Assembly: GCA_030614915.1 (NCBI GenBank)
Contig: JAUXAG010000012.1
Span: 27,632-91,631, forward strand
Direction of reading: 5' to 3'
From: Actinomycetes bacterium
Lineage (GTDB): Bacteria > Planctomycetota > Phycisphaerae > JAACET01
Length of the DNA stretch: 64,000 nt
Shown here: positions 1 through 64,000 of the stretch, one piece after another
Numbering within the stretch: the stretch's first letter is position 1
Layout of the letters: every line of letters begins with the position of its first letter
Notes under the pieces: generated by a model
What the model saw: only the letters and a program-made list of their open reading frames with translations
Databases searched by the model: none
Told to the model about the DNA's origin: nothing
Program-made: the position numbers and the translations under genes

Positions 1-2
1 TT

Positions 3-323
3 TCACCGCCCGCCCACGGTGCGTGGCTCGAGGAAATCGACCACAACTGCTTCTTCAGCGATACGGGTGAATTCATAACATTCGTCCTCCCGCGCGGGGG
101 CCAGGAGAGGAAGTACTCTCTAGTCGAATGGCGGGAGCTGGGATTTGATCGCAACTCAGTCTTTGCAGATCCCATGTTTGTTGACCCCGCAAACAACGAC
201 TACAGGGTTCAGCCTGATTCCCCGACTCTTCGGCTTGGTTTCAAGAACTTCGAGATGGGAGTATGGGGGCTAAGTGAGAACTCTCTTGTATCATCGTGGG
301 CTGAAGAATCAGCTAACCTTTGA
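3..323 (+). CDS. C-terminal end of a secreted beta-helix-type protein (5' end outside window)
   Basis: This frame is open from the left edge to a TGA stop, about 106 codons, and is absent from the ORF track because it has no start in the window. The translation contains DHNCFFS, WRELGFDRNSVFADPMF, VDPANNDYRVQPDSP and LGF. In planctomycetal secreted proteins with right-handed parallel beta-helix (pectate-lyase-like) folds, such a WR..G.D..S..aDP.F.D....DYRl.p.SPa pattern marks the last coils. I infer an exported polysaccharide-binding or lyase-like protein. No catalytic residues lie in this part, so no reaction can be named. An R1 repeat fragment follows within 10 bases of the stop. Confidence 0.6.
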   Translation, partial: SPPAHGAWLEEIDHNCFFSDTGEFITFVLPRGGQERKYSLVEWRELGFDRNSVFADPMFVDPANNDYRVQPDSPTLRLGFKNFEMGVWGLSENSLVSSWAEESANL

Positions 324-330
324 ATTCACC

Positions 331-364
331 TTAGCGGGGGCCAGATATGGGGACTTGGAGATAT
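331..364 (+). repeat. R1 dispersed repeat, 5' fragment
   Basis: The sequence ttagcgggggccagatatgg and the following bases match the first ~33 bases of the R1 repeat seen in full at 5459, 14624 and 43651. Here the match stops after 'ggagatatc'. Nothing else is recognised between the stop of the preceding gene and the 3' end of the metallophosphoesterase gene. Confidence 0.75.
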
Positions 365-484
365 CATTTAAAAGTAGAAACGGGCTCAGCCAAGACCGAA
401 ATGTTAACACGGTTAAGCAACTCACTGCTACTAATGGAATCTTTTACATAGTCGAGTTCCTTTATCTGAGATTGCTCGTCTCTC

Positions 485-1354
485 TTACTTTTGCAGGGGG
501 ACAAATTCGTGCTGGACAGACCTTGACTCCGTGACACGCCATATACGGAAGCCAAAAGGATGTTTATCAAAATTAACAGAGGTGGTTTCGCCAGTTACCA
601 GTTGGATGTCTTTGTGGCGGTTAATGATGGTCTTATGGGTATGTCCAGCGAGCATGGCCACAACACCGTGTACTTCGAAAAGTCTCAACAATTCTTTCCG
701 TTTTGCCGGAGGTAAGTTATAGTAGCCTTCCTCTTCGTCGGCAGTCTTGAGGAACAAAGGATAATGCCCAACGACGAAAAGGGGACTCCCCTTCTTAGAG
801 GCAGCCTTCAGTGTTTCTTTGAACCAGGAATCGTGTTTCTCGGATTCGCCCTTGAGATAGCCTTTCCAAAATTGTGTATTCGTAATCACGAAAGTATATC
901 CCTTATGTTCAAATGAGTAATAATCTTTGCCTACAAGTGTCCGATAGCGTTTCATCCCTGCATGGCTCGGCGAGTTACCTAGGTCGTGGTTGCCTGGCGC
1001 ACAGTAACAGGGCATGGCAAATCCCCCTTTGATCCTGTTGAACTCCGCAACCGAATCGTCATTGAATTTGTTTACCAGGTCGCCACAAATGACAACAAAA
1101 TCAGGTTTCATAGCGTTGATCTGCGTTACAGCTTGTTCGAATCGTGCCACGTCGTCCTTGTAGCCCCCAAACCCCAGCTGCGTGTCACACATCTGAACAA
1201 ACGTGAATGACTGCCCTCGACCGCATCCGGATAGTACCACGGCCGTCAATAGATAACCCACTAGTCGAATTGCATTTTTCAGCGTGGGTCGTCTTCTGTT
1301 TTTCATTTCGTCAGACTCTAGCTGGGATTTCCCATTTACACCCTTAGAAAACAT
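485..1354 (-). CDS. Calcineurin-like metallophosphoesterase lipoprotein
   Basis: This is a 289-residue predicted exported phosphoesterase. Metallophosphoesterase motifs appear in order: D-T-Q (a D-x-H variant, QMCDTQLGF), GDLVN, GNHD, GHYP and GHTHK. These build the usual two-metal site. The N-terminus has a basic stretch, a hydrophobic segment and a lipobox LSGC (Cys44), so it is probably a lipoprotein outside the cytoplasmic membrane. The listed start has an AGGGGA ribosome site about 7 bases upstream. An internal ATG at 1306 would give a more typical 28-residue signal peptide but has a weaker site. It stands alone on the minus strand. The substrate is unknown; related planctomycetal proteins are annotated only as phosphohydrolases. 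Confidence 0.85.
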   Translation of the reverse strand: MFSKGVNGKSQLESDEMKNRRRPTLKNAIRLVGYLLTAVVLSGCGRGQSFTFVQMCDTQLGFGGYKDDVARFEQAVTQINAMKPDFVVICGDLVNKFNDDSVAEFNRIKGGFAMPCYCAPGNHDLGNSPSHAGMKRYRTLVGKDYYSFEHKGYTFVITNTQFWKGYLKGESEKHDSWFKETLKAASKKGSPLFVVGHYPLFLKTADEEEGYYNLPPAKRKELLRLFEVHGVVAMLAGHTHKTIINRHKDIQLVTGETTSVNFDKHPFGFRIWRVTESRSVQHEFVPLQK

Positions 1355-1493
1355 AATTTCCCCTAACGGTAAATAATGTCCATGGTTTCCATTTCATCGT
1401 GGTATTGTAACGGGAAAGGTTGGAATGTAAAGAGAGCCCCTATGCCCTCCTTACTATCGTTCGGGAAGGTAAATAATAGGTCAAAATATAGAT

Positions 1494-1682
1494 TTGCTCA
1501 AGATCCATAACTCCTTATATAATAAGCCGGACGGAATTTTGGGTATCTACACCCTCTGGGAGCGAGGCTATTTCGTCATGAGTTCCGGGACTGGCACCAC
1601 AGACGAAATGATACGCCAATATATCAAAGAGCAGCGTCCCCATTCAGACGCAAACGATCAGGCGAGCGAAGCTCGCCTTTAG
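1494..1682 (+). pseudogene. IS200/IS605-type TnpA transposase, C-terminal remnant
   Basis: The frame contains YTLWERGYFVMSSGTGTTDE and IRQYIKEQ, the pattern expected at the C-terminus of Y1 (HUH) transposases of IS200/IS605 (LW.rGYfv.s.G...de.i..YI..Q). The catalytic HUH and tyrosine parts are missing, so only the last third of the gene remains. Two perfect hairpins directly after the coding remnant fit the subterminal structures that such transposases recognise. I infer a 5'-truncated, inactive IS copy. Confidence 0.65.
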
Positions 1683-1705
1683 AAGCCACCGAGCTTGCTC
1701 GGTGG
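1661..1705 (+). repeat. Two adjacent perfect hairpins at the IS200-like right end
   Basis: GGCGAGC-gaa-GCTCGCC (7-bp stem, 3-base loop) is followed after 8 bases by CCACCGAGC-tt-GCTCGGTGG (9-bp stem, 2-base loop). They sit across and just beyond the 3' end of the TnpA remnant, as expected for an IS200/IS605 end. The first is followed by TTT and could also act as a weak terminator. Confidence 0.6.
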
Positions 1706-1744
1706 AGGTTCACTAGTTCGGGACACAAGAGTAGGAGGAATTTC

Positions 1745-2221
1745 ATGAGCCAGCTTACCTGTCCAAAACCGTACAAAATCTTGACGATTTTTGTGTGTGT
1801 CGCTGCCGGCGTAATAGGTAGTTTCTTCGGGCTATTATATGAAGTGGGAATGACGGATAATCTTGCTGTTATTGCAGGTACGGGTATTATTGTCGCAGGC
1901 ATCGGAGGACTCCTCGCAGGATTTTTGTGGTCATGTATAATGCTACAGCGTACTCGACAGGGTGCTAGAGGGGCTAAACTTGTCGGGAAGGGTCTGCTTT
2001 GGGGAATTGCATTAGGAGTGGCTGATACCTTACTATTTCATATAGTTGTATATATATCTATACCCACGGCGCCTCCTGATGGTATGAGCATCGCGACTAT
2101 CGCACTATTTATTGGTCTGATCTTCGGAATTCTTGCCGGTGCGGTCAACGGGCTTATTTGCGGACTAGTGTGGAACGCCGTGGCCAAGAAATATCCTCTG
2201 GAAGCTGCGGGACAGGGATAG
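1745..2221 (+). CDS. Small four-helix membrane protein, unknown function
   Basis: This 158-residue protein has a strong AGGAGG ribosome site 7 bases before the ATG. It has four hydrophobic segments, at about residues 12-35, 40-65, 83-108 and 114-142. They are Gly/Ala-rich, in pairs such as GIIVAGIGGLLAGFLW and GLIFGILAGAVNGLICGLVW, which suggests an internal repeat of two hairpins. I see no catalytic or metal motifs and do not recognise the family. The stop lies 9 bases before the radical SAM start, so the two genes are probably co-transcribed. It could be a membrane partner of the radical SAM/UbiA/methyltransferase group, but this rests only on position. Confidence 0.65.
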   Translation: MSQLTCPKPYKILTIFVCVAAGVIGSFFGLLYEVGMTDNLAVIAGTGIIVAGIGGLLAGFLWSCIMLQRTRQGARGAKLVGKGLLWGIALGVADTLLFHIVVYISIPTAPPDGMSIATIALFIGLIFGILAGAVNGLICGLVWNAVAKKYPLEAAGQG

Positions 2222-2230
2222 ATAAATCCA

Positions 2231-3412
2231 ATGCATCGATTTCAGCTACTTCGGATGTTTGCTTCCTTCCTCGGCCAAGTGCCGATTTCACACATCTGGT
2301 ATCTGTGGAGGCAAATGCGTAACGAAAAGCCTCACCGCTTCGGCGAACAGATTCGCATCAACACATTCTTTCCTCCTTATCCTTCACTTGCGTTTGAACG
2401 CTTTTGCCAGGCAATTATCCAGCGATCTCGGGTTCCCTCATCTGTGTATGTCGCCGTGACCCCTAACTGTCCCTACCAATGTGAGCATTGCAGCTATCAG
2501 GGACGCTCGAGTACCGAACTTACCCATCAGCAATTTCTTGATATCATTGAGCAGGTCAAGGCTCTGGGAACCAGTATTGTTGGTTTTACCGGCGGCGAAC
2601 CTTTGTTGCGTAGCGATCTTGCAGGATTGGTGGCTGCTGCAAAGCCCGAAATGGCTACGATTGTATTCACATCAGGTTATGACCTCGATGCTACTAAGGC
2701 CAAGCAGCTAGCGGATGCACAGTGTGATTGTATTACTGTTGGCTTGGAATCAGCTAATCCTCTTGTCCACGATACTGTCCGAGGCAGCAAAGGGTCCTTT
2801 GCTATCGCCAAAAGAGCCGTTGAAGCTTCACAGGAGCAAGGTCTATACACCGCTATATCTGCTATCGGCACGCGAGAGCGTCTGTTGTCCGGAGAGTTAG
2901 AGAAGTTATATGAGTTGGCCTGTAAGTGGAAGGTAGGAGAGTTTCGCCTACTTACACCGGTAGCTACGGGTGGGCAAGCTGGATGTGCAGCTTTTATGCT
3001 GAGCGAACCGGAATATCAAGCTCTGGCAGATTTTCACATACGCCATAATCGTAGTCAAGGTGGACCTGCGGTGGCATCCTTTGCCTATCTGGAATCGCCG
3101 GAAATGTTTGGCTGTGGGGCAGGCTATCACCATCTTTTCATTGACTCTGCGGGGGAGGTTAGTCCTTGCGATCTTACCCCGCTGAGCTTTGGCAATGCCG
3201 TCGAACTACCTCTCGCCGAGATCTGGGAGAGCATGGCAGATACATTCCCGCACCCTCGGTGTGGCTGTCTGATGAGGCAATTAGCTGAGAAGATTGGTCC
3301 TGAGCCGTTACCCATTGACCCAGAACGGAGCAGAATGCTCTGTCCTCCCCCGGACAAGGATACACCTTTGCCCGATGGATACCGGCACCTGCTCAAAACC
3401 CATAGACAATAA
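2231..3412 (+). CDS. Radical SAM protein
   Basis: This 393-residue protein contains CPYQCEHC (Cys80, 84, 87), the CxxxCxxC site for the SAM-binding [4Fe-4S] cluster. VGFTGGEPLLR follows, the GGE motif that holds the SAM amino group. A later segment with FGCGAGYHHLFID, GEVSPCD and CGCLM resembles a SPASM/Twitch-like C-terminus with extra cysteines that may hold an auxiliary cluster. About 70 residues before the radical SAM core are unusual for stand-alone members. The gene runs toward the UbiA/methyltransferase pair and its last 20 bases overlap the UbiA 3' end on the other strand. The substrate is unknown; a small-molecule or lipid role near a prenyltransferase is inference from context. Confidence 0.85.
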   Translation: MHRFQLLRMFASFLGQVPISHIWYLWRQMRNEKPHRFGEQIRINTFFPPYPSLAFERFCQAIIQRSRVPSSVYVAVTPNCPYQCEHCSYQGRSSTELTHQQFLDIIEQVKALGTSIVGFTGGEPLLRSDLAGLVAAAKPEMATIVFTSGYDLDATKAKQLADAQCDCITVGLESANPLVHDTVRGSKGSFAIAKRAVEASQEQGLYTAISAIGTRERLLSGELEKLYELACKWKVGEFRLLTPVATGGQAGCAAFMLSEPEYQALADFHIRHNRSQGGPAVASFAYLESPEMFGCGAGYHHLFIDSAGEVSPCDLTPLSFGNAVELPLAEIWESMADTFPHPRCGCLMRQLAEKIGPEPLPIDPERSRMLCPPPDKDTPLPDGYRHLLKTHRQ

Positions 3413-4247
3413 CATCCAGTGTTGTCAGAATGCCGACAAGAATGAATTCCATATAAAGTAGTCTGATCTTTTTCTGTATGTCTGTCACTCGTATGACAAA
3501 AATGATAGTCGGTATCAGACAAGCAAAGACACCCAGAGCATAGATCGTCCCCATACCCAATCTCATGGCTACCATTAAAGCGATGCCACCGGTGACTATT
3601 AACGCCGATGCCACTTTTTGCCAAAACAACGGATAACGTTGTATCAAATTTAGCTTGCCCATTGCCTGAGCGTCACCTTCGCGGTCTCGTAGGTCTTTTA
3701 GCAATTCGAATGCGTAGGTTGAAACAAACATCCAAATCGCAAATGTAAGTAATGGCCAGGCCCGCGAGCCTCGTGCGCCATCGGCTTGAGCTAGTGCCAA
3801 CGGGTAAATACATGTCATTAGTGTTGCGACAAACCACTGTTTGCCGATACCAAGTCGTTTAGAGAATAGATCGTAGAAGAGTAATCCAACAACAACTGTG
3901 GAAAGCGTATAGCCGAACCACAAACGCCAAACTAAAGCAGCCCCATAACATCCTAATAAAATACCTATCAGCCCCAGGCAGATTGCCAATATAGTTGCAG
4001 CCTTGCGGCTCACGCGATTGGCGGCAAGGGGCCTTTTGGGAGCATTTATCCGGTCGACAAAAATATCAAGAACATCGTTGAGCACATATGCAGCAGCAAT
4101 AACCATCCCCAGAGCTACTGTTGCCAAGGCTAACGGCCACCACTGGTCTTCCATTTGACCTCCACGGGCGTAGTACACGGTCAACGTGAAGGTCAGTGCC
4201 ATTGGTATCGAATAATACAGTCTGCACAAACGCAATAAGTCCATCAT
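3393..4247 (-). CDS. UbiA-family prenyltransferase
   Basis: This 284-residue integral membrane protein has about eight hydrophobic segments. The first aspartate-rich motif is NDVLDIFVDRINAPKRP (N57-D58...D61...D65, then R72-P73), the classic NDxxDxxxD...RP site that binds the prenyl diphosphate through Mg2+. The second motif is DLRDREGD near residue 185. UbiA enzymes attach prenyl chains to aromatic acceptors (quinones, haem, chlorophyll) or to glycerol phosphate; the acceptor cannot be read here. The ATG overlaps the stop of the upstream methyltransferase gene by 4 bases, so the two are translationally coupled. Together they could make or modify a prenylated quinone-like or lipid product. 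Confidence 0.88.
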   Translation of the reverse strand: MMDLLRLCRLYYSIPMALTFTLTVYYARGGQMEDQWWPLALATVALGMVIAAAYVLNDVLDIFVDRINAPKRPLAANRVSRKAATILAICLGLIGILLGCYGAALVWRLWFGYTLSTVVVGLLFYDLFSKRLGIGKQWFVATLMTCIYPLALAQADGARGSRAWPLLTFAIWMFVSTYAFELLKDLRDREGDAQAMGKLNLIQRYPLFWQKVASALIVTGGIALMVAMRLGMGTIYALGVFACLIPTIIFVIRVTDIQKKIRLLYMEFILVGILTTLDVIVYGF

Positions 4248-5134
4248 GGTTTGGAACCGGTTGCTGCCAGATAGCGGTGAGTAATAGCAACACCGCTGCT
4301 GGTACGCTTTAGATCGAGAATCTGGGCAAAACGTTCGAAAATACTATCGTGTAGTTGGGGGTCTGCAGCAAATTCAAATCCCGCAGCAGCACCTGTTGCC
4401 ATAAGCTTATCTATAGCAGCCTTCCCGTTGGGGACCCAGAAGGTTTTGGAGCCATCGAATTGCGTACGGACTCCCAAGCCGTAAGTACGCATAACAGTAG
4501 CGAGTATATGGCTACTTGGAAGAAAACGAACTTTCAGTACGTGCCTTAGTGCTTTGGGGTTCTCGGCGAAAGCCTGCAAGGAAGCCCACATTACACCAGC
4601 CAGGGAGAATAATGAGTTGTCAATAATACCCCAAACACCACCGGGTCGAAGCACACGGGCAATCTGGGATGCTAGTTTCATTGGCTGTGAATATCCCAAT
4701 CCCCATGCACACGTGATTCCATCTACGCTGCCACTCGGCAAGCAGCTAAGATATTCAACAATATCCCCGTGCACAAAATCAGCTACATCGTTGTATTTCT
4801 TTTCTGCTACGGCAAGCATCCCTGATGAGATATCTACTCCCACGACCCGCTGGCCGGTCAGGCGTGACAATTGCCCGGTTACAAACCCTGTCCCACATGC
4901 CATATCTATGAACCGTCTGCCTCGTGTTGTTGGCAGGCCCTCCAACATTTTCAGAGAAAGCTCACGCATGTGGCTTGTCCAGGCCTGATCATAACCAATT
5001 GCCGCCGAGTCGTAACTGGCTGTAATCAAGTCACTCGATTGTTGTGGCTGGGAAAGGAATAACCGACAGATACGGATTCCCAAACGGCACCAATGCGTTC
5101 TTGGATTATTTTGTTTTGAACGTAGCCATTCCAT
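4244..5134 (-). CDS. Class I SAM-dependent methyltransferase (UbiE-like)
   Basis: This 296-residue protein has a Rossmann-type SAM site: FIDMACGTGFVTG (motif I), VVGVDISSGML (acidic ribose-binding loop), FVHGDIVEYL (motif II) and a post-motif VLRPGGVWGIID. The order is that of UbiE/COQ5-type class I methyltransferases. The first ~35 residues are not conserved in feel, and an internal start is possible. The gene is followed by UbiA with an ATGA overlap, which suggests methylation of a prenylated product or its precursor. No membrane segment is evident. The exact acceptor is unknown. Confidence 0.85.
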   Translation of the reverse strand: MEWLRSKQNNPRTHWCRLGIRICRLFLSQPQQSSDLITASYDSAAIGYDQAWTSHMRELSLKMLEGLPTTRGRRFIDMACGTGFVTGQLSRLTGQRVVGVDISSGMLAVAEKKYNDVADFVHGDIVEYLSCLPSGSVDGITCAWGLGYSQPMKLASQIARVLRPGGVWGIIDNSLFSLAGVMWASLQAFAENPKALRHVLKVRFLPSSHILATVMRTYGLGVRTQFDGSKTFWVPNGKAAIDKLMATGAAAGFEFAADPQLHDSIFERFAQILDLKRTSSGVAITHRYLAATGSKP

Positions 5135-5158
5135 TAATAAAACCCTAGCCCGTTTTGG

Positions 5159-5231
5159 ATGCTTCTGCTGTTAACTGTTGTTATTCTAAGCTGCTTTCCT
5201 GCCCCCAGTCAATACTAACCAATTGCCGTTA
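5159..5231. repeat. R3 repeat copy (right end of a DDE-type IS)
   Basis: The stretch with ctgttgttattctaagctgc and gtcaatactaaccaattg matches 14200-14265 over about 70 bases. The second copy adjoins a DDE transposase remnant, so this is probably the terminal part of the same IS with the coding region lost. From 5232 to 5458 I recognise nothing; the minus-strand ORFs listed there look like chance frames. Confidence 0.6.
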
Positions 5232-5458
5232 CAGTGCTGGATGGCACCATCGAGAAAATACTCAGTTGGTGAGACGCCGAGGATAAGGAATAGTTCGGCA
5301 GCCTGGACAAGCAGTCCAATGGAAATGGTTAGTCCCGGCACGCTGCTGGGATGAATCTTCCCGGCGACGGTAACCGGCTATATTATTGGTCAGCAAAAGG
5401 GCTGGCCTGATGGCTGGCTCTTTTTGGCTAGGTAGGGATAAGCACCCCCCGAGCAGGC

Positions 5459-5652
5459 TAGCGGGGGCCAGATATGGGGACCTGGAGATACCAAAAAGCT
5501 TCAAATGATGTCGTTTTTGTCGGTTGACAGCGGGGCGGAAATTACCTAACCTTTTGGCACATAAACAGATAGGGCATGTCGGGTTGTAAGACCCCGACAC
5601 GGTCCCTCTTGTGGGTCTGCGGTTGGAATTGACATCCCCAAACCCGCCCGGG
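5459..5652 (+). repeat. R1 dispersed repeat, full copy A
   Basis: This ~194-base sequence starts at 'tagcgggggccagatatgg' and ends at 'ccccaaacccgcccggg'. It is nearly collinear with copies at 14624 and 43651. It holds a conserved hairpin TGTCGGG-N9-CCCGACA (5577-5599) and a second, overlapping pairing between aagaccc and gggtct. There is no conserved reading frame. Here it lies just upstream of an integrase-type transposase remnant. Confidence 0.85.
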
Positions 5653-5769
5653 GCAGAAGGTTTTTTTGGGCCTTTTTGGCGGTGGTCCAAAATGTCGGGC
5701 TGGTGTAAATACTGGACTTATAGCGGGTGCATAGGAGGCGTAATCGATGCTGCCGAGATGGTTGACAGC

Positions 5770-6069
5770 CCTGTTCGGACTCCCTACCAAGCACCCATCG
5801 CAAATTCATTCGTTGAGTCGTGGATCGGCAGCCTAAAGCGTGAGTGTCTGAACACTTTCTTTTGTTTCAGTCTTAGACAACTGGATCACATCGTTCAGAC
5901 CTACGCCTCGTACCACAACCAATATCGGCCTCATCAGGGCCTGGGCAATAGGCCGCTGGGGGTTCCCGAAAACCCGTTACGGCAGACGAGAGAGATCGAT
6001 GCGGGACTGATTCGATGCAAGCATTGGCTCGGTGGGATGCTTAAGCATTACTACCGTCAAGCCGCGTGA
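5770..6069 (+). pseudogene. Integrase-core (rve) transposase, C-terminal remnant
   Basis: The end of ORF 5611..6069 reads VRTPYQAPIANSFVESWIG, LKRECLN, HNQYRPHQGLGNRPLG and LGGMLKHYYRQAA. That is the C-terminal part of a retroviral-integrase-type DDE transposase, including the last catalytic region (SFVESWIGSLKREC) and the RPHQGLGN motif. The N-terminal DNA-binding part and the first two acidic residues are missing. A near-identical tail occurs at 25594-25818 and a shorter one at 57948-58010. It is inactive by truncation. Confidence 0.8.
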
Positions 6070-6290
6070 TACGTATGGCAAGAGTGCCAAACATCTAGGA
6101 CGGGGGATAAGATTCATGCCGGATGGATTGCTGTTGCTTTGGCTGTCTTTCAGCCATATCATGAGGAGCAGCCTTGGATGTGGTGTTGAGCAAGCACAAG
6201 CACCACCCGGTTGCTCAGTTTCGCGCAAACCCTTGGACGGAACGACATTTTTGTCCACCCCTCGGGCTGGCCCGTGTCACCTGTGAGCCA
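6070..6290 (+). mobile_element. Right-end flank of the integrase-type IS
   Basis: The bases after the transposase stop (aagagtgccaaacat, ttgctttggctgtctttcag, catatcatgaggagcag, ggaacgacatttt, ggcccgtgtcac) are repeated after the second transposase tail at 25819-26030 and, more decayed, at 58011-58225. The shared block ends near the gtgtcac motif, which I take as the IS right boundary. No gene lies here. Confidence 0.7.
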
Positions 6291-6296
6291 CTGAAC

Positions 6297-9200
6297 CTAT
6301 ATCTGATATCTGAGTTCTTCGAGCCAACAGTAAAGAACCGGAACGACAAGTAGCGTAATAATGGCTACAGCCATTCCCCCAAAGGAAGGAATGGCCATGG
6401 GAACCATCACATCAGAACCTCGGCCAGTAGAAGTCAGAACCGGCAGCAGAGCTAGTATGGTCGTGGCTGTGGTCATCAGGGCTGGCCGAATCCGCCTAAG
6501 AGCAGCAGCTATAGTAGCCTGGCGAATCTGCTGGATACTCTCCGGCTTTTCTGAGCTAAAGGTCTGATTCAAATAGGTGGCTACGATGACACCATTATCC
6601 GAGGCGATGCCAAACAGGGCTAAGAATCCCACCCATACAGCGACGCTTAAATTAATTTGATGGACCTGGAATAAATCACGCATGTTTGTGTCAAAGATGC
6701 TGAAATTCAAAAACCACGGTTGACCATACAGCCAAATCATCAGAAATCCACCTGCCCAGGCTACGAATATTCCGGAAAAGACTAACAGTGTGGTGAGCAC
6801 GGACTTAAATTGGAAATAGAGGATCATAAAGATTATCAACAGAGCCAACGGCAGTACTACCATCAATGTTTTTGTACTGCGAATCTGGCTCTGATAAGTG
6901 CCGGCAAAATCATAACTGACCCCTGCGGGCAGGCTAAACTCACCTGAAGCCATTTTTTGCTTGAGGTATCGATCGCATTGTTCAACTACGTTGACCTCGG
7001 CATAGCCAGGTTTCATATCAAATAACACGTAGCCGACCTTAAAGGTATCTTCGCTCTTAATGACCTGTGGGCCGGAGACGTAGCGAATTTCGGCTAATTG
7101 GGTCAGCGGGATTTGGGCTCCGTCGGCGGCGGGAATCAGGGTTCGGTCCAAAGTTTCAATCTGGTCTCGTAGCTCCCGCTTGTAACGAACGCGGACAGGA
7201 TAACGCTGTCGGCCCTCGACAGTAGTGGTTATTGGCCGACCGCCAATAGCGATTTCAATTACATTCTGAATCTGGCGAACCTGCAGTCCATAGCGAGCAG
7301 CTGCCTGGCGGTCAATGACAATTTCCAGGTAAGGTTTGGCTACTATTCGATCGGCATTGACGGTGTCAGCTTTGACCGAGGAAACTTCCTTCAGTAGTCT
7401 CTCAATCTCCAAGCCGACACTCTCGATGGTTTCCAGGTCCGAGCCCTTGATCTTCACACCCATGGGAGCACGCATGCCGCTCTGCAACATGACCAGGCGG
7501 GTCTTGATAGGTTGAAGCTTGGGAGCAGAAGTAGTACCAGGTATTTGAGCTGCTTGGCTGATCTCATTCCAAATGTCATCGGCACTGCGAATATGATCAC
7601 GCCACTGGCGGAAAGAACGGCCACGCCGATCAGGAATAAGATTGCCATCCTGGTCGCGGACGAATTGGCTGGTTTGGCGGTCGAACTTGAATCGCAGACG
7701 CCGGCCGGCTTTGTCCGTTAGGTATTCAGACTTGTAATTGACAACAATTTCGAACATGGAGATGGGGGCCGGGTCCAAGGGGCTTTCCACTCGGCCCAGC
7801 TTACCAACCACCTGGTCGACCTCAGGGACACTGCCGATAGCCGTATCCAATTTGGCCAAAACGTCCAGACACTCGCCCATAGAAGCGTGCGGCATAGTAG
7901 TAGGCATATACAAAAACGAACCTTCATCCAACGGAGGCATGAACTCTTTACCCAGACTATACCAAGCCCCCACGCCAAAGATGATTAAAACAATAGGGAC
8001 ACACATAAACAAAAGTTTGTGGGCTAGGCACCAACGCAGAATGGGCGCATAAATCAGTTGGAATACCTTGATGAGAACTAATATACCGCCGAGCATGACA
8101 GCTACCAGTATCAGATTGCGCATCAGACCCTTGCCTGGTCCCAAGGGCAGCCAATGGCCAGTAAGCAACAGGCCCACTAAGATGACCACCAGCAAGTTGC
8201 CGATCCAGGGCAGGGCTCTTTGAAATCTGAAGGTTTTAGAGCGGCTCCTGATGCGGAAGATCAGATGAGCGGCTGGGGGAATGATGGCCAAAGCAACTAT
8301 GACCGAGGCAATTAAAGCAAAGGTCTTGGTGAAGGCTAAAGGTTTAAATAATTTGCCTTCTGAGCCGATCATAACGAAAACGGGCAGGAAGCTGATCACC
8401 GTGGTAGCTACGGCAGTGAAAACGGCACTGCCCACCTCCGAGGCCCCCTGGTAGACGATCTTTAGTCGATTATCTTGGGGGGAAGCTTGACGCAGATGTC
8501 TTAAAATATTCTCGCAGACAACAATGCCCATATCCACCATGGTACCGATAGCAATAGCGATGCCGGATAAGGCTACGATATTGGCATCGACGCCAAAAAC
8601 CTTCATGGCAATAAAACACATCAGCACAGCTAAAGGCAATAGACCGGAAATAAGCACGCTGCTGCGCAGATGCATGAGCATGACCACCACAACGATTATA
8701 GTAACCAGGATTTCCTGGCTAAGAGCAGAATTCAGCGTTCCTAAGGTTTCGTAGATCAGACCTGTCCGATCATAAAAGGGCACAATGGTTACTTGACTGA
8801 TGGTGAGCCAACCTGGCCATTGCTCGGATGATGCAGTTGACAGCCAATTGAGCCAGTCTTCTTGATTGAGATTGGGGCCGGTAAAGGCCTCAAAGCCATG
8901 TCGGCTGGCGAAGAGTTCGATTTCAGTTCGGGAGACCTTCTGATAATCAACGACGGCTTTTCGTGGGAGGCTAGGGGTGATTTCCTCTATTTTCTCTTTG
9001 ACGTTCTTGATAACCGCCAGGGGATTTTCGCCGTAGCGAGCCACAACCACACCGCCGACGGCCTCTGCTCCGTCTTTATCCAAAGCTCCACGGCGTAGGG
9101 CTGGTCCGAGCGAGACATGGGCTACGTCTTTAATATAGAGAGGGACGTTCTCATTAACCTTGATCACCGAGTAGCGGACGTCATCGACGCTCTTTATGAA

Positions 9201-10001
9201 ACCCACGCCGCGAATGACGTAATCGACCTTGTTAATCTCGATGGTGCGGGCACCGACGTCGATGTTGGACATCTTGACAGCCTGGAAGACTTCGTCCAGG
9301 CTTATACCGTGGGCTCGCATGGCATCGGGATCGACGTCGATCTGATACTCCTGGACGAAGCCGCCCACTGAGGCTACCTCCGCTACGCCGCCGGCTGAGA
9401 GAAGAGAATAACGGACGTCCCAATCCTGAATGCTGCGCAGCTCATTAAGGTCCCAGCCGCCAACGGGATTGCCGGCAGGATCGCGGCCTTCCAAGGTGTA
9501 CCAAAAGATTTGCCCCAGGGCGGTGGCATCGGGGCCCAGGGCGGGGTGCGTGCCATCCGGAACGGTGCCGGCCGGCAGTGAGTTGAGCTTTTCCAGAATA
9601 CTCCAGCGAGATTCGTCGAAGTCGACGCTTTCGGCGAAGATGAGGTAAATCGAGGAAAAACCAAACATGGAGAGACTGCGGATCGTCCTTACCCCGCGAA
9701 TACCCGACAGGGCTGCGGTCAGCGGATAGGTAATCTGGTCTTCGATATCCTGCGGCGATCGGCCGGGCCATTCGGTAAAGATAATCTGCTGGTTCTCGCC
9801 GATATCGGGGATAGCATCCACCGGCACCGGATCGCGAGGAAACCATCCCAGGTTCCAGTCGAATGGCGCTACCCTAAGCCCCCAGACGATCACCCCCAGC
9901 AGCAGCAGAGCCACAATCAGCTTGTTGTTCAAGCAGAACCAAAGCAGTCTATTAATGAGCGATTTGGGTTCCTGGTCAGGCTTGAGATTGTTATCGCTCA
10001 T
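6297..10001 (-). CDS. cusA: CusA/CzcA-type heavy-metal RND efflux pump
   Basis: This inner-membrane RND pump of about 1234 residues exports metal ions (probably Cu(I)/Ag(I), or Zn/Co/Cd) with proton uptake through a tripartite complex. Family marks are PDIGENQQIIFTEWPGRSPQD, GVRTIRSLSMFG, LGPDATALGQIFWYTLEG, the TM4 proton-relay segment GTMVDMGIVVCENIL, and MPPLDEGSFLYMPTTMPH. It is longer than E. coli CusA (about 1050) because of insertions near residues 375-420, an extra hydrophobic stretch near 610-690, and a basic insert near 790-840. ORF 10031 begins with GTG without a ribosome site; I prefer the ATG at 10001 behind CGGAG. It directly follows cusB. Which metal it carries cannot be decided from sequence alone. 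Confidence 0.9.
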   Translation of the reverse strand: MSDNNLKPDQEPKSLINRLLWFCLNNKLIVALLLLGVIVWGLRVAPFDWNLGWFPRDPVPVDAIPDIGENQQIIFTEWPGRSPQDIEDQITYPLTAALSGIRGVRTIRSLSMFGFSSIYLIFAESVDFDESRWSILEKLNSLPAGTVPDGTHPALGPDATALGQIFWYTLEGRDPAGNPVGGWDLNELRSIQDWDVRYSLLSAGGVAEVASVGGFVQEYQIDVDPDAMRAHGISLDEVFQAVKMSNIDVGARTIEINKVDYVIRGVGFIKSVDDVRYSVIKVNENVPLYIKDVAHVSLGPALRRGALDKDGAEAVGGVVVARYGENPLAVIKNVKEKIEEITPSLPRKAVVDYQKVSRTEIELFASRHGFEAFTGPNLNQEDWLNWLSTASSEQWPGWLTISQVTIVPFYDRTGLIYETLGTLNSALSQEILVTIIVVVVMLMHLRSSVLISGLLPLAVLMCFIAMKVFGVDANIVALSGIAIAIGTMVDMGIVVCENILRHLRQASPQDNRLKIVYQGASEVGSAVFTAVATTVISFLPVFVMIGSEGKLFKPLAFTKTFALIASVIVALAIIPPAAHLIFRIRSRSKTFRFQRALPWIGNLLVVILVGLLLTGHWLPLGPGKGLMRNLILVAVMLGGILVLIKVFQLIYAPILRWCLAHKLLFMCVPIVLIIFGVGAWYSLGKEFMPPLDEGSFLYMPTTMPHASMGECLDVLAKLDTAIGSVPEVDQVVGKLGRVESPLDPAPISMFEIVVNYKSEYLTDKAGRRLRFKFDRQTSQFVRDQDGNLIPDRRGRSFRQWRDHIRSADDIWNEISQAAQIPGTTSAPKLQPIKTRLVMLQSGMRAPMGVKIKGSDLETIESVGLEIERLLKEVSSVKADTVNADRIVAKPYLEIVIDRQAAARYGLQVRQIQNVIEIAIGGRPITTTVEGRQRYPVRVRYKRELRDQIETLDRTLIPAADGAQIPLTQLAEIRYVSGPQVIKSEDTFKVGYVLFDMKPGYAEVNVVEQCDRYLKQKMASGEFSLPAGVSYDFAGTYQSQIRSTKTLMVVLPLALLIIFMILYFQFKSVLTTLLVFSGIFVAWAGGFLMIWLYGQPWFLNFSIFDTNMRDLFQVHQINLSVAVWVGFLALFGIASDNGVIVATYLNQTFSSEKPESIQQIRQATIAAALRRIRPALMTTATTILALLPVLTSTGRGSDVMVPMAIPSFGGMAVAIITLLVVPVLYCWLEELRYQI

Positions 10002-10031
10002 GCCGATGGTCTCCGAGGATTTTTGGGCCAC

Positions 10032-11477
10032 TTAGTGGTGATGCTGGTCTGGGCCACCGGCAGGGGTGCCTTCGGGATTCATCATACTTGGTTTGGCCTG
10101 AATCTGCAGGGCGCTATCGATCTTGAAGTTTCCCTGGGTAACGACTAATTCGCCCTCGGCCAGGCCGTTGTGGACAATGTAGTAATCGCCTGCACGAGGG
10201 CCCAGCACGACCTCTCGGCCCTCATAGGTGGGCTTTTCAGTTCCCGGCAACTGAACGTAACAAACAGCCCGCTTGCCGGTCCGCAAAGCGGCTGTGACAG
10301 GGATCACCAAGGGCATTTCCGCTTTGGCCACGTCCACGCTGATATAGTCCAGTGTTTCAGCTCTAACCAGGTCCATCCCACAAACATCGCATTTACCCGG
10401 TGCATCCTTGACAATTTCCGGGTGCATCGGCGATATCCACTTCCCCTTCAGATCCGGGGCCATCACTTTGCCCCCCGCAGCCACTTGCGACCGCACCACC
10501 GCCTTGACGAACATGCCCGGTTTCAGCTTGCCCCGCTCATTCGGTACATTCACCCGAATCTTCACCGTCCGCGTCTTCGGATCCAGTACCGGATCAATGA
10601 ACGCTATCGTCCCCACAAATGTCTGGCCCGGATTGGCAATGCTGCTGAATTGGACCTTTTGACCGTAACGCAGCCACATCAAATCCGACTCGTAGGCGTC
10701 CAGCTTCACCCATACCTGCGAAAGGTTCGCAATAGTGTAAATCCGCGTCCCCGTCTTTACGTATATCCCCTCCACTGCATCCTTGTGGATGACAATACCG
10801 CCTATCGGAGCATAGATGGTAATATGATCGCTCGGCTTGCCCCGTTGCTCAATTTCTTTGATCTGTTCCGGCAAAAATCCCCACAGTCGCAGCTTGCCCC
10901 GGGCCGCCTCCACCAGAAACGCCCCCGTCTCCCGGATTGTTTCTATATCACTGCCTTTGAGTTTTTCCTGGGCGATAAGGGCTTGGATCAGTTCCTCCTG
11001 CGCTGCCAGAACTTCCGGGCTATATATATCAGCCAGGTGGTCCCCCTTGTTCACTGTTATTCCCGTATAGTCAACGTATAAGCGGTCCAGCCACCCCGCC
11101 ACCCGGGCGGTTATCTGACGCACCTGGCTTTCGTCATAATCTACCTTCCCCACCATACGGATCTCGGCGGTTACGAACTTGCGCTCAACAGGACTTACCT
11201 GAATATCCATCAGGGCCTTGGCTGATTCGGTGGTTCTAAACTCCCGAGGTCCAAGGTCCTCGCCGGCATCCTCATAAACCGGCACCAGGTCCATTTTGCA
11301 TATGGGACACTGGCCAGGGTCCGGCTGCTTGATCTGGGGATGCATGGAACAAGTCCAAAAGGCTATATTTCGTCCGGTGTCGTCTTCGGTTTTGTCTTCG
11401 GGAGAACCGCAGCCAGTCAGCAGAACTACGCTGAGCAGGCCCAGCCCCACGACAAAAAAGAGCCATGACTTGTGCAT
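10032..11477 (-). CDS. cusB: RND efflux periplasmic adaptor (CusB-like) with two heavy-metal-binding domains
   Basis: This 481-residue membrane-fusion protein couples CusA to the outer-membrane channel. The ATG at 11477 has CAGGAG 8 bases upstream and gives a lipoprotein signal with LLTGC (Cys23); the listed ORF start lies 13 codons earlier without such a site. Residues ~40-70 carry TCSMHPQIKQPDPGQCPICK, a YHYM-like metal-binding domain. The barrel-sandwich and beta-barrel domains follow (RVAGWLDRLYVDYTG, YAPIGGIVI, RTVKIRVNVPNE). A second copy, SPMHPEIVKDAPGKCDVC, is inserted near residue 350 before the C-terminal domain. The C-terminus is His-rich. Two such domains in one adaptor are unusual and suggest Cu/Ag handling. 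Confidence 0.9.
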   Translation of the reverse strand: MHKSWLFFVVGLGLLSVVLLTGCGSPEDKTEDDTGRNIAFWTCSMHPQIKQPDPGQCPICKMDLVPVYEDAGEDLGPREFRTTESAKALMDIQVSPVERKFVTAEIRMVGKVDYDESQVRQITARVAGWLDRLYVDYTGITVNKGDHLADIYSPEVLAAQEELIQALIAQEKLKGSDIETIRETGAFLVEAARGKLRLWGFLPEQIKEIEQRGKPSDHITIYAPIGGIVIHKDAVEGIYVKTGTRIYTIANLSQVWVKLDAYESDLMWLRYGQKVQFSSIANPGQTFVGTIAFIDPVLDPKTRTVKIRVNVPNERGKLKPGMFVKAVVRSQVAAGGKVMAPDLKGKWISPMHPEIVKDAPGKCDVCGMDLVRAETLDYISVDVAKAEMPLVIPVTAALRTGKRAVCYVQLPGTEKPTYEGREVVLGPRAGDYYIVHNGLAEGELVVTQGNFKIDSALQIQAKPSMMNPEGTPAGGPDQHHH

Positions 11478-11564
11478 AGACTTGCTCCTGCCATATCTAA
11501 CGGAGCCGAACCGCAATCATACAGCAGTCATTTTTCCGGACTGCAAGATTGATAGGCGGCAATA

Positions 11565-11843
11565 CTACTTCGGCGTATCTTCTAGAATAACACCTTCATC
11601 GGCCATCTTCTTCATGAATTTTTTGGGATCAGCCTCGAAGGCCATTTTGCAGCCGCTGCAACAGAAGTACACGCGTTTGCCTTTGTAATCCTCATATATG
11701 TCTTTGTCGATAGGATCAGCCATGACCGGACAGGTTTTCTGGGTGATAGCCTCCTCTTCACCTTCACCAGAGCCACAGCCAGTCAGAACAAAGGCCATAG
11801 ACACAGCCAAACACAGACATCCCACAAACAGTACCGTTCTCAT
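11565..11843 (-). CDS. Small YHS-type metal-binding lipoprotein
   Basis: This 92-residue protein has an AAGGAGGG ribosome site and a lipobox VLTGC (Cys23). The rest is a YHS-like domain: TCPVMADPIDKDIYEDYKGK followed by VYFCCSGCKMAFEADPKKF. These cysteines (C38, C61, C62, C65) and Met41 resemble the metal sites of YHS/TRASH domains in copper systems. It lies between the TolC-like and CusB-like genes, in line with a role as an extracytoplasmic metal carrier or sensor for the efflux complex. No enzymatic residues are seen. Confidence 0.82.
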   Translation of the reverse strand: MRTVLFVGCLCLAVSMAFVLTGCGSGEGEEEAITQKTCPVMADPIDKDIYEDYKGKRVYFCCSGCKMAFEADPKKFMKKMADEGVILEDTPK

Positions 11844-11909
11844 AATCGCCCTCCTTTCTGCAGCCGACTAGCCGGCTGCCAATTAAGTGACTGCCCCTAT
11901 TATAGGCAG

Positions 11910-13331
11910 CTATTTGGCCTCGGGCTCGTCTTTTTCTTGATTTGACCTCCGCGGCAGTTCTCGGCCAACGAGCATCTCCAATTGGGCTAAGCGCTGAGCG
12001 TTATTAGCCAGGGCACGCTCATATAACAACTGGAACTCCAGGAGCATTCGCTCGGCGTCGATCAGGTCCAGAAAACTGGCCTTGTCAGCCATGAACGCGG
12101 CTTGAGTAACTTTCAGAGATTGCTCAGCCTTGGGGATAAGGCTGTCCCGATAGAGATTAATCTTGCGCTGGGCGTCGCGGAACTCATAAAGGGCCAAGTG
12201 GACTTCGCTGGCAAGGGCGTTTTCAACACCTAGCCTTTCTTTGAGTGCAGCCAAGTAGCTGGCTCGGGCCCGGCGCTGGTTAGCTTGGTATTTATCATGC
12301 CAGATGGGCAGATTGACAGAGGCCATTACCACTACGGGGTCTTTGCCGCTGTCCGGCGTACCGGACATCAAGGCCTCGGCTGTGTCGATATAGTCCACTC
12401 CGAGTGTGATATCAGGAAAATAGTCTTTGCCGGCTAACTCGACGGCTTTCTTTTGTGCGGCGATTTGATAATCCAAGGCCTTCAGCTCAGGATTGGCTTC
12501 GCCCAGCCAAGTTAGAATCTGCTCATCGCTGGCCTCGATTTTTTCTTCCTGGGGTACTTCTGTGGGCCAGGGAAGTTCAGCCCCAGCCGGACGGTTCAGA
12601 GCAGCGTTGAGTTTGGCCATGATGGGACTGCGCAAGCCCTGGAGCGCTCGCAGGCGATCTTCCAGTTTGCCTTGCTCAACCTGAGCTCGGATTACATCCT
12701 GATGTCCAGCGGCAGCAACCTTGTACTTTGTGCGGACCACCTGCTCGATATAACGCATGAGCTCGACGTTTTCTTTGGTTACAGAAATGGCCCGGGCCAG
12801 GTAATAGTATTCGTAGTAGGCGTGCTTGACCTGGTAAAAAAGTTTCAGTTTTGCAGCCTCGAAGGCTTGCCCCTGGGCCTTGGCCTTTTCCAGGGCAATA
12901 TCTCCACTCGCTTGGAGCTTGCCGAACCAGGGGAAGGTTTGTGCCAAACCGAAGCTCTGCTGTTGAGGTCCTACACGAGTTTCAACCTCCTGGATGAAAT
13001 AGCGGTAAGTGAATCTAGGATCAGGTAATGTCCGGGCCGGGGCTACCGCTTCCAGAGCTGCCTTATAGCGACTAAAGGCCGCCTGTAGTTCAGGATTATG
13101 GGCAGCCGCATAAGCGAGACAGTTACTCAAACTCGGCTCTGCCGACAATTCATCCCCGGGACGTTTTTTAGTAGCAACTTCGATTGACCCGCTGTAGATT
13201 TGCTGCTGGATATGGTCGAATTCTCTAAATGCCTTGTGCTCTTCGCGGGGAGCGCAGCCGGCCATTATCAAAACCATCGCAGCAATCAGCCAAAAACATA
13301 CCTTTGTTCGCTTAGTCATTGGCTTGCCCAC
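11910..13331 (-). CDS. cusC: TolC/CusC-type outer-membrane efflux protein
   Basis: This 473-residue protein has the two repeats of the outer-membrane efflux protein family: long helical stretches such as CLAYAAAHNPELQAAFSRYKA near the start and NPELKALDYQIAAQKKAVEL in the second half, with GVDYID beta strands between. A lipobox LIMAGC near the N-terminus predicts lipidation as in CusC. The listed start is GTG at 13331; the ATG at 13319 (MTKRTK) is equally plausible, and neither has a strong ribosome site. It forms the channel for the adaptor and pump encoded downstream. It is 11 bases from the upstream DUF6775-like gene, so one transcript is likely. Confidence 0.88.
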   Translation of the reverse strand: MGKPMTKRTKVCFWLIAAMVLIMAGCAPREEHKAFREFDHIQQQIYSGSIEVATKKRPGDELSAEPSLSNCLAYAAAHNPELQAAFSRYKAALEAVAPARTLPDPRFTYRYFIQEVETRVGPQQQSFGLAQTFPWFGKLQASGDIALEKAKAQGQAFEAAKLKLFYQVKHAYYEYYYLARAISVTKENVELMRYIEQVVRTKYKVAAAGHQDVIRAQVEQGKLEDRLRALQGLRSPIMAKLNAALNRPAGAELPWPTEVPQEEKIEASDEQILTWLGEANPELKALDYQIAAQKKAVELAGKDYFPDITLGVDYIDTAEALMSGTPDSGKDPVVVMASVNLPIWHDKYQANQRRARASYLAALKERLGVENALASEVHLALYEFRDAQRKINLYRDSLIPKAEQSLKVTQAAFMADKASFLDLIDAERMLLEFQLLYERALANNAQRLAQLEMLVGRELPRRSNQEKDEPEAK

Positions 13332-13342
13332 CCGAAAGGATT

Positions 13343-14158
13343 CTATTTATCCGCCAATTCTCTCACAAGTTTCTGATGTCTGTGGCAAAACTCCGCCCCT
13401 GTTCCAAGTTGAGCTCTGATCATCTGCTCCTGCCAGTGGGCGTTGAACAGTCGGCAGTCCGGATTATCGCAAAACGGCTCGCCAATTAGATGATATAAAA
13501 CCGCCTGCATGATATAACCTTTGAGCAGCTCTGTCAAGCGTGGATCGCTATAGTCCACAAAGCGTCCAGCCAGTTCTTCCTGAAGATCTTTCTCGTCCAA
13601 ACCAGCCATCAAGCCGAAGTAATATTCTCGCGGTTTAGCTGGACCTTCCACAATTCCGGTAGTGCTGATAATACTCGGCCAACCATATATGCTCACCCGA
13701 GCATGATATCGCCGATCGCTCTGATCCCAGGTGCCTATCAGTCGATTGGTAAAGACAATGTGCACAAATTCCAGCGAAGTTTCCTCGCCGACAAGCAACT
13801 CAAGATAGGTTTGCTGCAAGGCCAATCCATCATAGAAAACTTCCCTGTTTACACCACCTTCCAGTAGCCACTTGCGCTCTTGAGCCAACTGCTGGGGATT
13901 GGGCTCACGCTTTTCTAATGGTTTCGCCGGGTCTTCGATGCGGGTCTTGCAAATATCCCTAGCCCTGGACTCAAGCGTGTGTTCGCCCATCCGTCCGTGG
14001 GGGCGAAGATGGTGTCGGACGAATTCAGGTCTAATCTGTACACGGTCTGGCCCGAACCACTGCCCCAGATATTCGCCGATTCGGCAAACATCAAAGTTCT
14101 CGACGCCTGCTCCATCGTAGAGGCAGATAAGACGCAGATTCTGTGGGATAGACTTCAT
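13343..14158 (-). CDS. DUF6775-like putative metallopeptidase
   Basis: This 271-residue soluble protein appears to be the first gene of the efflux transcript. I recognise a likeness to the DUF6775 'putative metallopeptidase' family: central SIISTTGIVEGPAKPREYYF, then GRFVDYSDPRLTELLKGY, and a Cys-rich end FCDNPDCRLFNAHWQEQ with FCHRH. The CDNPDCRLFNAHW/C-x-x-H layout recalls the zinc-binding C-terminus of archaemetzincins, but I see no clear HExxH. This name rests on memory of the family and is less certain than its neighbours. It lies 11 bases upstream of the TolC-like gene. A role in metal-stress proteolysis is only inference. No strong ribosome site precedes the ATG. Confidence 0.6.
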   Translation of the reverse strand: MKSIPQNLRLICLYDGAGVENFDVCRIGEYLGQWFGPDRVQIRPEFVRHHLRPHGRMGEHTLESRARDICKTRIEDPAKPLEKREPNPQQLAQERKWLLEGGVNREVFYDGLALQQTYLELLVGEETSLEFVHIVFTNRLIGTWDQSDRRYHARVSIYGWPSIISTTGIVEGPAKPREYYFGLMAGLDEKDLQEELAGRFVDYSDPRLTELLKGYIMQAVLYHLIGEPFCDNPDCRLFNAHWQEQMIRAQLGTGAEFCHRHQKLVRELADK

Positions 14159-14199
14159 AGCATCGACCGGGATTGTCTACCTGCCAAATATTAGGTGCT

Positions 14200-14265
14200 T
14201 CTGTCATTCACTGTTGTTATTCTAAGCTGCCTTCCTTCGCTGAGTCAATACTGACCAATTCTGGC
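14200..14265. repeat. R3 repeat copy next to transposase remnant
   Basis: This matches 5159-5231 (ctgttgttattctaagctgc, gtcaatactgaccaatt). It overlaps the 3' end of the DDE transposase remnant on the minus strand, so R3 is most simply the terminal segment of that IS. Confidence 0.65.
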
Positions 14266-14437
14266 CCCAAATGATAAAGACGACAAGAACTCCGCTGGTA
14301 AAGATCTGCCTGAATGTGAGAGGCTTTGAACTAAGCCCTGCCTGCATTGCAGGTGTCCGACGGATTGTTCCAAACTGCAGGGCCATGTGCGGACGGATGA
14401 AATTATAATAACATCGCAAGAGTTCCAAATGTTCTTT
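14222..14437 (-). pseudogene. DDE-domain transposase, C-terminal remnant
   Basis: The minus-strand frame reads KEHLELLRCYYNFIRPHMAL, GTIRRTPAMQAGL and LTFRQIFTS, the typical end of DDE-domain transposases (yyNFiRPH.aLkfg..rtPAmqAGl). The upstream catalytic part is missing: beyond the KEH codons the sequence carries no related frame. It is an inactive IS remnant. From 14438 to 14623 nothing is recognised. Confidence 0.75.
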
Positions 14438-14623
14438 TAATCTGTGCGGCTACCGAGCGTGAGTTGTACTTCTACGGTGAAGGGAAGAAGATCCTTGTCG
14501 AATTGTGAGGTTGTGTCTTTCAACGAAAGATGTGTTCAGAGTGTCGGAGTCTTCCGAGTTGAAAAGAGCATCTTCGAGTTGCTCTCAGCTGCCGATGATT
14601 AATTTGCGATCTATGGCGACTAC

Positions 14624-14805
14624 TTAGCGGGGGCCAGATAGGGGGAGTAGGAGATACAAAAAAGCTTCAAATGATGTCGGATTTGTCGGTTGACAGCAGG
14701 GCGGAAATTACCTAACCTTTTGGCACATAAACAGATAGGCGATGTCGGGCGGCAAGACCCCGACACGATCTGTCTTGTGGGTCTGCCGTTGGAATTGACA
14801 TCCCT
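14624..14805 (+). repeat. R1 dispersed repeat, full copy B
   Basis: It begins ttagcgggggccagatag and includes gcggaaattacctaacctttt, the conserved hairpin TGTCGGG-cggcaaga-CCCCGACA and gtgggtctgccgttgg. It is collinear with copies A and C at roughly 90 percent identity by eye. It runs directly into the R2 element, replacing the 'aacccgcccggg' end of the other copies. Confidence 0.85.
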
Positions 14806-15500
14806 CCGACCTTCTCCGGGTTATGAGCCCGACATCCCCGGATTTCGTAGGTTCTTATCCTAGCACCACTTACTAGTTAACACCTTGTCACGCAGGGTGT
14901 TAATAAAATCGCTATGTTGACCATGGTGACCATGGTGATTAAAAATTTTGCTACATTTTGCTACATTCTGCTACAGTCGGGTTCTAAGCGCAAGGGAAAA
15001 GTCAGATTTTTTATGTCTTTTTTGCAAGTGCGGCTGCTGCTGTGACCCGGCAGACCGGTTAAGTCCCTGAAAGCGCAAGGGTTCTCTTTCTACTACATTA
15101 GATGAATTGAAGCAGGAGCTTTAGGAATGCCAGTCAGTGCGGAAGAGACGGCCCACAGCGTTTTTCCGTTGCTATACTGCAAAATGGCTGGGGTTCCATG
15201 TTTCATCTGGGGCTACGCTGCGTCTCGATGGTAGCTCTTGAGCAGGCCGCCCAGCCGCTCTCGGCAGGATATCGGACCTTCGGCCGTGGGGCAGTACCGC
15301 GGACTTGATTCGTCTGGGCCAATTCTTTGGTAGCGGTATGTCTGGGGGACTTAACGGTTGCAGCATTCGATGGCTCCGAGAAGACTATCTACCAGATTTC
15401 GAAGGCAAAGGTGATAACCTATTTCTAAGCAAATAGTTAGAAAATAACTCATTAACCACAAGAATCGGTGAACCACCACACAACAGTCGTGGCATGTTGA
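14806..15500 (-). mobile_element. R2 element copy a: internally deleted integrase-type IS
   Basis: Nearly 700 bases that align, with gaps, to 59390-60030, and in part (inverted) to 25165-25440. On the minus strand one frame starts MLQPLSPPDIPLPKNWPRR (cf. the 25287 N-terminus MLPLSCSSDIVIPKSWPK), and another frame a little downstream ends GPISCRERLGGLLKSYHR-DAA-stop (cf. transposase tails LGGLLKHYYRQAA). A transposase start and end with the middle lost is what a non-autonomous deletion derivative looks like. It also has repeated gaccatggtgaccatggtgat, a run of tttgctacat units, and a stem around aacctatttctaagcaaatagtt. No intact gene lies between 14438 and 15584. Confidence 0.65.
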
Positions 15501-15584
15501 GCCTCTTGAAACAAAATACTTGCTTAAACCATCAGCAAGTCTTATCAATTCAAAAGGTTACATGCAAGCTAACAACACTTATCG

Positions 15585-16784
15585 ATGGAAGAGCCTAAAA
15601 TATCAATAGTTAGCGATGGAACCACCACGTGGAGAACCCGATTGGCGGATGCTGAATTAACAAATCCAGCAACGATGGCATTACGTGAGCGGGTGAAAGA
15701 GCTGACCTGTCTTTATGGCATCGCCCAGATTGCTGCACGGCCAAGTGCATCGCGGGAAGAAATTATACAAGGCATTGTTGAGCTTCTTCCCCCTGCCTGG
15801 CAGTATCCTAAAATAACGTTCGCTCGAATTACTTTAGACGGCGTTTCTTATATAACGCCGGGTTTTCGCGAAGGCTGCCAAAAACAGACTGCGGATATTG
15901 TTGTCAGCGGTGAACCAAAAGGTGTTATCGAGATAGTCTATGCGGAGGAAAGCCCCGAATTTGATGAAGGCCCTTTCCTTAAAGAAGAACGAAACCTCAT
16001 TGACGGCGTAGCCAGACAGGTCGCATTGATTGTCGAACGAAAACAAGTGGAAGAGGACAAATTGAAGTTGCACAACCAGCTGCTGCACGCTGACCGGTTG
16101 GCTACCATCGGGATGTTTGCTGCGGGCGTAGCTCACGAGCTAAACGAGCCGCTGGGAAATATTCTGGGATTCGCCCAGTTGGCGAAGAAATATCCCGCAG
16201 TTCCTGCAACAGCCAAACAGGACATCGAAAAGATCGAGGCCGCTTCTTTGCAGGCTCGGGAGATTATCCAGAAGCTTCTGGTTTTTGCTCGACAAATGCC
16301 GCCTGAAGAAACGCGAGTCAATCTTAATCAAGTGGTGAAAGACGGGCTCTATTTCTTTGAAGCCAGATGTGCCAAGGCTGGAATTGAACTTGTACGGTTG
16401 CTTGCGCCAGATCTGCCGGAAATCACAGCCGACCCAGCCCAGTTGAATCAGGTGCTGGTGAATTTGGTTGCCAACGCCCTACAATCGATGACCGGTGCAG
16501 GGAAGATTACGATTCAAACAAAGTTTTGCGACCACCATGTCTTCCTAATTGTAGAAGATACCGGTGCCGGTATGAGTAAGGAAGTTCTTGAAGAAATATT
16601 TGTTCCATTCTTCACAACGAAGGATGTTGGTCAGGGGACAGGCTTGGGTTTACCTGTGGTTCACGGGATTGTCACTGCACACGGCGGCTCGATTGACATC
16701 AAGAGCAAAATCGGCCGGGGTACACACTTTGAAATCCAGCTGCCTATATGCAGGGAGCCGCAGGAGATGGAAGGAAGCGCTTAA
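15585..16784 (+). CDS. Soluble sensor histidine kinase (NtrB/AtoS-like)
   Basis: This 399-residue protein has no transmembrane segment. Residues 30-150 resemble a small GAF-like sensory domain (ALRERVKELTCLYGIAQIAA ... LKEERNLIDGVARQVALIVE), followed by a short coiled coil. The HisKA phospho-acceptor is His184 in AHELNEPLGNILGF. The HATPase domain has the N box (LNQVLVNLVANALQS), G1 (VEDTGAGM) and G2 (GTGLGLPVVHGI). It ends 1 base before the response-regulator ATG, so it is the cognate kinase of the sigma-54 activator. The cue is probably cytoplasmic (redox or metabolite), but the GAF-like domain has no obvious cysteine or haem site. The ribosome site before the ATG is weak. Confidence 0.9.
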   Translation: MEEPKISIVSDGTTTWRTRLADAELTNPATMALRERVKELTCLYGIAQIAARPSASREEIIQGIVELLPPAWQYPKITFARITLDGVSYITPGFREGCQKQTADIVVSGEPKGVIEIVYAEESPEFDEGPFLKEERNLIDGVARQVALIVERKQVEEDKLKLHNQLLHADRLATIGMFAAGVAHELNEPLGNILGFAQLAKKYPAVPATAKQDIEKIEAASLQAREIIQKLLVFARQMPPEETRVNLNQVVKDGLYFFEARCAKAGIELVRLLAPDLPEITADPAQLNQVLVNLVANALQSMTGAGKITIQTKFCDHHVFLIVEDTGAGMSKEVLEEIFVPFFTTKDVGQGTGLGLPVVHGIVTAHGGSIDIKSKIGRGTHFEIQLPICREPQEMEGSA

Positions 16785-16785
16785 T

Positions 16786-18138
16786 ATGTCGTCTACGGCT
16801 AAGAGGGAACGCATTTTGATTGTAGATGATTCGCCAGATACACTGGAAGTGCTCCAGCGAAATCTGACGGCGGAGCGATACGATGTTTTCACAGCATCTG
16901 GTGTAGCTGAAGCAATTGAAATCCTTAACGGGACGGCATTGGATTTGGTTATTACAGACCTCAAGATGCCCAAGGTCAGCGGTTTAGATTTAGTGCGACA
17001 TATCAGGGAAAACTTCAAAAATACCGAGGTAATGATGATTACCGGTTATCCTTCGATTGAGGGGGCCGTCGAAGCGGTTAAAAGCGGCGCCGAAGAGTTT
17101 CTACCCAAACCCTTCACCGACACAGAACTTTTATCTGCTGTTGGGCGTATCTTGGACAAAGCGAGGCTTCGCAAATTCGGGGATGCCACACCAAACCAGC
17201 TACCTCCCGTGCATAAAGGTCTTATCGGTACTTCGGAAGCAATAAACAAGGTTGCCATCGCTATAGGCAAAGCTTCGTCTACTTCGGCCACCGTGCTCAT
17301 TACAGGTGAAAGCGGTACGGGCAAGGAACTTGCAGCCAGGGCTATCCACTATGGCAGCACGCGGTCATCTTCGCCGTTTGTGCCTGTAAATTGCGGTGGT
17401 ATTCCGGAAGGTCTGCTTGAAAGCGAATTGTTCGGACACGTCAAAGGTGCGTTCACAGGAGCAACCGAGTCCAGGGCAGGGTTCTTTCACACTGCTGATG
17501 GAGGTACGATCTTTCTCGATGAAATCAGTGAGATGAGCCTGTCCATGCAGGTCAAGCTTCTTCGCGTCCTTCAGGATAAACAGATTTGCATGGTCGGTTC
17601 CGACCGAATACGAAAAGTGGATGTGAGAATTCTGGCTGCAACAAACAAAGATTTGCACGATTCAGTGAAAAAGGGGCTTTTTCGCGAAGATCTGTTTTAT
17701 CGCCTCAATGTTATTACGATAGTTATCCCGCCATTGAGAGAAAGAGGAGATGATATCATATTATTGGCACATCATTTTGCGACCAGGTTTGCAGCCGAAT
17801 CGGGTAGATCACCGCTTCGCTTTTCCGATAAGGCCCTGCAAAGTCTTCGCAGCTATAACTGGCCTGGCAATGTGAGAGAACTGGAAAACGTGATTCAGCG
17901 TCTCGTGGTAATGACTGACGGTGATATTATAGATGTTCCTGATTTGCCGGAACTTTGCCGTTTCTCTGCCCTTCGAAAGACAGGTTTTACCAGAACTCTT
18001 GCTGAAGTAGAGGCCGAGTATATAAGTAATGTTCTGGCGGAGGTGGACGGCAACAAAACCCGGGCAGCAGAAATTCTCGGTATCGACCGCAAGACCCTGC
18101 GTGAAAAGCTTAGAAAGGCAAAACAGTCCTCATCCTGA
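16786..18138 (+). CDS. NtrC-family sigma-54 response regulator
   Basis: 450 residues from the ATG at 16786, which has GGAAGG upstream and follows the kinase stop by 1 base; the ORF-track start at 16588 lies inside the kinase gene and is rejected. It has a receiver domain with D14/D15 and phospho-acceptor Asp58 ([12 protein letters not shown]). The AAA+ domain has Walker A GESGTGKE (~174-181), the sigma-54-contact loop GAFTGA (221-226), Walker [10 protein letters not shown] and an arginine finger [12 protein letters not shown] Fis-type helix-turn-helix ([20 protein letters not shown]) ends it. A near-consensus sigma-54 promoter lies about 210 bases downstream, in front of the redox gene cluster, so that operon is the likely target. 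Confidence 0.94.
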
Positions 18139-18350
18139 GCTCTCGACGCTGGGTAAATTCTCCTCAGTGATTCAAATCTCCCCGCCAATACATCATATCT
18201 CTGACAAGAATAACACTCCAATAAACTTAGTTTTTATAAACAAGTTATTTCACCAAATTCATTGATTCTGTTCGATTCAGCCCAGATTCCCTCGGCGTAA
18301 TGGCTGTCAAACCGGCTTTTGCCATGGGCGCATTTCCATCATTCAATAAT

Positions 18351-18367
18351 TGGTACGGTTATTGCTT
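18351..18367 (+). promoter_or_regulatory. Sigma-54 (-24/-12) promoter of the redox operon
   Basis: TGGTACGGTTATTGCTT matches the TGGCACG-N4-TTGCW consensus with one change, and has GG and GC separated by exactly 10 bases. It lies about 42 bases upstream of the first ATG of the operon (18409) and just after the gene for a sigma-54 activator. The AT-rich stretch 18200-18260 (aataaacttag ... caagttattt, an imperfect inverted repeat) could hold the activator site. The rest of 18139-18408 has no gene. Confidence 0.85.
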
Positions 18368-18408
18368 AACCTTAGGTAATCGCAAAACACAATGTTAAGG
18401 AGTGAACA

Positions 18409-18705
18409 ATGTCAGAAAATAATATGAGATATCGTGGTATATGCTTCACGTGCAAAAATGCTCCAGGCTGCACTTTCCCAAGAGATTCCCAGAAACCTAT
18501 GCTACACTGCGAGGAGTTTGAAGTTGACACATGTCCTTCGGTAAAGACCACAGGAAAAGACAAGTCACCGGCAACTACTTCAGTTGATGCTGAGGACAAG
18601 GATTCAGGCAAATTCATTGGGATATGCAGCAATTGCGATAATCGCAGAACCTGCGTCTTCCCAAAGTCTGAAGGTGGCATTTGGCATTGCGAGGAGTATC
18701 AATAG
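18409..18705 (+). CDS. Small double Cys-motif protein, first gene of the redox operon
   Basis: This 98-residue protein has a TAAGGAG ribosome site. It consists of two copies of one pattern: GICFTCKNAPGCTFP...LHCEEFE and GICSNCDNRRTCVFP...WHCEEYQ, i.e. Cx2C-x4/5-C-xFP-x~11-HCEE[FY]. Each unit offers four cysteines and a histidine for a zinc or FeS site. A hydrophilic linker with VKTTGKDKSPATTS joins them. I do not know a biochemical function. Similar short Cys-rich proteins are, as far as I recall, found next to NuoEF-type hydrogenase or formate dehydrogenase genes. It ends 1 base before the NuoE-like ATG, so it belongs to the operon. Confidence 0.75.
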   Translation: MSENNMRYRGICFTCKNAPGCTFPRDSQKPMLHCEEFEVDTCPSVKTTGKDKSPATTSVDAEDKDSGKFIGICSNCDNRRTCVFPKSEGGIWHCEEYQ

Positions 18706-18706
18706 A

Positions 18707-19597
18707 ATGGAACAAAACGCTGCTATCTCGAGCAAAGACAATATCTGTGCGGAAGGCAAGGTAGAGTCGAAAGACATCTTAAGAATTCTGGAAAGTCATA
18801 ATAAGGACAGGGGCGGGCTTATTTCTATTCTTGAAGAGATCCAATCTGAGTATGGCTATCTTCCTGAAGAGGCGCTTAGAATAGTGAGCGAACGAACGGG
18901 TCGCAGCCTGGTTGATATATATGGTGTAGCAACGTTTTACAGATTTTTTAGTCTGCAGGCTAAAGGCAAACACCTTATTTGTGCATGTCTTGGCACAGCC
19001 TGCCATGTTCGTGGAGCACCGAGGATAGTAGCAGAACTTGAGCAGCAACTTACTATAAAAGCAGGTCAGACAACCCCAGATAAGGAATTTACACTGGAAA
19101 CGGTAAATTGCCTGGGCGCCTGTGCCCTTGGGCCGGTGGTTGTTATTGATGGCCATTACTTTTCAAAGGTCAGAAAATCAAAAGTCAAACAACTTCTGGA
19201 GCAGGCAGGCGAAGGATTTGACAAATTCGACATAGGAAAGGATGAACGGATATTCCCTATCGAGGTAAGTTGTCCCCACTGTAACCATAGTTTCAAGGAT
19301 AAGACTTTTGCCATCGACGGCTACCCCTGTCTCAAGATAAATGTTGCTACAGATCACCAGCAGGGTTGGATAAGACTGTCGTGTTTATATGGTAGTTACA
19401 GTGTTTCTACGGAGTTTGAAATCCCCGAAGGTATGGTTGTTAATTTTATTTGTCCGCATTGTAATTCAGAAATCCACAGCACGTCGGATTGTTCACAATG
19501 CGGGGCACCAATGATACCGATGCTTGTTGATGGTGGTGGTATAGTTAGTATTTGTACCCGCCGTGGGTGTAAAAACCATATGTTGGATTTGGTTTAG
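18707..19597 (+). CDS. NuoE/HydC-like [2Fe-2S] subunit with C-terminal zinc-ribbon domain
   Basis: 296 residues from the ATG at 18707, 1 base after the previous stop; the ORF-track start at 18584 overlaps that gene in another frame. Residues 20-165 are a NuoE-type domain: a helical part (ILEEIQSEYGYLPEEALRIV, IYGVATFYRFF) and a thioredoxin-like fold with Cys94/Cys99 (CLGTAC) and Cys135/Cys139 (CLGAC) for one [2Fe-2S] cluster. Residues ~185-296 are an addition not found in NuoE: CPHCNHSF, CLYGSY, ICPHCNSE, CSQCGAP and CTRRGCKNHM, suggesting one or two zinc ribbons. In HydABC- and NuoEF-type complexes this subunit passes electrons to or from the FMN subunit. The next gene encodes that subunit. 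Confidence 0.88.
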   Translation: MEQNAAISSKDNICAEGKVESKDILRILESHNKDRGGLISILEEIQSEYGYLPEEALRIVSERTGRSLVDIYGVATFYRFFSLQAKGKHLICACLGTACHVRGAPRIVAELEQQLTIKAGQTTPDKEFTLETVNCLGACALGPVVVIDGHYFSKVRKSKVKQLLEQAGEGFDKFDIGKDERIFPIEVSCPHCNHSFKDKTFAIDGYPCLKINVATDHQQGWIRLSCLYGSYSVSTEFEIPEGMVVNFICPHCNSEIHSTSDCSQCGAPMIPMLVDGGGIVSICTRRGCKNHMLDLV

Positions 19598-19615
19598 TTT
19601 GTGTAAGGTTGTGAA

Positions 19616-22600
19616 ATGCTAAGGTTATCTTCTATAAATGAGTTGAAAGAATTACGGAGCGTACTTTTTAACAACGCCGATGAAAATAAACCACGCATAG
19701 TCATTTGTGCGGGAACAGCTTGTCACGCAAGTGGCTCAAACGGCATAATTCGGGTAGTTAAGAAGCACATTATTGAAAAACACCTGGTGGGAACAGTGTC
19801 GCTTCGAATTACCGGATGCCATGGGTTCTGTGAAATGGGACCTTTTATTCTCACTGAACCGCAGCAGGCATTTTACATACAGGTAAAATTCGGTGATGTC
19901 CCACGAATTATCGAGGCGATGCTTTCGGACAAATACGTCGAAGACCTATTGTATCAGAATCCTCATACAGGCGAGAAGTACTACAACCGTGACGATATTC
20001 CCTTCTTCAAGAATCAACAGCGCAGCATCTTGGGGCTCAATCAGAAGATAGACCCAATCAGGATATACAACTATATCGCTCAGGAAGGTTACAGTGCTCT
20101 GGAGCAAGTATTATCGAAGCAAAACGCCGAGTGGGTAGTGCAACAGGTTAAACGTTCAGGGTTGCGTGGCCGCGGCGGCGGTGGATTTCCAACAGGCTTG
20201 AAATGGGAACTGCTGGCAAAACAACCCGACAGTCGTGGTAAGTTTCTCGTGTGCAACGCTGATGAAGGTGATCCTGGTGCCTATATGGACCGCAGCGTAC
20301 TTGAGGGCAATCCGCACAGCATTATCGAAGGAATGATTATTGGTGCTCACGGTACAGGAGCAACCGAAGGAATAGTTTATGTTCGCAATGAATATCCTCT
20401 TGCGGTTAAGCATTTAAATATTGCCCTGAAGCAGGCACATGAACTTGGTCTTTTGGGCCAGGATATACTCGGAACCGGTTTTTCATTTGATATCAAAGTT
20501 GTCAAAGGTGCCGGAGCATTTGTATGCGGCGAAGAAACGGCACTGATACGGTCCATCGAGGGGAAAATGGGTGAACCTCGTCAACGCCCGCCGTTCCCTA
20601 TACAAAAAGGTATTGACGGTAAACCAACCGCTATCAACAACGTTGAAACCTGGGCGAACATCCCCTTGATCTTCAGGTTAGGAGCCGAGGAATTCGGAAA
20701 GGTCGGGACTAAGAATAACTCAGGCACCAAAATATTCAGCTTGGTCGGAAAAATCAGGAATACCGGCCTTGTCGAAGTACCCATGGGTACCACTATCAAG
20801 GAAATTGTTTACGGCATTGGCGGTGGTCCCGTTGGAAAGGCCAAAATAAAGGCGGTACAGACAGGCGGCCCATCCGGGGGGTGCATTCCTGCCGATATGT
20901 TTGATTTGCCGGTCGATTACGACAGCTTAACCGCCGCGGGGTCAATCATGGGCTCGGGCGGCATGATTGTTATGGATGAAAATACCTGTATGGTAGATAT
21001 CGCTAAATACTTCATGAATTTCCTCAAAAATGAATCCTGCGGCAAATGTTTTACCTGCCGAAAGGGCACGCAGCGGATGTACGAAATCCTCGACGACATC
21101 TCAAAAGGTAAGGTGTCGCTCGACCATTTAGACCTTCTGAAAGAATTAGCGGAGGTGGTCAAGGATACCACGATGTGCGGCCTTGGACAGACGGCGTCGA
21201 ATCCTGTTTTGACTACCCTTCGCTACTTTCGTGGTGAATACCAGCGGCATATGGTTGATAAAAAGTGTGATGCTTTCGTGTGCAAAGATCTGGTGGGTGC
21301 GCCCTGCCAAGCCGGTTGCCCCCTGGACACCGAGGTTTGGCGTTATGTTGGGCTGATTGAAAAGGGCGAATACGAAGAAGCCTACAAAGTTATCAGACAA
21401 GCCAACCCGTTCCCATCGGTCTGCGCTCGGGTTTGTGGTCGCAAGTGCGAAACCAGATGCAACCTTGCAGCCAGCGGGGGCGAAGCTATTGCGATTCGAG
21501 CCTTGAAAAGGTTTATAACCGATAGAATTGATCCGGCGGTCTATAAGTCTGTAAGCACCGTCAGGGACATTAAAAATATCAGCAGAGTAGCAATCATAGG
21601 CGCGGGGCCTGCCGGTCTATCGGCTGCCCACCATCTTTCGTTACTTGGCCATAAAGTGACGCTAATTGAAGCCGAGGATGAGCCTGGTGGAATGCTTACT
21701 AGTTGTATACCAGATTATCGTCTCGGTCGGGATGTGGCACACAAAGAAATAGAATCACTGCTTGACGAAAACATCACCCTCAGATGCGGAACAAAGCTGG
21801 GTCGCGACGTAACTATCGACGGGTTACTTGAAGATGGATTCAAAACGGTTTTCCTTGCGATAGGAGCAGATAAAAGCTGGCAATTGGGCCTGGAGGGAGA
21901 AGACACCGGAGGAGTTTACTCATCAATGGAATTCCTCAAAGCCTTCAATTTAAGAGGCCAGGAGTTGGCCAAAGGACGCGTAGGTATCATTGGTGGTGGC
22001 AACTCGGCTGTGGACGCCGCAAGAGTGGCTATCCGTCAGAAAAAAGTCAAAAGTGTAACCCTGCTCTACCGCCGTACCTCCCAGGAGATGCCTGCTTACG
22101 CCGAAGAAATCGAAGCAGCTCTTGAGGAGGGTATAAGGCTTGAAACATTGGTCTCGCCAACAAGTATACGTTACATTGAAGCTGCTGAAGCTGAGGGGGT
22201 AAAAGTCGAAACATTCGTCGAGCCCGTGAAAATAGATTCAGCCAATGGACGGTTAGCTGACATTAAATGCATTAGAAACAAGCTGGGCGACTTTGACTCA
22301 AGCGGACGACGCAGGCCGGTCCCAATTGCTGGTACCGAGTTCACGATTCCATTGGACACCATGATAGTAGCCATCGGCGAGCGTCCGGATAGCGATTGTC
22401 TCGTTTCTATGGGATTGGAAGTTGATAAGAGCGGCAGGATGAAGGTCGATGCCAAAACCCTTCGTACTAACCGTAAAGGCGTATTTGCCGGTGGAGATCT
22501 GGTCACAGGTCCCAATACGGTTGTTGATGCCATAGCGGCGGGAAAGAAAGCAGCAGAGGTAATAGACCGTTATCTTCGCGGCGAAGAACTCGCTAAGCCA

Positions 22601-22858
22601 CCCGAAGTAAAATTACCCGAGTTCTTCATAGAACCTGCTGTCGTCGGCGATGAGGAAGACGAAGAAGTGACAAGAGCCGAACCCGCCACGCTGCCGGCCA
22701 AATCGAGGAAAAAGAGCTTTGCGGAAGTAGAGTTACCTCTGTCTGTCGAGCAGGCAAAACGTGAGGCCAGAAGGTGCCTGAGGTGTGATCTTGAGTTTAC
22801 GCAATGTAAAGAAGATGAACAGGCAAAATGTACAGCAGCGCAGGAAAAGTCAGCATGA
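19616..22858 (+). CDS. NuoF-GltD fusion: NADH-FMN subunit joined to NAD(P)H-FAD oxidoreductase
   Basis: 1080 residues. Residues 25-100: thioredoxin-like [2Fe-2S] domain (CAGTACHASG, GCHGFCEMGP). Residues ~145-540: NuoF/HydB core with GLRGRGGGGFPTGLKW and CNADEGDPGAYMDR (FMN), GAGAFVCGEETAL (NADH) and the [4Fe-4S] motif ESCGKCFTCRKGT...MCGLGQ. From ~545 the chain continues as a GltD/NfnB-like unit: GAPCQAGCPLD and CARVCGRKCETRC (two [4Fe-4S] sites), FAD site IIGAGPAGLSAAHHL, NAD(P) site IIGGGNSAVDAARVA and a closing VFAGGDLVTGPNTVVDAI. HydB normally ends in a ferredoxin domain; here that place is taken by GltD. The acidic tail ends with ARRCLRCD. Two nucleotide sites in one chain fit a transhydrogenase or bifurcating role (inference). 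Confidence 0.92.
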   Translation: MLRLSSINELKELRSVLFNNADENKPRIVICAGTACHASGSNGIIRVVKKHIIEKHLVGTVSLRITGCHGFCEMGPFILTEPQQAFYIQVKFGDVPRIIEAMLSDKYVEDLLYQNPHTGEKYYNRDDIPFFKNQQRSILGLNQKIDPIRIYNYIAQEGYSALEQVLSKQNAEWVVQQVKRSGLRGRGGGGFPTGLKWELLAKQPDSRGKFLVCNADEGDPGAYMDRSVLEGNPHSIIEGMIIGAHGTGATEGIVYVRNEYPLAVKHLNIALKQAHELGLLGQDILGTGFSFDIKVVKGAGAFVCGEETALIRSIEGKMGEPRQRPPFPIQKGIDGKPTAINNVETWANIPLIFRLGAEEFGKVGTKNNSGTKIFSLVGKIRNTGLVEVPMGTTIKEIVYGIGGGPVGKAKIKAVQTGGPSGGCIPADMFDLPVDYDSLTAAGSIMGSGGMIVMDENTCMVDIAKYFMNFLKNESCGKCFTCRKGTQRMYEILDDISKGKVSLDHLDLLKELAEVVKDTTMCGLGQTASNPVLTTLRYFRGEYQRHMVDKKCDAFVCKDLVGAPCQAGCPLDTEVWRYVGLIEKGEYEEAYKVIRQANPFPSVCARVCGRKCETRCNLAASGGEAIAIRALKRFITDRIDPAVYKSVSTVRDIKNISRVAIIGAGPAGLSAAHHLSLLGHKVTLIEAEDEPGGMLTSCIPDYRLGRDVAHKEIESLLDENITLRCGTKLGRDVTIDGLLEDGFKTVFLAIGADKSWQLGLEGEDTGGVYSSMEFLKAFNLRGQELAKGRVGIIGGGNSAVDAARVAIRQKKVKSVTLLYRRTSQEMPAYAEEIEAALEEGIRLETLVSPTSIRYIEAAEAEGVKVETFVEPVKIDSANGRLADIKCIRNKLGDFDSSGRRRPVPIAGTEFTIPLDTMIVAIGERPDSDCLVSMGLEVDKSGRMKVDAKTLRTNRKGVFAGGDLVTGPNTVVDAIAAGKKAAEVIDRYLRGEELAKPPEVKLPEFFIEPAVVGDEEDEEVTRAEPATLPAKSRKKSFAEVELPLSVEQAKREARRCLRCDLEFTQCKEDEQAKCTAAQEKSA

Positions 22859-23532
22859 TTAATTTGAAGATAAATGGCTTGAACGTTTCAGTCGAAAAAG
22901 GCACTACCCTGTTGGAAGCTGCAAAATTTCTTGGGTTTCCAATTCCTACACTGTGCCATATGGATGGGCTTTCTCCTTATGGCGCCTGTCGGCTTTGTGT
23001 GGTAGAGATTGGTGAGGATTCAAACGCAAAACTGGTTTCCTCATGTATCTATCCAGCCGAAGAAGGATTAAAGGTACGCACCGCATCAACGAGGGTACTA
23101 AAGGCACGTAAAATGATTCTGGAACTGCTGCTGGCTTCCTGTCCGCAATCCAAAACGATTCAGGATGTTGCGTCTGCACATGGTATTCGTCAACAGCGTT
23201 TCAAACAGGAATATGAAGATTGCATCCTTTGCGGCCTGTGTGTTCGAATGTGCGAAGAACAAATGATGGCCAAGGCTATCGGTTTTAGAGGACGCGGTGA
23301 GAATAGAAGCATCGGCACACCGTTTGATATCAAGTCTGACGTTTGCAGGCTGTGCGGGGGTTGTATGTATGTGTGCCCAGCCTGTCAGCTTCGCTGCACG
23401 TACAATGAGCCGGAAAAAGCAATCTGTGGTGGTTGTGCAAATCTGGCACCGCCCTGTGTCGAGAAAGAAGAATTTGATGATATGATGTGCTACATGAATC
23501 CTTGTGTAGCTTGTGAGATAAAGAAAGATTGA
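22855..23532 (+). CDS. [2Fe-2S]/[4Fe-4S] iron-sulfur adaptor (NuoG/HydA N-terminus-like, no H-cluster)
   Basis: 225 residues from the ATG at 22855, which overlaps the previous stop as ATGA; the ORF-track start lies inside the upstream gene. Plant-type [2Fe-2S] domain with Cys34, Cys45, Cys48 and Cys64 (PTLCHMDGLSPYGACRLC). Then CILCGLCVRMC (Cys123-133) and CRLCGGCMYVCPAC, two clostridial-ferredoxin-like [4Fe-4S] sites, and a further CGGCANLAPPC plus Cys-rich tail. This equals the electron-wire N-terminus of HydA or NuoG, but the chain ends before any hydrogenase (TSCCPxW etc.) or molybdopterin domain. It is therefore likely a wire between the NuoF-GltD fusion and the GltB-like protein or soluble ferredoxin. 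Confidence 0.88.
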   Translation: MINLKINGLNVSVEKGTTLLEAAKFLGFPIPTLCHMDGLSPYGACRLCVVEIGEDSNAKLVSSCIYPAEEGLKVRTASTRVLKARKMILELLLASCPQSKTIQDVASAHGIRQQRFKQEYEDCILCGLCVRMCEEQMMAKAIGFRGRGENRSIGTPFDIKSDVCRLCGGCMYVCPACQLRCTYNEPEKAICGGCANLAPPCVEKEEFDDMMCYMNPCVACEIKKD

Positions 23533-23561
23533 TAGGCTAATAAGCAAAGGAGTTAAACAAG

Positions 23562-25151
23562 ATGTCACGTACGTTTTCAAAAATAAACGCTTCAGCGGCA
23601 ACTCTGACAAAGAATAGAACGGAAGATTCAGTTGTGCCCGCGTCGGGTATGTGTGTTACCTGCGTGGATGGCTGCGTCGGTATGTGTGAGATCGGCAAAT
23701 CGGCCTACAGAGGCCACGAAGTCATTTATCCGCAGCCTTTTGGAATGGTTACTACTGCCGCCGAAAAGAGTTATCCGGTTGATTATTCACACTTCAACAT
23801 TATGGGCACTGCTGTGGGCGCACACGGCATTGAACCCGACAGCGACAAAGCCATTTTCCCCGCGGTAAATCTAGAAGTCATTTTTGGGCAAAATAATGGG
23901 ATAAAGTATCGTTATCCCTGGCATATTCCGGGAATTGGTTCCACAAACATCGCAAAGAATAATTGGGAAGGCCTGGCCATCGGTTCTGCCCTGGCTGGAA
24001 CCGGCTTGACTATCGGCGAGAACGTTGTAGGAATGGACCCCGAGGTGATTATCAAGAACGGCCGAGTGGTTGATACCGTTGACCTTAAACGCCGTGTCAA
24101 ACTCTATAAAGACTATCAACGTGACGGCTACGGTGCAATCATTGTACAGGCAAACGTCGAGGATACCAGGCTGGGCGTACAGGAATATGCAATCGAAAAG
24201 CTCGGAGTCGAGTGTGTGGAACTCAAGTGGGGCCAGGGTGCCAAGGATATCGGCGGAGAGGTGAAAATCCAGAACCTCAAAAAGGCTCAAATGTTATATA
24301 AGCGGGGGTATGTGGTGCTTCCGAATCCCACTGACCCGGATGTAATCAAAGCTTTTGAAAAAGGTGCATTCAAGGAATTTGAGAGACATTCTCGAGTGGG
24401 AATGGTATCCGAAGAGTCATTTGCGAAAAGGGTAGAAGAGTTGCGAAAGGCCGGTGCCAAGTACATCTTTCTCAAAACAGGAGCCTATCGGCCGGCGGAT
24501 TTGGCAAGGGCAATAGTATTTGCTTCTCGCTATAAAATCGACCTTCTGACCGTTGATGGTGCCGGCGGTGGTACGGGCATGAGTCCCTGGCGGATGATGA
24601 ACGAGTGGGGCATACCTCCTGTCGAATTACATTCACTTCTATATCAATATGCCAAACGCCTTGCTGACAAAGGTGCGTATATTCCGACATTGGCTTTGGC
24701 CGGTGGATTCACCTTCGAAGATCAAATCTTCAAAGGTCTTGCACTTGGTTCTCCATTTGTAAAGTTGATAGGAATGGCCAGAGGCCCCATTGCGGCAGCT
24801 ATGGTAGGTAAAACGATAGGCCGCACGATGGAAGAGCAGCAGATACCAGTGTACATTGAGAGATTCGGAAATACTAAGGATGAAATTTTCGTAACCGCAA
24901 GCACACTGCGTAAGGAACTGGGTGATAAGGAATTCGAGAAACTTCCGACCGGCGCCTTGGGGCTTTACACCTATTACGAACGTCTTGCCCAAGGCCTGCG
25001 CCAACTAATGGCAGGCAGCCGGAAGTTTGCTATAGAACATATTACAAGAGACGATATAGCAGCTTTGACACACCAGGCAGCAAACATTAGTGGGATTAAA
25101 TATGTAATGGATGTGGATCAAGGAAAGGCTGAAAGAATTCTCAATAGCTAA
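23562..25151 (+). CDS. GltB-like FMN-binding protein (glutamate synthase-related), no glutaminase domain
   Basis: This 529-residue protein has AAGGAG upstream of the ATG. The central and C-terminal part is a GOGAT-type FMN barrel: VELKWGQGAKDIGGEVK, FLKTGAYRPADLARAIVFA, TVDGAGGGTGMSPWRMM, LALAGGFTFEDQIFKGLALG. The usual N-terminal glutaminase and the C-terminal glucan-like domain of GltB are absent, and the CxxxxxC..NxC 3Fe-4S motif expected after the barrel is not found. Instead residues 31-42 read CVTCVDGCVGMC, four cysteines that could hold a cluster near the FMN. So this is not a normal glutamate synthase. As the last gene of the operon it may supply the substrate-specific site; ammonia-dependent glutamate formation or an unrelated reduction are both open. 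Confidence 0.88.
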   Translation: MSRTFSKINASAATLTKNRTEDSVVPASGMCVTCVDGCVGMCEIGKSAYRGHEVIYPQPFGMVTTAAEKSYPVDYSHFNIMGTAVGAHGIEPDSDKAIFPAVNLEVIFGQNNGIKYRYPWHIPGIGSTNIAKNNWEGLAIGSALAGTGLTIGENVVGMDPEVIIKNGRVVDTVDLKRRVKLYKDYQRDGYGAIIVQANVEDTRLGVQEYAIEKLGVECVELKWGQGAKDIGGEVKIQNLKKAQMLYKRGYVVLPNPTDPDVIKAFEKGAFKEFERHSRVGMVSEESFAKRVEELRKAGAKYIFLKTGAYRPADLARAIVFASRYKIDLLTVDGAGGGTGMSPWRMMNEWGIPPVELHSLLYQYAKRLADKGAYIPTLALAGGFTFEDQIFKGLALGSPFVKLIGMARGPIAAAMVGKTIGRTMEEQQIPVYIERFGNTKDEIFVTASTLRKELGDKEFEKLPTGALGLYTYYERLAQGLRQLMAGSRKFAIEHITRDDIAALTHQAANISGIKYVMDVDQGKAERILNS

Positions 25152-25159
25152 AATCAGAT

Positions 25160-26030
25160 TGTAATTTGGTGGTGTGCTGGTCCAGCGATTCTTGCGCTTG
25201 TTTGGTTTCTGCTTAACTACTTGTTCGTAAATAGATTATCATCCTTGCCTTCGAAATCTGCTCGATGATTGTCTCGGAGGCATAAGATGCTGCCATTGTC
25301 GTGTTCGTCAGACATAGTCATCCCAAAAAGTTGGCCTAAGAACATCAAGTCCAGGGTACTGCACGTCATCTCTTTGGCCCATTACGCCATTACCTACGCC
25401 CGAGGATGGGCAGCAAACAGGTGCTTATGCCATCAATTGTTGGTGCTAACCGCGTAACCTCTTGCAAACAAAGCTATTAGCTGTATAATCTTGCGATGCA
25501 AGGTGTAAGCTGCCAAATTCTAAATGTAACCTCTTGCGGATCAGACGGTTACACTCGAGTCACCAACAGTTAGCGACAGAAGCACCGCGCGAGTGTCTGA
25601 ACACTTGCTTTTGTTTTAGCCTCAGACAACTGGATCATATCGTCCAGACATATGCATCGTACCACAACCAATACCGACCACATCAGGGGCTAGGCAATAG
25701 ACCGCTGGGGGTGCTCGAAGACCCATTGTGGCAGATGGGAGAGATGGATGTGGGACAGATTCGATGCCAGTACTGGCTCGGTGGGCTGCTTAAGCATTAC
25801 TACCGTCAAGCCGCGTGATGCATCTCGCAAGAGTGCCAAACATCCGGGACGGGGCATAACAGATTCATGCGGGATGGATTGCTGTTGCTTTGGCTGTCTT
25901 TCAGCCATATCATGAGGAGCAGTCTTTGATGTGGTGTTGATCAAGCACAAGCACCGCTCAACCGCTTAGTTTCCCACAGACTCTCGGAGGGAACGACATT
26001 TTGGCCCGTCTCTCGGCGTGGCCCACGTCA
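25160..26030 (+). mobile_element. Internally deleted integrase-type IS (R2 left end plus common right end)
   Basis: 25165-25300 is the R2 flank in reverse orientation to the copies at 15 kb and 59 kb (complement of the caccacac, gattttc and tacctccgag blocks). A transposase N-terminus and then a C-terminus follow on the same strand, then the right-end flank shared with 6070-6290 (ttgctttggctgtctttcag, ggaacgacattttggccc). Left end, start, end and right end in correct order with the middle missing mark one decayed element of about 870 bases. gtaacctcttgc occurs twice (25455, 25520s) at the internal scar. No functional gene lies between 25152 and 26066. Confidence 0.7.
25287..25818 (+). pseudogene. 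Transposase remnant: N-terminus and C-terminus in different frames
   Basis: 25287-25457 encodes MLPLSCSSDIVIPKSWPKN, then KSRVLHVISLAHYAITYARGW, which I recall as the start of a planctomycetal integrase-core transposase family. 25594-25818 encodes ECLNTCFCFSLRQLDH...NQYRPHQGLGNRPLG...LGGLLKHYYRQAA, its end, nearly identical to 5850-6069. About 135 unrelated bases and a frame change separate them, and the catalytic domain is lost. It cannot be active. Confidence 0.72.
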
Positions 26031-26066
26031 GGCAGAAGCACCGGAAGGCAAATTAGGAGATGGCAA

Positions 26067-26918
26067 ATGGCTGTTGAAAATATGAAGCGGATTCTTGTGG
26101 AGGCCCAGAAGGGACATTATGCCGTTGGTGCGTTTAACATAGTAGATTACAACTCGATGCGTGCCGTGGTAAGTGCTGCAGAAGAAACTTCGGCTCCAGT
26201 GATTGTGCAGACTTCTGTCAAGACAGTAAAGTTTTGGGGAGCTGAGGCTATAGTAGCTTGGTTAAACCAGATAGCTAAAGAAAGTCCTGTTTCGGTGGCA
26301 TTACATTTAGACCACTGCAAGGAAGTCGATTTTTGCAGAAAATGCATTGATGCAGGGTGGTCTTCAGTAATGATTGACGCATCTTCGCTGCCATTTGAAG
26401 AGAATCTTGCGGCTACCAAAAGAGTGGTTGAAATGGCTGAGGCCGTGGCTGTAAGTGTGGAAGCGGAAATGGGTGAGATAGGCGGAGTCGAGGAAGATAT
26501 CGTTGTGGCTGATGAAGATGCCCATCTGGCTGACCCGAAAAAGGTATTAGCATTCTGCCGGGAAGTGGAATTGGCCTGTTTCGCTCCGGCTATCGGAACA
26601 GCTCATGGCGTATATAAAGGTGAGCCTAAACTTGATTTTGAAAGGCTTGAAACAATAGCAAAACAAACCGGTGTGCCGATAGCGTTGCATGGTGGTACGG
26701 GCTTGGCTGACGATGTTTTCAGAAAAGGCATCAGCCTGGGCTGTGCGAAGATAAACATATCCACACAGATTAAATACGCATTTATCGACGGCTTTGTGGA
26801 TTATCATAATGAGAATAAGGTATACGAGCCACTGAAGCCGTTGGGCGCACAGCTTGAAAGAATAAAAAAGGAAGTTAAAGAGAAGATAGAACTATTTGGC
26901 AGTGCCGGAAAGGCGTAA
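26067..26918 (+). CDS. Class II fructose-bisphosphate aldolase family protein
   Basis: 283 residues from the ATG at 26067 with TAGGAGA 6 bases upstream; the ORF-track start lies in IS debris. Zinc ligands and substrate-loop motifs are visible: ALHLDHCKEVDF (first metal histidine and catalytic Asp), VEAEMGEIGG, GTAHGVYKG (second His), LHGGTGL (third His) and KINISTQIK (phosphate loop). The family reversibly cleaves ketose (bis)phosphates to dihydroxyacetone phosphate and an aldehyde. The neighbours are a HAD phosphatase and sugar-acid enzymes, so a tagatose/ketose-phosphate substrate of the catabolic route is more likely than glycolytic FBP (inference). It is the first gene of the island and starts only 37 bases after the IS end. 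Confidence 0.9.
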   Translation: MAVENMKRILVEAQKGHYAVGAFNIVDYNSMRAVVSAAEETSAPVIVQTSVKTVKFWGAEAIVAWLNQIAKESPVSVALHLDHCKEVDFCRKCIDAGWSSVMIDASSLPFEENLAATKRVVEMAEAVAVSVEAEMGEIGGVEEDIVVADEDAHLADPKKVLAFCREVELACFAPAIGTAHGVYKGEPKLDFERLETIAKQTGVPIALHGGTGLADDVFRKGISLGCAKINISTQIKYAFIDGFVDYHNENKVYEPLKPLGAQLERIKKEVKEKIELFGSAGKA

Positions 26919-26929
26919 AGAGGATTGAT

Positions 26930-27655
26930 ATGACTGAATTAAAAGCATTGATATTTGATTGTGATGGAGTTTTAGTTGATACCGAGCGAGATGGTCACAG
27001 GGTTGCATTCAATCAGGCCTTTGCCCAAAAAGGGTATTGTTTTCAGTGGGACGTAGGGCTTTATGGCGAACTACTGAAAATTGCCGGTGGCAAAGAGCGT
27101 ATGCGAGCTTACTTTGATAAAAACGGCTGGCCGACCGACACATCGGACAAAGATGAGTTTATCAAAGAATTACACCGGCTAAAAACAGATTTTTACATGC
27201 AGATAATCGAGGAGGGGCAGTTGCCCCTGCGCACTGGCATTACGCGCCTTGTGGACCAGGCCATTGCTGGCGGTATCATTTTGGCTGTTTGCTCCACCTC
27301 AAACCAAAGAGCCGTGAACCTTGTGGTAGAAAAGCTGTTGGGGCTTGAGAGGAAAGGAAAGTTTGACGCTATTTTGGCCGGCGATATTGTTTCGAAGAAG
27401 AAGCCTGATCCTGCGATATATAACCTTGCTAAGGAACGTTTAAACCTTGATCCTGCCGGCTGTGTCGTTGTGGAAGACAGTCAAAACGGACTACTGGCAG
27501 CAAAAGGGGCAGGCATGAACTGCATAATTACTACCAGCAGCTATACGGCCAATGAGGACTTTAGCAAAGCCGATCTTGTGGTTGATGAGCTCGGCGATCC
27601 GCCAGATGTTAAAATCAATTTGGAAAACTTAAAGCAAATAGTCGCAAACAAATAA
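26930..27655 (+). CDS. HAD-superfamily phosphatase (CbbY-like)
   Basis: This 241-residue protein lies 11 bases after the aldolase. HAD motif I is FDCDGVLVDTE (nucleophile and general acid/base Asp), motif II VCSTSN, motif III SKKKPDPAIY and motif IV VVVEDSQNGL. The helical cap after motif I and the length fit the CbbY/beta-phosphoglucomutase-like subgroup, which hydrolyses small sugar phosphates. CbbY itself removes xylulose-1,5-bisphosphate, an inhibitory by-product. The link to the aldolase suggests sugar-phosphate dephosphorylation or repair in the same pathway. The substrate is not fixed by the sequence. Confidence 0.88.
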   Translation: MTELKALIFDCDGVLVDTERDGHRVAFNQAFAQKGYCFQWDVGLYGELLKIAGGKERMRAYFDKNGWPTDTSDKDEFIKELHRLKTDFYMQIIEEGQLPLRTGITRLVDQAIAGGIILAVCSTSNQRAVNLVVEKLLGLERKGKFDAILAGDIVSKKKPDPAIYNLAKERLNLDPAGCVVVEDSQNGLLAAKGAGMNCIITTSSYTANEDFSKADLVVDELGDPPDVKINLENLKQIVANK

Positions 27656-27718
27656 TTAATGCGAAAGTTAACAATTAGCTCCTTGCACTTTATTTCAACA
27701 ATTTAAGGAAGGAAAGAT

Positions 27719-28618
27719 ATGAGTCACAAAGAAAAACTATCGGGAGTATTTCCGCCATTTATGACACCGTTTGGAGAAGAGGGGGAAGTATCGTACAGTA
27801 AATTGGCTGAAAACATTGAGAAATACAACGAGACGGACTTGCGAGGCTATATGCCGCTGGGAAGCAATGGCGAGTTCATGAGCCTTACTGAAGAAGAGTC
27901 TTTGAAGATAATTGATGTGTTCAAGGAAAAAAAGGCTGCTGATAAAACTATTATAGCTGGTGCCGGCAGGGAATCTGCTAATGCAACATTGGATTTTATA
28001 AACAAAATAGCAGATAAGGATGTAGATTACGCGACTTTGTTGCCGCCGCACTATTTTGTCGGTGCGATGACGGATGATGTGTTGATTAAGTTTTACACAG
28101 CAGTTGCAGACAAATCGCCTATTCCTATTATGATTTATAATGCACCAAAGTTTGCATCCGGTCTTTTGATATCTGCAAATGTTATTTCTGCCTTGGCGGC
28201 GCATCCTAATATCGCGGGCATGAAAGATACGTCCAAGGAAGATATTTCAATGTATGTTGAGGCCGTTCCTGATGGAGCAGATTTTTGTGTTCTTGCCGGC
28301 ACCATCAGCAAATTCTATAAATCACTTCTGGCAGGTGCTGTTGGAGGAGTTTTGTCAATGGCTAATTATTTGCCCGATATGTGTTGCCAACTGTATGAGA
28401 TTTATTTGTCCGGCGACACGGAAAAAGGACAGAAAGAAGATGAATATGTTCGTTCGCTAAGCGCCCAGGCGGCGGGGAAATACGGTGTGGCGGGAGTAAA
28501 AGCTGCGATGGATTTACTTGGATATTTTGGCGGAGACCCGAGAATCCCATTGTCTCCTATAGATGCTCAGAGCAAGGCTGAGTTGAAGGCCGTCCTCGAA
28601 AAGGAGGGTTTGTTATGA
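27719..28618 (+). CDS. DapA-family lyase (dihydrodipicolinate synthase/KDG aldolase-like)
   Basis: This 299-residue protein has a strong AAGGAAGG ribosome site. It is a TIM-barrel class I aldolase family member: GVFPPFMTPFGEEGEV at the start, PLGSNGEFMSLTEEE (a G-S-x-G-E pyruvate-carboxylate loop), IMIYNAP (catalytic Tyr) and AGMKDTS (Schiff-base Lys). The GSNGE variant instead of GTTGE is common in lyases that are not lysine-biosynthetic, such as 2-keto-3-deoxy-sugar-acid or hydroxy-oxoglutarate aldolases. With KDG-type kinase and hydroxyacid dehydrogenase genes next to it, cleavage of a 2-keto-3-deoxy acid to pyruvate plus an aldehyde is the best guess. Confidence 0.88.
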   Translation: MSHKEKLSGVFPPFMTPFGEEGEVSYSKLAENIEKYNETDLRGYMPLGSNGEFMSLTEEESLKIIDVFKEKKAADKTIIAGAGRESANATLDFINKIADKDVDYATLLPPHYFVGAMTDDVLIKFYTAVADKSPIPIMIYNAPKFASGLLISANVISALAAHPNIAGMKDTSKEDISMYVEAVPDGADFCVLAGTISKFYKSLLAGAVGGVLSMANYLPDMCCQLYEIYLSGDTEKGQKEDEYVRSLSAQAAGKYGVAGVKAAMDLLGYFGGDPRIPLSPIDAQSKAELKAVLEKEGLL

Positions 28619-29571
28619 AAACAGTGCTCTTGCCACAAAAGATTTGCGATGAAGGACTGGACGTATTGAAGGGAAAGGTCGAAGTCATTATCGCCCCCGA
28701 CCCATCGCAGGAAACGCTGCTTAAAATGTGTGTTGATGCAGACGCAATTGTGTTAAGAACAACATCCAAAGTTACCGCTGAAGTGATCGATACCGCCAAA
28801 AACCTTAAAATCGTTTCGAGAACAGGGGCCGGCGTGGATAATGTGAACGTAGAAGCTGCTACGAAAAGAGGTATACTGGTTTGCAATCTTGTTGGCGTCA
28901 ATAGTTTATCGGTTTGTGAACATGCAATTTCGCTGATGATGGTGCTGGCCAAACAACTTCCATTTATGGACAAATCTGTGCGAGAGGGATTCTGGAAAGC
29001 AAGAAACGCCAATGTAACCGTGGAACTGGAAGGCAAAACACTTGGCATTATGGCCCTTGGAAACATCGGAGCCAGGGTTGCTAAAAAATGCCATGACGGA
29101 TTGGGAATGAAAATCTTAGCCTATGACCCTTATGCCAGGGATTTTTTCAAGGATTATGATTACGAATTTGTTGATAACCTGGAAGATCTGTTTAAGCGGT
29201 CTGATTTTATTTCAGTTCATTGTCCGAATCTGCCTGAGACAAAGGGTATGATTACAAGAGAATTGTTGTTTTCGATGAAGTCGGACGCCTACTTTATAAA
29301 TACCGCCAGAGGTGTAGTTGTTGACGAACAGGCTTTAATTGAGTTGCTCCGGGATAAACGGATAGCCGGTGCCGGCCTTGATGTATTTACCGCCGAACCG
29401 CCGGATAACGAACTGCTGAAAATGGACAATGTGACACTTTCGCCCCATGTTGCCGCACTGACCAGGGAAGCTACCATAAGAATGGCAACAGAAGCATGTC
29501 AGGCTGTCATAGATTTCTTCGATGAAAAACTGCCGAAAAGCATTTATAACAAGAAAGAGTTGAATTTGTAA
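28615..29571 (+). CDS. D-2-hydroxyacid dehydrogenase (phosphoglycerate dehydrogenase-like)
   Basis: 318 residues; the ATG overlaps the previous stop (ATGA) with GGAGG ahead of it. The NAD domain has GIMALGNIGARVA, where Ala replaces the first Gly of GxGxxG. The catalytic triad is visible: Arg in NTARGVVVDE, Glu in DVFTAEPP and His in LSPHVAALT. The length fits short SerA-like enzymes without the ACT domain. Family members reduce 2-keto acids to D-2-hydroxy acids. In this island it may act on a sugar-acid-derived keto acid (for example hydroxypyruvate or tartronate semialdehyde), which is inference. Confidence 0.88.
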   Translation: MKTVLLPQKICDEGLDVLKGKVEVIIAPDPSQETLLKMCVDADAIVLRTTSKVTAEVIDTAKNLKIVSRTGAGVDNVNVEAATKRGILVCNLVGVNSLSVCEHAISLMMVLAKQLPFMDKSVREGFWKARNANVTVELEGKTLGIMALGNIGARVAKKCHDGLGMKILAYDPYARDFFKDYDYEFVDNLEDLFKRSDFISVHCPNLPETKGMITRELLFSMKSDAYFINTARGVVVDEQALIELLRDKRIAGAGLDVFTAEPPDNELLKMDNVTLSPHVAALTREATIRMATEACQAVIDFFDEKLPKSIYNKKELNL

Positions 29572-29592
29572 ACAACAGAAAACGGGACAATT

Positions 29593-30645
29593 ATGGAAAA
29601 GAAATATGACATATTAAGCTTTGGTGAAGCGATGATAAGGTTTACTGCTCCAGGCAATGCGAGATTGGAGCAGGCAAGCTGTCTGGAAATGGCTGTCAGC
29701 GCCGCGGAGCTAAATGTGGCTGTTAATACATCTCGGCTTGGCTTGAAGACCGCCTGGGTTTCCAAATTGGTCAATATCTGGTCAGGACAGTATATTATCA
29801 ATAAAGGCAGGGAGCATGGCGTTGATATGAGCAATGTCAAACTTGTTGCTTTTGACGGCAGGGGATGGGTCAGGAACGGTTTGTGTTTTATTGAGGTAGG
29901 CGTTGGTCCCAGAGCTAACAGGCAGATATACGACAGGGGACATTCTGCGATTAGCGGTATTTCGCCTGGAGAAATAGATTGGAAAACCCTATTGCCGCAA
30001 ACCAAATGGTTCCATACAACTGGAATTACAACAGCTCTGTCAGATAATTGTATAAGCGAAGTTATTACTTCATTAAAGACCGCCAAAGAGCTTGGGATTA
30101 AAACGAGTTTTGATTTGAATTTCCGTTCAACTCTCTGGAAAGCCGAAAAAGCTCAAGAGGTTATGAAAAAGGTTGCTCCGTGTGTCGATGTTATGATAGG
30201 AAATGAAGAGGACTTCGAGAAGATGCTGGGCGTTTCCTCTGACAGCACTACTGGAAAATATTCTAAAATTGACCCAAACAATTACAAAAAGGTGGCGGAA
30301 AAAGTCGTAGAGTTATATCCGAATATAGAGGTTGTTGGTACAACCCTGCGTGATGCCAGGACAGGTTTATTAAATGACTGGCAGACTGTAATACTCTATA
30401 AGGGAGACTTTTTTGTCTCCAGAAAATACGAAAACCTTGAGATTATCGACAGAACAGGTGGAGGGGATAGCTTTGCCTCAGCTTTGATTTACAGCATACT
30501 TAAAGATAAAAGCCCAAGGGATGCTATAGAATTTTCAGCGGCTTATTCAGCTTTATGTCACGGATTCCGAGGAGACTGGAACTGGGCAACAAAACAAGAG
30601 GCTGAAAGGGTCATGAAGGGAGGCAATGCCAGAGTTATACGATAA
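29593..30645 (+). CDS. PfkB-family sugar kinase (2-keto-3-deoxygluconate kinase-like)
   Basis: This 350-residue protein has the ribokinase fold: N-terminal SFGEAMIRF and PGNARLEQA, central SFDLNFRSTLW and IGNEEDFEKMLGV, and the C-terminal anion-hole and catalytic-base motif RTGGGDSFASALI. The DLNFR..LW and N..E signatures are those of KDG kinases, which phosphorylate 2-keto-3-deoxygluconate to KDPG. It is 21 bases after the dehydrogenase gene. No KDPG aldolase is in the window, so the product may be cleaved by the DapA-like or class II aldolase or by an enzyme coded elsewhere. Confidence 0.88.
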   Translation: MEKKYDILSFGEAMIRFTAPGNARLEQASCLEMAVSAAELNVAVNTSRLGLKTAWVSKLVNIWSGQYIINKGREHGVDMSNVKLVAFDGRGWVRNGLCFIEVGVGPRANRQIYDRGHSAISGISPGEIDWKTLLPQTKWFHTTGITTALSDNCISEVITSLKTAKELGIKTSFDLNFRSTLWKAEKAQEVMKKVAPCVDVMIGNEEDFEKMLGVSSDSTTGKYSKIDPNNYKKVAEKVVELYPNIEVVGTTLRDARTGLLNDWQTVILYKGDFFVSRKYENLEIIDRTGGGDSFASALIYSILKDKSPRDAIEFSAAYSALCHGFRGDWNWATKQEAERVMKGGNARVIR

Positions 30646-30694
30646 CAATCTAAATCTGCTGCTTTAACATCCGCAAAAACTGCTCGTTGATAGG

Positions 30695-30713
30695 AGCCGC
30701 TAAACTTGCGGCT
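30695..30713 (+). other. Hairpin between kinase and cyclase genes
   Basis: AGCCGC-taaactt-GCGGCT forms a 6-bp perfect stem in the 100-base gap between the kinase stop and the next start. No T-run follows, so it is not a typical terminator. It could be an RNA-processing or stability element, or a small IS scar. Confidence 0.35.
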
Positions 30714-30752
30714 AAGTATACGAATTAAGAATTATTAAACTAAGGGATGAAA

Positions 30753-31415
30753 ATGTCTCGGATAATTGATTTAAGTCTGCCGATATATCACATGGCTCCG
30801 ACAATGGGGCCTGACCCCAAGTGTGCCGTGATTGCATACCACACAATTGATTCAATAAAGTATAATCTTTCACAGTTAATTATCAGTAGCCATCAAGGTA
30901 CACACCTCGATGCTCCCTATCACTTCTTCAATAATGGCAGAACGTTGGACAAGCTGGACTTATCAAAATGTGTGGGGCCCGCTGAAGTCTTTGACCTGTC
31001 ATATGCTGCATTAAAGTACAATATACTTCCGAAAGACTTAAAACCTTTTGAATCGCGAATAAAATCAGGTTCAAGAATCCTGTTGCGAACAAACTGGTAC
31101 AAAAAGTTTCCGAAAAAAGAATATTTTTCGGAAGGGCCGAGAATCACTCCACAATTGGCAGCGTGGTTGGCTGAGAAAAAAATTGCATTGCTGGGTATCG
31201 AAACACCGGGGCCTCATCCTACTGAATGGGAGAAAGTGCATAAAAGCCTGCTGAAGGAGGAAGTGGTGATCGTTGAAGGTTTGGCTAATTTGAATAAAAT
31301 AAAGGAAGACACGATTTTTCTGATTGCGCTTCCATTGAAGATAAAAAGCCGCGATGGTTCGCCCATAAGAGCTATTGCAATTGAAAACTTCCATGAGACC
31401 TGCGTAAATAGATAA
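30753..31415 (+). CDS. PF04199-type cyclase/hydrolase (kynurenine formamidase-like fold), copy 1
   Basis: 220 residues from the ATG at 30753, with AAGGGA correctly spaced (the ATG at 30747 overlaps that site). It begins SRIIDLSLPIYHMAP and carries the metal-binding HQGTHLDAPYHF (HxGTHxDxPxHF), GSRILLRTNW, and LLGIETPGPHPTEWEKVH with the later catalytic His. The family uses Mn or Zn to hydrolyse amides, lactones or cyclic compounds (kynurenine formamidase, isatin hydrolase). A lactonase-like role in the sugar-acid route would fit, but this is inference. A second paralogue lies at 39204. Confidence 0.85.
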   Translation: MSRIIDLSLPIYHMAPTMGPDPKCAVIAYHTIDSIKYNLSQLIISSHQGTHLDAPYHFFNNGRTLDKLDLSKCVGPAEVFDLSYAALKYNILPKDLKPFESRIKSGSRILLRTNWYKKFPKKEYFSEGPRITPQLAAWLAEKKIALLGIETPGPHPTEWEKVHKSLLKEEVVIVEGLANLNKIKEDTIFLIALPLKIKSRDGSPIRAIAIENFHETCVNR

Positions 31416-31442
31416 CAATGTTACCTTAAAGGAGTATATCTT

Positions 31443-32414
31443 ATATTAATTAGAGAAGATGTTCAAGGTTTTCCTGTTGTTGGTCTGGCTAACAGCAATC
31501 TCGAAATTCGAACGATTCCGGAGCTGGGAGCTAAGATATGTAGTCTCATAAACTGTCGAACCGGCCGGGAGTGGATGTGGATACCTCCGGGAGGACCAAA
31601 GTATTTCCGTAATAAAACTGGCAACTGTTTTCCTGACGGCACATTAGTTGGAGCTGACGAATGTATTCCGACACTTGCCGAATGTCAGTGGCGGGATTTG
31701 AAGTTACCCGATCATGGCGAGGTTTGGACCGAGGCTTGGGTACTGGATGAGGAAGATTTAGAAAACAAAAAGGTTACAGTCTCTATTGATATGCCAATCT
31801 CCCCTTTGAAGTTCAAGCGTACCTTGTCCCTTGAAGTCGAACGAGTCAAGTTCGACTACACTTTGACTAGCAAGAGTGATGAACCGTTAGAATATATCTG
31901 GGCACTGCACCCGATGATGGCGATTGAGGACGGGGATCGGCTCATCCTGCCTGAGGAATGCGAGACCATGCGATTGGACGCAACTGTGATCAACTGCGGA
32001 TTGGGAGATCGAGGCACAGTAATCAAATGGCCGGCGCCTACTGAAGGAATTCATCTGGATAAACTCGGTTTTAATTGTGAGAACGGCGCTGTGAAATTCT
32101 TCACCGACCCTTTGACTCTTGGCCGTGCCGCCATTCACAATCAACATACAGGCGAATACATCACATTCGCATGCGATACCAGGGAATTAAACACTTTTGG
32201 AGTCTGGATCAATCGCGGTGGTTGGGGGGGATATCATCATGTTGCCATCGAGCCGTCGAATGGCGCGCCTGATCCGCTCGATCTTGCGGTAAAAGAATGG
32301 AAACGTTGTTCAGTGTTGGGCCCGGGAGAATCCTGCAGTTGGAGCCTTAGCATTTATGTTGGTATTGATAAAGAATTGGAAGGCGATGAATTTTTAAAGA
32401 AATTCCAACATTAA
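31443..32414 (+). CDS. Aldose-epimerase/mutarotase-like protein with apparent ATA start
   Basis: The frame is open from just after the cyclase stop, and homology-like sequence (REDVQGFPVVGLANSNLEIR, PELGAKICSLIN) begins 44 codons before the ORF-track ATG at 31575. No ATG, GTG or TTG exists in that stretch. AAAGGAG at 31428-31434 is placed 8 bases before an ATA codon (31443), followed by TTA-ATT, so ATA, or ATT at 31449, would be the start. The body (LDFEY/F-type beta strands, WALHPMMAIEDGDRLILPEE, GVWINRGGWGGYHHVAIEPSNG) resembles DUF4432/galactose-mutarotase-like beta-sandwich proteins. It probably interconverts sugar anomers or binds a sugar acid. A start-codon mutation or a sequence error are alternatives. 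Confidence 0.7.
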   Translation: MLIREDVQGFPVVGLANSNLEIRTIPELGAKICSLINCRTGREWMWIPPGGPKYFRNKTGNCFPDGTLVGADECIPTLAECQWRDLKLPDHGEVWTEAWVLDEEDLENKKVTVSIDMPISPLKFKRTLSLEVERVKFDYTLTSKSDEPLEYIWALHPMMAIEDGDRLILPEECETMRLDATVINCGLGDRGTVIKWPAPTEGIHLDKLGFNCENGAVKFFTDPLTLGRAAIHNQHTGEYITFACDTRELNTFGVWINRGGWGGYHHVAIEPSNGAPDPLDLAVKEWKRCSVLGPGESCSWSLSIYVGIDKELEGDEFLKKFQH

Positions 32415-32433
32415 ATCAAAAGGAGATAAACTC

Positions 32434-33240
32434 ATGCGCTTAAAAGAGAAGGTGGCTATTATTACCGGTACAGGTCGTGGTATTGGTAAGAGTATTGCCA
32501 AAGTGTTCGCTAAAGAGGGAGCAAAAGTAGTTGCATGTGACAGGGATTTGGGAACTGGACAAGCAGGTGTTGATGCCATAGTTGCAAATGGCGGTGAAGC
32601 GATATTCGTTAAATGCGATGTGTCCATCGAGGAGAACGTAAAGAATCTGATAGCCAAAGCAATAGAGACCCATGGGAGAATCGATATTCTTGTCAATAAC
32701 GCCGGGGTAAACTTTGTCAAAAAGTTCGAGGAGGTCGAGCCGGAAGATTGGGACAGGGTTATCAACACGGATTTGCGAGGTACTTATCTATGTACGCGAC
32801 TGGCGATACTGGAAATGCTCAAGACAGGTGCTGGTTCCATTATCAACATCGGCACAATACATTCGTTGGCTTGCATGGCTGGTGCGGCGCCTTATGATGC
32901 AGCAAAGTGGGGCGTTGTGGGCTTAACCAAATCAGTAGCTGTGGAGTTTGCTGACAGAAACATACGAGCCAATGTATTGAGTCCAGGCCTGATCGCAACT
33001 CAAATATGGGAAGATATTAAGGCTGCGGCTCCCAGCATTGAAGAGGCCATGAAATATTGGAAGGCAAATATACCTATGGGAAGACCCGGGAAACCCGAAG
33101 AAATAGCATATCTTGCTGTTTTTCTGGCAAGCGATGAATCAAGTTACATCACAGGATCAAACATTTTGGCTGATGGTGGTCTGACCAGTTTGCTTATCAG
33201 CAAGGAACCATTTGAATCCAAAAGTATCGAGGGCCAATAA
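32434..33240 (+). CDS. SDR-family dehydrogenase, copy 1
   Basis: This 268-residue protein has AAAAGGAG upstream. Classic short-chain dehydrogenase: TGTGRGIG (cofactor loop, TGxxxGxG), ACDRDLG (an Asp that favours NAD), NNAGVNF, a catalytic Ser in GTIHSLACMAGAAPYDAAKWG with the YxxxK as Y-D-A-A-K, and ITGSNILADGGL at the end. The S of the triad is in the NIGTIHS segment. SDRs of this subgroup oxidise sugars or sugar acids (glucose or galactose dehydrogenase, 2-deoxygluconate dehydrogenase). The IS1380 remnant begins immediately after the stop codon, so the native downstream neighbour has been lost. Confidence 0.88.
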   Translation: MRLKEKVAIITGTGRGIGKSIAKVFAKEGAKVVACDRDLGTGQAGVDAIVANGGEAIFVKCDVSIEENVKNLIAKAIETHGRIDILVNNAGVNFVKKFEEVEPEDWDRVINTDLRGTYLCTRLAILEMLKTGAGSIINIGTIHSLACMAGAAPYDAAKWGVVGLTKSVAVEFADRNIRANVLSPGLIATQIWEDIKAAAPSIEEAMKYWKANIPMGRPGKPEEIAYLAVFLASDESSYITGSNILADGGLTSLLISKEPFESKSIEGQ

Positions 33241-33591
33241 TCTGTTTCTGAATTAGAAGCACAAGAGCAATGGATCAAGGAAGGTAAATACGCCCTGAAG
33301 TGGACACGGCTTTCGTGCCATGATTTCGTGGATAATCAGGTGAGACTGCAACTATTTGCCTTGGCATACAATCTTGGCAATTTCCTGAGACGTTTGGCGT
33401 TGCCCAAATCCATCAAAGACTGGTCGCTGAGGACCATGCGGGAAAGATTAGTCAAGATCGGAGCCAAGGTTGTCAAGCATGCCCGTTATGTGATCTTTCA
33501 GCTGGCAGAGGTTCTGGTATCGAGATCCTTGTTCTATGAAATCCTTGAGCGTATTCATCGACTGAAACCTGTACCTATTGAGACTGGTTGA
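33241..33591 (+). pseudogene. IS1380-family transposase, C-terminal remnant
   Basis: In frame with and directly after the SDR stop codon, the translation runs EAQEQWIKEGKYALKWTRLS, CHDFVDNQVRLQLFALAYNL, NFLRRLALP, RTMRERLVKIGAKVVKHARY and ends at TGA. I recognise this as the C-terminal ~110 residues of IS1380-type transposases (WTRLSC..F..N.VRLqL.aLAYNLanFLR). The catalytic DDE residues lie upstream of what remains, so it is inactive. Confidence 0.82.
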
Positions 33592-34064
33592 TGTGCAGAA
33601 TTGCCGAAAGACTATGGTTTATGGGAGGGCAGGCGGTCAGGTTCTGTTCAAAAGCGGGTATTGGAAGAGAGTGGAGACTTCCAAAGCCCTGTTATTATCG
33701 AAATGGTCACAAAAACTGCCTCGACAAAGAAGATCCTTGACTGCTCAAGATAATTTTGGCAAAATCATCGATGCCGTACGGAGGAATTTATGTTTTTTGA
33801 TCGTCCAAATGGGAAATCCCAGGTAAGTGGTTTTACTGTAAGAAGTTCCGGCGTCGACCTGGAGACGCGCGAAGATCGCTTAGAATTGTACCTAGGGCAG
33901 ATTACGCTTGTATCGGTTCAGCTTATGACTTTATGATTTGGCCTCATCGAAGCTTGATCTTCAAAACAGACTTGGTATTCTATTGGAAATCAGGCCTAGC
34001 GGTGTAGCTGAGCAAGGATATACGATGTTATATGGGAAATCACAGAGTAAAGGAGAAAGATAAC
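33592..34064 (+). other. Gene-free stretch, probable IS1380 right-end DNA
   Basis: There is no convincing gene in these 470 bases; the ORF at 33578 is a chance frame. The block tttttgatcgtccaaatggg at ~33790 probably belongs to the IS right end. An AAGGAG-type ribosome site for the next gene lies at 34050-34056. Confidence 0.4.
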
Positions 34065-35102
34065 ATGCTGGCTGGAGTATTTCACGCGTTGAATGATTTA
34101 AGGGTTGAGGAGGTTCCTACGCCCAAGATTAAAACACCGAACGACGTTTTGATAGAAGTTAAAGCTTGTGGACTGTGTGGAACAGATCCGGGGATAATCG
34201 AAGGCAGGCGCCCTACAGCTGTTCCACCTCCATTTATTATAGGCCATGAATATGCTGGCGTAGTCGTAGACGTAGGAAGCAAAGTAGAATCGGTTAAACC
34301 TGAAGATCATGTAGTGGTGCGGCCAACCATACCTTGTCAGAAGTGCTACTATTGCCGTATCGGCAGTCCGAGTTTGTGCCGGTCGTATTTAGATATCGGA
34401 GTGGATATGGGTGATGGAGGCTTCGCAGAGTATAGTCTGATTCCCGAAAATAATGCATACAAAATTCCTGAGTACATGAAATGGAAGGATGCAGTTCTCG
34501 TTGAGCCCCTCTCAATCGTGCTAAATGGCTTAAGATTAGCTCAGATGCGAACAGGAGATATTGTAGTAGTTCTCGGCACAGGCCCGATTGGATTGAATTG
34601 GACAGCAGTTGCCAAGAGATCGGGGGCTGGGAAAGTTATAATTTCTGAACCGAATGATATTAGACGCAGCAGGGCAGATAAGATTGGTGCGGATGTCTGC
34701 ATTAATCCTTTAAAAGAAAATCCGGTTGAAATTGTCAGGGATTTAACCGACGGAGTGGGTGCGAATATAGTTGTTGAGGCCGCAGGGATTTCAGCTACCT
34801 ACGAACAGGCCTTTGAAATGACATCTTATGCCGGAAGGATCGTTTTCTTCGCTCTACCCCCCGCAGAATTCAAGATACAGATCAGCCCTCATGACATCGT
34901 ACGTAATGAGAAACTCATAGTAGGCAACTGGGTAAATTACTTTACCTTCCCGGCCGCCATTACATCAATTCAAAATGGTATTTTGCCGTCAGACATATTG
35001 TTTACTGATGAACTCCCTTTGTCGGAGCTGACAAAAGCAATGGAATTACATAAACAAGGTAAAAGCGCCAAGATACTTATCAAGCCTTCTATTTCTGCCT
35101 GA
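34065..35102 (+). CDS. Zinc-dependent alcohol/polyol dehydrogenase (MDR family)
   Basis: 345 residues from the ATG at 34065 (AAGGAG 10 bases ahead); the ORF-track start 33 bases earlier lacks a site. Catalytic zinc ligands are Cys38 (CGLCGTD), His61-Glu62 (GHEYAG) and probably Glu in VEPLSIVLN. The structural zinc has four cysteines (PCQKCYYCRIGSPSLC). The NAD site is VVVLGTGPIGLNW and ISEPNDIRRSRADKIGAD. This is the sorbitol/threonine/galactitol dehydrogenase branch, oxidising a secondary alcohol of a polyol or sugar acid to a keto group. The substrate is inferred only from the island. Confidence 0.9.
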   Translation: MLAGVFHALNDLRVEEVPTPKIKTPNDVLIEVKACGLCGTDPGIIEGRRPTAVPPPFIIGHEYAGVVVDVGSKVESVKPEDHVVVRPTIPCQKCYYCRIGSPSLCRSYLDIGVDMGDGGFAEYSLIPENNAYKIPEYMKWKDAVLVEPLSIVLNGLRLAQMRTGDIVVVLGTGPIGLNWTAVAKRSGAGKVIISEPNDIRRSRADKIGADVCINPLKENPVEIVRDLTDGVGANIVVEAAGISATYEQAFEMTSYAGRIVFFALPPAEFKIQISPHDIVRNEKLIVGNWVNYFTFPAAITSIQNGILPSDILFTDELPLSELTKAMELHKQGKSAKILIKPSISA

Positions 35103-35199
35103 ACCAGCTCATCAGCTGAAAGGCATCGTGGTGGACCAAGAAGGATGGCCCATCTCCGGCGCTATTATCAGAGCGCGGACGTCCGTTGATGGCGGATAA
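35101..35199 (+). pseudogene. Fragment of a carboxypeptidase-regulatory-like (CarboxypepD_reg) domain
   Basis: Starting at the last bases of the dehydrogenase gene in another frame, the translation EPAHQLKGIVVDQEGWPISG-AIIRARTSVDGG-stop matches the beta-sandwich repeat G.V.D..G.Pi.gA.V. seen in secreted planctomycetal proteins. It has no start and is 33 codons long, so it is a gene scar. Up to 35297 nothing else is seen apart from the AGGAGG site of the next gene. Confidence 0.5.
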
Positions 35200-35297
35200 A
35201 GAATCAATATAGCCCTCGTTTTGACGAAATTCTTAAAATATAAGTTATTGGTACAATCCACTCTTAAACCGGTAGGGTTCTTATCAGGAGGAAGCTC

Positions 35298-36053
35298 ATG
35301 ATAACTATCGATGGCAAAGTTGCTATCGTGACCGGAGGCGCCAAAGGCCTCGGGCGAGCAACGGCGGAACGGCTGATTCAGGCAGGTTCTTCCGGAGTCG
35401 TTGTCGCTGATGTATGTGCTGAGGAGGTCCGCAAGGCGGCAGGGGAAATAACAAACACGTACGGTGTTGAGGTTCTGCCTTGTTGTACAGACGTCTCAGA
35501 CCAGACCCAGGTGGAGGCAATGGCGAAGGCCGCCTTAGACAAGTTTGGACGGATCGACATACTGGTCAATAATGCCAGTATCTGTCCTGTCGTTAGTTGG
35601 GAAGATGCAACTCTAGAAAACTGGAACAAGATACTATCAGTCAATCTGACTGGGATGTATCTTTGTACCCGAGCGGTTATCCCACACCTGAAGAGCCGAG
35701 GAAACGGCCGCATCGTTTATGTCTCCTCACCGTCCGCATATATCGGAAGTGTTGTTGCCCATGTAGCCTATGGTGTCAGCAAAGCTGGTATTATCGCCTT
35801 GATGAAATTTGTAGCCAAGAATTTCGCTGGTGATGGCATTCTGGCCAATGCCATTCTCCCAGGGCCGATGGACACGCCTATGGGTCACAGTTTTGGAGAA
35901 GAGCTCTGGAAAGCCTGGGAGCAGAAGGCCCCCCTCAAACGCCATGCTTCAGCCAGTGAAATTGCTGACTCCATATTGTTCCTGGTGTCAGACCAGAGCA
36001 GTTACATAACCGGCCACGTGTTGTGGGTGGATGGTGGTTATAGCCTGACGTGA
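35298..36053 (+). CDS. SDR-family dehydrogenase, copy 2
   Basis: This 251-residue protein has a perfect AGGAGG site. Motifs: TGGAKGLGRA (cofactor loop), VVADVCAEE (Asp, NAD-type), NNASICP, VYVSSPSAYIGSVVAHVAYGVSKAG (Ser and YxxxK triad) and ITGHVLWVDGGYSL. It looks like a 3-oxoacyl-ACP-reductase-type SDR used for sugar or hydroxyacid oxidation in catabolic clusters. It stands between a gene scar and a cupin gene; copies 1 and 3 are elsewhere in the island. The specific substrate is unknown. Confidence 0.88.
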   Translation: MITIDGKVAIVTGGAKGLGRATAERLIQAGSSGVVVADVCAEEVRKAAGEITNTYGVEVLPCCTDVSDQTQVEAMAKAALDKFGRIDILVNNASICPVVSWEDATLENWNKILSVNLTGMYLCTRAVIPHLKSRGNGRIVYVSSPSAYIGSVVAHVAYGVSKAGIIALMKFVAKNFAGDGILANAILPGPMDTPMGHSFGEELWKAWEQKAPLKRHASASEIADSILFLVSDQSSYITGHVLWVDGGYSLT

Positions 36054-36093
36054 GATCGCTTGCCAAGGACAAGGTGCGAGGATATGAGCAATT

Positions 36094-36261
36094 GCCTGTG
36101 CTTGTGACCGGGCTGTCGGCCAGGCGCTGGAACAGCTTAGGCAACAGCCTGCCAAGCAGGGCAGAGCACGCATACTCGCTGAAAAGAGCGTTGGGCTGGA
36201 CGATCCCGGGATGGTAGCTTTCAAACGAATGATCGAGGCAATTTCTGACAGTTCCCGCTGA
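36094..36261 (+). other. Possible gene remnant between SDR and cupin genes
   Basis: A 55-codon open stretch without start (ACDRAVGQALEQLRQQPA..., VGLDDPGMVAFKRMIEAI, ending at TGA) looks more protein-like than chance, but I cannot name a family. The rest of 36054-36349 holds nothing apart from an AGGAGG site before the cupin ATG. Confidence 0.25.
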
Positions 36262-36349
36262 ATCAGGCGGACTTCGTATGGCTCGAAAGAACGACCTGCA
36301 TAAAACAACAAAAAACAGAGGATACAAATAACAGGAGGCTTGGATTATC

Positions 36350-36775
36350 ATGGCCAAAGGAACCATAGTCAAACTTGGAGACGTTGTACCTTTTTCTCCC
36401 CCGGAATTCGCCAAACAGTTTTCTTCTAAGATGCTCCTGGATAAGAGTAACTCAGGCTCCGACCAGCTGCATGTGAATCACTTTACGCTCGAAGGCGGCT
36501 GTAGCACAACCTGCGGAGTTCATAAGCCGCCTTTCGATGAGATTTACTATGTGCTGAGTGGCAAGGCTACTCTTGAGCTTGATGGCGTTGCGCATGACAT
36601 CGAAAAAGACACCCTCGCCTTTATTCCTGGAGGCACTTCGCATTCCCTCAAAAATAAGAGCGAAACCGAGGACTTAGTCATCCTGACAATTTGGCCAAAA
36701 CAGCCAGAGCCAGGAGTGAACGTGCTATATGACATGAGAAAGGAAGCTTGGGGCCGAACTTTTCGTTCGCGCTAA
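36350..36775 (+). CDS. Cupin-domain protein, copy 1
   Basis: This 141-residue single-domain cupin has both conserved motifs: HKPPFDEIYYVLSGKATLELDG (motif 1, H-x-E type) and DTLAFIPGGTSHSLKNKS (motif 2, with His). Such proteins bind a metal and act as sugar-acid isomerases, dioxygenases or sensors. Motif 1 has H...DEIYYV with a Glu but only one obvious His. It sits between dehydrogenase and UroD-like genes of the island; a paralogue is at 40203. No reaction can be assigned from sequence. Confidence 0.82.
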   Translation: MAKGTIVKLGDVVPFSPPEFAKQFSSKMLLDKSNSGSDQLHVNHFTLEGGCSTTCGVHKPPFDEIYYVLSGKATLELDGVAHDIEKDTLAFIPGGTSHSLKNKSETEDLVILTIWPKQPEPGVNVLYDMRKEAWGRTFRSR

Positions 36776-36893
36776 TCTGGCCTAATCACCATGAAAAAGC
36801 CCCCGCCTATAACTAACGTAGCTACCAACAAACTCACAATAAATTAGGGTATCACTCGTGGGGCAGGTCAATGAAGAATGGAAGGAACACACA

Positions 36894-37964
36894 ATGATAC
36901 AGAAACCACTGCAAGAGCTACTGAGAAAGCACCGAGCGTTTTGGAATCAAGAACAAACCGAGTTTCCCCTCTTAGGATTTACAACCGCTTGTTACTTTTG
37001 TCGCGAGGAGTTTAGCCCCGTTTCAATCCCTACAGATCGCTACTTGACCCCACAGGATTTCGACGTCGATGTTTTTCTGGAGTTATATAATCGCCAATAT
37101 ATCGAGAGTCAAAAAATGGCTGGCGACCAGATTTGGACGGCTTGCCCTCCGTGGGCTGTTCTCTGGATGGAAGCAATAGTCGGCTGTCCTCTTCGGTCTG
37201 ATGAAAAGACCATTTGGACTGAACCATTCTTGAAAAACATTTTGGACCAGCAGGATGTCAAAATCTCGTTAGAAAATCCTTGGTTTCAGAAGTTGCTCGA
37301 GTTTACAACCAAGCTGGTAGATCAGTCTGACGGACGTTATCCCGTTGGAATTCCTTTCATGGATGGCCCATTAGATATTCTATCCGCAATGGTTGGCCCC
37401 GAAAACGCGATGGTGGATTTCTATGACCATCCTGATGAGGCATGTAGGTTAATTCAAACACTTGCGGACTTGTGGATACAGGTGGCCGAAGCTCTATTAA
37501 GCCTAATTCCAGCGTTTCGCGGCGGATATTGCGGCGGATTCAGACAGGTCTGGGCGCCTGGAAAATGCCCGGAGACACAGGATGACGCCATGGCAATGTT
37601 CTCTCCGGATCTTTATCGGGAGCTTGCGCTGCCCGGGCTGCGCCGAATCATGTCTAGGTTCGATTATCCTTCAGTCCATTTGCATTCGTGTTCTCTACAA
37701 CACCTCGATACATTTCTTGCGATACCCGAATTGGCTGCCGTCGAAATAACCGCTGATGTGGGGGGACTTTCGGTCCCAGAACTAATTCCTCTTATTGCCA
37801 AATCCCAAAGGCAGAAGCCCACCATTGTTCATGGTAAGTTTACCACAGATGAGATGAGACAAATGATACAAGGTCTTGGGCCTGAAGGATTGTGGATCAT
37901 TACTCGAGTCGACTGCGCCGAGGTTGCTAACGAGATGTTCAGGGAACTAATGGTCAACCAATGA
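36894..37964 (+). CDS. Uroporphyrinogen decarboxylase-like (URO-D superfamily) protein
   Basis: 356 residues from the ATG at 36894 (GGAAGGAA upstream); a GTG 36 bases earlier is less likely. Features of the URO-D/methyltransferase superfamily are visible: PLLGFTTACYF near the N-terminus, VGIPFMDGPLDILSAMVG, MFSPDLYRELALPGLRRIM, VHLHSCSLQHLDTFL with a possible metal-binding H-x-C, and a TIM-barrel end PTIVHGKFTTDEM. It lacks the porphyrin-binding Arg/Asp pattern of true HemE, and no haem genes are nearby. Members in catabolic gene clusters are of unknown role, some being corrinoid-dependent methyltransferase-like. Most likely an uncharacterised carbohydrate-island member. Confidence 0.75.
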   Translation: MIQKPLQELLRKHRAFWNQEQTEFPLLGFTTACYFCREEFSPVSIPTDRYLTPQDFDVDVFLELYNRQYIESQKMAGDQIWTACPPWAVLWMEAIVGCPLRSDEKTIWTEPFLKNILDQQDVKISLENPWFQKLLEFTTKLVDQSDGRYPVGIPFMDGPLDILSAMVGPENAMVDFYDHPDEACRLIQTLADLWIQVAEALLSLIPAFRGGYCGGFRQVWAPGKCPETQDDAMAMFSPDLYRELALPGLRRIMSRFDYPSVHLHSCSLQHLDTFLAIPELAAVEITADVGGLSVPELIPLIAKSQRQKPTIVHGKFTTDEMRQMIQGLGPEGLWIITRVDCAEVANEMFRELMVNQ

Positions 37965-38100
37965 GCCCATGAGAACATATGTGACTACCTTTTTGGAGCG
38001 CTTAGCTGAGGGTCTTCAGTGTCGTGAAAAACAAATTCAGGCTTGTTTGTAGAAGATATAGTAAGGTGCCAATAGTGCCCTTACTGAAGGAGTAACGATT

Positions 38101-38211
38101 ATGGATCACCAAGACAATAGCTTACAATTCCAACAGTTCCGAAATTTACTGGTAGTACTTGTGGGAAGCGCACTGCCTCTGATTTTTGTCAGTTCTATTA
38201 GGACGAACTAA
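38101..38211 (+). CDS. Possible 36-residue membrane peptide or truncated gene start
   Basis: ATG at 38101 follows GAAGGAG with good spacing. The product starts MDHQDNSLQFQQFRN and continues with one hydrophobic stretch (LLVVLVGSALPLIFVSSI) before a TAA. It could be a genuine one-helix protein or the first codons of a membrane-protein gene that has lost the rest. It is too short for the ORF track. The rest of 37965-38378 shows nothing more. Confidence 0.4.
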   Translation: MDHQDNSLQFQQFRNLLVVLVGSALPLIFVSSIRTN

Positions 38212-38378
38212 AATTAATTAATACTAAGAATTTAACATGAAGTATTCCCGAGTAAGATAGTATTAGCATAGTAGGGGCGCCTGTCCATTATCGGTGGCAA
38301 ACTCTGTTTGCCGGGAACAATATTTAGCAGTATTTGTGCAAATACGAAGAGCACTGACAGACAACGAGGAGAGGCATT

Positions 38379-39176
38379 ATGGCCAGATTCGAAGGAAAGA
38401 CGTTGATAGTAACGGGTGGCGCTTCCGGGATCGGGGAGGCGACGGTAAAAGAATTTGCCGCAGAGGGGGGATCTGTAGCCATTATCGATATAAATGATGA
38501 GTTAGGGCCGCAGGTGGTTGAAGAAATCAAGCAAAGTGGTGGCAAGGCAATCTATGTCCACTGTGATGTGGCCGAGCCTGAGGATTGCGTGCAGGCTGTC
38601 AGGCAGACTAAGGAGGCATTCAAGAGAGTGGATTACTTGGTCAATTCGGCTGCGACATTTCTCACCAAGGGACTGGATGGGGATAAGGAAACTTGGGAGA
38701 AGAGCTTGGGTGTAAACGTTATTGGCCTGTTCAATATGGTCAAGGCTTATGTCCCGGCGGTCAAGCAGGTCGGCGAGGGTGCAATTGTCAACCTTTCGTC
38801 AATCTCCGGCTATATCGCCCAGGCCAATCAATGGACTTACAACACCACTAAGGGCGCTATTCTAACGATCACCCGCTGCATGGCTATGGACCTTGCAAGG
38901 TACGGCATAAGGGTGAACAGCGTTTCACCCGGGTTTATATGGACGCCAGCTGTCATAGATATGGCCAACGGTGACATCGAGAAATATGATCCGATTTGGG
39001 GCAAGTTCCATATACTGAAGCGCTGCGGGAAACCGCGCGAAGTCGCTCAGCCGATTCTGTTCCTGCTATCTGAAGAGGCATCTTTTATTACAGCCTCGGA
39101 CCTGCACGTGGACGGCGGATACCTTGCTGTCGGTTCCGAAGGACTCGGACAATCCGCAGAGTGGGCCGACGAATGA
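38379..39176 (+). CDS. SDR-family dehydrogenase, copy 3
   Basis: This 265-residue protein has GAGGAGAGG upstream of the ATG. Motifs: TGGASGIGEA, IIDINDELG (Asp for NAD), NSAATFL (in place of NNAG), VNLSSISGYIAQANQWTYNTTKGA (Ser and YxxxK) and ITASDLHVDGGYLAV. The NNAG-to-NSAA change is tolerated in some SDRs. It precedes the second cyclase gene by about 28 bases, repeating the SDR-plus-cyclase pairing seen around 30.7-33.2 kb. A sugar or sugar-acid dehydrogenase is likely; the exact substrate is unknown. Confidence 0.87.
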   Translation: MARFEGKTLIVTGGASGIGEATVKEFAAEGGSVAIIDINDELGPQVVEEIKQSGGKAIYVHCDVAEPEDCVQAVRQTKEAFKRVDYLVNSAATFLTKGLDGDKETWEKSLGVNVIGLFNMVKAYVPAVKQVGEGAIVNLSSISGYIAQANQWTYNTTKGAILTITRCMAMDLARYGIRVNSVSPGFIWTPAVIDMANGDIEKYDPIWGKFHILKRCGKPREVAQPILFLLSEEASFITASDLHVDGGYLAVGSEGLGQSAEWADE

Positions 39177-39203
39177 TATGTGGAGAATTCTAAAGGGAAG
39201 AAA

Positions 39204-39839
39204 ATGAGAAAAATAATCGATTTGACCCACACTCTTTTTGACGGGTTGAAAGCTTTTCCCGGCAATTTAAATGTCAGCTATAAGCCAATGCACGAAATTA
39301 AAAACGGTGGCTATCGTGTCGGAGAATTGTACATGGATGGGCATACCGGAACACACCTTGATGTTCCCAGACACGTCTTTCCCGAAGGACGAACTTTGGA
39401 TAAACTTGACCTGACCAAGTGTATTGGACCAGCTATACGCATTTCTGTTCCCAAGGCTGCCGGGGAAGAGATTATCCTTGATGACCTTGCACCTTATGAG
39501 GCGAGAATCAAAGAAATCAAACGGGTTGTTCTGGCAACCGGATGGAGTACCATGTTCGGCTCAAGCCAGTTTTACGAAAACTATCCTGGCATATCCGACC
39601 GGGCTGCATCATGGCTGATTGATTTAGGAGTTGTACTAGTGGGCATGGACCTGCCTTCGGTACATCCGGACCGGGGCATTGAGATTCATCATATATTTCT
39701 CAGGAAGGAAGTTGTAGTTGTCGAAGCGATAGCTTGGCCCGAGAAAGTACCTCAGGACGAATTTGAGATAATCTGTCTTCCTCTTTCGATACGAGGAGGC
39801 GATGGGTCTCCAGCTCGTGTCGTTGCGATTGTGGATTGA
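39204..39839 (+). CDS. PF04199-type cyclase/hydrolase, copy 2
   Basis: 211 residues from the ATG at 39204 with AAGGGAAG ahead; the ORF-track ATG at 39180 lacks a site. It starts RKIIDLTHTLFDGLKAFPG and has the metal motif HTGTHLDVPRHVF (HxGTHxDxPxHxF), the KLDLTKCIGPA stretch shared with copy 1, and VGMDLPSVHP with IEIHHIFL. Copy 1 has DKLDLSKCVGPA, so the two are clear paralogues, though copy 2 differs in the substrate loop. It is a metal-dependent hydrolase/cyclase, possibly a lactonase or formamidase-type step in the island. Confidence 0.85.
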   Translation: MRKIIDLTHTLFDGLKAFPGNLNVSYKPMHEIKNGGYRVGELYMDGHTGTHLDVPRHVFPEGRTLDKLDLTKCIGPAIRISVPKAAGEEIILDDLAPYEARIKEIKRVVLATGWSTMFGSSQFYENYPGISDRAASWLIDLGVVLVGMDLPSVHPDRGIEIHHIFLRKEVVVVEAIAWPEKVPQDEFEIICLPLSIRGGDGSPARVVAIVD

Positions 39840-40038
39840 TCCTTTGCAAGAAAACTTGGATTGGTCATTCCATCTCAGCTAAGAGACCTCCCTGTTTTCC
39901 TGACAAGACGCATCCAAGACCAGCTGGCTGCGAATTTGTGCCTTGATTTCGCCCATCAAGACGGCTACTTTTGCTGGCGAGCTGCACAAAATCGAAGTAC
40001 CTACCGTAACATCTCGGAAATCGTTTGGGAGAATAACG

Positions 40039-40200
40039 ATGCCCAAAATCGAAGTACAGGAAATGGGGCACATTGATCGGAGTGATTCGGCTTTTCCCAC
40101 GTTGGTAAGCTTGGACAATGGCGACATCATTTGCGGGTTCAGCGTAGGCGGTGGGCCGTCAGCAATGCTGGGTAAACAGTATTTGTGTATCGGAGGCTGA
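40039..40200 (+). pseudogene. Sialidase/BNR-like protein, N-terminal fragment
   Basis: ATG at 40039 follows GGGAGA. The 53 codons read MPKIEVQEMGHIDRSDSAFP, then TLVSLDNGDIICGFSVGGGP, a pattern I recall from the first blade of sialidase-like (BNR) glycoside hydrolases (RSDsAFPt.v.L.nGDiicgFsvGGGP). The frame ends after 'GKQYLCIGG' where the cupin ribosome site begins, so the rest of the gene was deleted. 39840-40038 has no gene; the ORF at 39943 merely extends this frame upstream. Confidence 0.55.
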
Positions 40201-40202
40201 TT

Positions 40203-40598
40203 ATGAAGTATGTTAATAATGTGCAGGATTTGGCGCCGGATCAAGATAAACGTTCCCTGCGAGCTAATCTGAAAACTTCGGAGTCCGGCATTCTGCGGGA
40301 TACTCTTTTCCTAGTCGACCCTGAAAATTCTCCTTCGCAGACGCTGAAGATGGGACACACCACAATTTATCCTACGGGTACAACAACAGGCCATACCCAT
40401 GATGATATGGAGGAAGTATATTATGTGGTCTCTGGCGAAGGGACTATGAGGGTGGGTGATGATGAGTTTCCTATAAGAACAGGAGACGCTTTGTATGTGC
40501 CGCCTGGAGAGTTTCATACCACAATTCAGAAAGGCAACCTGCCTCTAACGCTGGTTTGGGTGACGGGTAGGCTGACCAATAGAGGAGGCAACAAATAG
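40203..40598 (+). CDS. Cupin-domain protein, copy 2
   Basis: 131 residues from the ATG at 40203, which has CGGAGG 7 bases upstream; the ORF-track start 18 bases earlier lies within the truncated sialidase frame. Cupin motif 1 is GHTHDDMEEVYYVVSGEGTMRVGD with the full H-x-H...E set, and motif 2 is GDALYVPPGEFHTTIQKG with the last His. All four ligands are present, so a metal is probably bound. The next gene, aldehyde dehydrogenase, starts directly after the stop. It could be a sugar isomerase-type or substrate-binding cupin; the reaction is unknown. Confidence 0.85.
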   Translation: MKYVNNVQDLAPDQDKRSLRANLKTSESGILRDTLFLVDPENSPSQTLKMGHTTIYPTGTTTGHTHDDMEEVYYVVSGEGTMRVGDDEFPIRTGDALYVPPGEFHTTIQKGNLPLTLVWVTGRLTNRGGNK

Positions 40599-42056
40599 AT
40601 GATATTTCAACCCATGTTGATTGCAGGCCGCTGGGTTGAGGCTTCTGACGGGGGTGTGATTGGGGTCGTCAATCCCGCGACCGAGGAAGTTTTTGCCACA
40701 GTACCGAAGGCTAACGCTGACGATGTGAAAGTGGCAATTGAATCGGCAGATAACAGTTTTGCCTCGTGGGCAAAGTTGTCACCGGCGCAGAGGTCTGATT
40801 ACTTACGTAAAGCCTGTGCGTTAGTTATGGAGCGGCACAAGGAAATTGCTCGGGTGATGACCACCGAAGAGGGCAAACCTCTTTTGGAAGCAGAGGGTGA
40901 AGTTAAAAAAGCCGCTAAGATCTTGCGTTACTATGCCGAAGAAGGCCAGCGCGTCTATGGTAGAATCATATCCAACGCCGAGGCCGATACCCAAAGCCGT
41001 GTTGTCTATCAGCCTATCGGCCCCACCGCAGCAATAAGCCCCTGGAACTACCCAGTTGAATTAGTGGCCTGGAAAGTTGGAGCCGCCTTGGCTGCAGGCT
41101 GTACTATGGTCGTTAAACCTCCCTCACTTACGCCTGTTAGCCCTCTGTTTTTTCTGAAGTGTCTTGATGATGCTGGTCTGCCGCCTGGTGTTGTCAATGC
41201 CTGCCCAGGTCCGGGAGCTACGGTAGGCAAACAACTAATCGAAAGTGAGCGTATAAAGAAAGTGGCCTTTACAGGTTCTACCGAGGTCGGCAGGAGGATA
41301 CTTCGCGAATGTGCTGCTAATATGAAGAAAGTTTCCTTGGAGTTGGATGGCCATTGCCCATTAATAGTGTGTAAGAACTGTGATATTGATGCGGCCGTAA
41401 AGGGTGCTACACGTCGCAGTTTCCGAAACATGGGGCAGATATGCATTGCCCTCAATCGAATTTATGTGCATCGGGAAGTTATAGATGAATTTCTTAGGAG
41501 ATTTGTTGAATGTGTAGGTAAATTGGTTATAGGCAATGGCTTGGCCAGAATCCCGTGTGATTTAGGACCGATGGCAAATCAAGAGGGGATCGAGAAGGCT
41601 CAGCGACATATTAAGGACGCTTTAGAAAAAGGAGCTAAGATAGCCTGCGGCGGCGGACGTCCGCAAGGCAAAGAATTCAGCAAAGGACACTTCTTTCAGC
41701 CCACAGTATTAACCGACGTCAACCATGATATGCTGGTTATGAAAAAGGAGACTTTCGGTCCGGTTGTGGGGGTCATGGCTTTTGATAGTTTGGACGAGGC
41801 TATTGAATTGGCAAACGATACGCCCTACGGCCTGGCCGCTTACGCCTTTACCAACAGCCTTGAGGATTCAGATCGTCTTTGCAGAGAACTCAACTCCGGC
41901 AATGTAGCTGTCAATAATGTCGACGCCGGCGTTATAAATGCGCCTTATGGCGGCTGGAAGGAAAGCGGCCAGGGATACGAGCACGGCCCCGAGGGATTAT
42001 ATGAATACCTTAAGGCTAAACATTTACGCATACGTTTCTTGAGCAGTGGACCATAA
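40599..42056 (+). CDS. NAD(P)-dependent aldehyde dehydrogenase
   Basis: This 485-residue protein starts on the base after the cupin stop; GAGGAGG lies 12 bases upstream. The ALDH pattern is complete: SPWNYPVELVAWKVGAALAAG (cofactor, oxyanion Asn), VVKPPSLTP, VAFTGSTEVG, catalytic Glu in VSLELDG (usual LELGG), catalytic Cys in NMGQICIA and EXFGPVV (KETFGPVVGVM). It oxidises an aldehyde, for example glycolaldehyde, lactaldehyde or succinate semialdehyde, formed by an aldolase of the island. The LELDG change is a small oddity. The reading frame appears intact. Confidence 0.92.
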   Translation: MIFQPMLIAGRWVEASDGGVIGVVNPATEEVFATVPKANADDVKVAIESADNSFASWAKLSPAQRSDYLRKACALVMERHKEIARVMTTEEGKPLLEAEGEVKKAAKILRYYAEEGQRVYGRIISNAEADTQSRVVYQPIGPTAAISPWNYPVELVAWKVGAALAAGCTMVVKPPSLTPVSPLFFLKCLDDAGLPPGVVNACPGPGATVGKQLIESERIKKVAFTGSTEVGRRILRECAANMKKVSLELDGHCPLIVCKNCDIDAAVKGATRRSFRNMGQICIALNRIYVHREVIDEFLRRFVECVGKLVIGNGLARIPCDLGPMANQEGIEKAQRHIKDALEKGAKIACGGGRPQGKEFSKGHFFQPTVLTDVNHDMLVMKKETFGPVVGVMAFDSLDEAIELANDTPYGLAAYAFTNSLEDSDRLCRELNSGNVAVNNVDAGVINAPYGGWKESGQGYEHGPEGLYEYLKAKHLRIRFLSSGP

Positions 42057-42071
42057 ATGAATAGGTAAATT

Positions 42072-43625
42072 ATGCCGGACGCATATCTGCTGGGAATTGA
42101 TATAGGGACCTCGGGCTGTAAGTCAATTTTGATTGACCATCAGGGCAATGTAATCGGTTCAAATGTTCAGGAATATTCGCTCCTTACGCCACAGCCCGGC
42201 TGGGCCGAACAAAAACCTTCCCATTGGTTGAGCGGGGTTTATGCGGGTATTCGAGAATTGCTGGCCCAGACCAGAGTCCGCACAGACAAAATCAGATCTC
42301 TGGGATTAAGTGGCCAAATGCATGGGTTAGTGGCTCTGGACAAAGATTACAAGATTCTGCGCCCGGCAATTCTTTGGAACGACCAAAGAAGTGTCCAGCA
42401 ATGTCAACGAATATATGAGATCGTTGGCAGTGTTGAAAATCTCTTGGGGTTGACCAACAACAAAATGCTGCCTGGTTATACGGGAGGCAAAATCCTTTGG
42501 ATGCGTGAGAATGAGCAGGAGCTGTACGACAAGACCCGTTTGTTTCTCAATCCGAAGGACTATGTCCGGTACGAATTAACTGGCGAAATTGCCACTGAGG
42601 TCTCGGATGCATCGGGAACGGGCCTGTTTGATGTAAAGAAACGTTGCTGGTGTGATCCACTTCTTGACCTGCTTGAGATACCCAGAGAACGGCTGCCGAA
42701 GTGTTTTGAGTCCACCGAAATTACTGGACATATCAACAAGCGAGCATCCGAGCTAACCGGTTTGCCCGAAGCTATTCCCGTAGTAGGAGGCGGCGGAGAC
42801 GCTGTTGTACAAACCACCGGTATGGGGTTGGTAGTTCCAAGCATACTCGGAACCATCATTGGTACATCAGGGATTGTAGCCCTGGGATTGGATAAATTCG
42901 AGCAGAATCCTGACGGCAGACTTCAAGTTTTCTGCAACAATAGTGTCGATACCTGGCATGCCATGGGTGTAACTTTGGCCGCCGGAGGTTCTTACCGGTG
43001 GTATAAAGATGCATTGTGCCAAGCTGAAAAACGGATGGCAGAGGAACACGGCTGCAGTGTTTATCGAATCATGGAAAAAAACGCAACAGCGGCACCTCCC
43101 GGCTCGAAGGGACTGATATTTCTCCCCTATTTAATTGGCGAACGCTGCCCGTATGCCGACCCTAATGCACGAGGAGCCCTGATTGGACTCGGGCTGCATC
43201 ACGGGCGTTCTGAGATTACCAGAGCGGTTATGGAAGGGGTGGTTTTTAGCCTTAAGGATGTATACGAATTGATCAGAACCATGGGCTTTTCTATTAGTCA
43301 GATAAGAACCTCTGGAGGCGGTGCGCTGAGTCCTTTATGGCGGCAAATACAGGCAGACGTGTTTCAGTGTCCGGTTACCACTGTAAGTGGCAGTGGCGAA
43401 GGCGGAGCTTATGGAGCAGCCCTCTTAGCAGGGGTTGGCATGGGTATCTGGGGAAATCTTGAGCAGGCAGTCAATGTTCTTAAAGTTGAGACAGAAACAC
43501 TTAGTGATCCTAAAAACAGAACTGTTTACGAAGACATGTACGGAGTCTACCGTGAGCTTTACAAAGCCTTAAAGCCAAGCTTTGATAGCTTTGCCCTGGC
43601 CGATCAGAACATCAGCCTGCCGTAG
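42072..43625 (+). CDS. FGGY-family sugar kinase, xylulokinase-type
   Basis: This 517-residue kinase has FGGY-kinase motifs: GIDIGTSGCKSILID (ATP phosphate 1), LSGQMHGLVALD (a xylulokinase signature loop), LNPKDYVRYELTGE, catalytic-region GGGGDAVVQTTGMG, GTSGIVALG, and RTSGGGALSPLWRQIQADVF. The SGQMHG motif makes D-xylulose the best guess among ketoses. It is the last gene of the island and ends 26 bases before an R1 repeat. Feeding xylulose-5-phosphate to the pentose phosphate route would fit a pentose-yielding pathway. Confidence 0.88.
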   Translation: MPDAYLLGIDIGTSGCKSILIDHQGNVIGSNVQEYSLLTPQPGWAEQKPSHWLSGVYAGIRELLAQTRVRTDKIRSLGLSGQMHGLVALDKDYKILRPAILWNDQRSVQQCQRIYEIVGSVENLLGLTNNKMLPGYTGGKILWMRENEQELYDKTRLFLNPKDYVRYELTGEIATEVSDASGTGLFDVKKRCWCDPLLDLLEIPRERLPKCFESTEITGHINKRASELTGLPEAIPVVGGGGDAVVQTTGMGLVVPSILGTIIGTSGIVALGLDKFEQNPDGRLQVFCNNSVDTWHAMGVTLAAGGSYRWYKDALCQAEKRMAEEHGCSVYRIMEKNATAAPPGSKGLIFLPYLIGERCPYADPNARGALIGLGLHHGRSEITRAVMEGVVFSLKDVYELIRTMGFSISQIRTSGGGALSPLWRQIQADVFQCPVTTVSGSGEGGAYGAALLAGVGMGIWGNLEQAVNVLKVETETLSDPKNRTVYEDMYGVYRELYKALKPSFDSFALADQNISLP

Positions 43626-43650
43626 CTTGGCCACAATTTGTGGCCCACTG

Positions 43651-43845
43651 TTAGCGGGGGCCAGATATGGGGAGTAGGAGATACAAAAAAGCTTCAAACG
43701 ATGTCTTTTTTGTCAGTTGACAGCGGGGCGGAAATTACCTAACCTTTTACCACATAAACAGATAGGCGATGTCGGGCGGCAAGCCCCCGACATGGTCTCT
43801 CTTGTGGGTCTGCCGTTGGAATTGGCATCCCCAAACCCGCCCGGG
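43651..43845 (+). repeat. R1 dispersed repeat, full copy C
   Basis: This is a full copy starting ttagcgggggccagatatgg and ending ccaaacccgcccggg. The hairpin is ATGTCGGG-N9-CCCGACAT (43769-43793), one base pair longer than in copies A and B because both arms changed together (compensating a-t pair). It sits between the sugar island and the secretion operon. 43846-44049 shows no gene. Confidence 0.85.
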
Positions 43846-44049
43846 TCACATGGCCCTTGAGCGGGAACAATCCGGACAAAAAACTTAAATTGCTGGAAAC
43901 AAAAACGGCCTCTGCTGCGTCTATATAGGTAGGGGAGGGATTAGCCCGCGGCGGGGCTGTTGCGATAAGGTTCTGTGAAGAATGGAGTTACACGAAAAAC
44001 CGCTGTTATTCGGCGGGGTGACTGCTGAGCATTTGGCCGGAATGCACGT

Positions 44050-44078
44050 TTGACAGCCGGTCGGACGTTTGATATACT
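44050..44078 (+). promoter_or_regulatory. Sigma-70-type promoter of the type II secretion operon
   Basis: TTGACA, 17 bases, then TATACT: a perfect -35 and a five-of-six -10 at the optimal spacing. Transcription would start near 44085, leaving a 65-70-base leader before the gspE ATG at 44153, which has an AGGGGG ribosome site. Confidence 0.75.
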
Positions 44079-44152
44079 ATAAGTTCACTCCTACACGACG
44101 GTTGCTTTTGTCTCCTACGAGTCCACAAGCTTTCCGGTAGTTAGGGGGTACG

Positions 44153-45886
44153 ATGCCCAGGGAAGAAACTACTCACTCGGCACAGGGCCCCAAGCCCTTG
44201 GGTCAGGTCCTCTTGGAGAAGGGGGAACTGACTCAAGCCCAGCTCGACGAAGCCTTGGCCCTACAGCAACGGTCCACAGAGCGGTTGGGGCAGCTTCTGA
44301 GCCGGCTCGGACATGTAGATGCTCAGAGTGTGCGTGAGGCCCTGGTCAGCCAGGCCGGCCTGCCCCGGTTGGACATAGACAACTGCGAAATCCATCCCGA
44401 CGCCGTCGCCACCCTGCCGGCGGAGGTCGCCTTCCATCACAAGGTCCTGCCTATTTCCACCCACAACCGCACCCTCTCCGTGGCCATGGCCGACCCCTTC
44501 GACACCGCGGCCCTGGAGTTGTTGCGGGTTTTGACCGGCCTGCGGATCCAGCGTTATTACTGTCCGGAGGCGGAGCTACTTGAGGCCAGCCGGCGCGTGT
44601 ACGGCTCGAACGTTGCCCGGATGATAGCCGATTTGGACATCCCCACTCTTAGAGCCGAAACCGACGATGAACAGCTCACTCAGCATCTTCACGAGATGGC
44701 CAAAGAACCGTCGATCGTCAATCTGGTTAATCTGGTAATCCTGGAGGCCATCGAGGCCCGGGCCAGCGATATCCACGTCGAGCCCTTCGAAAAAGACATC
44801 AAGGTCAAGTACCGGATCGACGGCATTCTTCACGAGATGTCCCCACCGCCTAAGCGTCTTCAGCCGGCTATGGTCTCGCGGATCAAAATCATGGCCGGTA
44901 TGAACATAGCCGAACGTTTCGTGCCGCAGGACGGGCACATTAGCTTCAATACCGCCAGGGGAAAGATAGACCTGCGTGTGGCTACGGTGCCCACGGTCTT
45001 CGGCGAATGCGTGGTTATGCGGATCCTGGACCGGGCCACGGCCCTGATCGGAATGGAGCGTCTGGGGCTCAACAAGGCCTACCATAAACAGTTGGCGTAT
45101 TTACTGCAGCGTCCGCACGGGATAATCCTGGTAACCGGCCCGACGGGCAGCGGAAAGACCACGACTCTTTATGCCGCCCTGAACAAGATCTACACGCCTG
45201 GCAAAAAGATCATCACTATCGAAGACCCCGTGGAATACCAACTCGACGGGATCAACCAGATTCCGGTCAATCGCAAGCGGGGTTTGACTTTCGCCAACGG
45301 ACTTCGGGCTATTGTTCGACAGGACCCGGACATCATCATGGTGGGCGAGATTCGCGACCGCGAGACAGCCGACATCGCCATCCGCAGCGCCCTCACCGGC
45401 CACCTGGTCTTCTCCACACTGCACACCAATGACGCTCCCGGGGCCGTGACTCGCCTGCTGGACATGGGCGTCGAAGCCTACCTGTTGGCGTCTTCGCTTG
45501 AAGCAGTGCTGGCCCAGCGGCTGGTGCGGACGATCTGTCCGCACTGCAAGCAGGCCCATCATCCTGGGCCGGAGATCCTCCAGCGGATCGGCCCAAACCA
45601 CGCCAACGAGAACGGCGGTGCATTCTTTCAAGGCTCGGGCTGTAGAAACTGCCGCCAGACCGGATACATCGGACGAACGGGCATCTTCGAACTGCTTCGG
45701 ATTACGCCGGCGGTACGCCAGGCTGTCGTCCGCCGGGCCACCGCCGCGGAAATCGGGGCCGTCGGCCCGGAGGATCATCACCCCATGCGCGAAGACGGAT
45801 TTCGCAAAGCTGCCGAGGGAATCACCACCCTCGACGAGGTCCTGCGTGTTACTCAGGACACACAGACCGAAGAAGCCCTGAGCTAA
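44153..45886 (+). CDS. gspE: Type II secretion ATPase GspE
   Basis: This 577-residue protein is the cytoplasmic motor that powers pseudopilus assembly. The N-terminal MshEN-type domain (PLGQVLLEKGELTQAQLDEAL, VSQAGLPRLDI) would contact the membrane platform. The nucleotide domain has Walker A GPTGSGKTTTLY, Asp box IEDPVEY, Walker B DIIMVGEIRD and His box GHLVFSTLHTNDAPGA. The zinc tetracysteine motif is CPHCKQ...CRNCRQTGYIGRTGIFELL. Length and motif order fit GspE/PulE rather than PilT. It is the first gene of an uninterrupted operon, with gspF starting 10 bases after its stop. Confidence 0.94.
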   Translation: MPREETTHSAQGPKPLGQVLLEKGELTQAQLDEALALQQRSTERLGQLLSRLGHVDAQSVREALVSQAGLPRLDIDNCEIHPDAVATLPAEVAFHHKVLPISTHNRTLSVAMADPFDTAALELLRVLTGLRIQRYYCPEAELLEASRRVYGSNVARMIADLDIPTLRAETDDEQLTQHLHEMAKEPSIVNLVNLVILEAIEARASDIHVEPFEKDIKVKYRIDGILHEMSPPPKRLQPAMVSRIKIMAGMNIAERFVPQDGHISFNTARGKIDLRVATVPTVFGECVVMRILDRATALIGMERLGLNKAYHKQLAYLLQRPHGIILVTGPTGSGKTTTLYAALNKIYTPGKKIITIEDPVEYQLDGINQIPVNRKRGLTFANGLRAIVRQDPDIIMVGEIRDRETADIAIRSALTGHLVFSTLHTNDAPGAVTRLLDMGVEAYLLASSLEAVLAQRLVRTICPHCKQAHHPGPEILQRIGPNHANENGGAFFQGSGCRNCRQTGYIGRTGIFELLRITPAVRQAVVRRATAAEIGAVGPEDHHPMREDGFRKAAEGITTLDEVLRVTQDTQTEEALS

Positions 45887-45896
45887 GAAGACCCCC

Positions 45897-47129
45897 ATGC
45901 CCAGCTTTCAGTACAGTGCCCTGGATGCAAACGGCCAGAAACTTTCCGGTCGGATTGACGCGGCCGGTCGGGCAGAGGCTATCATCAGCCTCACCGAGCA
46001 GGACATATACGTTACTCAGATCGACAGCCCGGGGAAAAAGGGCGTTGCCTCTACGGTCTCAGCGGGGCTCAGGTGGTCCGGCCGAGTACCCCTGCGGCTC
46101 AAGGCTGGGATGCTCCGCCAATTGGCCACGGCTCTACAGGCCGGACTGCCCCTGCTGTCGGCTTTGCGGGTGATACAAAAGCAAGCCCAAAAGCAATCCT
46201 TGCGGTTGCTAGTAGCAGACCTGGCTGAACGGGTCCAGTCCGGTGAAGCACTGTCCCAGGCCATGAGTGAACACGGCCGCGACTTTTCGCCGCTGGAAAC
46301 GAGCATGGTCCGGGTCGGAGAAACGGCCGGCGTCCTCGATCAGGTCATGGGGTATCTGTCGGAATTTGCCGAGCACGAACTGGATATACGTGAAAAGATT
46401 CGCTCGGCCGCGGCCTATCCGCTCTTCGTCCTGGGCTTGGCGGCAATCTCGGTGGTCATCATCGTTACCGTGATCCTTCCCGGAGTTATCTCCAGCGTAA
46501 CCGAAAGTGTGGGCCAGGCCGCCCTGCCCATACCCACACAAATACTCATGGGCGTGAGCGGCTTCTTGCGCTCATTCGGCTGGTTGGTACTTATTGCTTT
46601 GATCCTGGGCATCTGGGGATTTCGGGTCTGGCTGGCCAAGCCCGAGGGACGTTTGGCCTTCGACCGCTTCAAGCTGCGCATCCCTGTGCTCGGCACGGCC
46701 ATCCGCCGCGTAGCGGTCGGCAGGTTCGCCCGCACTCTGGGCACGCTGAGTAAGTCGGGCATCCCGATCCTGGATGCCCTGCGGGTTCTGCGAGATACGC
46801 TGGGCAACGAGGCGTTGGCTCAAAAAATCGACCAGGCCGCCGCTGGCATCACCCAGGGCCAATCCGTGGCCGAGCCCTTGGCTCAGACCGGCGAATTCCC
46901 GCCGCTGCTCATCCAGGTAATCGCCATGGGCGAGCAGACCGGCAAGCTCGACGAGCTGCTCCTGCAGACCGCCGATGCCTACGAAAAAGAAACGTCCGCT
47001 GCGATCGGGCGGGTGATGACTATTCTGCCGGCGGTCTTCATCGTCCTGCTGGCACTGCTGGTAGCCTTTATCCTCGTGGCTGTACTGCTGCCGGTCATCG
47101 CTATGGAGACCTCCCTGCCCGGCATGTGA
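45897..47129 (+). CDS. gspF: Type II secretion inner-membrane protein GspF
   Basis: This 410-residue protein has the two tandem T2SF domains of the platform protein: AGMLRQLATALQAGLPLLSALRVI (residues ~65-190) and VGRFARTLGTLSKSGIPILDALRVL (~265-390). Each is followed by hydrophobic segments (ISVVIIVTVILPGVI, FIVLLALLVAFILVAVLLPVI). The start FQYSALDANGQKLSGRIDA is typical. It anchors GspE and the pseudopilus in the membrane. Full length; no oddities seen. Confidence 0.94.
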   Translation: MPSFQYSALDANGQKLSGRIDAAGRAEAIISLTEQDIYVTQIDSPGKKGVASTVSAGLRWSGRVPLRLKAGMLRQLATALQAGLPLLSALRVIQKQAQKQSLRLLVADLAERVQSGEALSQAMSEHGRDFSPLETSMVRVGETAGVLDQVMGYLSEFAEHELDIREKIRSAAAYPLFVLGLAAISVVIIVTVILPGVISSVTESVGQAALPIPTQILMGVSGFLRSFGWLVLIALILGIWGFRVWLAKPEGRLAFDRFKLRIPVLGTAIRRVAVGRFARTLGTLSKSGIPILDALRVLRDTLGNEALAQKIDQAAAGITQGQSVAEPLAQTGEFPPLLIQVIAMGEQTGKLDELLLQTADAYEKETSAAIGRVMTILPAVFIVLLALLVAFILVAVLLPVIAMETSLPGM

Positions 47130-47160
47130 GCGGACAAAACGTACGCAAAAGGAAAATATC

Positions 47161-47586
47161 ATGAACAAGAAAAGACGCAGACGAAATCGGCGGGCCTTCA
47201 CTATCGTGGAAATCCTGGTGGTGGTGATCATCATCGCCGTCCTAGCCACTATGATCGTGCCCCGATTCCTTGGGCGCGTGGGTCAGAGCAAACAGGCCGT
47301 GGCCAAGATGAAGTTGGCCGAAATCGAAAAAGCGATCGAAATATTCAGTTACGATTACGAACGATGGCCCGCCGAACTGGATGAACTTGTGAACCAGCCA
47401 GCCGACATTGACGAAGCAAAGTGGCAGCCTCCGACCATCAGGACCAAAGACCTGCTGGACCCCTGGAAGCGGCAGTTCATCTACAGACAGCCGGGCGAGC
47501 ACGGAATCTACGATATTTATACCCTTGGAAAGGACGGCCAAGAAGGCGGAGAGGATGAAGACGCAGACATCGGCAACTGGGAATAG
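47161..47586 (+). CDS. gspG: Major pseudopilin GspG
   Basis: This 141-residue protein has the prepilin signal RRAFTIVEILVVVIIIAVLATMIVPRFLG: a basic leader, Phe at +1 after Ala, Glu at +5 and a long hydrophobic helix. After this come the GspG marks AKMKLAEIEKAIEIFSYDYERWP (alpha1-C), LDELVNQP and DPWKRQFIYRQPGEHGIYDIYTLGKDG, the calcium-loop segment of GspG proteins. It forms the body of the pseudopilus. The residue before the cleavage site is Ala instead of the usual Gly, which is rare but tolerated. The 3' end overlaps gspH. Confidence 0.93.
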   Translation: MNKKRRRRNRRAFTIVEILVVVIIIAVLATMIVPRFLGRVGQSKQAVAKMKLAEIEKAIEIFSYDYERWPAELDELVNQPADIDEAKWQPPTIRTKDLLDPWKRQFIYRQPGEHGIYDIYTLGKDGQEGGEDEDADIGNWE

Positions 47587-48121
47587 GGGCTTTACGCTCG
47601 TTGAAATAATCGTGGTGGTGGTCATCATTTCTGTGCTGGCCACCATGATCGTGCCTGGTATGTACGCTGGCAGAAGCTCGGCCCAACTGCGGGGCTCGGC
47701 CCGGCAGCTACTGGTAGCGGCTCAGTACGCCCGGGACTTTGCCACCACGCGGCGGTGCAAGTGCCGCCTGATGATCGACGTTGATAAGCAGCAATACGCT
47801 CTGGCCTTCCAGCAGGACCCCCAGCATAACCCCAGCGAGTTTGTCCGGCTGAATACCGGACTGGGCAGAGCCCAAGGGCTGGCGGAGGGGCTGCGCTTTG
47901 GGCGAGTGCGGATAGAGCCGCGAGAGGGCCACGACCAGCCGCCTCAAAAAATTGATTACATCACCTTCGAGCCCAGCGGGCAAGCCGACGCTGCAGTGCT
48001 GGAAATCAGCAACGGCGAGCAAACTTACTCCGTCCTAATTGCACCTTATACCGGCTACGCAAAGCTCATTGAGGGAACCACTGATGACCTGCCCAACGAC
48101 CGCCTGGACCTCGACATCTAG
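47555..48121 (+). CDS. gspH: Minor pseudopilin GspH
   Basis: 188 residues from the ATG at 47555, which overlaps the gspG end by 32 bases in another frame; the ORF-track start lies too far inside gspG. The prepilin signal is NRGFTLVEIIVVVVIISVLATMIVPGMY. The next part, GSARQLLVAAQYARDFATTRRCKCRLMID, fits GspH/FimT-like proteins, with a C-terminal beta-rich region (VRIEPREG, IDYITFEPSGQADAAVLEI). It is a pseudopilus tip component. Confidence 0.9.
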   Translation: MKTQTSATGNRGFTLVEIIVVVVIISVLATMIVPGMYAGRSSAQLRGSARQLLVAAQYARDFATTRRCKCRLMIDVDKQQYALAFQQDPQHNPSEFVRLNTGLGRAQGLAEGLRFGRVRIEPREGHDQPPQKIDYITFEPSGQADAAVLEISNGEQTYSVLIAPYTGYAKLIEGTTDDLPNDRLDLDI

Positions 48122-48545
48122 GCTTACAAGTCAACGCAGCGCTGGCTTCACGCTGGTCGAAGTGTTGGTCGCCGGGGTGATTCTGGCCCTTTCGGCCGGT
48201 GCCCTGGGTCTGACTATTTCCCAGAGCATGCGTTCGCTGGGGCTGGCGCGGGATTATCAACAAGCTGCCGAGCTGCTCGATAAAACCTTCACCAAAATCG
48301 ACTTGATCGGCCCGGCCCGGATACTCTACGAAGGGCCCAGCGAAGGCCTCTTCGACGAGGCCCGGCACGAAAGGTTCGCCTGGCAGGTAAAGATAGACTC
48401 CCGCCTGGAAGGGAACCTCTACGAAGTAACGGTTCGCATCCTCTGGGAGACACCCAGCGGTAAGGGGCGATTCATAGAGGCTCAGACATTGCTGAACGAT
48501 CCGCCCGGCTCTCGGCCGAGCGAACTCTACTGGGACGAACTATGA
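48084..48545 (+). CDS. gspI: Minor pseudopilin GspI
   Basis: 153 residues from the ATG at 48084, overlapping gspH by 38 bases. The prepilin signal QRSAGFTLVEVLVAGVILALSAGALGL is followed by a short beta-rich domain (FAWQVKIDSRLEGNLYEVTVRILWETPSGKGRF), the pattern of GspI, the smallest tip pseudopilin. Its stop overlaps the gspJ start as ATGA. Confidence 0.87.
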   Translation: MTCPTTAWTSTSRLTSQRSAGFTLVEVLVAGVILALSAGALGLTISQSMRSLGLARDYQQAAELLDKTFTKIDLIGPARILYEGPSEGLFDEARHERFAWQVKIDSRLEGNLYEVTVRILWETPSGKGRFIEAQTLLNDPPGSRPSELYWDEL

Positions 48546-49204
48546 GCTGCAGGCACCAACAAGCCGGGCTGACTTTGGTTGAGCTGATCGTGGCCACAAC
48601 GCTGACTACCCTGGTTGCCGGCTCGACGGTGGGCATCCTGCGCAGTACGGCCGCGGCCAGAGAACGCGCCCAGAACCAACTGGCCGTGCAGCAGCAGGCC
48701 CGGGCCGCGGTGCTGGCCATAGCCACGGCCTTGGCAAATGCGGACCGCTATCCGGATAAGGACGCGGTGTTCGAAGGGCTCGACGATTGGCTGGGCGAGA
48801 TGCCGGCTGACCGCATCCGCTTTTTCACCGTCAGCAAGAGAAAAGTTCGCTGGGGCCAGCCGGAGTCCGATCTCAGGGAGTGTGAATTCTTCTTGACCGA
48901 GCCGAGTGAGCAGGCCTTACCCGCATTGATGCGCCGCACCGATCCGACACGCAACGAAACGCCCGACGAAGGAGGCGTGCTCGAGTGTATCGCCGAGAAT
49001 GTCCTCGGCCTCAACTTGCTCTATCACGACGGCATCGGCTGGTGCGAGGATTGGCCGCAAGGTAGCCGTGGCCGGCCTTTGGCCGTCCGCATCGAACTGG
49101 CCGTCCTGGCCAAGAGCCAGCCCCCAAAGGTCTGGACCATCAGCCGCGTCGTTAGTTTTCCGCACCGTAGAACTCAGAATCAGCAAGAGTCGGAGGAAGA
49201 ATGA
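48542..49204 (+). CDS. gspJ: Minor pseudopilin GspJ
   Basis: This 220-residue protein starts in an ATGA overlap. The prepilin signal is QAGLTLVELIVATTLTTLVAGS, with Leu in place of the usual Phe after the cleavage Gly. The following helix (RSTAAARERAQNQLAVQQQAR) and a region with RIRFFTVSKRK and ECEFFLTE fit GspJ, which sits in the I-J-K tip complex. ATGA overlap with gspK follows. Confidence 0.88.
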   Translation: MSCRHQQAGLTLVELIVATTLTTLVAGSTVGILRSTAAARERAQNQLAVQQQARAAVLAIATALANADRYPDKDAVFEGLDDWLGEMPADRIRFFTVSKRKVRWGQPESDLRECEFFLTEPSEQALPALMRRTDPTRNETPDEGGVLECIAENVLGLNLLYHDGIGWCEDWPQGSRGRPLAVRIELAVLAKSQPPKVWTISRVVSFPHRRTQNQQESEEE

Positions 49205-50583
49205 CCAACTGGAGATTACAGATTGGCTCCAAGGGCCGTGGCTTTGCCCTAATCGCAGTGATGTGGGTAGTGCTGGTGGCAGGCCTGATGCTCCTTGGCG
49301 TACAGAAGGGCGTCCGGGCCAACCTGGCCAGTGCCTACAGTGAGCTGGCGTCGGTGCAGGCCCACTGGCTGGCCCGGGCGGGGATCGAGCAGGCCCTGGC
49401 GGTCCTCGAAGACGACCTCAGCGATGCCGACAATATGTTCGAGTTCTGGTATTCCGATACAGATTATTTCGAAGAAGTGGAGATGCTCAACGGAACCTTC
49501 TCGGTGACCGCCGGGCCCAATCTCCTGGATGACCCGCGTACTGTCCGCTACGGCTTGATAGACCACTGCGCCCGGGTGAACGTCAACGCCGCCGACGCCG
49601 GGCAGTTGAAGGCCTTGCTCGAGCTGGCCGCCTGGCAGGTTGACTCTATCCTTGACTGGCGTGACAGCGACGACAGGACCCGCCCCGGCGGAGTCGAAGC
49701 CCTGTATTACTCCCGCCTGGAATATCCGTATCTGATTCGCAACGGTCCCTTGCGCACTATCGACGAGCTGCGGCTGGTGCGGGGAATCGAAGAGCCGTGT
49801 TTCAGCGGCGAGGACGCCAACCTCAACGGAGTCCTGGACGTCAACGAAGACGACGGCGATGCTGCCAACGCGTCATATCCGGACGACAACGGGGACGGGC
49901 AATTGAGTCTGGGCCTGGGCGGACTGACCAGCGTGTACGGCTACGAGCTGAACCAGACCGCCGGCGGCGGCAGCCGGGTCAACGTCAATAGCGCGGACAA
50001 GGACACGCTTGTGGAACGATTCAACTTTACCGACGGCCTGGCCCAGGCCATAGTCGATCAGCGCGCCAGCAGCAGCAACAGGCGCGGCCGAGACAGACAA
50101 GCTGGGCGAAATCGATTCAATAGTCTGATGGATCTACTTAATGTCAGGGCTCAGCAAAGCTCCGACAACCAATCCGATGACGAAGGCAAGGTCAAAGAAA
50201 TTACCGTCAAGTGGTTGGCTGAGAATCTGGACGAGTTGACACTCACCGACGACGAGCGTTTGCCCGGGCGGATCAACGTGAATACGGCCTCCAGGGGGGT
50301 CCTGATGAGCTTGCCGAAAATGACTGCGAGCACCGCTGAGGCTATCGTCATGCGTCAAACGTCCGGCAAGGGCCCGCTGAGCAGCGTGGGGGAGTTGTTC
50401 ACCGACAAGACCATCAGCGAAGAGCAGTTCAAGGCCTTTGCCGAGCGCCTCACGGTTCGCAGCAGTATCTTCGAGATTCGCAGCTCGGGGCGGAGCACGT
50501 GGGGCATCGGCCGTGAAATCGTGGCCATAGTGGACCGCGGCTCCGATCCTGTCAACATCCTTTATTGGTACCAGAGCGAATGA
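49201..50583 (+). CDS. gspK: Minor pseudopilin GspK with EF-hand-like calcium loops
   Basis: This 460-residue protein has the prepilin signal KGRGFALIAVMWVVLVAGLML; GspK lacks the usual Glu+5, as here. It contains two SAM-like/helix-hairpin-helix parts (HCARVNVNAADAGQLKALLE and RINVNTASRGVLMSLPKMTA), typical of the family. Between them lies DANLNGVLDVNE, an exact EF-hand loop pattern, and DDNGDGQLSLG, a second one; GspK structures are known to bind calcium at this domain. GspK caps the pseudopilus. The last codons overlap gspL (ATGA) inside an 81-base tandem duplication. Confidence 0.92.
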   Translation: MTNWRLQIGSKGRGFALIAVMWVVLVAGLMLLGVQKGVRANLASAYSELASVQAHWLARAGIEQALAVLEDDLSDADNMFEFWYSDTDYFEEVEMLNGTFSVTAGPNLLDDPRTVRYGLIDHCARVNVNAADAGQLKALLELAAWQVDSILDWRDSDDRTRPGGVEALYYSRLEYPYLIRNGPLRTIDELRLVRGIEEPCFSGEDANLNGVLDVNEDDGDAANASYPDDNGDGQLSLGLGGLTSVYGYELNQTAGGGSRVNVNSADKDTLVERFNFTDGLAQAIVDQRASSSNRRGRDRQAGRNRFNSLMDLLNVRAQQSSDNQSDDEGKVKEITVKWLAENLDELTLTDDERLPGRINVNTASRGVLMSLPKMTASTAEAIVMRQTSGKGPLSSVGELFTDKTISEEQFKAFAERLTVRSSIFEIRSSGRSTWGIGREIVAIVDRGSDPVNILYWYQSE

Positions 50584-50724
50584 TCAGAAAAAAACTCAAC
50601 AACGTAGCCTGGGGTTTGGAATTCGGCGTCTCTACCCTACGCCTATTAGTACCAAAGCGAATGATCAAAAAAAAGCAGAACAACGTGGTCTGGGGTTTGG
50701 AGTTCGGCGGCAGTGCCCTGCGCC
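50563..50724 (+). repeat. 81-base tandem duplication across the gspK-gspL junction
   Basis: Two in-frame units of 81 bases share taccagagcgaatgatca / taccaaagcgaatgatca and ctggggtttggaattcgg / ctggggtttggagttcgg. They encode MIRKKLNNVAWGLEFGVSTL and MIKKKQNNVVWGLEFGGSAL. By eye about a dozen positions differ, so the event is not very recent. It gives gspL two possible ATG starts 81 bases apart. Confidence 0.85.
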
Positions 50725-52427
50725 TCGTGCGTGTAAGGCGCAACGGTTCGGACTATCAGGCGGATAAGTTTCTGGAAGTTGCACTAGACGATCGCTGGGA
50801 AAAGCCGGCTGACGTCACGGCGGCCCTGGCTGAGATGTCCAGCCAGAAGCTCAGCGAGGCCCTGGTGATCTGCGGTGCGGATGAGCGGGTCCTCTTTCGC
50901 ACGCTCCGGCTGCCCGAGGCGTCGGCCGGTGCATTGGCCAAGATGATTCAGAATCAATTGGAGGTGCTGATCCCGACGCAGTCGGAACACTTTGCCAGCG
51001 GCTACAGCAATTATCCCGACCCCTCCGAGCCCGGCCGACAGCGCGTTGTGCTTTGTGCCGTCCGCCGGGAAGTGCTCCGGGGGATGCTGGAAAGTTCCAG
51101 GCAGCTGGGGCGCGAGCCGGCCGGTGCAATCCCGTCGATATTGGCCCTGAGCGTTTGCTGGCCCCAGCTAAGCCAAGACAGCCAAACGCCGCTTGTGCTG
51201 CTGGACGTCGGGGCCCGCTGCACGGGCATAGCCTTGCTCGACGGCGGCAGAGTCGCTCACTGTGGTCTGATCGATCAGGGTGGAGACCACTGGAGCGAAC
51301 GAATCGCCGAGGAACTGGGCATTGGCTATGCCGAGGCCGAGAAGCGCAAGTTGTCCTACGCAGCCAGCCGCTCAAGTGCTCAGGACGATCCGCAGGTCCA
51401 CGACTGCCTGGGCCCGGTGCTGGACGACTGGTCGCGCCGGCTCCGCGAGGCCTACAGAAATTGCCTCGAGAACACATCGCCAAACAGGCGAGCTGGCCGG
51501 TGCATCGTGTTCGGCCGCTCGGCTCGGATGCCCGGCCTGTCCGAACTAATCAGCGGCACTCTTGGTCTGCAGATAGCCCAGCCGGACATCCCCAAACGGT
51601 TGACTTTGGCTGAGGGTCTGGATTTTTCCCGATCGGCCCCTGCGATCGGTGCTGCCTTTTGCGGTATGCAGGAGAATTGGCCGAGCCTTAACCTGGCTGC
51701 TACTTCCAAAGAGAGCGTCCAGGGGCGGAAGGTATTCTCCTGGAAATGGGCAGCACTGCTCGCCTGGCTGATCGCCGCAGTCATTAGCCTCTACGTCCTC
51801 GACATAGTCAAAGCCGCCAGACTCAGCAACACCAACGCCGAGGCGCACAAAAAGACCGCTAAGCAAGGAGGCCTCGACCAGCAGTTGGCCATCGCCAAAT
51901 ACCTCGAACGCTCTGGACCGACACCTCTGGAGGTCCTCGACAGAATATCCGAAGTCTTGCCGGAAAAGACCCTGCTGACCAGTTGGACTTACAGTCGCAA
52001 CGGCGAGGTCACCATCGGCGGGACCGTGCCCAAAGAAAAGGACTTCTGGCCCATGTTGCGGAAGCTCTCCCAGCTCGGCCAGGCAGACTTGAAGAGGGCC
52101 AGGCCTGATAAGAAGAAGTTTCGTTTTGAAATTGCCCTGGCTGTCGGGCGATCGAGCCCAACGCCCGTCCCAGCCTCACCGGCCGAAGCTAAGGAAGACA
52201 AGCCGGAGGAGCCTTCCGAGAAGGCTCCTGAAGCAGCCGAAAAAACGCCCACCAAAGAGGAGCCCGCCAAAGAAGCCGACTCCAAAGAAGCGCCGTCCAA
52301 AGAGGCCCACTCCCAAGAGACAGACTCCAAGGCAACCGAGCCGGCTACCAGCGAGGCTGATGCGGCGGACGAGCCTGAGCCGCCCAAGCCTGAAAGAAAA
52401 ACAAAAGGAAAAGGAGCTCGACCATGA
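50580..52427 (+). CDS. gspL: Type II secretion GspL/PilM-like protein with duplicated N-terminus
   Basis: 615 residues from the ATGA overlap at 50580, or 588 from the second ATG at 50661. Residues ~30-370 are an actin-like (ASKHA) domain: VVWGLEFGGSALRLVRV, VLLDVGARCTGIALLDGG, and a GRSARMPGLSELI end. One transmembrane helix follows near 390-410 (WAALLAWLIAAVISLYVLD), then a ferredoxin-like periplasmic part (ISEVLPEKTLLTSWTYSRNGEVTIGG). The last ~90 residues are a K/E/P/A-rich low-complexity tail with repeated SKEA units. GspL links GspE to the membrane and to GspM. The extra 27-residue copy at the front is odd. Confidence 0.85.
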   Translation: MIRKKLNNVAWGLEFGVSTLRLLVPKRMIKKKQNNVVWGLEFGGSALRLVRVRRNGSDYQADKFLEVALDDRWEKPADVTAALAEMSSQKLSEALVICGADERVLFRTLRLPEASAGALAKMIQNQLEVLIPTQSEHFASGYSNYPDPSEPGRQRVVLCAVRREVLRGMLESSRQLGREPAGAIPSILALSVCWPQLSQDSQTPLVLLDVGARCTGIALLDGGRVAHCGLIDQGGDHWSERIAEELGIGYAEAEKRKLSYAASRSSAQDDPQVHDCLGPVLDDWSRRLREAYRNCLENTSPNRRAGRCIVFGRSARMPGLSELISGTLGLQIAQPDIPKRLTLAEGLDFSRSAPAIGAAFCGMQENWPSLNLAATSKESVQGRKVFSWKWAALLAWLIAAVISLYVLDIVKAARLSNTNAEAHKKTAKQGGLDQQLAIAKYLERSGPTPLEVLDRISEVLPEKTLLTSWTYSRNGEVTIGGTVPKEKDFWPMLRKLSQLGQADLKRARPDKKKFRFEIALAVGRSSPTPVPASPAEAKEDKPEEPSEKAPEAAEKTPTKEEPAKEADSKEAPSKEAHSQETDSKATEPATSEADAADEPEPPKPERKTKGKGARP

Positions 52428-52981
52428 CCCTCTCCACACGCGACCGCAGGGCTATCATTGTTGGTGGTTTGGCCTTGCTCATTATCCTCGTCGGGCGCTT
52501 TGCCTTGATGCCCTGGATTGACAGTTGGAGCAGCGCCCGAGCCCGGATTACCGAGGCCCGGGGCCAATTGGACGAGGTTCAACTGCGCGTTCGGCGCATC
52601 CTGGGCCTGCGCCGCCGACTGGAGCAGATATACGGCCCGGCGGTAAACGAGCCTCTGGAGCAGGACATACAGACCGCCCAGCTGAAGCTGCTCGAAGCAG
52701 TAAAGGAAACATTCAGCGCCGGCGGATTCAAGCCCAGCGAGTACAGGCTTCAACGCCCCCGACCTCTGTCGGCGGTGCCCGGGGTTCAGATCGTACCCCT
52801 TGAGGTCCCCGGCCAATGTAATTTGGCCCAGTTGGTCAAGTCATTGGCCGGGCTGTGCAAGGCCAAGACGTTTGTATTCGTGGAGAGGTTTTCGATTACC
52901 AATGATGAAAAAAAACCGGGTACATTCAAGGTTACCATGGTGGTGGCTACTCTGGCCCGGATACCAAAGGCTCGCTCATGA
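52424..52981 (+). CDS. gspM: GspM-like assembly protein
   Basis: This 185-residue protein starts in an ATGA overlap with gspL. One N-terminal transmembrane helix (AIIVGGLALLIILVGRFALMPWI) is followed by a helical stretch with arginines (LDEVQLRVRRILGLRRRLEQ) and a ferredoxin-like alpha/beta part (VQIVPLEVPGQCNLAQLVKSLAGL). The topology is that of GspM/PilO. Identification rests mainly on size, topology and position after gspL. Confidence 0.8.
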   Translation: MTLSTRDRRAIIVGGLALLIILVGRFALMPWIDSWSSARARITEARGQLDEVQLRVRRILGLRRRLEQIYGPAVNEPLEQDIQTAQLKLLEAVKETFSAGGFKPSEYRLQRPRPLSAVPGVQIVPLEVPGQCNLAQLVKSLAGLCKAKTFVFVERFSITNDEKKPGTFKVTMVVATLARIPKARS

Positions 52982-53664
52982 CCTTAAGCAAAGATAGATT
53001 GGCGCGTAGTGGGCAGTTAGCAGTTGTGGTCCTGGCCGGCTTGCTGACGGTTATGGCTGTGGGTGGCCTGACCTGGCGACTCACGGGCCGACGGGAAATC
53101 AGCGCCCTGCTGGAACGCTACGAGGCCCCGGACAAGGCGGAGGAGCAGGATAAGTCCCCGAAAGCAGAGGACAAGAACAAGCAAAAGTCCGCCCATGATG
53201 CCCAGGCCGATCGAATCGCCAAGCGGCACATCTTCTCCGTGGAAAAGGCCAAGGGTTTTTCCCTCAAACTAATGGGCATCCTGGGTGAGCTGGTCTACTT
53301 CCAAGGCGAAAACAAGGGTTTCGAGGTCGGGCAAAGCCACAAGGATGCGAAGATCAAACGGATCGGCCCGGACTGGGTGGTGCTGGAGTTCGACGGCAAA
53401 GAGAAGAAGTTGTATGTCTTCGCTGAGGACAAGGGCCCCGGCCCCTCGAAACCGTCTGTGCCTGGAGGAAAGGCCCCTCCTCCTACGGCAGGGCCATCCC
53501 GGGCAGGGGGCCGACGGGGGCGAGGCCCTGGAAGAATGCCCCCAGGCTTTGAACTCACCCCGGAAATGATTGAGCGCTTCAAAAGCATGCCGGCGGAACG
53601 CCGTCAAAGGGCCTTGGAGCGTATGCCGGCCGAGGTTCGCGAAAAAATCGAAAAAGAGCTCTAA
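52978..53664 (+). CDS. GspC-like inner-membrane protein
   Basis: This 228-residue protein has an ATGA overlap with the GspM-like gene. One transmembrane helix is at residues 12-34. A charged, Lys/Glu-rich linker follows (about 45-80), and then a short beta-rich region (GFSLKLMGILGELVYFQGENKGFEVGQSHKDAKIKRIGPDWVVLEFDGK), which resembles the homology region of GspC that contacts the secretin N0 domain. The C-terminus is rich in Pro, Gly and Arg and has MPPGFELTPEMIERFKSMPA. No PDZ domain is present. Its place directly before gspD supports a GspC role. Confidence 0.7.
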   Translation: MTLSKDRLARSGQLAVVVLAGLLTVMAVGGLTWRLTGRREISALLERYEAPDKAEEQDKSPKAEDKNKQKSAHDAQADRIAKRHIFSVEKAKGFSLKLMGILGELVYFQGENKGFEVGQSHKDAKIKRIGPDWVVLEFDGKEKKLYVFAEDKGPGPSKPSVPGGKAPPPTAGPSRAGGRRGRGPGRMPPGFELTPEMIERFKSMPAERRQRALERMPAEVREKIEKEL

Positions 53665-53677
53665 TCGAGGTGTATCC

Positions 53678-56600
53678 ATGAGACGAATAACAGCAATCGC
53701 AGTTACGGTGGCCCTTTGTTTAGGCTTGTTCGTCACCTGCGGCCTGGGACAAATGCGTCGCCCTCGGCGGCGGCGTCCAGCCGCAAGCACGCCGAACGCC
53801 GCTGAGTCGGAATCCGCGGCGGAAAAGAAGGAGGCCGAAAAAACATCTCCGGCGGAGCAGACGGATGAATCCAAAGACAAGGCTGATTCCGAAAAGCCGA
53901 CGGAAGACAAGGCCGAATCCAAACCAAAGGAGCCCGAGGGTGTCTCGGTGGCCTTCAAGAATATGGGCATTGATAAAATCTGCGAGTTCCTTTCTAAAAA
54001 CCTCAAGAAACCGGTGGTCCCCAGCGAGGCGATTAAGGACAAGAAGATTACCATAGTCTCCAAGGACAAGATGCCCGCGGAAAAGGGTGTCTACTTAGTC
54101 CGCCAGGCTCTGCTGGTCCACGGCATCGTGGTCCAGGAACATGCGGAGGTGGTTTACGTCCTGCCGGTCAGCGAGGTTATGCAGTCGGCCCTGCCCCGTG
54201 TGCCCGCGGATAAATCGGTGAGCACTGTCGAGGATCAGCTGCAAATCGTTACCAAGGAATTTCTGATCAGGCATTACGATGTGGGCAAAATGCAGAAGGT
54301 AATCAAGCCTATGCTGCCCGCTTTCGCCGAGACCATCGGCGACCCGGACACACGCAAGCTCTTTGTCACCGACACCGTGGGCAACCTGCTGCGGATTGAG
54401 CAGGTCGTCTCTGGGATGGACATCCCCTCGGCCGAGCAGACCGTGACCGAGATTATCCAGCTAGAGCACGAGGATGCCGCCGACATCATCTCCATTGTCC
54501 GCTACCTCATCGCCGGGACTATGCGCACCGACGTCAAAGCGATTACCACCGGCGAAGAGCCCAAAAAAGCTCCGGCCAAACCTTCCAGACCTCGACCGGG
54601 CCGCCCGCCTTCACCACCTACCCCCGGCAAAGCGGCCAAAGCCGCCGAAACGGGCGTCATCCAGCCGAGCAAGACCCCCGTAACCCTCGTGCCGCATATC
54701 TCCCGCAACTGGATTATTGCCGTGGCCCCGGCCGAGATCATGCCCCAAATCGTAGCTTGGATCAAACAGCTCGACAAACCGCGGGAGGTAGAGAAGGACT
54801 ATGAGGAGTATGACGTCCGATTCGCCGACACGGAGGACCTGGCCCAGCAGGTCGAGCGGACCCTTCAGGACATGCCGGGTATCGACGCCCACGTAGTGCC
54901 CTTCGGCCGATCGAAAAAGCTGATCGTCTTCGGCTCCAAAAGGGGACGAGAGCTGGCTATGGAACTGCTGAGCAAGATTGACAAAGCGGATGCCGAAAAG
55001 CGAACTCGAGAAACCTTCACCCTCAAACACGCCGACGCCGAGGAGATGGCCCAAAGAATCGAGACCCTGTTTTCGGAGATCGAAGTATCGTACAGGAGCC
55101 GCTGGGGCACCTCCTACCGCCCCCGCAGCGCCGATGTCCCCAAGGTTACGGTGGTACCCGATACTCGCCGAAACACTATCACGGTCATCACCGATCCCGA
55201 CACCATGGAGGAGATTAGAGCTCTGATCGAGGAAGAGGATACAGCCATCGATCCCAAAGAGGTGGGGATAAAAACCTATGAGCTCCAGTACGCCGACCCC
55301 GGGGAACTCAAAGACCTGCTGACTGATATGTTCAGCGGCCGCGAACCCCGCCAGCGAAGTTTTTGGGACTCCTATTTCGGCCGCGGCCAAACGGAGTTCA
55401 AACCGGTGGGACGTCTGCTGGGTCAGTTTATGTTCCAGATCATGCCCAGCTCCAACAAACTCATCGTCCAGACCAAGAGTGTAGCCAATTTCCAGGTCAT
55501 CACCGACCTGATAGCCGAACTGGACCAGCCTCAACGTGTCGGTCTGCCCGTGCTTATCGAACTGAAATATGCCAACGCCGAAGACCTCTGCGAGCAGCTC
55601 AATGCTATGCTCGCCGAGCCCAGGACCCTAGCCACAATCCGCCGGGCTGCGCGAGGACTCTCCGAGTACCACGAAGACTCAGATTCTTCCGACGGCAGTA
55701 CCTCCAGCAACCAAGGCTCCTCGAACGAGCAGTCCGATGCGGGCTCCATCGAATTTTGGTGGCAGCGCTACACGCCTCCCGCGGGCAAAGTGCCCACCAG
55801 TAACCTGATCGGCAAGATTCGCTTGGTGCCGGTATATAGGCGCAACGCGGTTATGGTGCTGGCCCCGGCCGGCTTCCTGGGGCCCATCGAGGAACTGATC
55901 GAGGAGATGGATCAGCCCGGCCGACAGGTAGTCATCCAGGCCCGCATCGGCGAAATCCAGCACGAAGACCAGACCACCCTGGGGCTGCGCCTGGCCTCGG
56001 ACCCGTCCGTTCTGTCCGCGGCTGAGACGGCCCTGGGCGGTGCGGCCGCGATTGATTTCAGCAATCTGATCTTCAGCGGGACGACGACTATATCGGCCCG
56101 GTCCAACGTTAGTCTGCTACTGAACCTGCTCATCAAAGAATTCGGGATGAAGATTCTGCTCGAGCCTTCTCTGACTACTAGCGATAACCAAGCCGCCGAG
56201 TACTTCGACGGACGGGACTTCTCCATAGCCACCGAGACCGAAAGGTCAGCTGAAGGCGGTATCTCCCGTACACAGTTCAGATATGAACAGGTAGGCACGC
56301 TGCTGCGCATCCGCCCCCACATAACCAAGGAAGGCAGCGTGGACCTCTTAATCAACCTGGAGATTTCCCGGATCGTGCCGGGTTCGGCGGCCCAGGGGGG
56401 AAACCCCACCTTCGACCGCCGTGAAGTAACCACCCACGTTATCGTCCAGGACGGCCAGACCGTAATGCTCAGCGGGATCATCCGGCAGGAAAAGTTTGAG
56501 GACATCCGTAAGGTGCCCCTCTTGGGAGACATACCCCTGATCGGTCTGCTCTTCCGCAGCATAGACAAAGGGGTACGCAACCGCGAGCTGGTGGTCTTCA

Positions 56601-56725
56601 TCACCCCACGGGTTATGACCACCGTCGCGGAGGTTGACACCCAGATGGAAGAACCCCTCAAAACCCTTGAGCGGATCGAAGAGTCGATCAACCCGGGCGC
56701 CAAGAAAAACGGAGACAAACCGTGA
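53678..56725 (+). CDS. gspD: Secretin GspD with expanded N-domain repeats
   Basis: 1015 residues from the ATG at 53678, in front of which is CGAGG; the ORF-track start lies in the previous gene. A signal peptide (ITAIAVTVALCLGLFVTCGLGQ) is followed by an Arg-rich and acidic linker, an N0-like domain (VSVAFKNMGIDKICEFLSKN), and about six secretin_N-type repeats (YDVGKMQKVIKPML, LEHEDAADIISIV, FADTEDLAQQV, KHADAEEMAQRIETL, QYADPGELKDLL, KYANAEDLCEQL). Then comes the secretin channel domain (VVIQARIGEIQHEDQTTLGL, LLEPSLTTSDNQAAEYFDG, VPLLGDIPLIGLLFRS). Usual GspD is ~650-750 residues, so the periplasmic part is unusually long. It forms the outer-membrane pore. Confidence 0.92.
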   Translation: MRRITAIAVTVALCLGLFVTCGLGQMRRPRRRRPAASTPNAAESESAAEKKEAEKTSPAEQTDESKDKADSEKPTEDKAESKPKEPEGVSVAFKNMGIDKICEFLSKNLKKPVVPSEAIKDKKITIVSKDKMPAEKGVYLVRQALLVHGIVVQEHAEVVYVLPVSEVMQSALPRVPADKSVSTVEDQLQIVTKEFLIRHYDVGKMQKVIKPMLPAFAETIGDPDTRKLFVTDTVGNLLRIEQVVSGMDIPSAEQTVTEIIQLEHEDAADIISIVRYLIAGTMRTDVKAITTGEEPKKAPAKPSRPRPGRPPSPPTPGKAAKAAETGVIQPSKTPVTLVPHISRNWIIAVAPAEIMPQIVAWIKQLDKPREVEKDYEEYDVRFADTEDLAQQVERTLQDMPGIDAHVVPFGRSKKLIVFGSKRGRELAMELLSKIDKADAEKRTRETFTLKHADAEEMAQRIETLFSEIEVSYRSRWGTSYRPRSADVPKVTVVPDTRRNTITVITDPDTMEEIRALIEEEDTAIDPKEVGIKTYELQYADPGELKDLLTDMFSGREPRQRSFWDSYFGRGQTEFKPVGRLLGQFMFQIMPSSNKLIVQTKSVANFQVITDLIAELDQPQRVGLPVLIELKYANAEDLCEQLNAMLAEPRTLATIRRAARGLSEYHEDSDSSDGSTSSNQGSSNEQSDAGSIEFWWQRYTPPAGKVPTSNLIGKIRLVPVYRRNAVMVLAPAGFLGPIEELIEEMDQPGRQVVIQARIGEIQHEDQTTLGLRLASDPSVLSAAETALGGAAAIDFSNLIFSGTTTISARSNVSLLLNLLIKEFGMKILLEPSLTTSDNQAAEYFDGRDFSIATETERSAEGGISRTQFRYEQVGTLLRIRPHITKEGSVDLLINLEISRIVPGSAAQGGNPTFDRREVTTHVIVQDGQTVMLSGIIRQEKFEDIRKVPLLGDIPLIGLLFRSIDKGVRNRELVVFITPRVMTTVAEVDTQMEEPLKTLERIEESINPGAKKNGDKP

Positions 56726-57861
56726 TCAAAGCGGCCGCCGGACTCTGTGTTCTGATACTGCTGTTCTGCTGGGGATGCACTCCACAGGCTCAGCCGCCGG
56801 CCAGTTCTGGGGCGAACAGGCAAATCCAGGGCCCGTGGCAAGCGTCGCAGAGCAGCCACGTTCAGGTTCAGGCTGAGCCCCTGGGACAATTGCCCAACAG
56901 TGGCCTGCAACTGCCCGTCGTCTCTCCCGACGGCAAATGGATCGCCTATCTTGACTTCCGCAGCAATCAGCCGATCGAACTGGCGGCTCTGTTCACTGGC
57001 CAAGGTCTGGAAGCGATGTCACTGCACGTCCAGCCAGTGACGCCAGGCGCTGCGGCCCGGACGGTTTGTGCATCCGGTGCGGCTTGGCCGGCATGGTCAC
57101 CAGACAGCAGACGATTGATGTTCGTGGCTTACAACAAAGCTGGCCGGTGCGATCTGGGCATCCACGATGTGTTCACCGGCACGACCCGACGTATAAGCAT
57201 GGGACTGGAGCGGATAATGATGCCCGCTGTCTCTCCATCGGGCAAACAGGCCGCGGTGGTGGTGCTCAAAACCGAAGATGAATCCTCGAGCCTGTACGTG
57301 GTTAATCTGGACACCGGCAAGGTCGAGCAGACCTGCCCGACTGACTTTCAGGACAGCAGGCAGCTTTGGCCGCAATGGACGACTGACGGTCGCATTGTCT
57401 TCGTACTCAGTTACCATGGCCGAAGCTGGTTGGCTCAGTGGGAACCGGGAAAATTCCCGCCGGAAAAACTGTGCGAAATTCGCATCTCAGCTTCGCAAAG
57501 CGGTGTGTACCAAGCCTTGGCAGGCTTGGGCAGGCCGCTAAGTCCGGACGATAGGTATTTCGCCTATTACAATACCGTAGCTGACCGGATAGTCCTGCTG
57601 AGCCTGGCCGATGGGCGATGCGTCGAACTGCCCGTCGGCACCAGGGCCGGCTGCTGGTTCGGCTCCGGGCGATTCGTAGCCGCCGACCAGAAGCAGATGC
57701 GCCTCTTCAGCATCCGGGCCACCATGCCCGCTCTGCTGATGCGCGGGCTATGGCTGCCGCGCGGTGCCAATGCCGCCACCAGCCAGCTGCTCCTGTGCAG
57801 CCGGGCAGCCGAGGGCCGGGCCTTCGCCTTGGTACGGATGAAAATCCTCTCAGTTGAATAA
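56722..57861 (+). CDS. TolB-like beta-propeller lipoprotein, last gene of the secretion operon
   Basis: This 379-residue protein starts in an ATGA overlap with gspD, so it is part of the operon. The signal peptide has a lipobox LFCWGC (Cys19). The rest shows WD40/TolB-type (PD40) strands: LPVVSPDGKWIAYLDF, PAWSPDSRRLMFVAY, PAVSPSGKQAAVVVL, PQWTTDGRIVFVLSY and LSPDDRYFAYYNT, about five or six blades. Such propellers bind partners at the outer membrane or read substrate. It may act as a pilotin-like or cargo-linked accessory of the system. This is inference; no classical pilotin or GspN is seen. Confidence 0.82.
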   Translation: MIKAAAGLCVLILLFCWGCTPQAQPPASSGANRQIQGPWQASQSSHVQVQAEPLGQLPNSGLQLPVVSPDGKWIAYLDFRSNQPIELAALFTGQGLEAMSLHVQPVTPGAAARTVCASGAAWPAWSPDSRRLMFVAYNKAGRCDLGIHDVFTGTTRRISMGLERIMMPAVSPSGKQAAVVVLKTEDESSSLYVVNLDTGKVEQTCPTDFQDSRQLWPQWTTDGRIVFVLSYHGRSWLAQWEPGKFPPEKLCEIRISASQSGVYQALAGLGRPLSPDDRYFAYYNTVADRIVLLSLADGRCVELPVGTRAGCWFGSGRFVAADQKQMRLFSIRATMPALLMRGLWLPRGANAATSQLLLCSRAAEGRAFALVRMKILSVE

Positions 57862-57878
57862 ACAGCGGTGGTCCAAAA

Positions 57879-57898
57879 TTAGCGGGGGCGAGATATGT
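57879..57898 (+). repeat. R1 dispersed repeat, 5' fragment (copy E)
   Basis: ttagcgggggcgagatatg matches the first 19 bases of R1 with one change. It is preceded by ggtggtccaaaa, also found near copy A (5680s). Just downstream lies a transposase tail, as for copy A, which suggests that R1 marks the left side of these elements. Confidence 0.6.
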
Positions 57899-57947
57899 TA
57901 TGGATCGGCGGCGGACGAGCTACAATCACCATTGGTGCCCCGCTTCA

Positions 57948-58225
57948 ACGATTCGATGCAAGCACTGGCTCGGCGGATTACTTAAGCATTACTATCGCAA
58001 AGCCGCCTAATACATTTGAACGATTATTCGAACTGGGGTGGGGAACAACATATTAATATATTTAATGTATGCGGTATTAGTGTTGCTAAGAGTGCCCAGT
58101 TACTTTAGGATCTGGACAGGTCGAAGCAGCCCGACCGCAAACATCTTCTAATTGCTTAATTCTGCACAAACTTAGGGAAGGAACGACAATTTGGCCCACC
58201 CCCGGGCGTGGCCCGTGTCACCTTT
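57948..58225 (+). mobile_element. Decayed integrase-type IS right end with transposase tail
   Basis: 57948-58010 encodes TIRCKHWLGGLLKHYYRKAA and a stop, the last 20 residues of the transposase found at 5770 and 25594. The following 215 bases share aagagtgccc, acaaacttagggaaggaacgaca and gcgtggcccgtgtcacc with the right-end flank at 6070-6290, with more differences. It is the oldest of the three copies. 58226-58364 holds nothing recognisable. Confidence 0.7.
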
Positions 58226-58364
58226 GGGTGAGGTCGGAATATTCCAAGAGTCATCCACATTTTCAGCCAACCCTCCTGAAACAGCATCCGAACAATATAT
58301 CAAGCCCTTAAGCCTCTTTACTTCAAGCAGTTAGACTTCGAACGAATTTTAGAACTTTCAAGGC

Positions 58365-59327
58365 TTGACTGCACTTGGCGCCGAGGTACTAGTAAGGGCA
58401 GAGATTAGAGGAGACACATCGCATGGTTTGGGTTTGATTGACCGTATTAGAAAATGGACGACGCTAAAGGACGCGACCGGTAGACCTATCCTCGACCTTG
58501 GAGCTAAGCCTGAATTCCTTAATCACAAGCGAGGCAGAGCAATCATAGCTTTCGAGGGAAACCGTGCTCTTGGACCCGTAATTGGCAAAGCTGCAATGGA
58601 AGCTTGTATCAGCCTTGCTACCCGCCATGGGGTCGGTGCAGCGGTGGTTAAGAACACCAGCCATCTATTTACGCTGGGGTATTATCCACGGCTGGCAGCG
58701 CTGGCTGGCTGTATCGGCTTAGCAATGGTTAACAGCGCAAAGGCCATGCACCTTCCCGGAGGATACAGACAGATACTTGGGACAAACCCGCTCGCTTTCG
58801 CCGCACCGTCGGAGAGCCATCCTTTAGTCATGGACTTCTCTACGACTGTAAAGGCCAGAGGCTACCTGAAGACTCTGGCGGCCAAGGGCCAACTCCTCCC
58901 AGACGCGATCGGAGTATTTTTTACGAAAGATGGACAGCCGACAAAGGATGCTAATCTCGCGGTATCCCTGCCGAGCTTCGGAGGAACAAAGGGAGCGCTG
59001 TGCGCAATGATAGTTGATATCCTCTCTGGGATACTCTCGGGCTCCGGATTTGGCGCTGAAGTATCAGCCGCATACAGTTCCCACTTGGTCGAGAATGGGT
59101 CTGGCGAACGGCGTGGGCCGGGCGCCTTCTTCGCCGCGGTACATGCAGAATCTGTGGTCGGCGAGAAACAACTGAAGATGGGTGTGACGCGTTTGATGAA
59201 TTCGCTTGTGGAAACTGAGCCGAGTTCATTCCGCGTACCAGGACTTAAGATCGAACAAGCGCTTGCAGTGAATGCTAAGATTCACCTCCCGAGCACCCTA
59301 TTTTCTGCACTGAGTCAAGCGACTTAA
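58365..59327 (+). CDS. Malate/L-lactate dehydrogenase (Ldh_2 family), probably N-terminally truncated
   Basis: 320 residues in the frame, starting from TTG. Family marks: RAEIRGDTSHGLGLI, NTSHLFTLGYYPRLAA, GCIGLAMVNSAKAMHLPGG, ILGTNPLAFAAPS, MDFSTTVKARGYL and GFFTKDG. These belong to the type-2 malate/L-sulfolactate/ureidoglycolate dehydrogenases, NAD-dependent oxidoreductases for 2-hydroxy acids. The family normally has 30-40 more residues at the front; a stop lies 15 bases before the TTG, no ribosome site is seen and IS debris precedes it. I therefore suspect a gene cut at its 5' end by the IS and possibly non-functional, though a TTG start cannot be excluded. Confidence 0.7.
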   Translation: MTALGAEVLVRAEIRGDTSHGLGLIDRIRKWTTLKDATGRPILDLGAKPEFLNHKRGRAIIAFEGNRALGPVIGKAAMEACISLATRHGVGAAVVKNTSHLFTLGYYPRLAALAGCIGLAMVNSAKAMHLPGGYRQILGTNPLAFAAPSESHPLVMDFSTTVKARGYLKTLAAKGQLLPDAIGVFFTKDGQPTKDANLAVSLPSFGGTKGALCAMIVDILSGILSGSGFGAEVSAAYSSHLVENGSGERRGPGAFFAAVHAESVVGEKQLKMGVTRLMNSLVETEPSSFRVPGLKIEQALAVNAKIHLPSTLFSALSQAT

Positions 59328-59389
59328 ACAACGACGGCTTCGTAGGCGATGGGGGGACTACATCGAAATCCTGACATACTGGAGCACAG

Positions 59390-60030
59390 ACACTCCCTCC
59401 GACCTCCGGGTTATGAGAGTGACGAGCTCTGTTTTGGTAACTTCCGAAATGCTCGTAAGTTACGAAAAACCCAGAACCTAGCAGGTTTGAAAAGAAATCG
59501 TCATGGTGACCATGGTGACCATGATGATCAAGAATTGGCTACATTTTGGCTACAGTCAGCCTTCAGATGCAAGCATAAAATCCGGCCTTGGATGGTTGCT
59601 TCTGGCCGCGGCGTAGCTTTTGCCGGGGATGTTCGTTGCCGCTGCTGCTCAAGGCCTGCCGTTTTCAGGCAGATGGATGAAGCCTGATTCCAGGGGCTTT
59701 CATCAGGGGCTACAAGTTTCATCCGTGCCCTCATGCAGCGGCCCTATTGTAGCTCTTAAGCAGCCCGCCCAGCCGTTCCCAGCAGGATATCGGACCTTGG
59801 CCAGGGTGACAGTACGGCGGACTTGACGCGTCGGCCCCAATTCTTTTAGACCAGTATGTCCGAGGGACTCGACGGCTGCAGCATTTTATACCTCCGAGAG
59901 AATCATCAGGCAGATTTCAAAAAAATCATAACCTATTTGCGAACAAATGGTTATACGATAACCTGAGCAACCATTAAAATCGGTGGACCACCACACCTCA
60001 ATCGGGATTCTCGCCGGTCTCGTCAAGTAA
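59390..60030 (-). mobile_element. R2 element copy c: internally deleted integrase-type IS
   Basis: This aligns over most of its length with 14806-15500: ccgacctccgggttatgag, gaccatggtgaccatgatgat, cagcaggatatcggacc, gcagcattttatacctccgag, aacctatttgcgaacaaatggtt and ggtggaccaccacac. On the minus strand the frame ends GPISCWERLGGLLKSYNRAAA-stop, the same transposase tail type. The stem AACCTATTTG-cga-ACAAATGGTT is conserved as a pairing in both copies. No gene is seen between 59328 and 60050. Confidence 0.65.
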
Positions 60031-60050
60031 ACACTTTGGAACTGGTCGCT

Positions 60051-60935
60051 TTATCTGCCAAGTGTATCGGCCAGTTCGAAGATTTCATCGATCCGCTCGA
60101 ACAGCCGCGGCTCGTCACCGCGACGAAGCGTAAACTGCTGGTTGTCATTACCGAAGGCTTCCGCGTGACCATCCGCAAAGCCGATGGAAGTTTTCGCCCC
60201 CCGGTGGTTGGTGCGTGTGTGGCGGGGCATACCGGGAACCTGCATCGTGCTGTTCATGTCCATGACCAATGCAGAGATCGCTTCACCGCGGGCATTGGCG
60301 CCAAGTCTGCCCAACTTGCCCGTGTGGGGTACGTACGCAGCCGGCCCGCCGTCGAGTTGGCGGTACAAATAGGAACCGTAGGCGTCCTCGTCGGCTAAGT
60401 GATACATCTTATCCAACTCTTCCGTTGGATCCTTAGAGTCATCGCCGGGGCAGAAGAAGACCTCAGGCGCCTCAAGGTAACCGCTTAACAACACGCCGTG
60501 GCTGTTATATTTTTGCAAGTAACCTATCCAGAGCTGGTTCGAAGCGATGAGGTTGAATGGTGGGCCTGTTACAGCTCCAGGAAGCGCCATCGGATCATCA
60601 GGCCCAACCGGTATCTGGCCGTCGAAGTCAGCCGCGTACAGGTGAACGGCCAGGAGCTGTCCCTTCACGCGCGTCAGGCAGGTGACCTGCCTGGCCATCT
60701 CCCTGGCCGCCGCCAGTGACGGCAGCAAAATACTGACCAGCAGCGCCATTATGGCAACGACCACAAGCAGTTCGATAAGCGTAAAAGCGTTTAGGGGCCG
60801 GCCGAAGCGGCTAGGTTTCCGCACGTATGCGAAGTCCGTCGGATATCCAGCACGGAAATATTCATCGTAGGCACCAAGAACACAACCATGGGTACCAAGA
60901 TTGTGTTTATGTCCTTCGTTTAGGTAGATGCTCAT
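60051..60935 (-). CDS. Prepilin-type N-terminal cleavage/methylation protein (planctomycetal H-X9-DG-like type)
   Basis: This 294-residue protein has a class III signal at about residues 50-75: AFTLIELLVVVAIMALLVSILLPSLAAAR, with Phe and Glu+5 after the cleavage site. About 50 residues precede it, longer than normal, so a later non-ATG start is possible; AAGGG lies 12 bases before the listed ATG. Near the C-terminus HRGAKTSIGFADGHAEAF shows the H...DG motif typical of the many pseudopilin-like proteins in Planctomycetota. It may be a substrate of, or accessory to, the type II system at 44-58 kb, but lies outside that operon on the other strand. Confidence 0.85.
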   Translation of the reverse strand: MSIYLNEGHKHNLGTHGCVLGAYDEYFRAGYPTDFAYVRKPSRFGRPLNAFTLIELLVVVAIMALLVSILLPSLAAAREMARQVTCLTRVKGQLLAVHLYAADFDGQIPVGPDDPMALPGAVTGPPFNLIASNQLWIGYLQKYNSHGVLLSGYLEAPEVFFCPGDDSKDPTEELDKMYHLADEDAYGSYLYRQLDGGPAAYVPHTGKLGRLGANARGEAISALVMDMNSTMQVPGMPRHTRTNHRGAKTSIGFADGHAEAFGNDNQQFTLRRGDEPRLFERIDEIFELADTLGR

Positions 60936-61053
60936 AAGAGCTGCCCTTTCCAGTATGAAGCAGGCTGGTTCAATTCTCTATTCGAGTTTGCATGGCAGGA
61001 TCCGACTGTGAATCTGGGATTTCCTCAAGGGTATCCATTTCCAACAAGCACTC

Positions 61054-62631
61054 CTACTCATTTGCTTCGAGGTCTTCTTTCAATCCTAGTGCCCCGGTGG
61101 GGCAGGCATCCACACACTGCTCGGCGGCACGCTGCAATCCTTCAGCTATCGACCGGTCAAAAGGTACAGCTACCGTAACATCAAAACCTCTGCCTATGAA
61201 AGTCAGGCCGAGTTCCTCTCCAGCTTTGGAAGCAATTTGGATACATAAGCCGCAATCGATACATTTGCCCGGTTCAAACACAGCCCGTGGGTGCTGTAAT
61301 TTTCGAACGAATGTTCGCCTTTGGGTTTTGAACTTACTGGAGCTTGCCGCGTACTGCTGGGCGTAGTCGCGCAGCTTACAGTTTTGGGCCTTGCGGCAAT
61401 CACAATGCAGACACCGCCGGGCCTGGGAACGAGCGTCCCCGGCAGAATAATCCCTCCCCATACCCTGCGGCTCGATGCGGGCAACTTTCTCCGCGGCGGC
61501 CATAAAGGTCTGGATTTCGCCCTCCTTGAGCTTACCCATACGAGAATTAAACGGCCTAATTGGACCAATTGCTGGGTGGCCGGATAAATATTGGCCGATG
61601 GACACAGCCGCTTCCTTGCCGTCGGCCACTGACCGAACAGTCAATCTCCGACTGCGGATCGCATCTCCCCCTGCAAAAACATCGGCCAGCTCGGTCTGGT
61701 AAGTTCGAGTGTCAACCAGAATACCCCTCGGGCCGGTCTTTAAGCCCAGCACGTTCTGCTCATCAGCGTCGGAGCGCCCTGTTGCCACGAACACAGCATC
61801 AAAATCCCGGCGCAACTGCTCCAGCGACAAATCTACACCGACGCGCGACAAACCTCTGAATTCAAACCCGAGTTTCTCAATCGCAGCAATCTCAGCGTCG
61901 AGTACATCACGGGGTAGCTCCTTTTCGGAAATCCCATATCGCAGCATTCCCCCCGGCTCATCGTGATCATCGAAAACGGTACAGTCAAAACCCTCCTGCA
62001 GCAAGTAATATGCTGCGGACAGCCCGGCCGGCCCTGCCCCGACGATGGCCACGCGCTTCTGGCGGCTCGACTGACGGCTGGGCGCATACGGCTGGGGGGA
62101 TTTCAGGTCCACGTCAGCTACGTAGCGCTTTAATTGGCAGATGGTCACAGCCTGGTCGAATTGAGCCCGTCTGCAGACCTTCTCACAGGGTGCAGGACAT
62201 ATCCTCCCCAGCACTGCCGGCAGGGCGATGTCACGCTTGATCGTCGCGATAGCTAGCTCAAGTTCACCGGAAATAATTTGCCGAAGCATCAAAGGGATAT
62301 TCATCTTTGCTGGACAGGCCAGTTGGCAGGGTCCCATGCAATCACCCAGGTGATCAGAAAGCAATAACTCCAGGGCGGTTCTTCTTGCCTGGCGGATTTC
62401 CTCTGTATCGGTTTGAACGTGCATGCCGTCCTCAGCCAGTGTCCCGCAGGCTGGCACCAATCCATCCTGGTTGTGGACCTTAACCACACACAACATACAA
62501 CTGGTGAAAGGCTCCAGCCCTTCGAGAAAGCACATGGTGGGAATTACAATACCGACCTTTGCGGCTGCATCGAGAATCGTAGCACCTTTGGCTACTTCAA
62601 TTTCTCGCTTATCGACAGTCAGTCTGGTCAT
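61054..62631 (-). CDS. [2Fe-2S]-GltD fusion lacking the NAD(P)H-binding domain
   Basis: 525 residues. Residues 1-90: plant-type [2Fe-2S] domain with Cys34, 45, 48 and 62. Residues ~95-170: GltD-type [4Fe-4S] part (CMGPCQLACPAKMN, CPAPCEKVCRR). Then the FAD site AIVGAGPAGLSAAYYL and DEPGGMLRYGI. The chain then passes from DAVFVATG directly to GILVDTRTYQTELADVFAGGDA, so the middle NAD(P)H domain (GGGN..MD..R), about 130 residues in GltD/NfnB, is missing. The C-terminus adds CIDCGLCIQIA and CVDACPTGAL. It starts 2 bases after the NuoF-like stop. It may take electrons from the neighbouring NuoF to FAD; without its own NAD(P)H site it cannot be a normal GltD. Confidence 0.88.
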   Translation of the reverse strand: MTRLTVDKREIEVAKGATILDAAAKVGIVIPTMCFLEGLEPFTSCMLCVVKVHNQDGLVPACGTLAEDGMHVQTDTEEIRQARRTALELLLSDHLGDCMGPCQLACPAKMNIPLMLRQIISGELELAIATIKRDIALPAVLGRICPAPCEKVCRRAQFDQAVTICQLKRYVADVDLKSPQPYAPSRQSSRQKRVAIVGAGPAGLSAAYYLLQEGFDCTVFDDHDEPGGMLRYGISEKELPRDVLDAEIAAIEKLGFEFRGLSRVGVDLSLEQLRRDFDAVFVATGRSDADEQNVLGLKTGPRGILVDTRTYQTELADVFAGGDAIRSRRLTVRSVADGKEAAVSIGQYLSGHPAIGPIRPFNSRMGKLKEGEIQTFMAAAEKVARIEPQGMGRDYSAGDARSQARRCLHCDCRKAQNCKLRDYAQQYAASSSKFKTQRRTFVRKLQHPRAVFEPGKCIDCGLCIQIASKAGEELGLTFIGRGFDVTVAVPFDRSIAEGLQRAAEQCVDACPTGALGLKEDLEANE

Positions 62632-62633
62632 CG

Positions 62634-64000
62634 TTACTCAACCTCGACGGCATCTGCCTGGCAGACGTTCTTGCACGTTCCGCACCGGACGCATTTTTCC
62701 TGGTCTATTTCATGCTTCTCGTACGGCCTCATCTGAATGGCTTGCACCGGACAGTGCTGGGCGCACAAGGTGCAGCCAATGCAGTCATCTGTGATCGAGT
62801 ACGTAATCAGTGCTTTGCACTTACAGGCCGGGCAGCGTTTTTCAAGATGGGCTTGGTACTCGTCGCGAAAATATTTCAATGTGGAAAGCACCGGGTTCGG
62901 GGCCGTCTTGCCTAGTCCGCAGAGGCTCGCCTTTTTGACCATTTCCCCGAGGCTTTCGAGTTCTTCTAGCTCTGCCTTGCTGCCTTGGCCTGCGCAGAGT
63001 CGATCAAGGATGTCCAACATCCGCCGGGTCCCGATCCTGCAGAAGGTACATTTTCCACAGGATTGATTCTGGGTGAACTGTAGAAAATACCGAGCAATAT
63101 CGACCATACAGTCGGATTCATCCAGAACTACCAAGCCCCCCGAACCCATCATGGTCCCCACCTCAACCAGCGACTCGTAGTCAACCGCGATCTGGGCAAG
63201 CTCGGCAGGCACACAGCCTCCGGAAGGACCTCCTATTTGAACTGCTTTGAAGGGCACGTCTCCGGCTATTCCGCCGCCGATGTCTTCGACAATCTCCCGA
63301 ATCGAAATCCCCATCGGCACTTCTATCAGCCCCCCTCTGGCCACCTTCCCGGCCAGAGCGAAGACCTTCGTCCCTTTACTGTTACCGGTGCCCAGCTGGG
63401 CAAATCTTTCTGGGCCATTACGTACTATCCAGGGCACGGCAGCATAGGTCTCGACGTTATTGACCAGTGTTGGTTTGCCCCAGAGACCTATCTCAGCGGG
63501 ATATGGCGGCCTTACCCGCGGCATCCCTCGCCGACCTTCGATACTCGCCAGCAGCGCCGTCTCCTCGCCGCAGACAAAGGCCCCGCCACCGGAAACGATC
63601 TTCAGATGCAGACTAAATCCGCTGGTTAATATGTCATCTCCGAGGAATCGCCGCTGTTGACATTGCTCGATGGCTTGGCCTATTCGCTCCAAGGCCAGTG
63701 GATACTCAACCCGGATATAAAGTCTGCCTTCCTCTGCCCCTACGGCATAGGCGGCTATTACTATTCCCTCGATAATCCGGTAAGGAAAAGATTCCATAAG
63801 CATCCGATCCATGAACGCTCCGGGATCGCCTTCGTCACCGTTGCAGACGATATACTTTTCCTCAGATTGCTTTTGCCGCACTGCCTGCCATTTCAGATAC
63901 GTCGGATAGCCGGCTCCGCCTCGCCCGCGAAGCCCGCTTTGCTCAAGCTCACGGATAATATCTTCCGGACCAAGCTCACTGAGGCACCTGCCCAGAGCAG
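62634..64000 (-). CDS. NuoF/HydB-like NADH-FMN subunit with ferredoxin tail (5' end outside window)
   Basis: The frame is open to the right edge: before the ORF-track ATG at 63881 it reads LGRCLSELGPEDIIRELEQS-GLRGRGGAGYPTYLKWQ, the FMN motif, so the gene starts outside. It has CNGDEGDPGAFMDR, GGGAFVCGEETALL and the [4Fe-4S] motif QSCGKCTFCRIGT...LCGLGK. The tail carries CPACKCKAL and two ferredoxin [4Fe-4S] sites (CIGCTLCAQHCPVQA, CVRCGTCKNVCQADA), the arrangement of HydB/NuoF subunits of NADH-dependent hydrogenase or formate dehydrogenase complexes. The [2Fe-2S]-GltD gene follows after 2 bases. A NuoE-like gene would be expected upstream beyond the window. Confidence 0.92.
   Translation of the reverse strand, partial: ALGRCLSELGPEDIIRELEQSGLRGRGGAGYPTYLKWQAVRQKQSEEKYIVCNGDEGDPGAFMDRMLMESFPYRIIEGIVIAAYAVGAEEGRLYIRVEYPLALERIGQAIEQCQQRRFLGDDILTSGFSLHLKIVSGGGAFVCGEETALLASIEGRRGMPRVRPPYPAEIGLWGKPTLVNNVETYAAVPWIVRNGPERFAQLGTGNSKGTKVFALAGKVARGGLIEVPMGISIREIVEDIGGGIAGDVPFKAVQIGGPSGGCVPAELAQIAVDYESLVEVGTMMGSGGLVVLDESDCMVDIARYFLQFTQNQSCGKCTFCRIGTRRMLDILDRLCAGQGSKAELEELESLGEMVKKASLCGLGKTAPNPVLSTLKYFRDEYQAHLEKRCPACKCKALITYSITDDCIGCTLCAQHCPVQAIQMRPYEKHEIDQEKCVRCGTCKNVCQADAVEVE

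Follow-up and report, generated by a model that had tools for sequence, protein, structure and literature searches.

A GltB-like FMN-barrel protein with an N-terminal Cys4 motif in a Bfu-like operon, with a possible role in nitrogen assimilation

The window, i.e. the whole 64,000-nucleotide stretch of DNA analyzed, contains an operon that looks like one for an electron-bifurcating complex of the Bfu (HydABC-type) class, in which a GltB-like FMN-barrel protein (23562..25151, + strand; 529 aa from an ATG start; delineated by Pfam, alignments, hhalign and AlphaFold models) takes the catalytic place. Sequence comparison shows the subunits, their conservation, the operon and the linkage to nitrogen genes. 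It is likely that this protein belongs to a Bfu-type complex, which would occur in many anaerobic bacteria. As to the reaction, our preferred reading, to which we assign a probability of roughly 0.4, is that a Bfu-type complex with a GltB-like FMN subunit uses NADH together with ferredoxin or NADP(H) to aminate a 2-oxo acid reductively, most likely 2-oxoglutarate to glutamate. The earlier note on this DNA, which described the FMN protein, had not taken in the conserved HydABC/Bfu-type operon, the adjacent sigma-54 two-component system, the wide family or the tie to nitrogen genes. Bfu complexes are modular, and the list of their third substrates is still growing. With a GltB-like version, found commonly in sulfate reducers, Planctomycetota and Zixibacteria, electron bifurcation would be tied to nitrogen assimilation, and a large family whose annotation so far consists of a weak glutamate-synthase match would gain a function. 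Such a link was not found in the searched literature, nor, supplementary files aside, was any description of an FMN-binding glutamate synthase with Bfu, NuoF or NrpR.

Homologs of BfuC, BfuB and BfuA are encoded together in the operon, and their best PDB matches are HydB/NfnB and HydA-type chains. BfuC (18707..19597, +, in a frame listed from 18584; PF01257, 2.8e-47) is NuoE/HydC-like and combines a [2Fe-2S] motif with a C-terminal Cys-rich extension. BfuB (19616..22858, +; domains from Pfam) is NuoF/HydB-like over residues 1-560, with NiFe-HydB 7t2r_B as its best PDB match (E 2e-204), and is fused to a GltD-like FAD/NADPH domain that brings in a Fer4_20 of its own. Its B2-cluster ligand motif H545-x5-C551-x4-C556 (21248..21283, +) corresponds to H525/C531/C536 of the published Bfu survey, where the ligand His is found in virtually all BfuB and is absent from non-bifurcating homologs (PMC9304861). 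All 71 BfuB sequences compared, fused or unfused, have the B2 ligands C458, H545, C551 and C556. BfuA (22855..23532, +, in a frame listed from 22828; PF13510, PF12838) is HoxU/NuoG-N-like, with [2Fe-2S] and 2x[4Fe-4S] motifs: 21 of its cysteines are conserved in 59-60 of 60 sequences, and the eight that lie in an extra C-terminal stretch are natural candidates for passing electrons to the Cys4 motif of the GltB-like protein.

The C-terminal 2x[4Fe-4S] ferredoxin domain of BfuB (B3/B4, IPR017896) is absent from the window protein, where GltD stands instead. We therefore speak of a Bfu-like operon in the window and of Bfu-type operons in its GltD-less relatives; in the window form ferredoxin-linked bifurcation is uncertain for the same reason. 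GltD-fused BfuB, in which GltD has a two-cluster domain of its own, occurs in 46 sampled loci, the window included, and about a third of the relatives are GltD-less: in the 25 sampled loci of this kind BfuB is ~616 aa long, and in nearly all 25 it has a C-terminal 2x[4Fe-4S] domain as in HydB. In the BfuB tree as in the GltB-like tree the two forms are intermingled, with ~15 changes in each and many weakly supported branches; the exchange of the ferredoxin domain for GltD in otherwise collinear operons appears to be a repeated one.

The BfuC-BfuB-BfuA-GltB-like arrangement recurs in most of the best 80 GTDB loci, which by record title come from Planctomycetota, Zixibacteria, KSB1, Calditrichota, Acidobacteria, Neomarinimicrobia, Coatesbacteria, Desulfobacterota, Bacteroidota and others. 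Conservation is highest for the GltB-like protein and BfuA (median identity to the window 83%, with 57% for BfuC, 69% for the NuoF part and 59% for GltD). A search for family members (E < 1e-20) found them in about 157 of the 297 Desulfobacterota genomes sampled and in some two dozen of 199 from Planctomycetota. In the family tree the window clade belongs to a group linked to Bfu, and the stand-alone clades fall outside that group. The many stand-alone paralogs, together with the failure of any characterized family to match the protein, would suit a diverged or pseudo-enzyme relative of GOGAT that has no specific partner and whose neighbors form an unrelated Bfu enzyme. We consider this very improbable: BfuA adjoins the GltB-like gene in nearly every window-type locus with flanking sequence, and an identity of 80-89% across phyla argues for a strong function within the complex. 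Some Planctomycetota paralogs (loci L118-L120) adjoin an iron-containing redox enzyme of the Haem_oxygenas_2 family, and one neighbor is IspH-like by inspection.

In the Bfu survey the BfuBC core carries the B1-B5 and C1 clusters, BfuA receives electrons from the third-substrate subunit, and 17 BfuB clades are left without a function; its main text (2022) mentions neither glutamate synthase nor GltB (PMC9304861). With Bfu Type 2/3 (Wor-Bfu, NiFe-Bfu 7t2r) the present systems share BfuC, a BfuB with the B1 and B2 ligands (and B3/B4 in GltD-less relatives), and a BfuA that takes its electrons from an additional catalytic subunit. They differ in that this subunit is GltB-like, a type unnamed in the main text of PMC9304861, in the GltD that replaces the ferredoxin domain of the window BfuB, and in that bifurcation is here something we infer. 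The Stn/Nfn-Bfu transhydrogenase (Sporomusa, T. sibiricus) likewise has a BfuBC core and a GltD-like NADPH module; however, GltD is there part of the BfuA-type subunit (StnC), whereas here BfuB carries it as a C-terminal fusion and there is a GltB-like subunit besides. A second Bfu-type locus in the window (61054-63881, - strand), whose upstream end lies toward the window edge, encodes a fusion of HoxU with GltD (525 aa) alongside a BfuB that has a C-terminal 2x[4Fe-4S] domain, and itself resembles Stn/Nfn-Bfu.

The sole Pfam match of the GltB-like protein is PF01645 (Glu_synthase; 53 bits against a cut-off of 20.4), which covers residues 281-402 only; the Pfam scan recovered no GATase, GXGXG or Fer4 domain and the NCBIfam scan returned zero matches. 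Its only cysteines are 31, 34, 38, 42 and 218. The first four constitute the motif CVTCVDGCVGMC (residues 31-42; 23652..23687, +), from which we infer a [4Fe-4S] ligand set. The conservation of this motif, seen both in 29 aligned relatives (identity as low as 42%) and in a larger set of 145, is well beyond chance: C31, C38 and C42 are invariant in the 145 relatives (down to ~42% identity) and C34 is present in 144 of them. The region equivalent to the 3Fe-4S cysteines of GltB reads MARGPIAAAMVGKTIG and has no cysteine in the window protein; in the 29 aligned relatives it likewise lacks cysteines, a few isolated ones outside any motif excepted. Thus, Pfam, motifs and the 29-row alignment bear out the earlier description of a GltB-type FMN barrel without amidotransferase or 3Fe-4S cysteines and with four cysteines at residues 31-42; no match to a characterized glutamate synthase class came up, and the four cysteines fit no NCBIfam or Pfam family. 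As far as the searched papers show, the family is uncharacterized.

Comparison of the family profile with short GltB-like proteins by hhalign gave a probability of 99.6% (E 2e-23); matches came with the short GltB set and the combined set, and the long set alone, in which one row was mis-cut, failed. Neither the protein nor the 29-row profile found GltS in a PDB sequence search, so that the likeness to GltS rests on profile-profile comparison and fold. With the FMN domain of NADPH-GltS/Fd-GltS (GltB) the protein shares the barrel, the QGAK-GG and GGTG-SP loops and the fold, whereas it lacks the glutaminase, GXGXG and 3Fe-4S Cys, and has the extra N-terminal Cys4 and a remodeled pocket. Like MgsC of N-methylglutamate synthase and archaeal split GltB2, it is a stand-alone GltB2-type protein predicted to work with other subunits; unlike these, it has neither MgsA (GATase) nor MgsB (GXGXG) partner genes in the window operon, nor the Fer4-type domain of archaeal GltB2. 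The putative F420-dependent glutamate synthases (PMC9012536) set a precedent for pairing GltB2-type proteins with other electron-input modules. The polypeptide alone cannot be a canonical GOGAT, but the earlier conclusion that glutamine-dependent synthesis is excluded was too strong: split GOGATs, one of them in the same genome, have separate amidotransferase and GltB polypeptides, so that ammonia may be supplied in trans. The operon itself encodes no amidotransferase or GXGXG partner.

Several GltB-type motifs are retained: GEN at 152-154 (GEGG in GltB), K222-x-x-QGAK at 225-228, GG at 231-232 and the glycine-rich loop DGAGGGTGMSP (residues 332-342; 24555..24587, +; Pfam and the alignment of 29). 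The counterpart of GltB QGAKPGxGGQ is KWGQGAKDIGGE (residues 222-233; 24225..24260, +; alignments), in which an invariant Glu, E233, replaces the Gln or His of GltB. The segment reading SPPPHHDIYS in GltB is occupied by R275-H276-S277-R278 (RHSR; 24384..24395, +), a putative family-specific pocket segment, and E233, L245, R275, H276 and R278 are all present in 145 of 145 aligned members. Thus, of the GOGAT-type substrate-loop motifs claimed earlier QGAK-GG stands, but the loop after it and the SPPPHHDIYS-type segment are remodeled. Since, besides, the arginine of GltB IAxxR has no clear counterpart, 2-oxoglutarate is only a putative substrate, and the earlier note was right to leave the true one open.

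Two AlphaFold models (pLDDT 79.8 and 83.9; pTM 0.85 and 0.88) match glutamate synthases (7mfm, 1ofd) and FMN 2-hydroxyacid oxidases alike, and fold alone does not, on these models, choose between the two. The top Foldseek match of the first model, the GltS-GDH complex 7mfm, was set aside as not specific because the better model puts flavocytochrome b2 first; a LutB/LldF match of one relative (E 6e-4) was taken as chance. It is possible, though we find it rather doubtful, that the same Bfu-type complex has another substrate at the GltB-like FMN, e.g. a different pair of 2-oxo acid and amino acid, or a 2-hydroxy acid such as lactate or glycolate that donates electrons for the reduction of NAD+ and ferredoxin. 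Such a substrate would agree with the second model, which fits GltS and flavocytochrome b2/glycolate oxidase equally well, with the invariant, family-specific Glu233 and R275/H276/R278, and with the sugar-acid genes that adjoin in the window (e.g. a hydroxyacid dehydrogenase, by inspection, at 28615-29571). Against it stand the GltB-type signatures QGAK-GG and GGTG-SP, the lack of recurrent lactate or glycolate genes among the clustered neighbors of window-type loci, and the linkage of the family to nitrogen genes.

This linkage is clearest for the paralog clades, whose stand-alone or semi-stand-alone members adjoin NrpR, the ammonium transporter (Amt), P-II, glutamine synthetase (GlnA), NadE, carbamoyl-phosphate synthase (CarA), split GOGAT and NtrBC-like pairs. 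With the gene list fixed after the first 20 paralog loci and only the second 20 counted as the test, nitrogen genes were found in 8 of the 20 fresh loci, compared with 2 of 40 control windows taken from the sampled genomes (one-sided Fisher p=0.0014, kinship among loci uncorrected). In the window clade only GDH recurs: it is near 13 of 80 loci (10 by a stricter criterion), at varied positions and with diverse sequences, the expectation being ~0.7 if two such genes per 3.5 Mb genome are assumed. A nitrogen role for the complex is moderately supported. The genome of the window also carries GS, two GDH and a split GOGAT (contig C12, locus L127), and the complex would thus be an addition to, not the sole route to, glutamate. 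Most genomes with the family, that of the window included, also have a canonical GOGAT, which counts against the preferred reading; in Desulfobacterota canonical PF01645 is present in 253 of 297 genomes. The idea that the family replaces canonical GOGAT was rejected, as about half of the 20 listed PF01645-less Desulfobacterota genomes carry it, near the base rate.

The usual co-occurrence with canonical GOGAT, the repeated adjacency to NrpR, P-II and NtrBC-like kinase/regulator pairs, and the stand-alone paralogs without adjacent electron-donor subunits would also be compatible with a regulatory or sensory flavoprotein, which would bind FMN and a nitrogen metabolite and adjust the Bfu module or the neighboring kinase without bulk catalysis. 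That this is the actual role seems to us improbable: the strict conservation of the putative redox Cys4, the FMN loops and the extra BfuA cysteines fits electron transfer, and within Bfu operons the GltB-like gene sits where the catalytic subunit is otherwise encoded.

Under the preferred reading, reductive amination, the GltB-like protein would be the FMN-bearing catalytic subunit of a soluble HydABC-like oxidoreductase. The FMN of BfuB would handle NADH, and the second partner would be ferredoxin in forms with a complete BfuB and NADP(H), via the fused GltD, in the window form. From BfuA, electrons would travel over the clusters of its extra C-terminal cysteines to a [4Fe-4S] cluster bound by Cys4 and on to the GltB-like FMN, where a 2-oxo acid, most likely 2-oxoglutarate, would be combined with ammonia to give glutamate, the ammonia not coming from a glutaminase domain of its own. 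Low-potential electrons might then pull ammonium into glutamate without ATP. The 2-oxoglutarate/glutamate couple, at about -0.12 V, has a much higher potential than the donors. Under cell conditions NADH is at about -280 mV and ferredoxin at about -500 mV (PMC9304861). Coupling would thus be energetically unneeded except for strongly downhill assimilation at low ammonium, and this surplus is a weakness as well as the interest of the mechanism. We think it unlikely that the fully specified version holds, namely a confurcating, ATP-independent ammonium assimilation from NADH and reduced ferredoxin (or NADPH) through the GltB-like FMN and a new CX2CX3CX3C cluster, serving anaerobes at low ammonium as a redox-powered alternative to GS/GOGAT.

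The operon runs from a histidine kinase through a sigma-54 regulator, a small Cys protein, BfuC, BfuB-GltD and BfuA to the GltB-like gene, which is last; strand, spacing and conservation suggest co-transcription. The sensor histidine kinase (15585..16784, +; HisKA and HATPase_c by Pfam) precedes the operon in roughly half of the 80 relatives, and the REC-AAA-Fis response regulator (16786..18138, +, open frame from 16588; Pfam/NCBIfam) has the same position in relatives; this pair would switch the operon. A -24/-12 promoter-like site found by pattern match, TGGTACGGTTATTGCT (18351..18366, +), is the one place in the window that matches TGGYACNNNNNTTGCW without a mismatch and agrees with the consensus at 10 of 11 positions, and upstream sites in relatives reach a best score of at least 10/11 in over half of 38 cases vs 1 of 60 shuffled 1-kb stretches.

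The small protein (18409..18705, +), in which a CxxC...CxFP...HCEE(Y/F) motif occurs twice and which has no Pfam or NCBIfam match, travels with the operon, being conserved in 46 of 80 loci, and is a candidate metal or redox sensor. Remnants of a transposase integrase core with near-identical ends lie at 5611-6069 and 25534-25818, the latter just downstream of the GltB-like gene. In several phyla a PPDK_N-domain protein is encoded downstream of the operon (e.g. 11636-13888 of locus L018; cluster c9), and its N-terminal part in some cases resembles the sensory region of the operon kinase.
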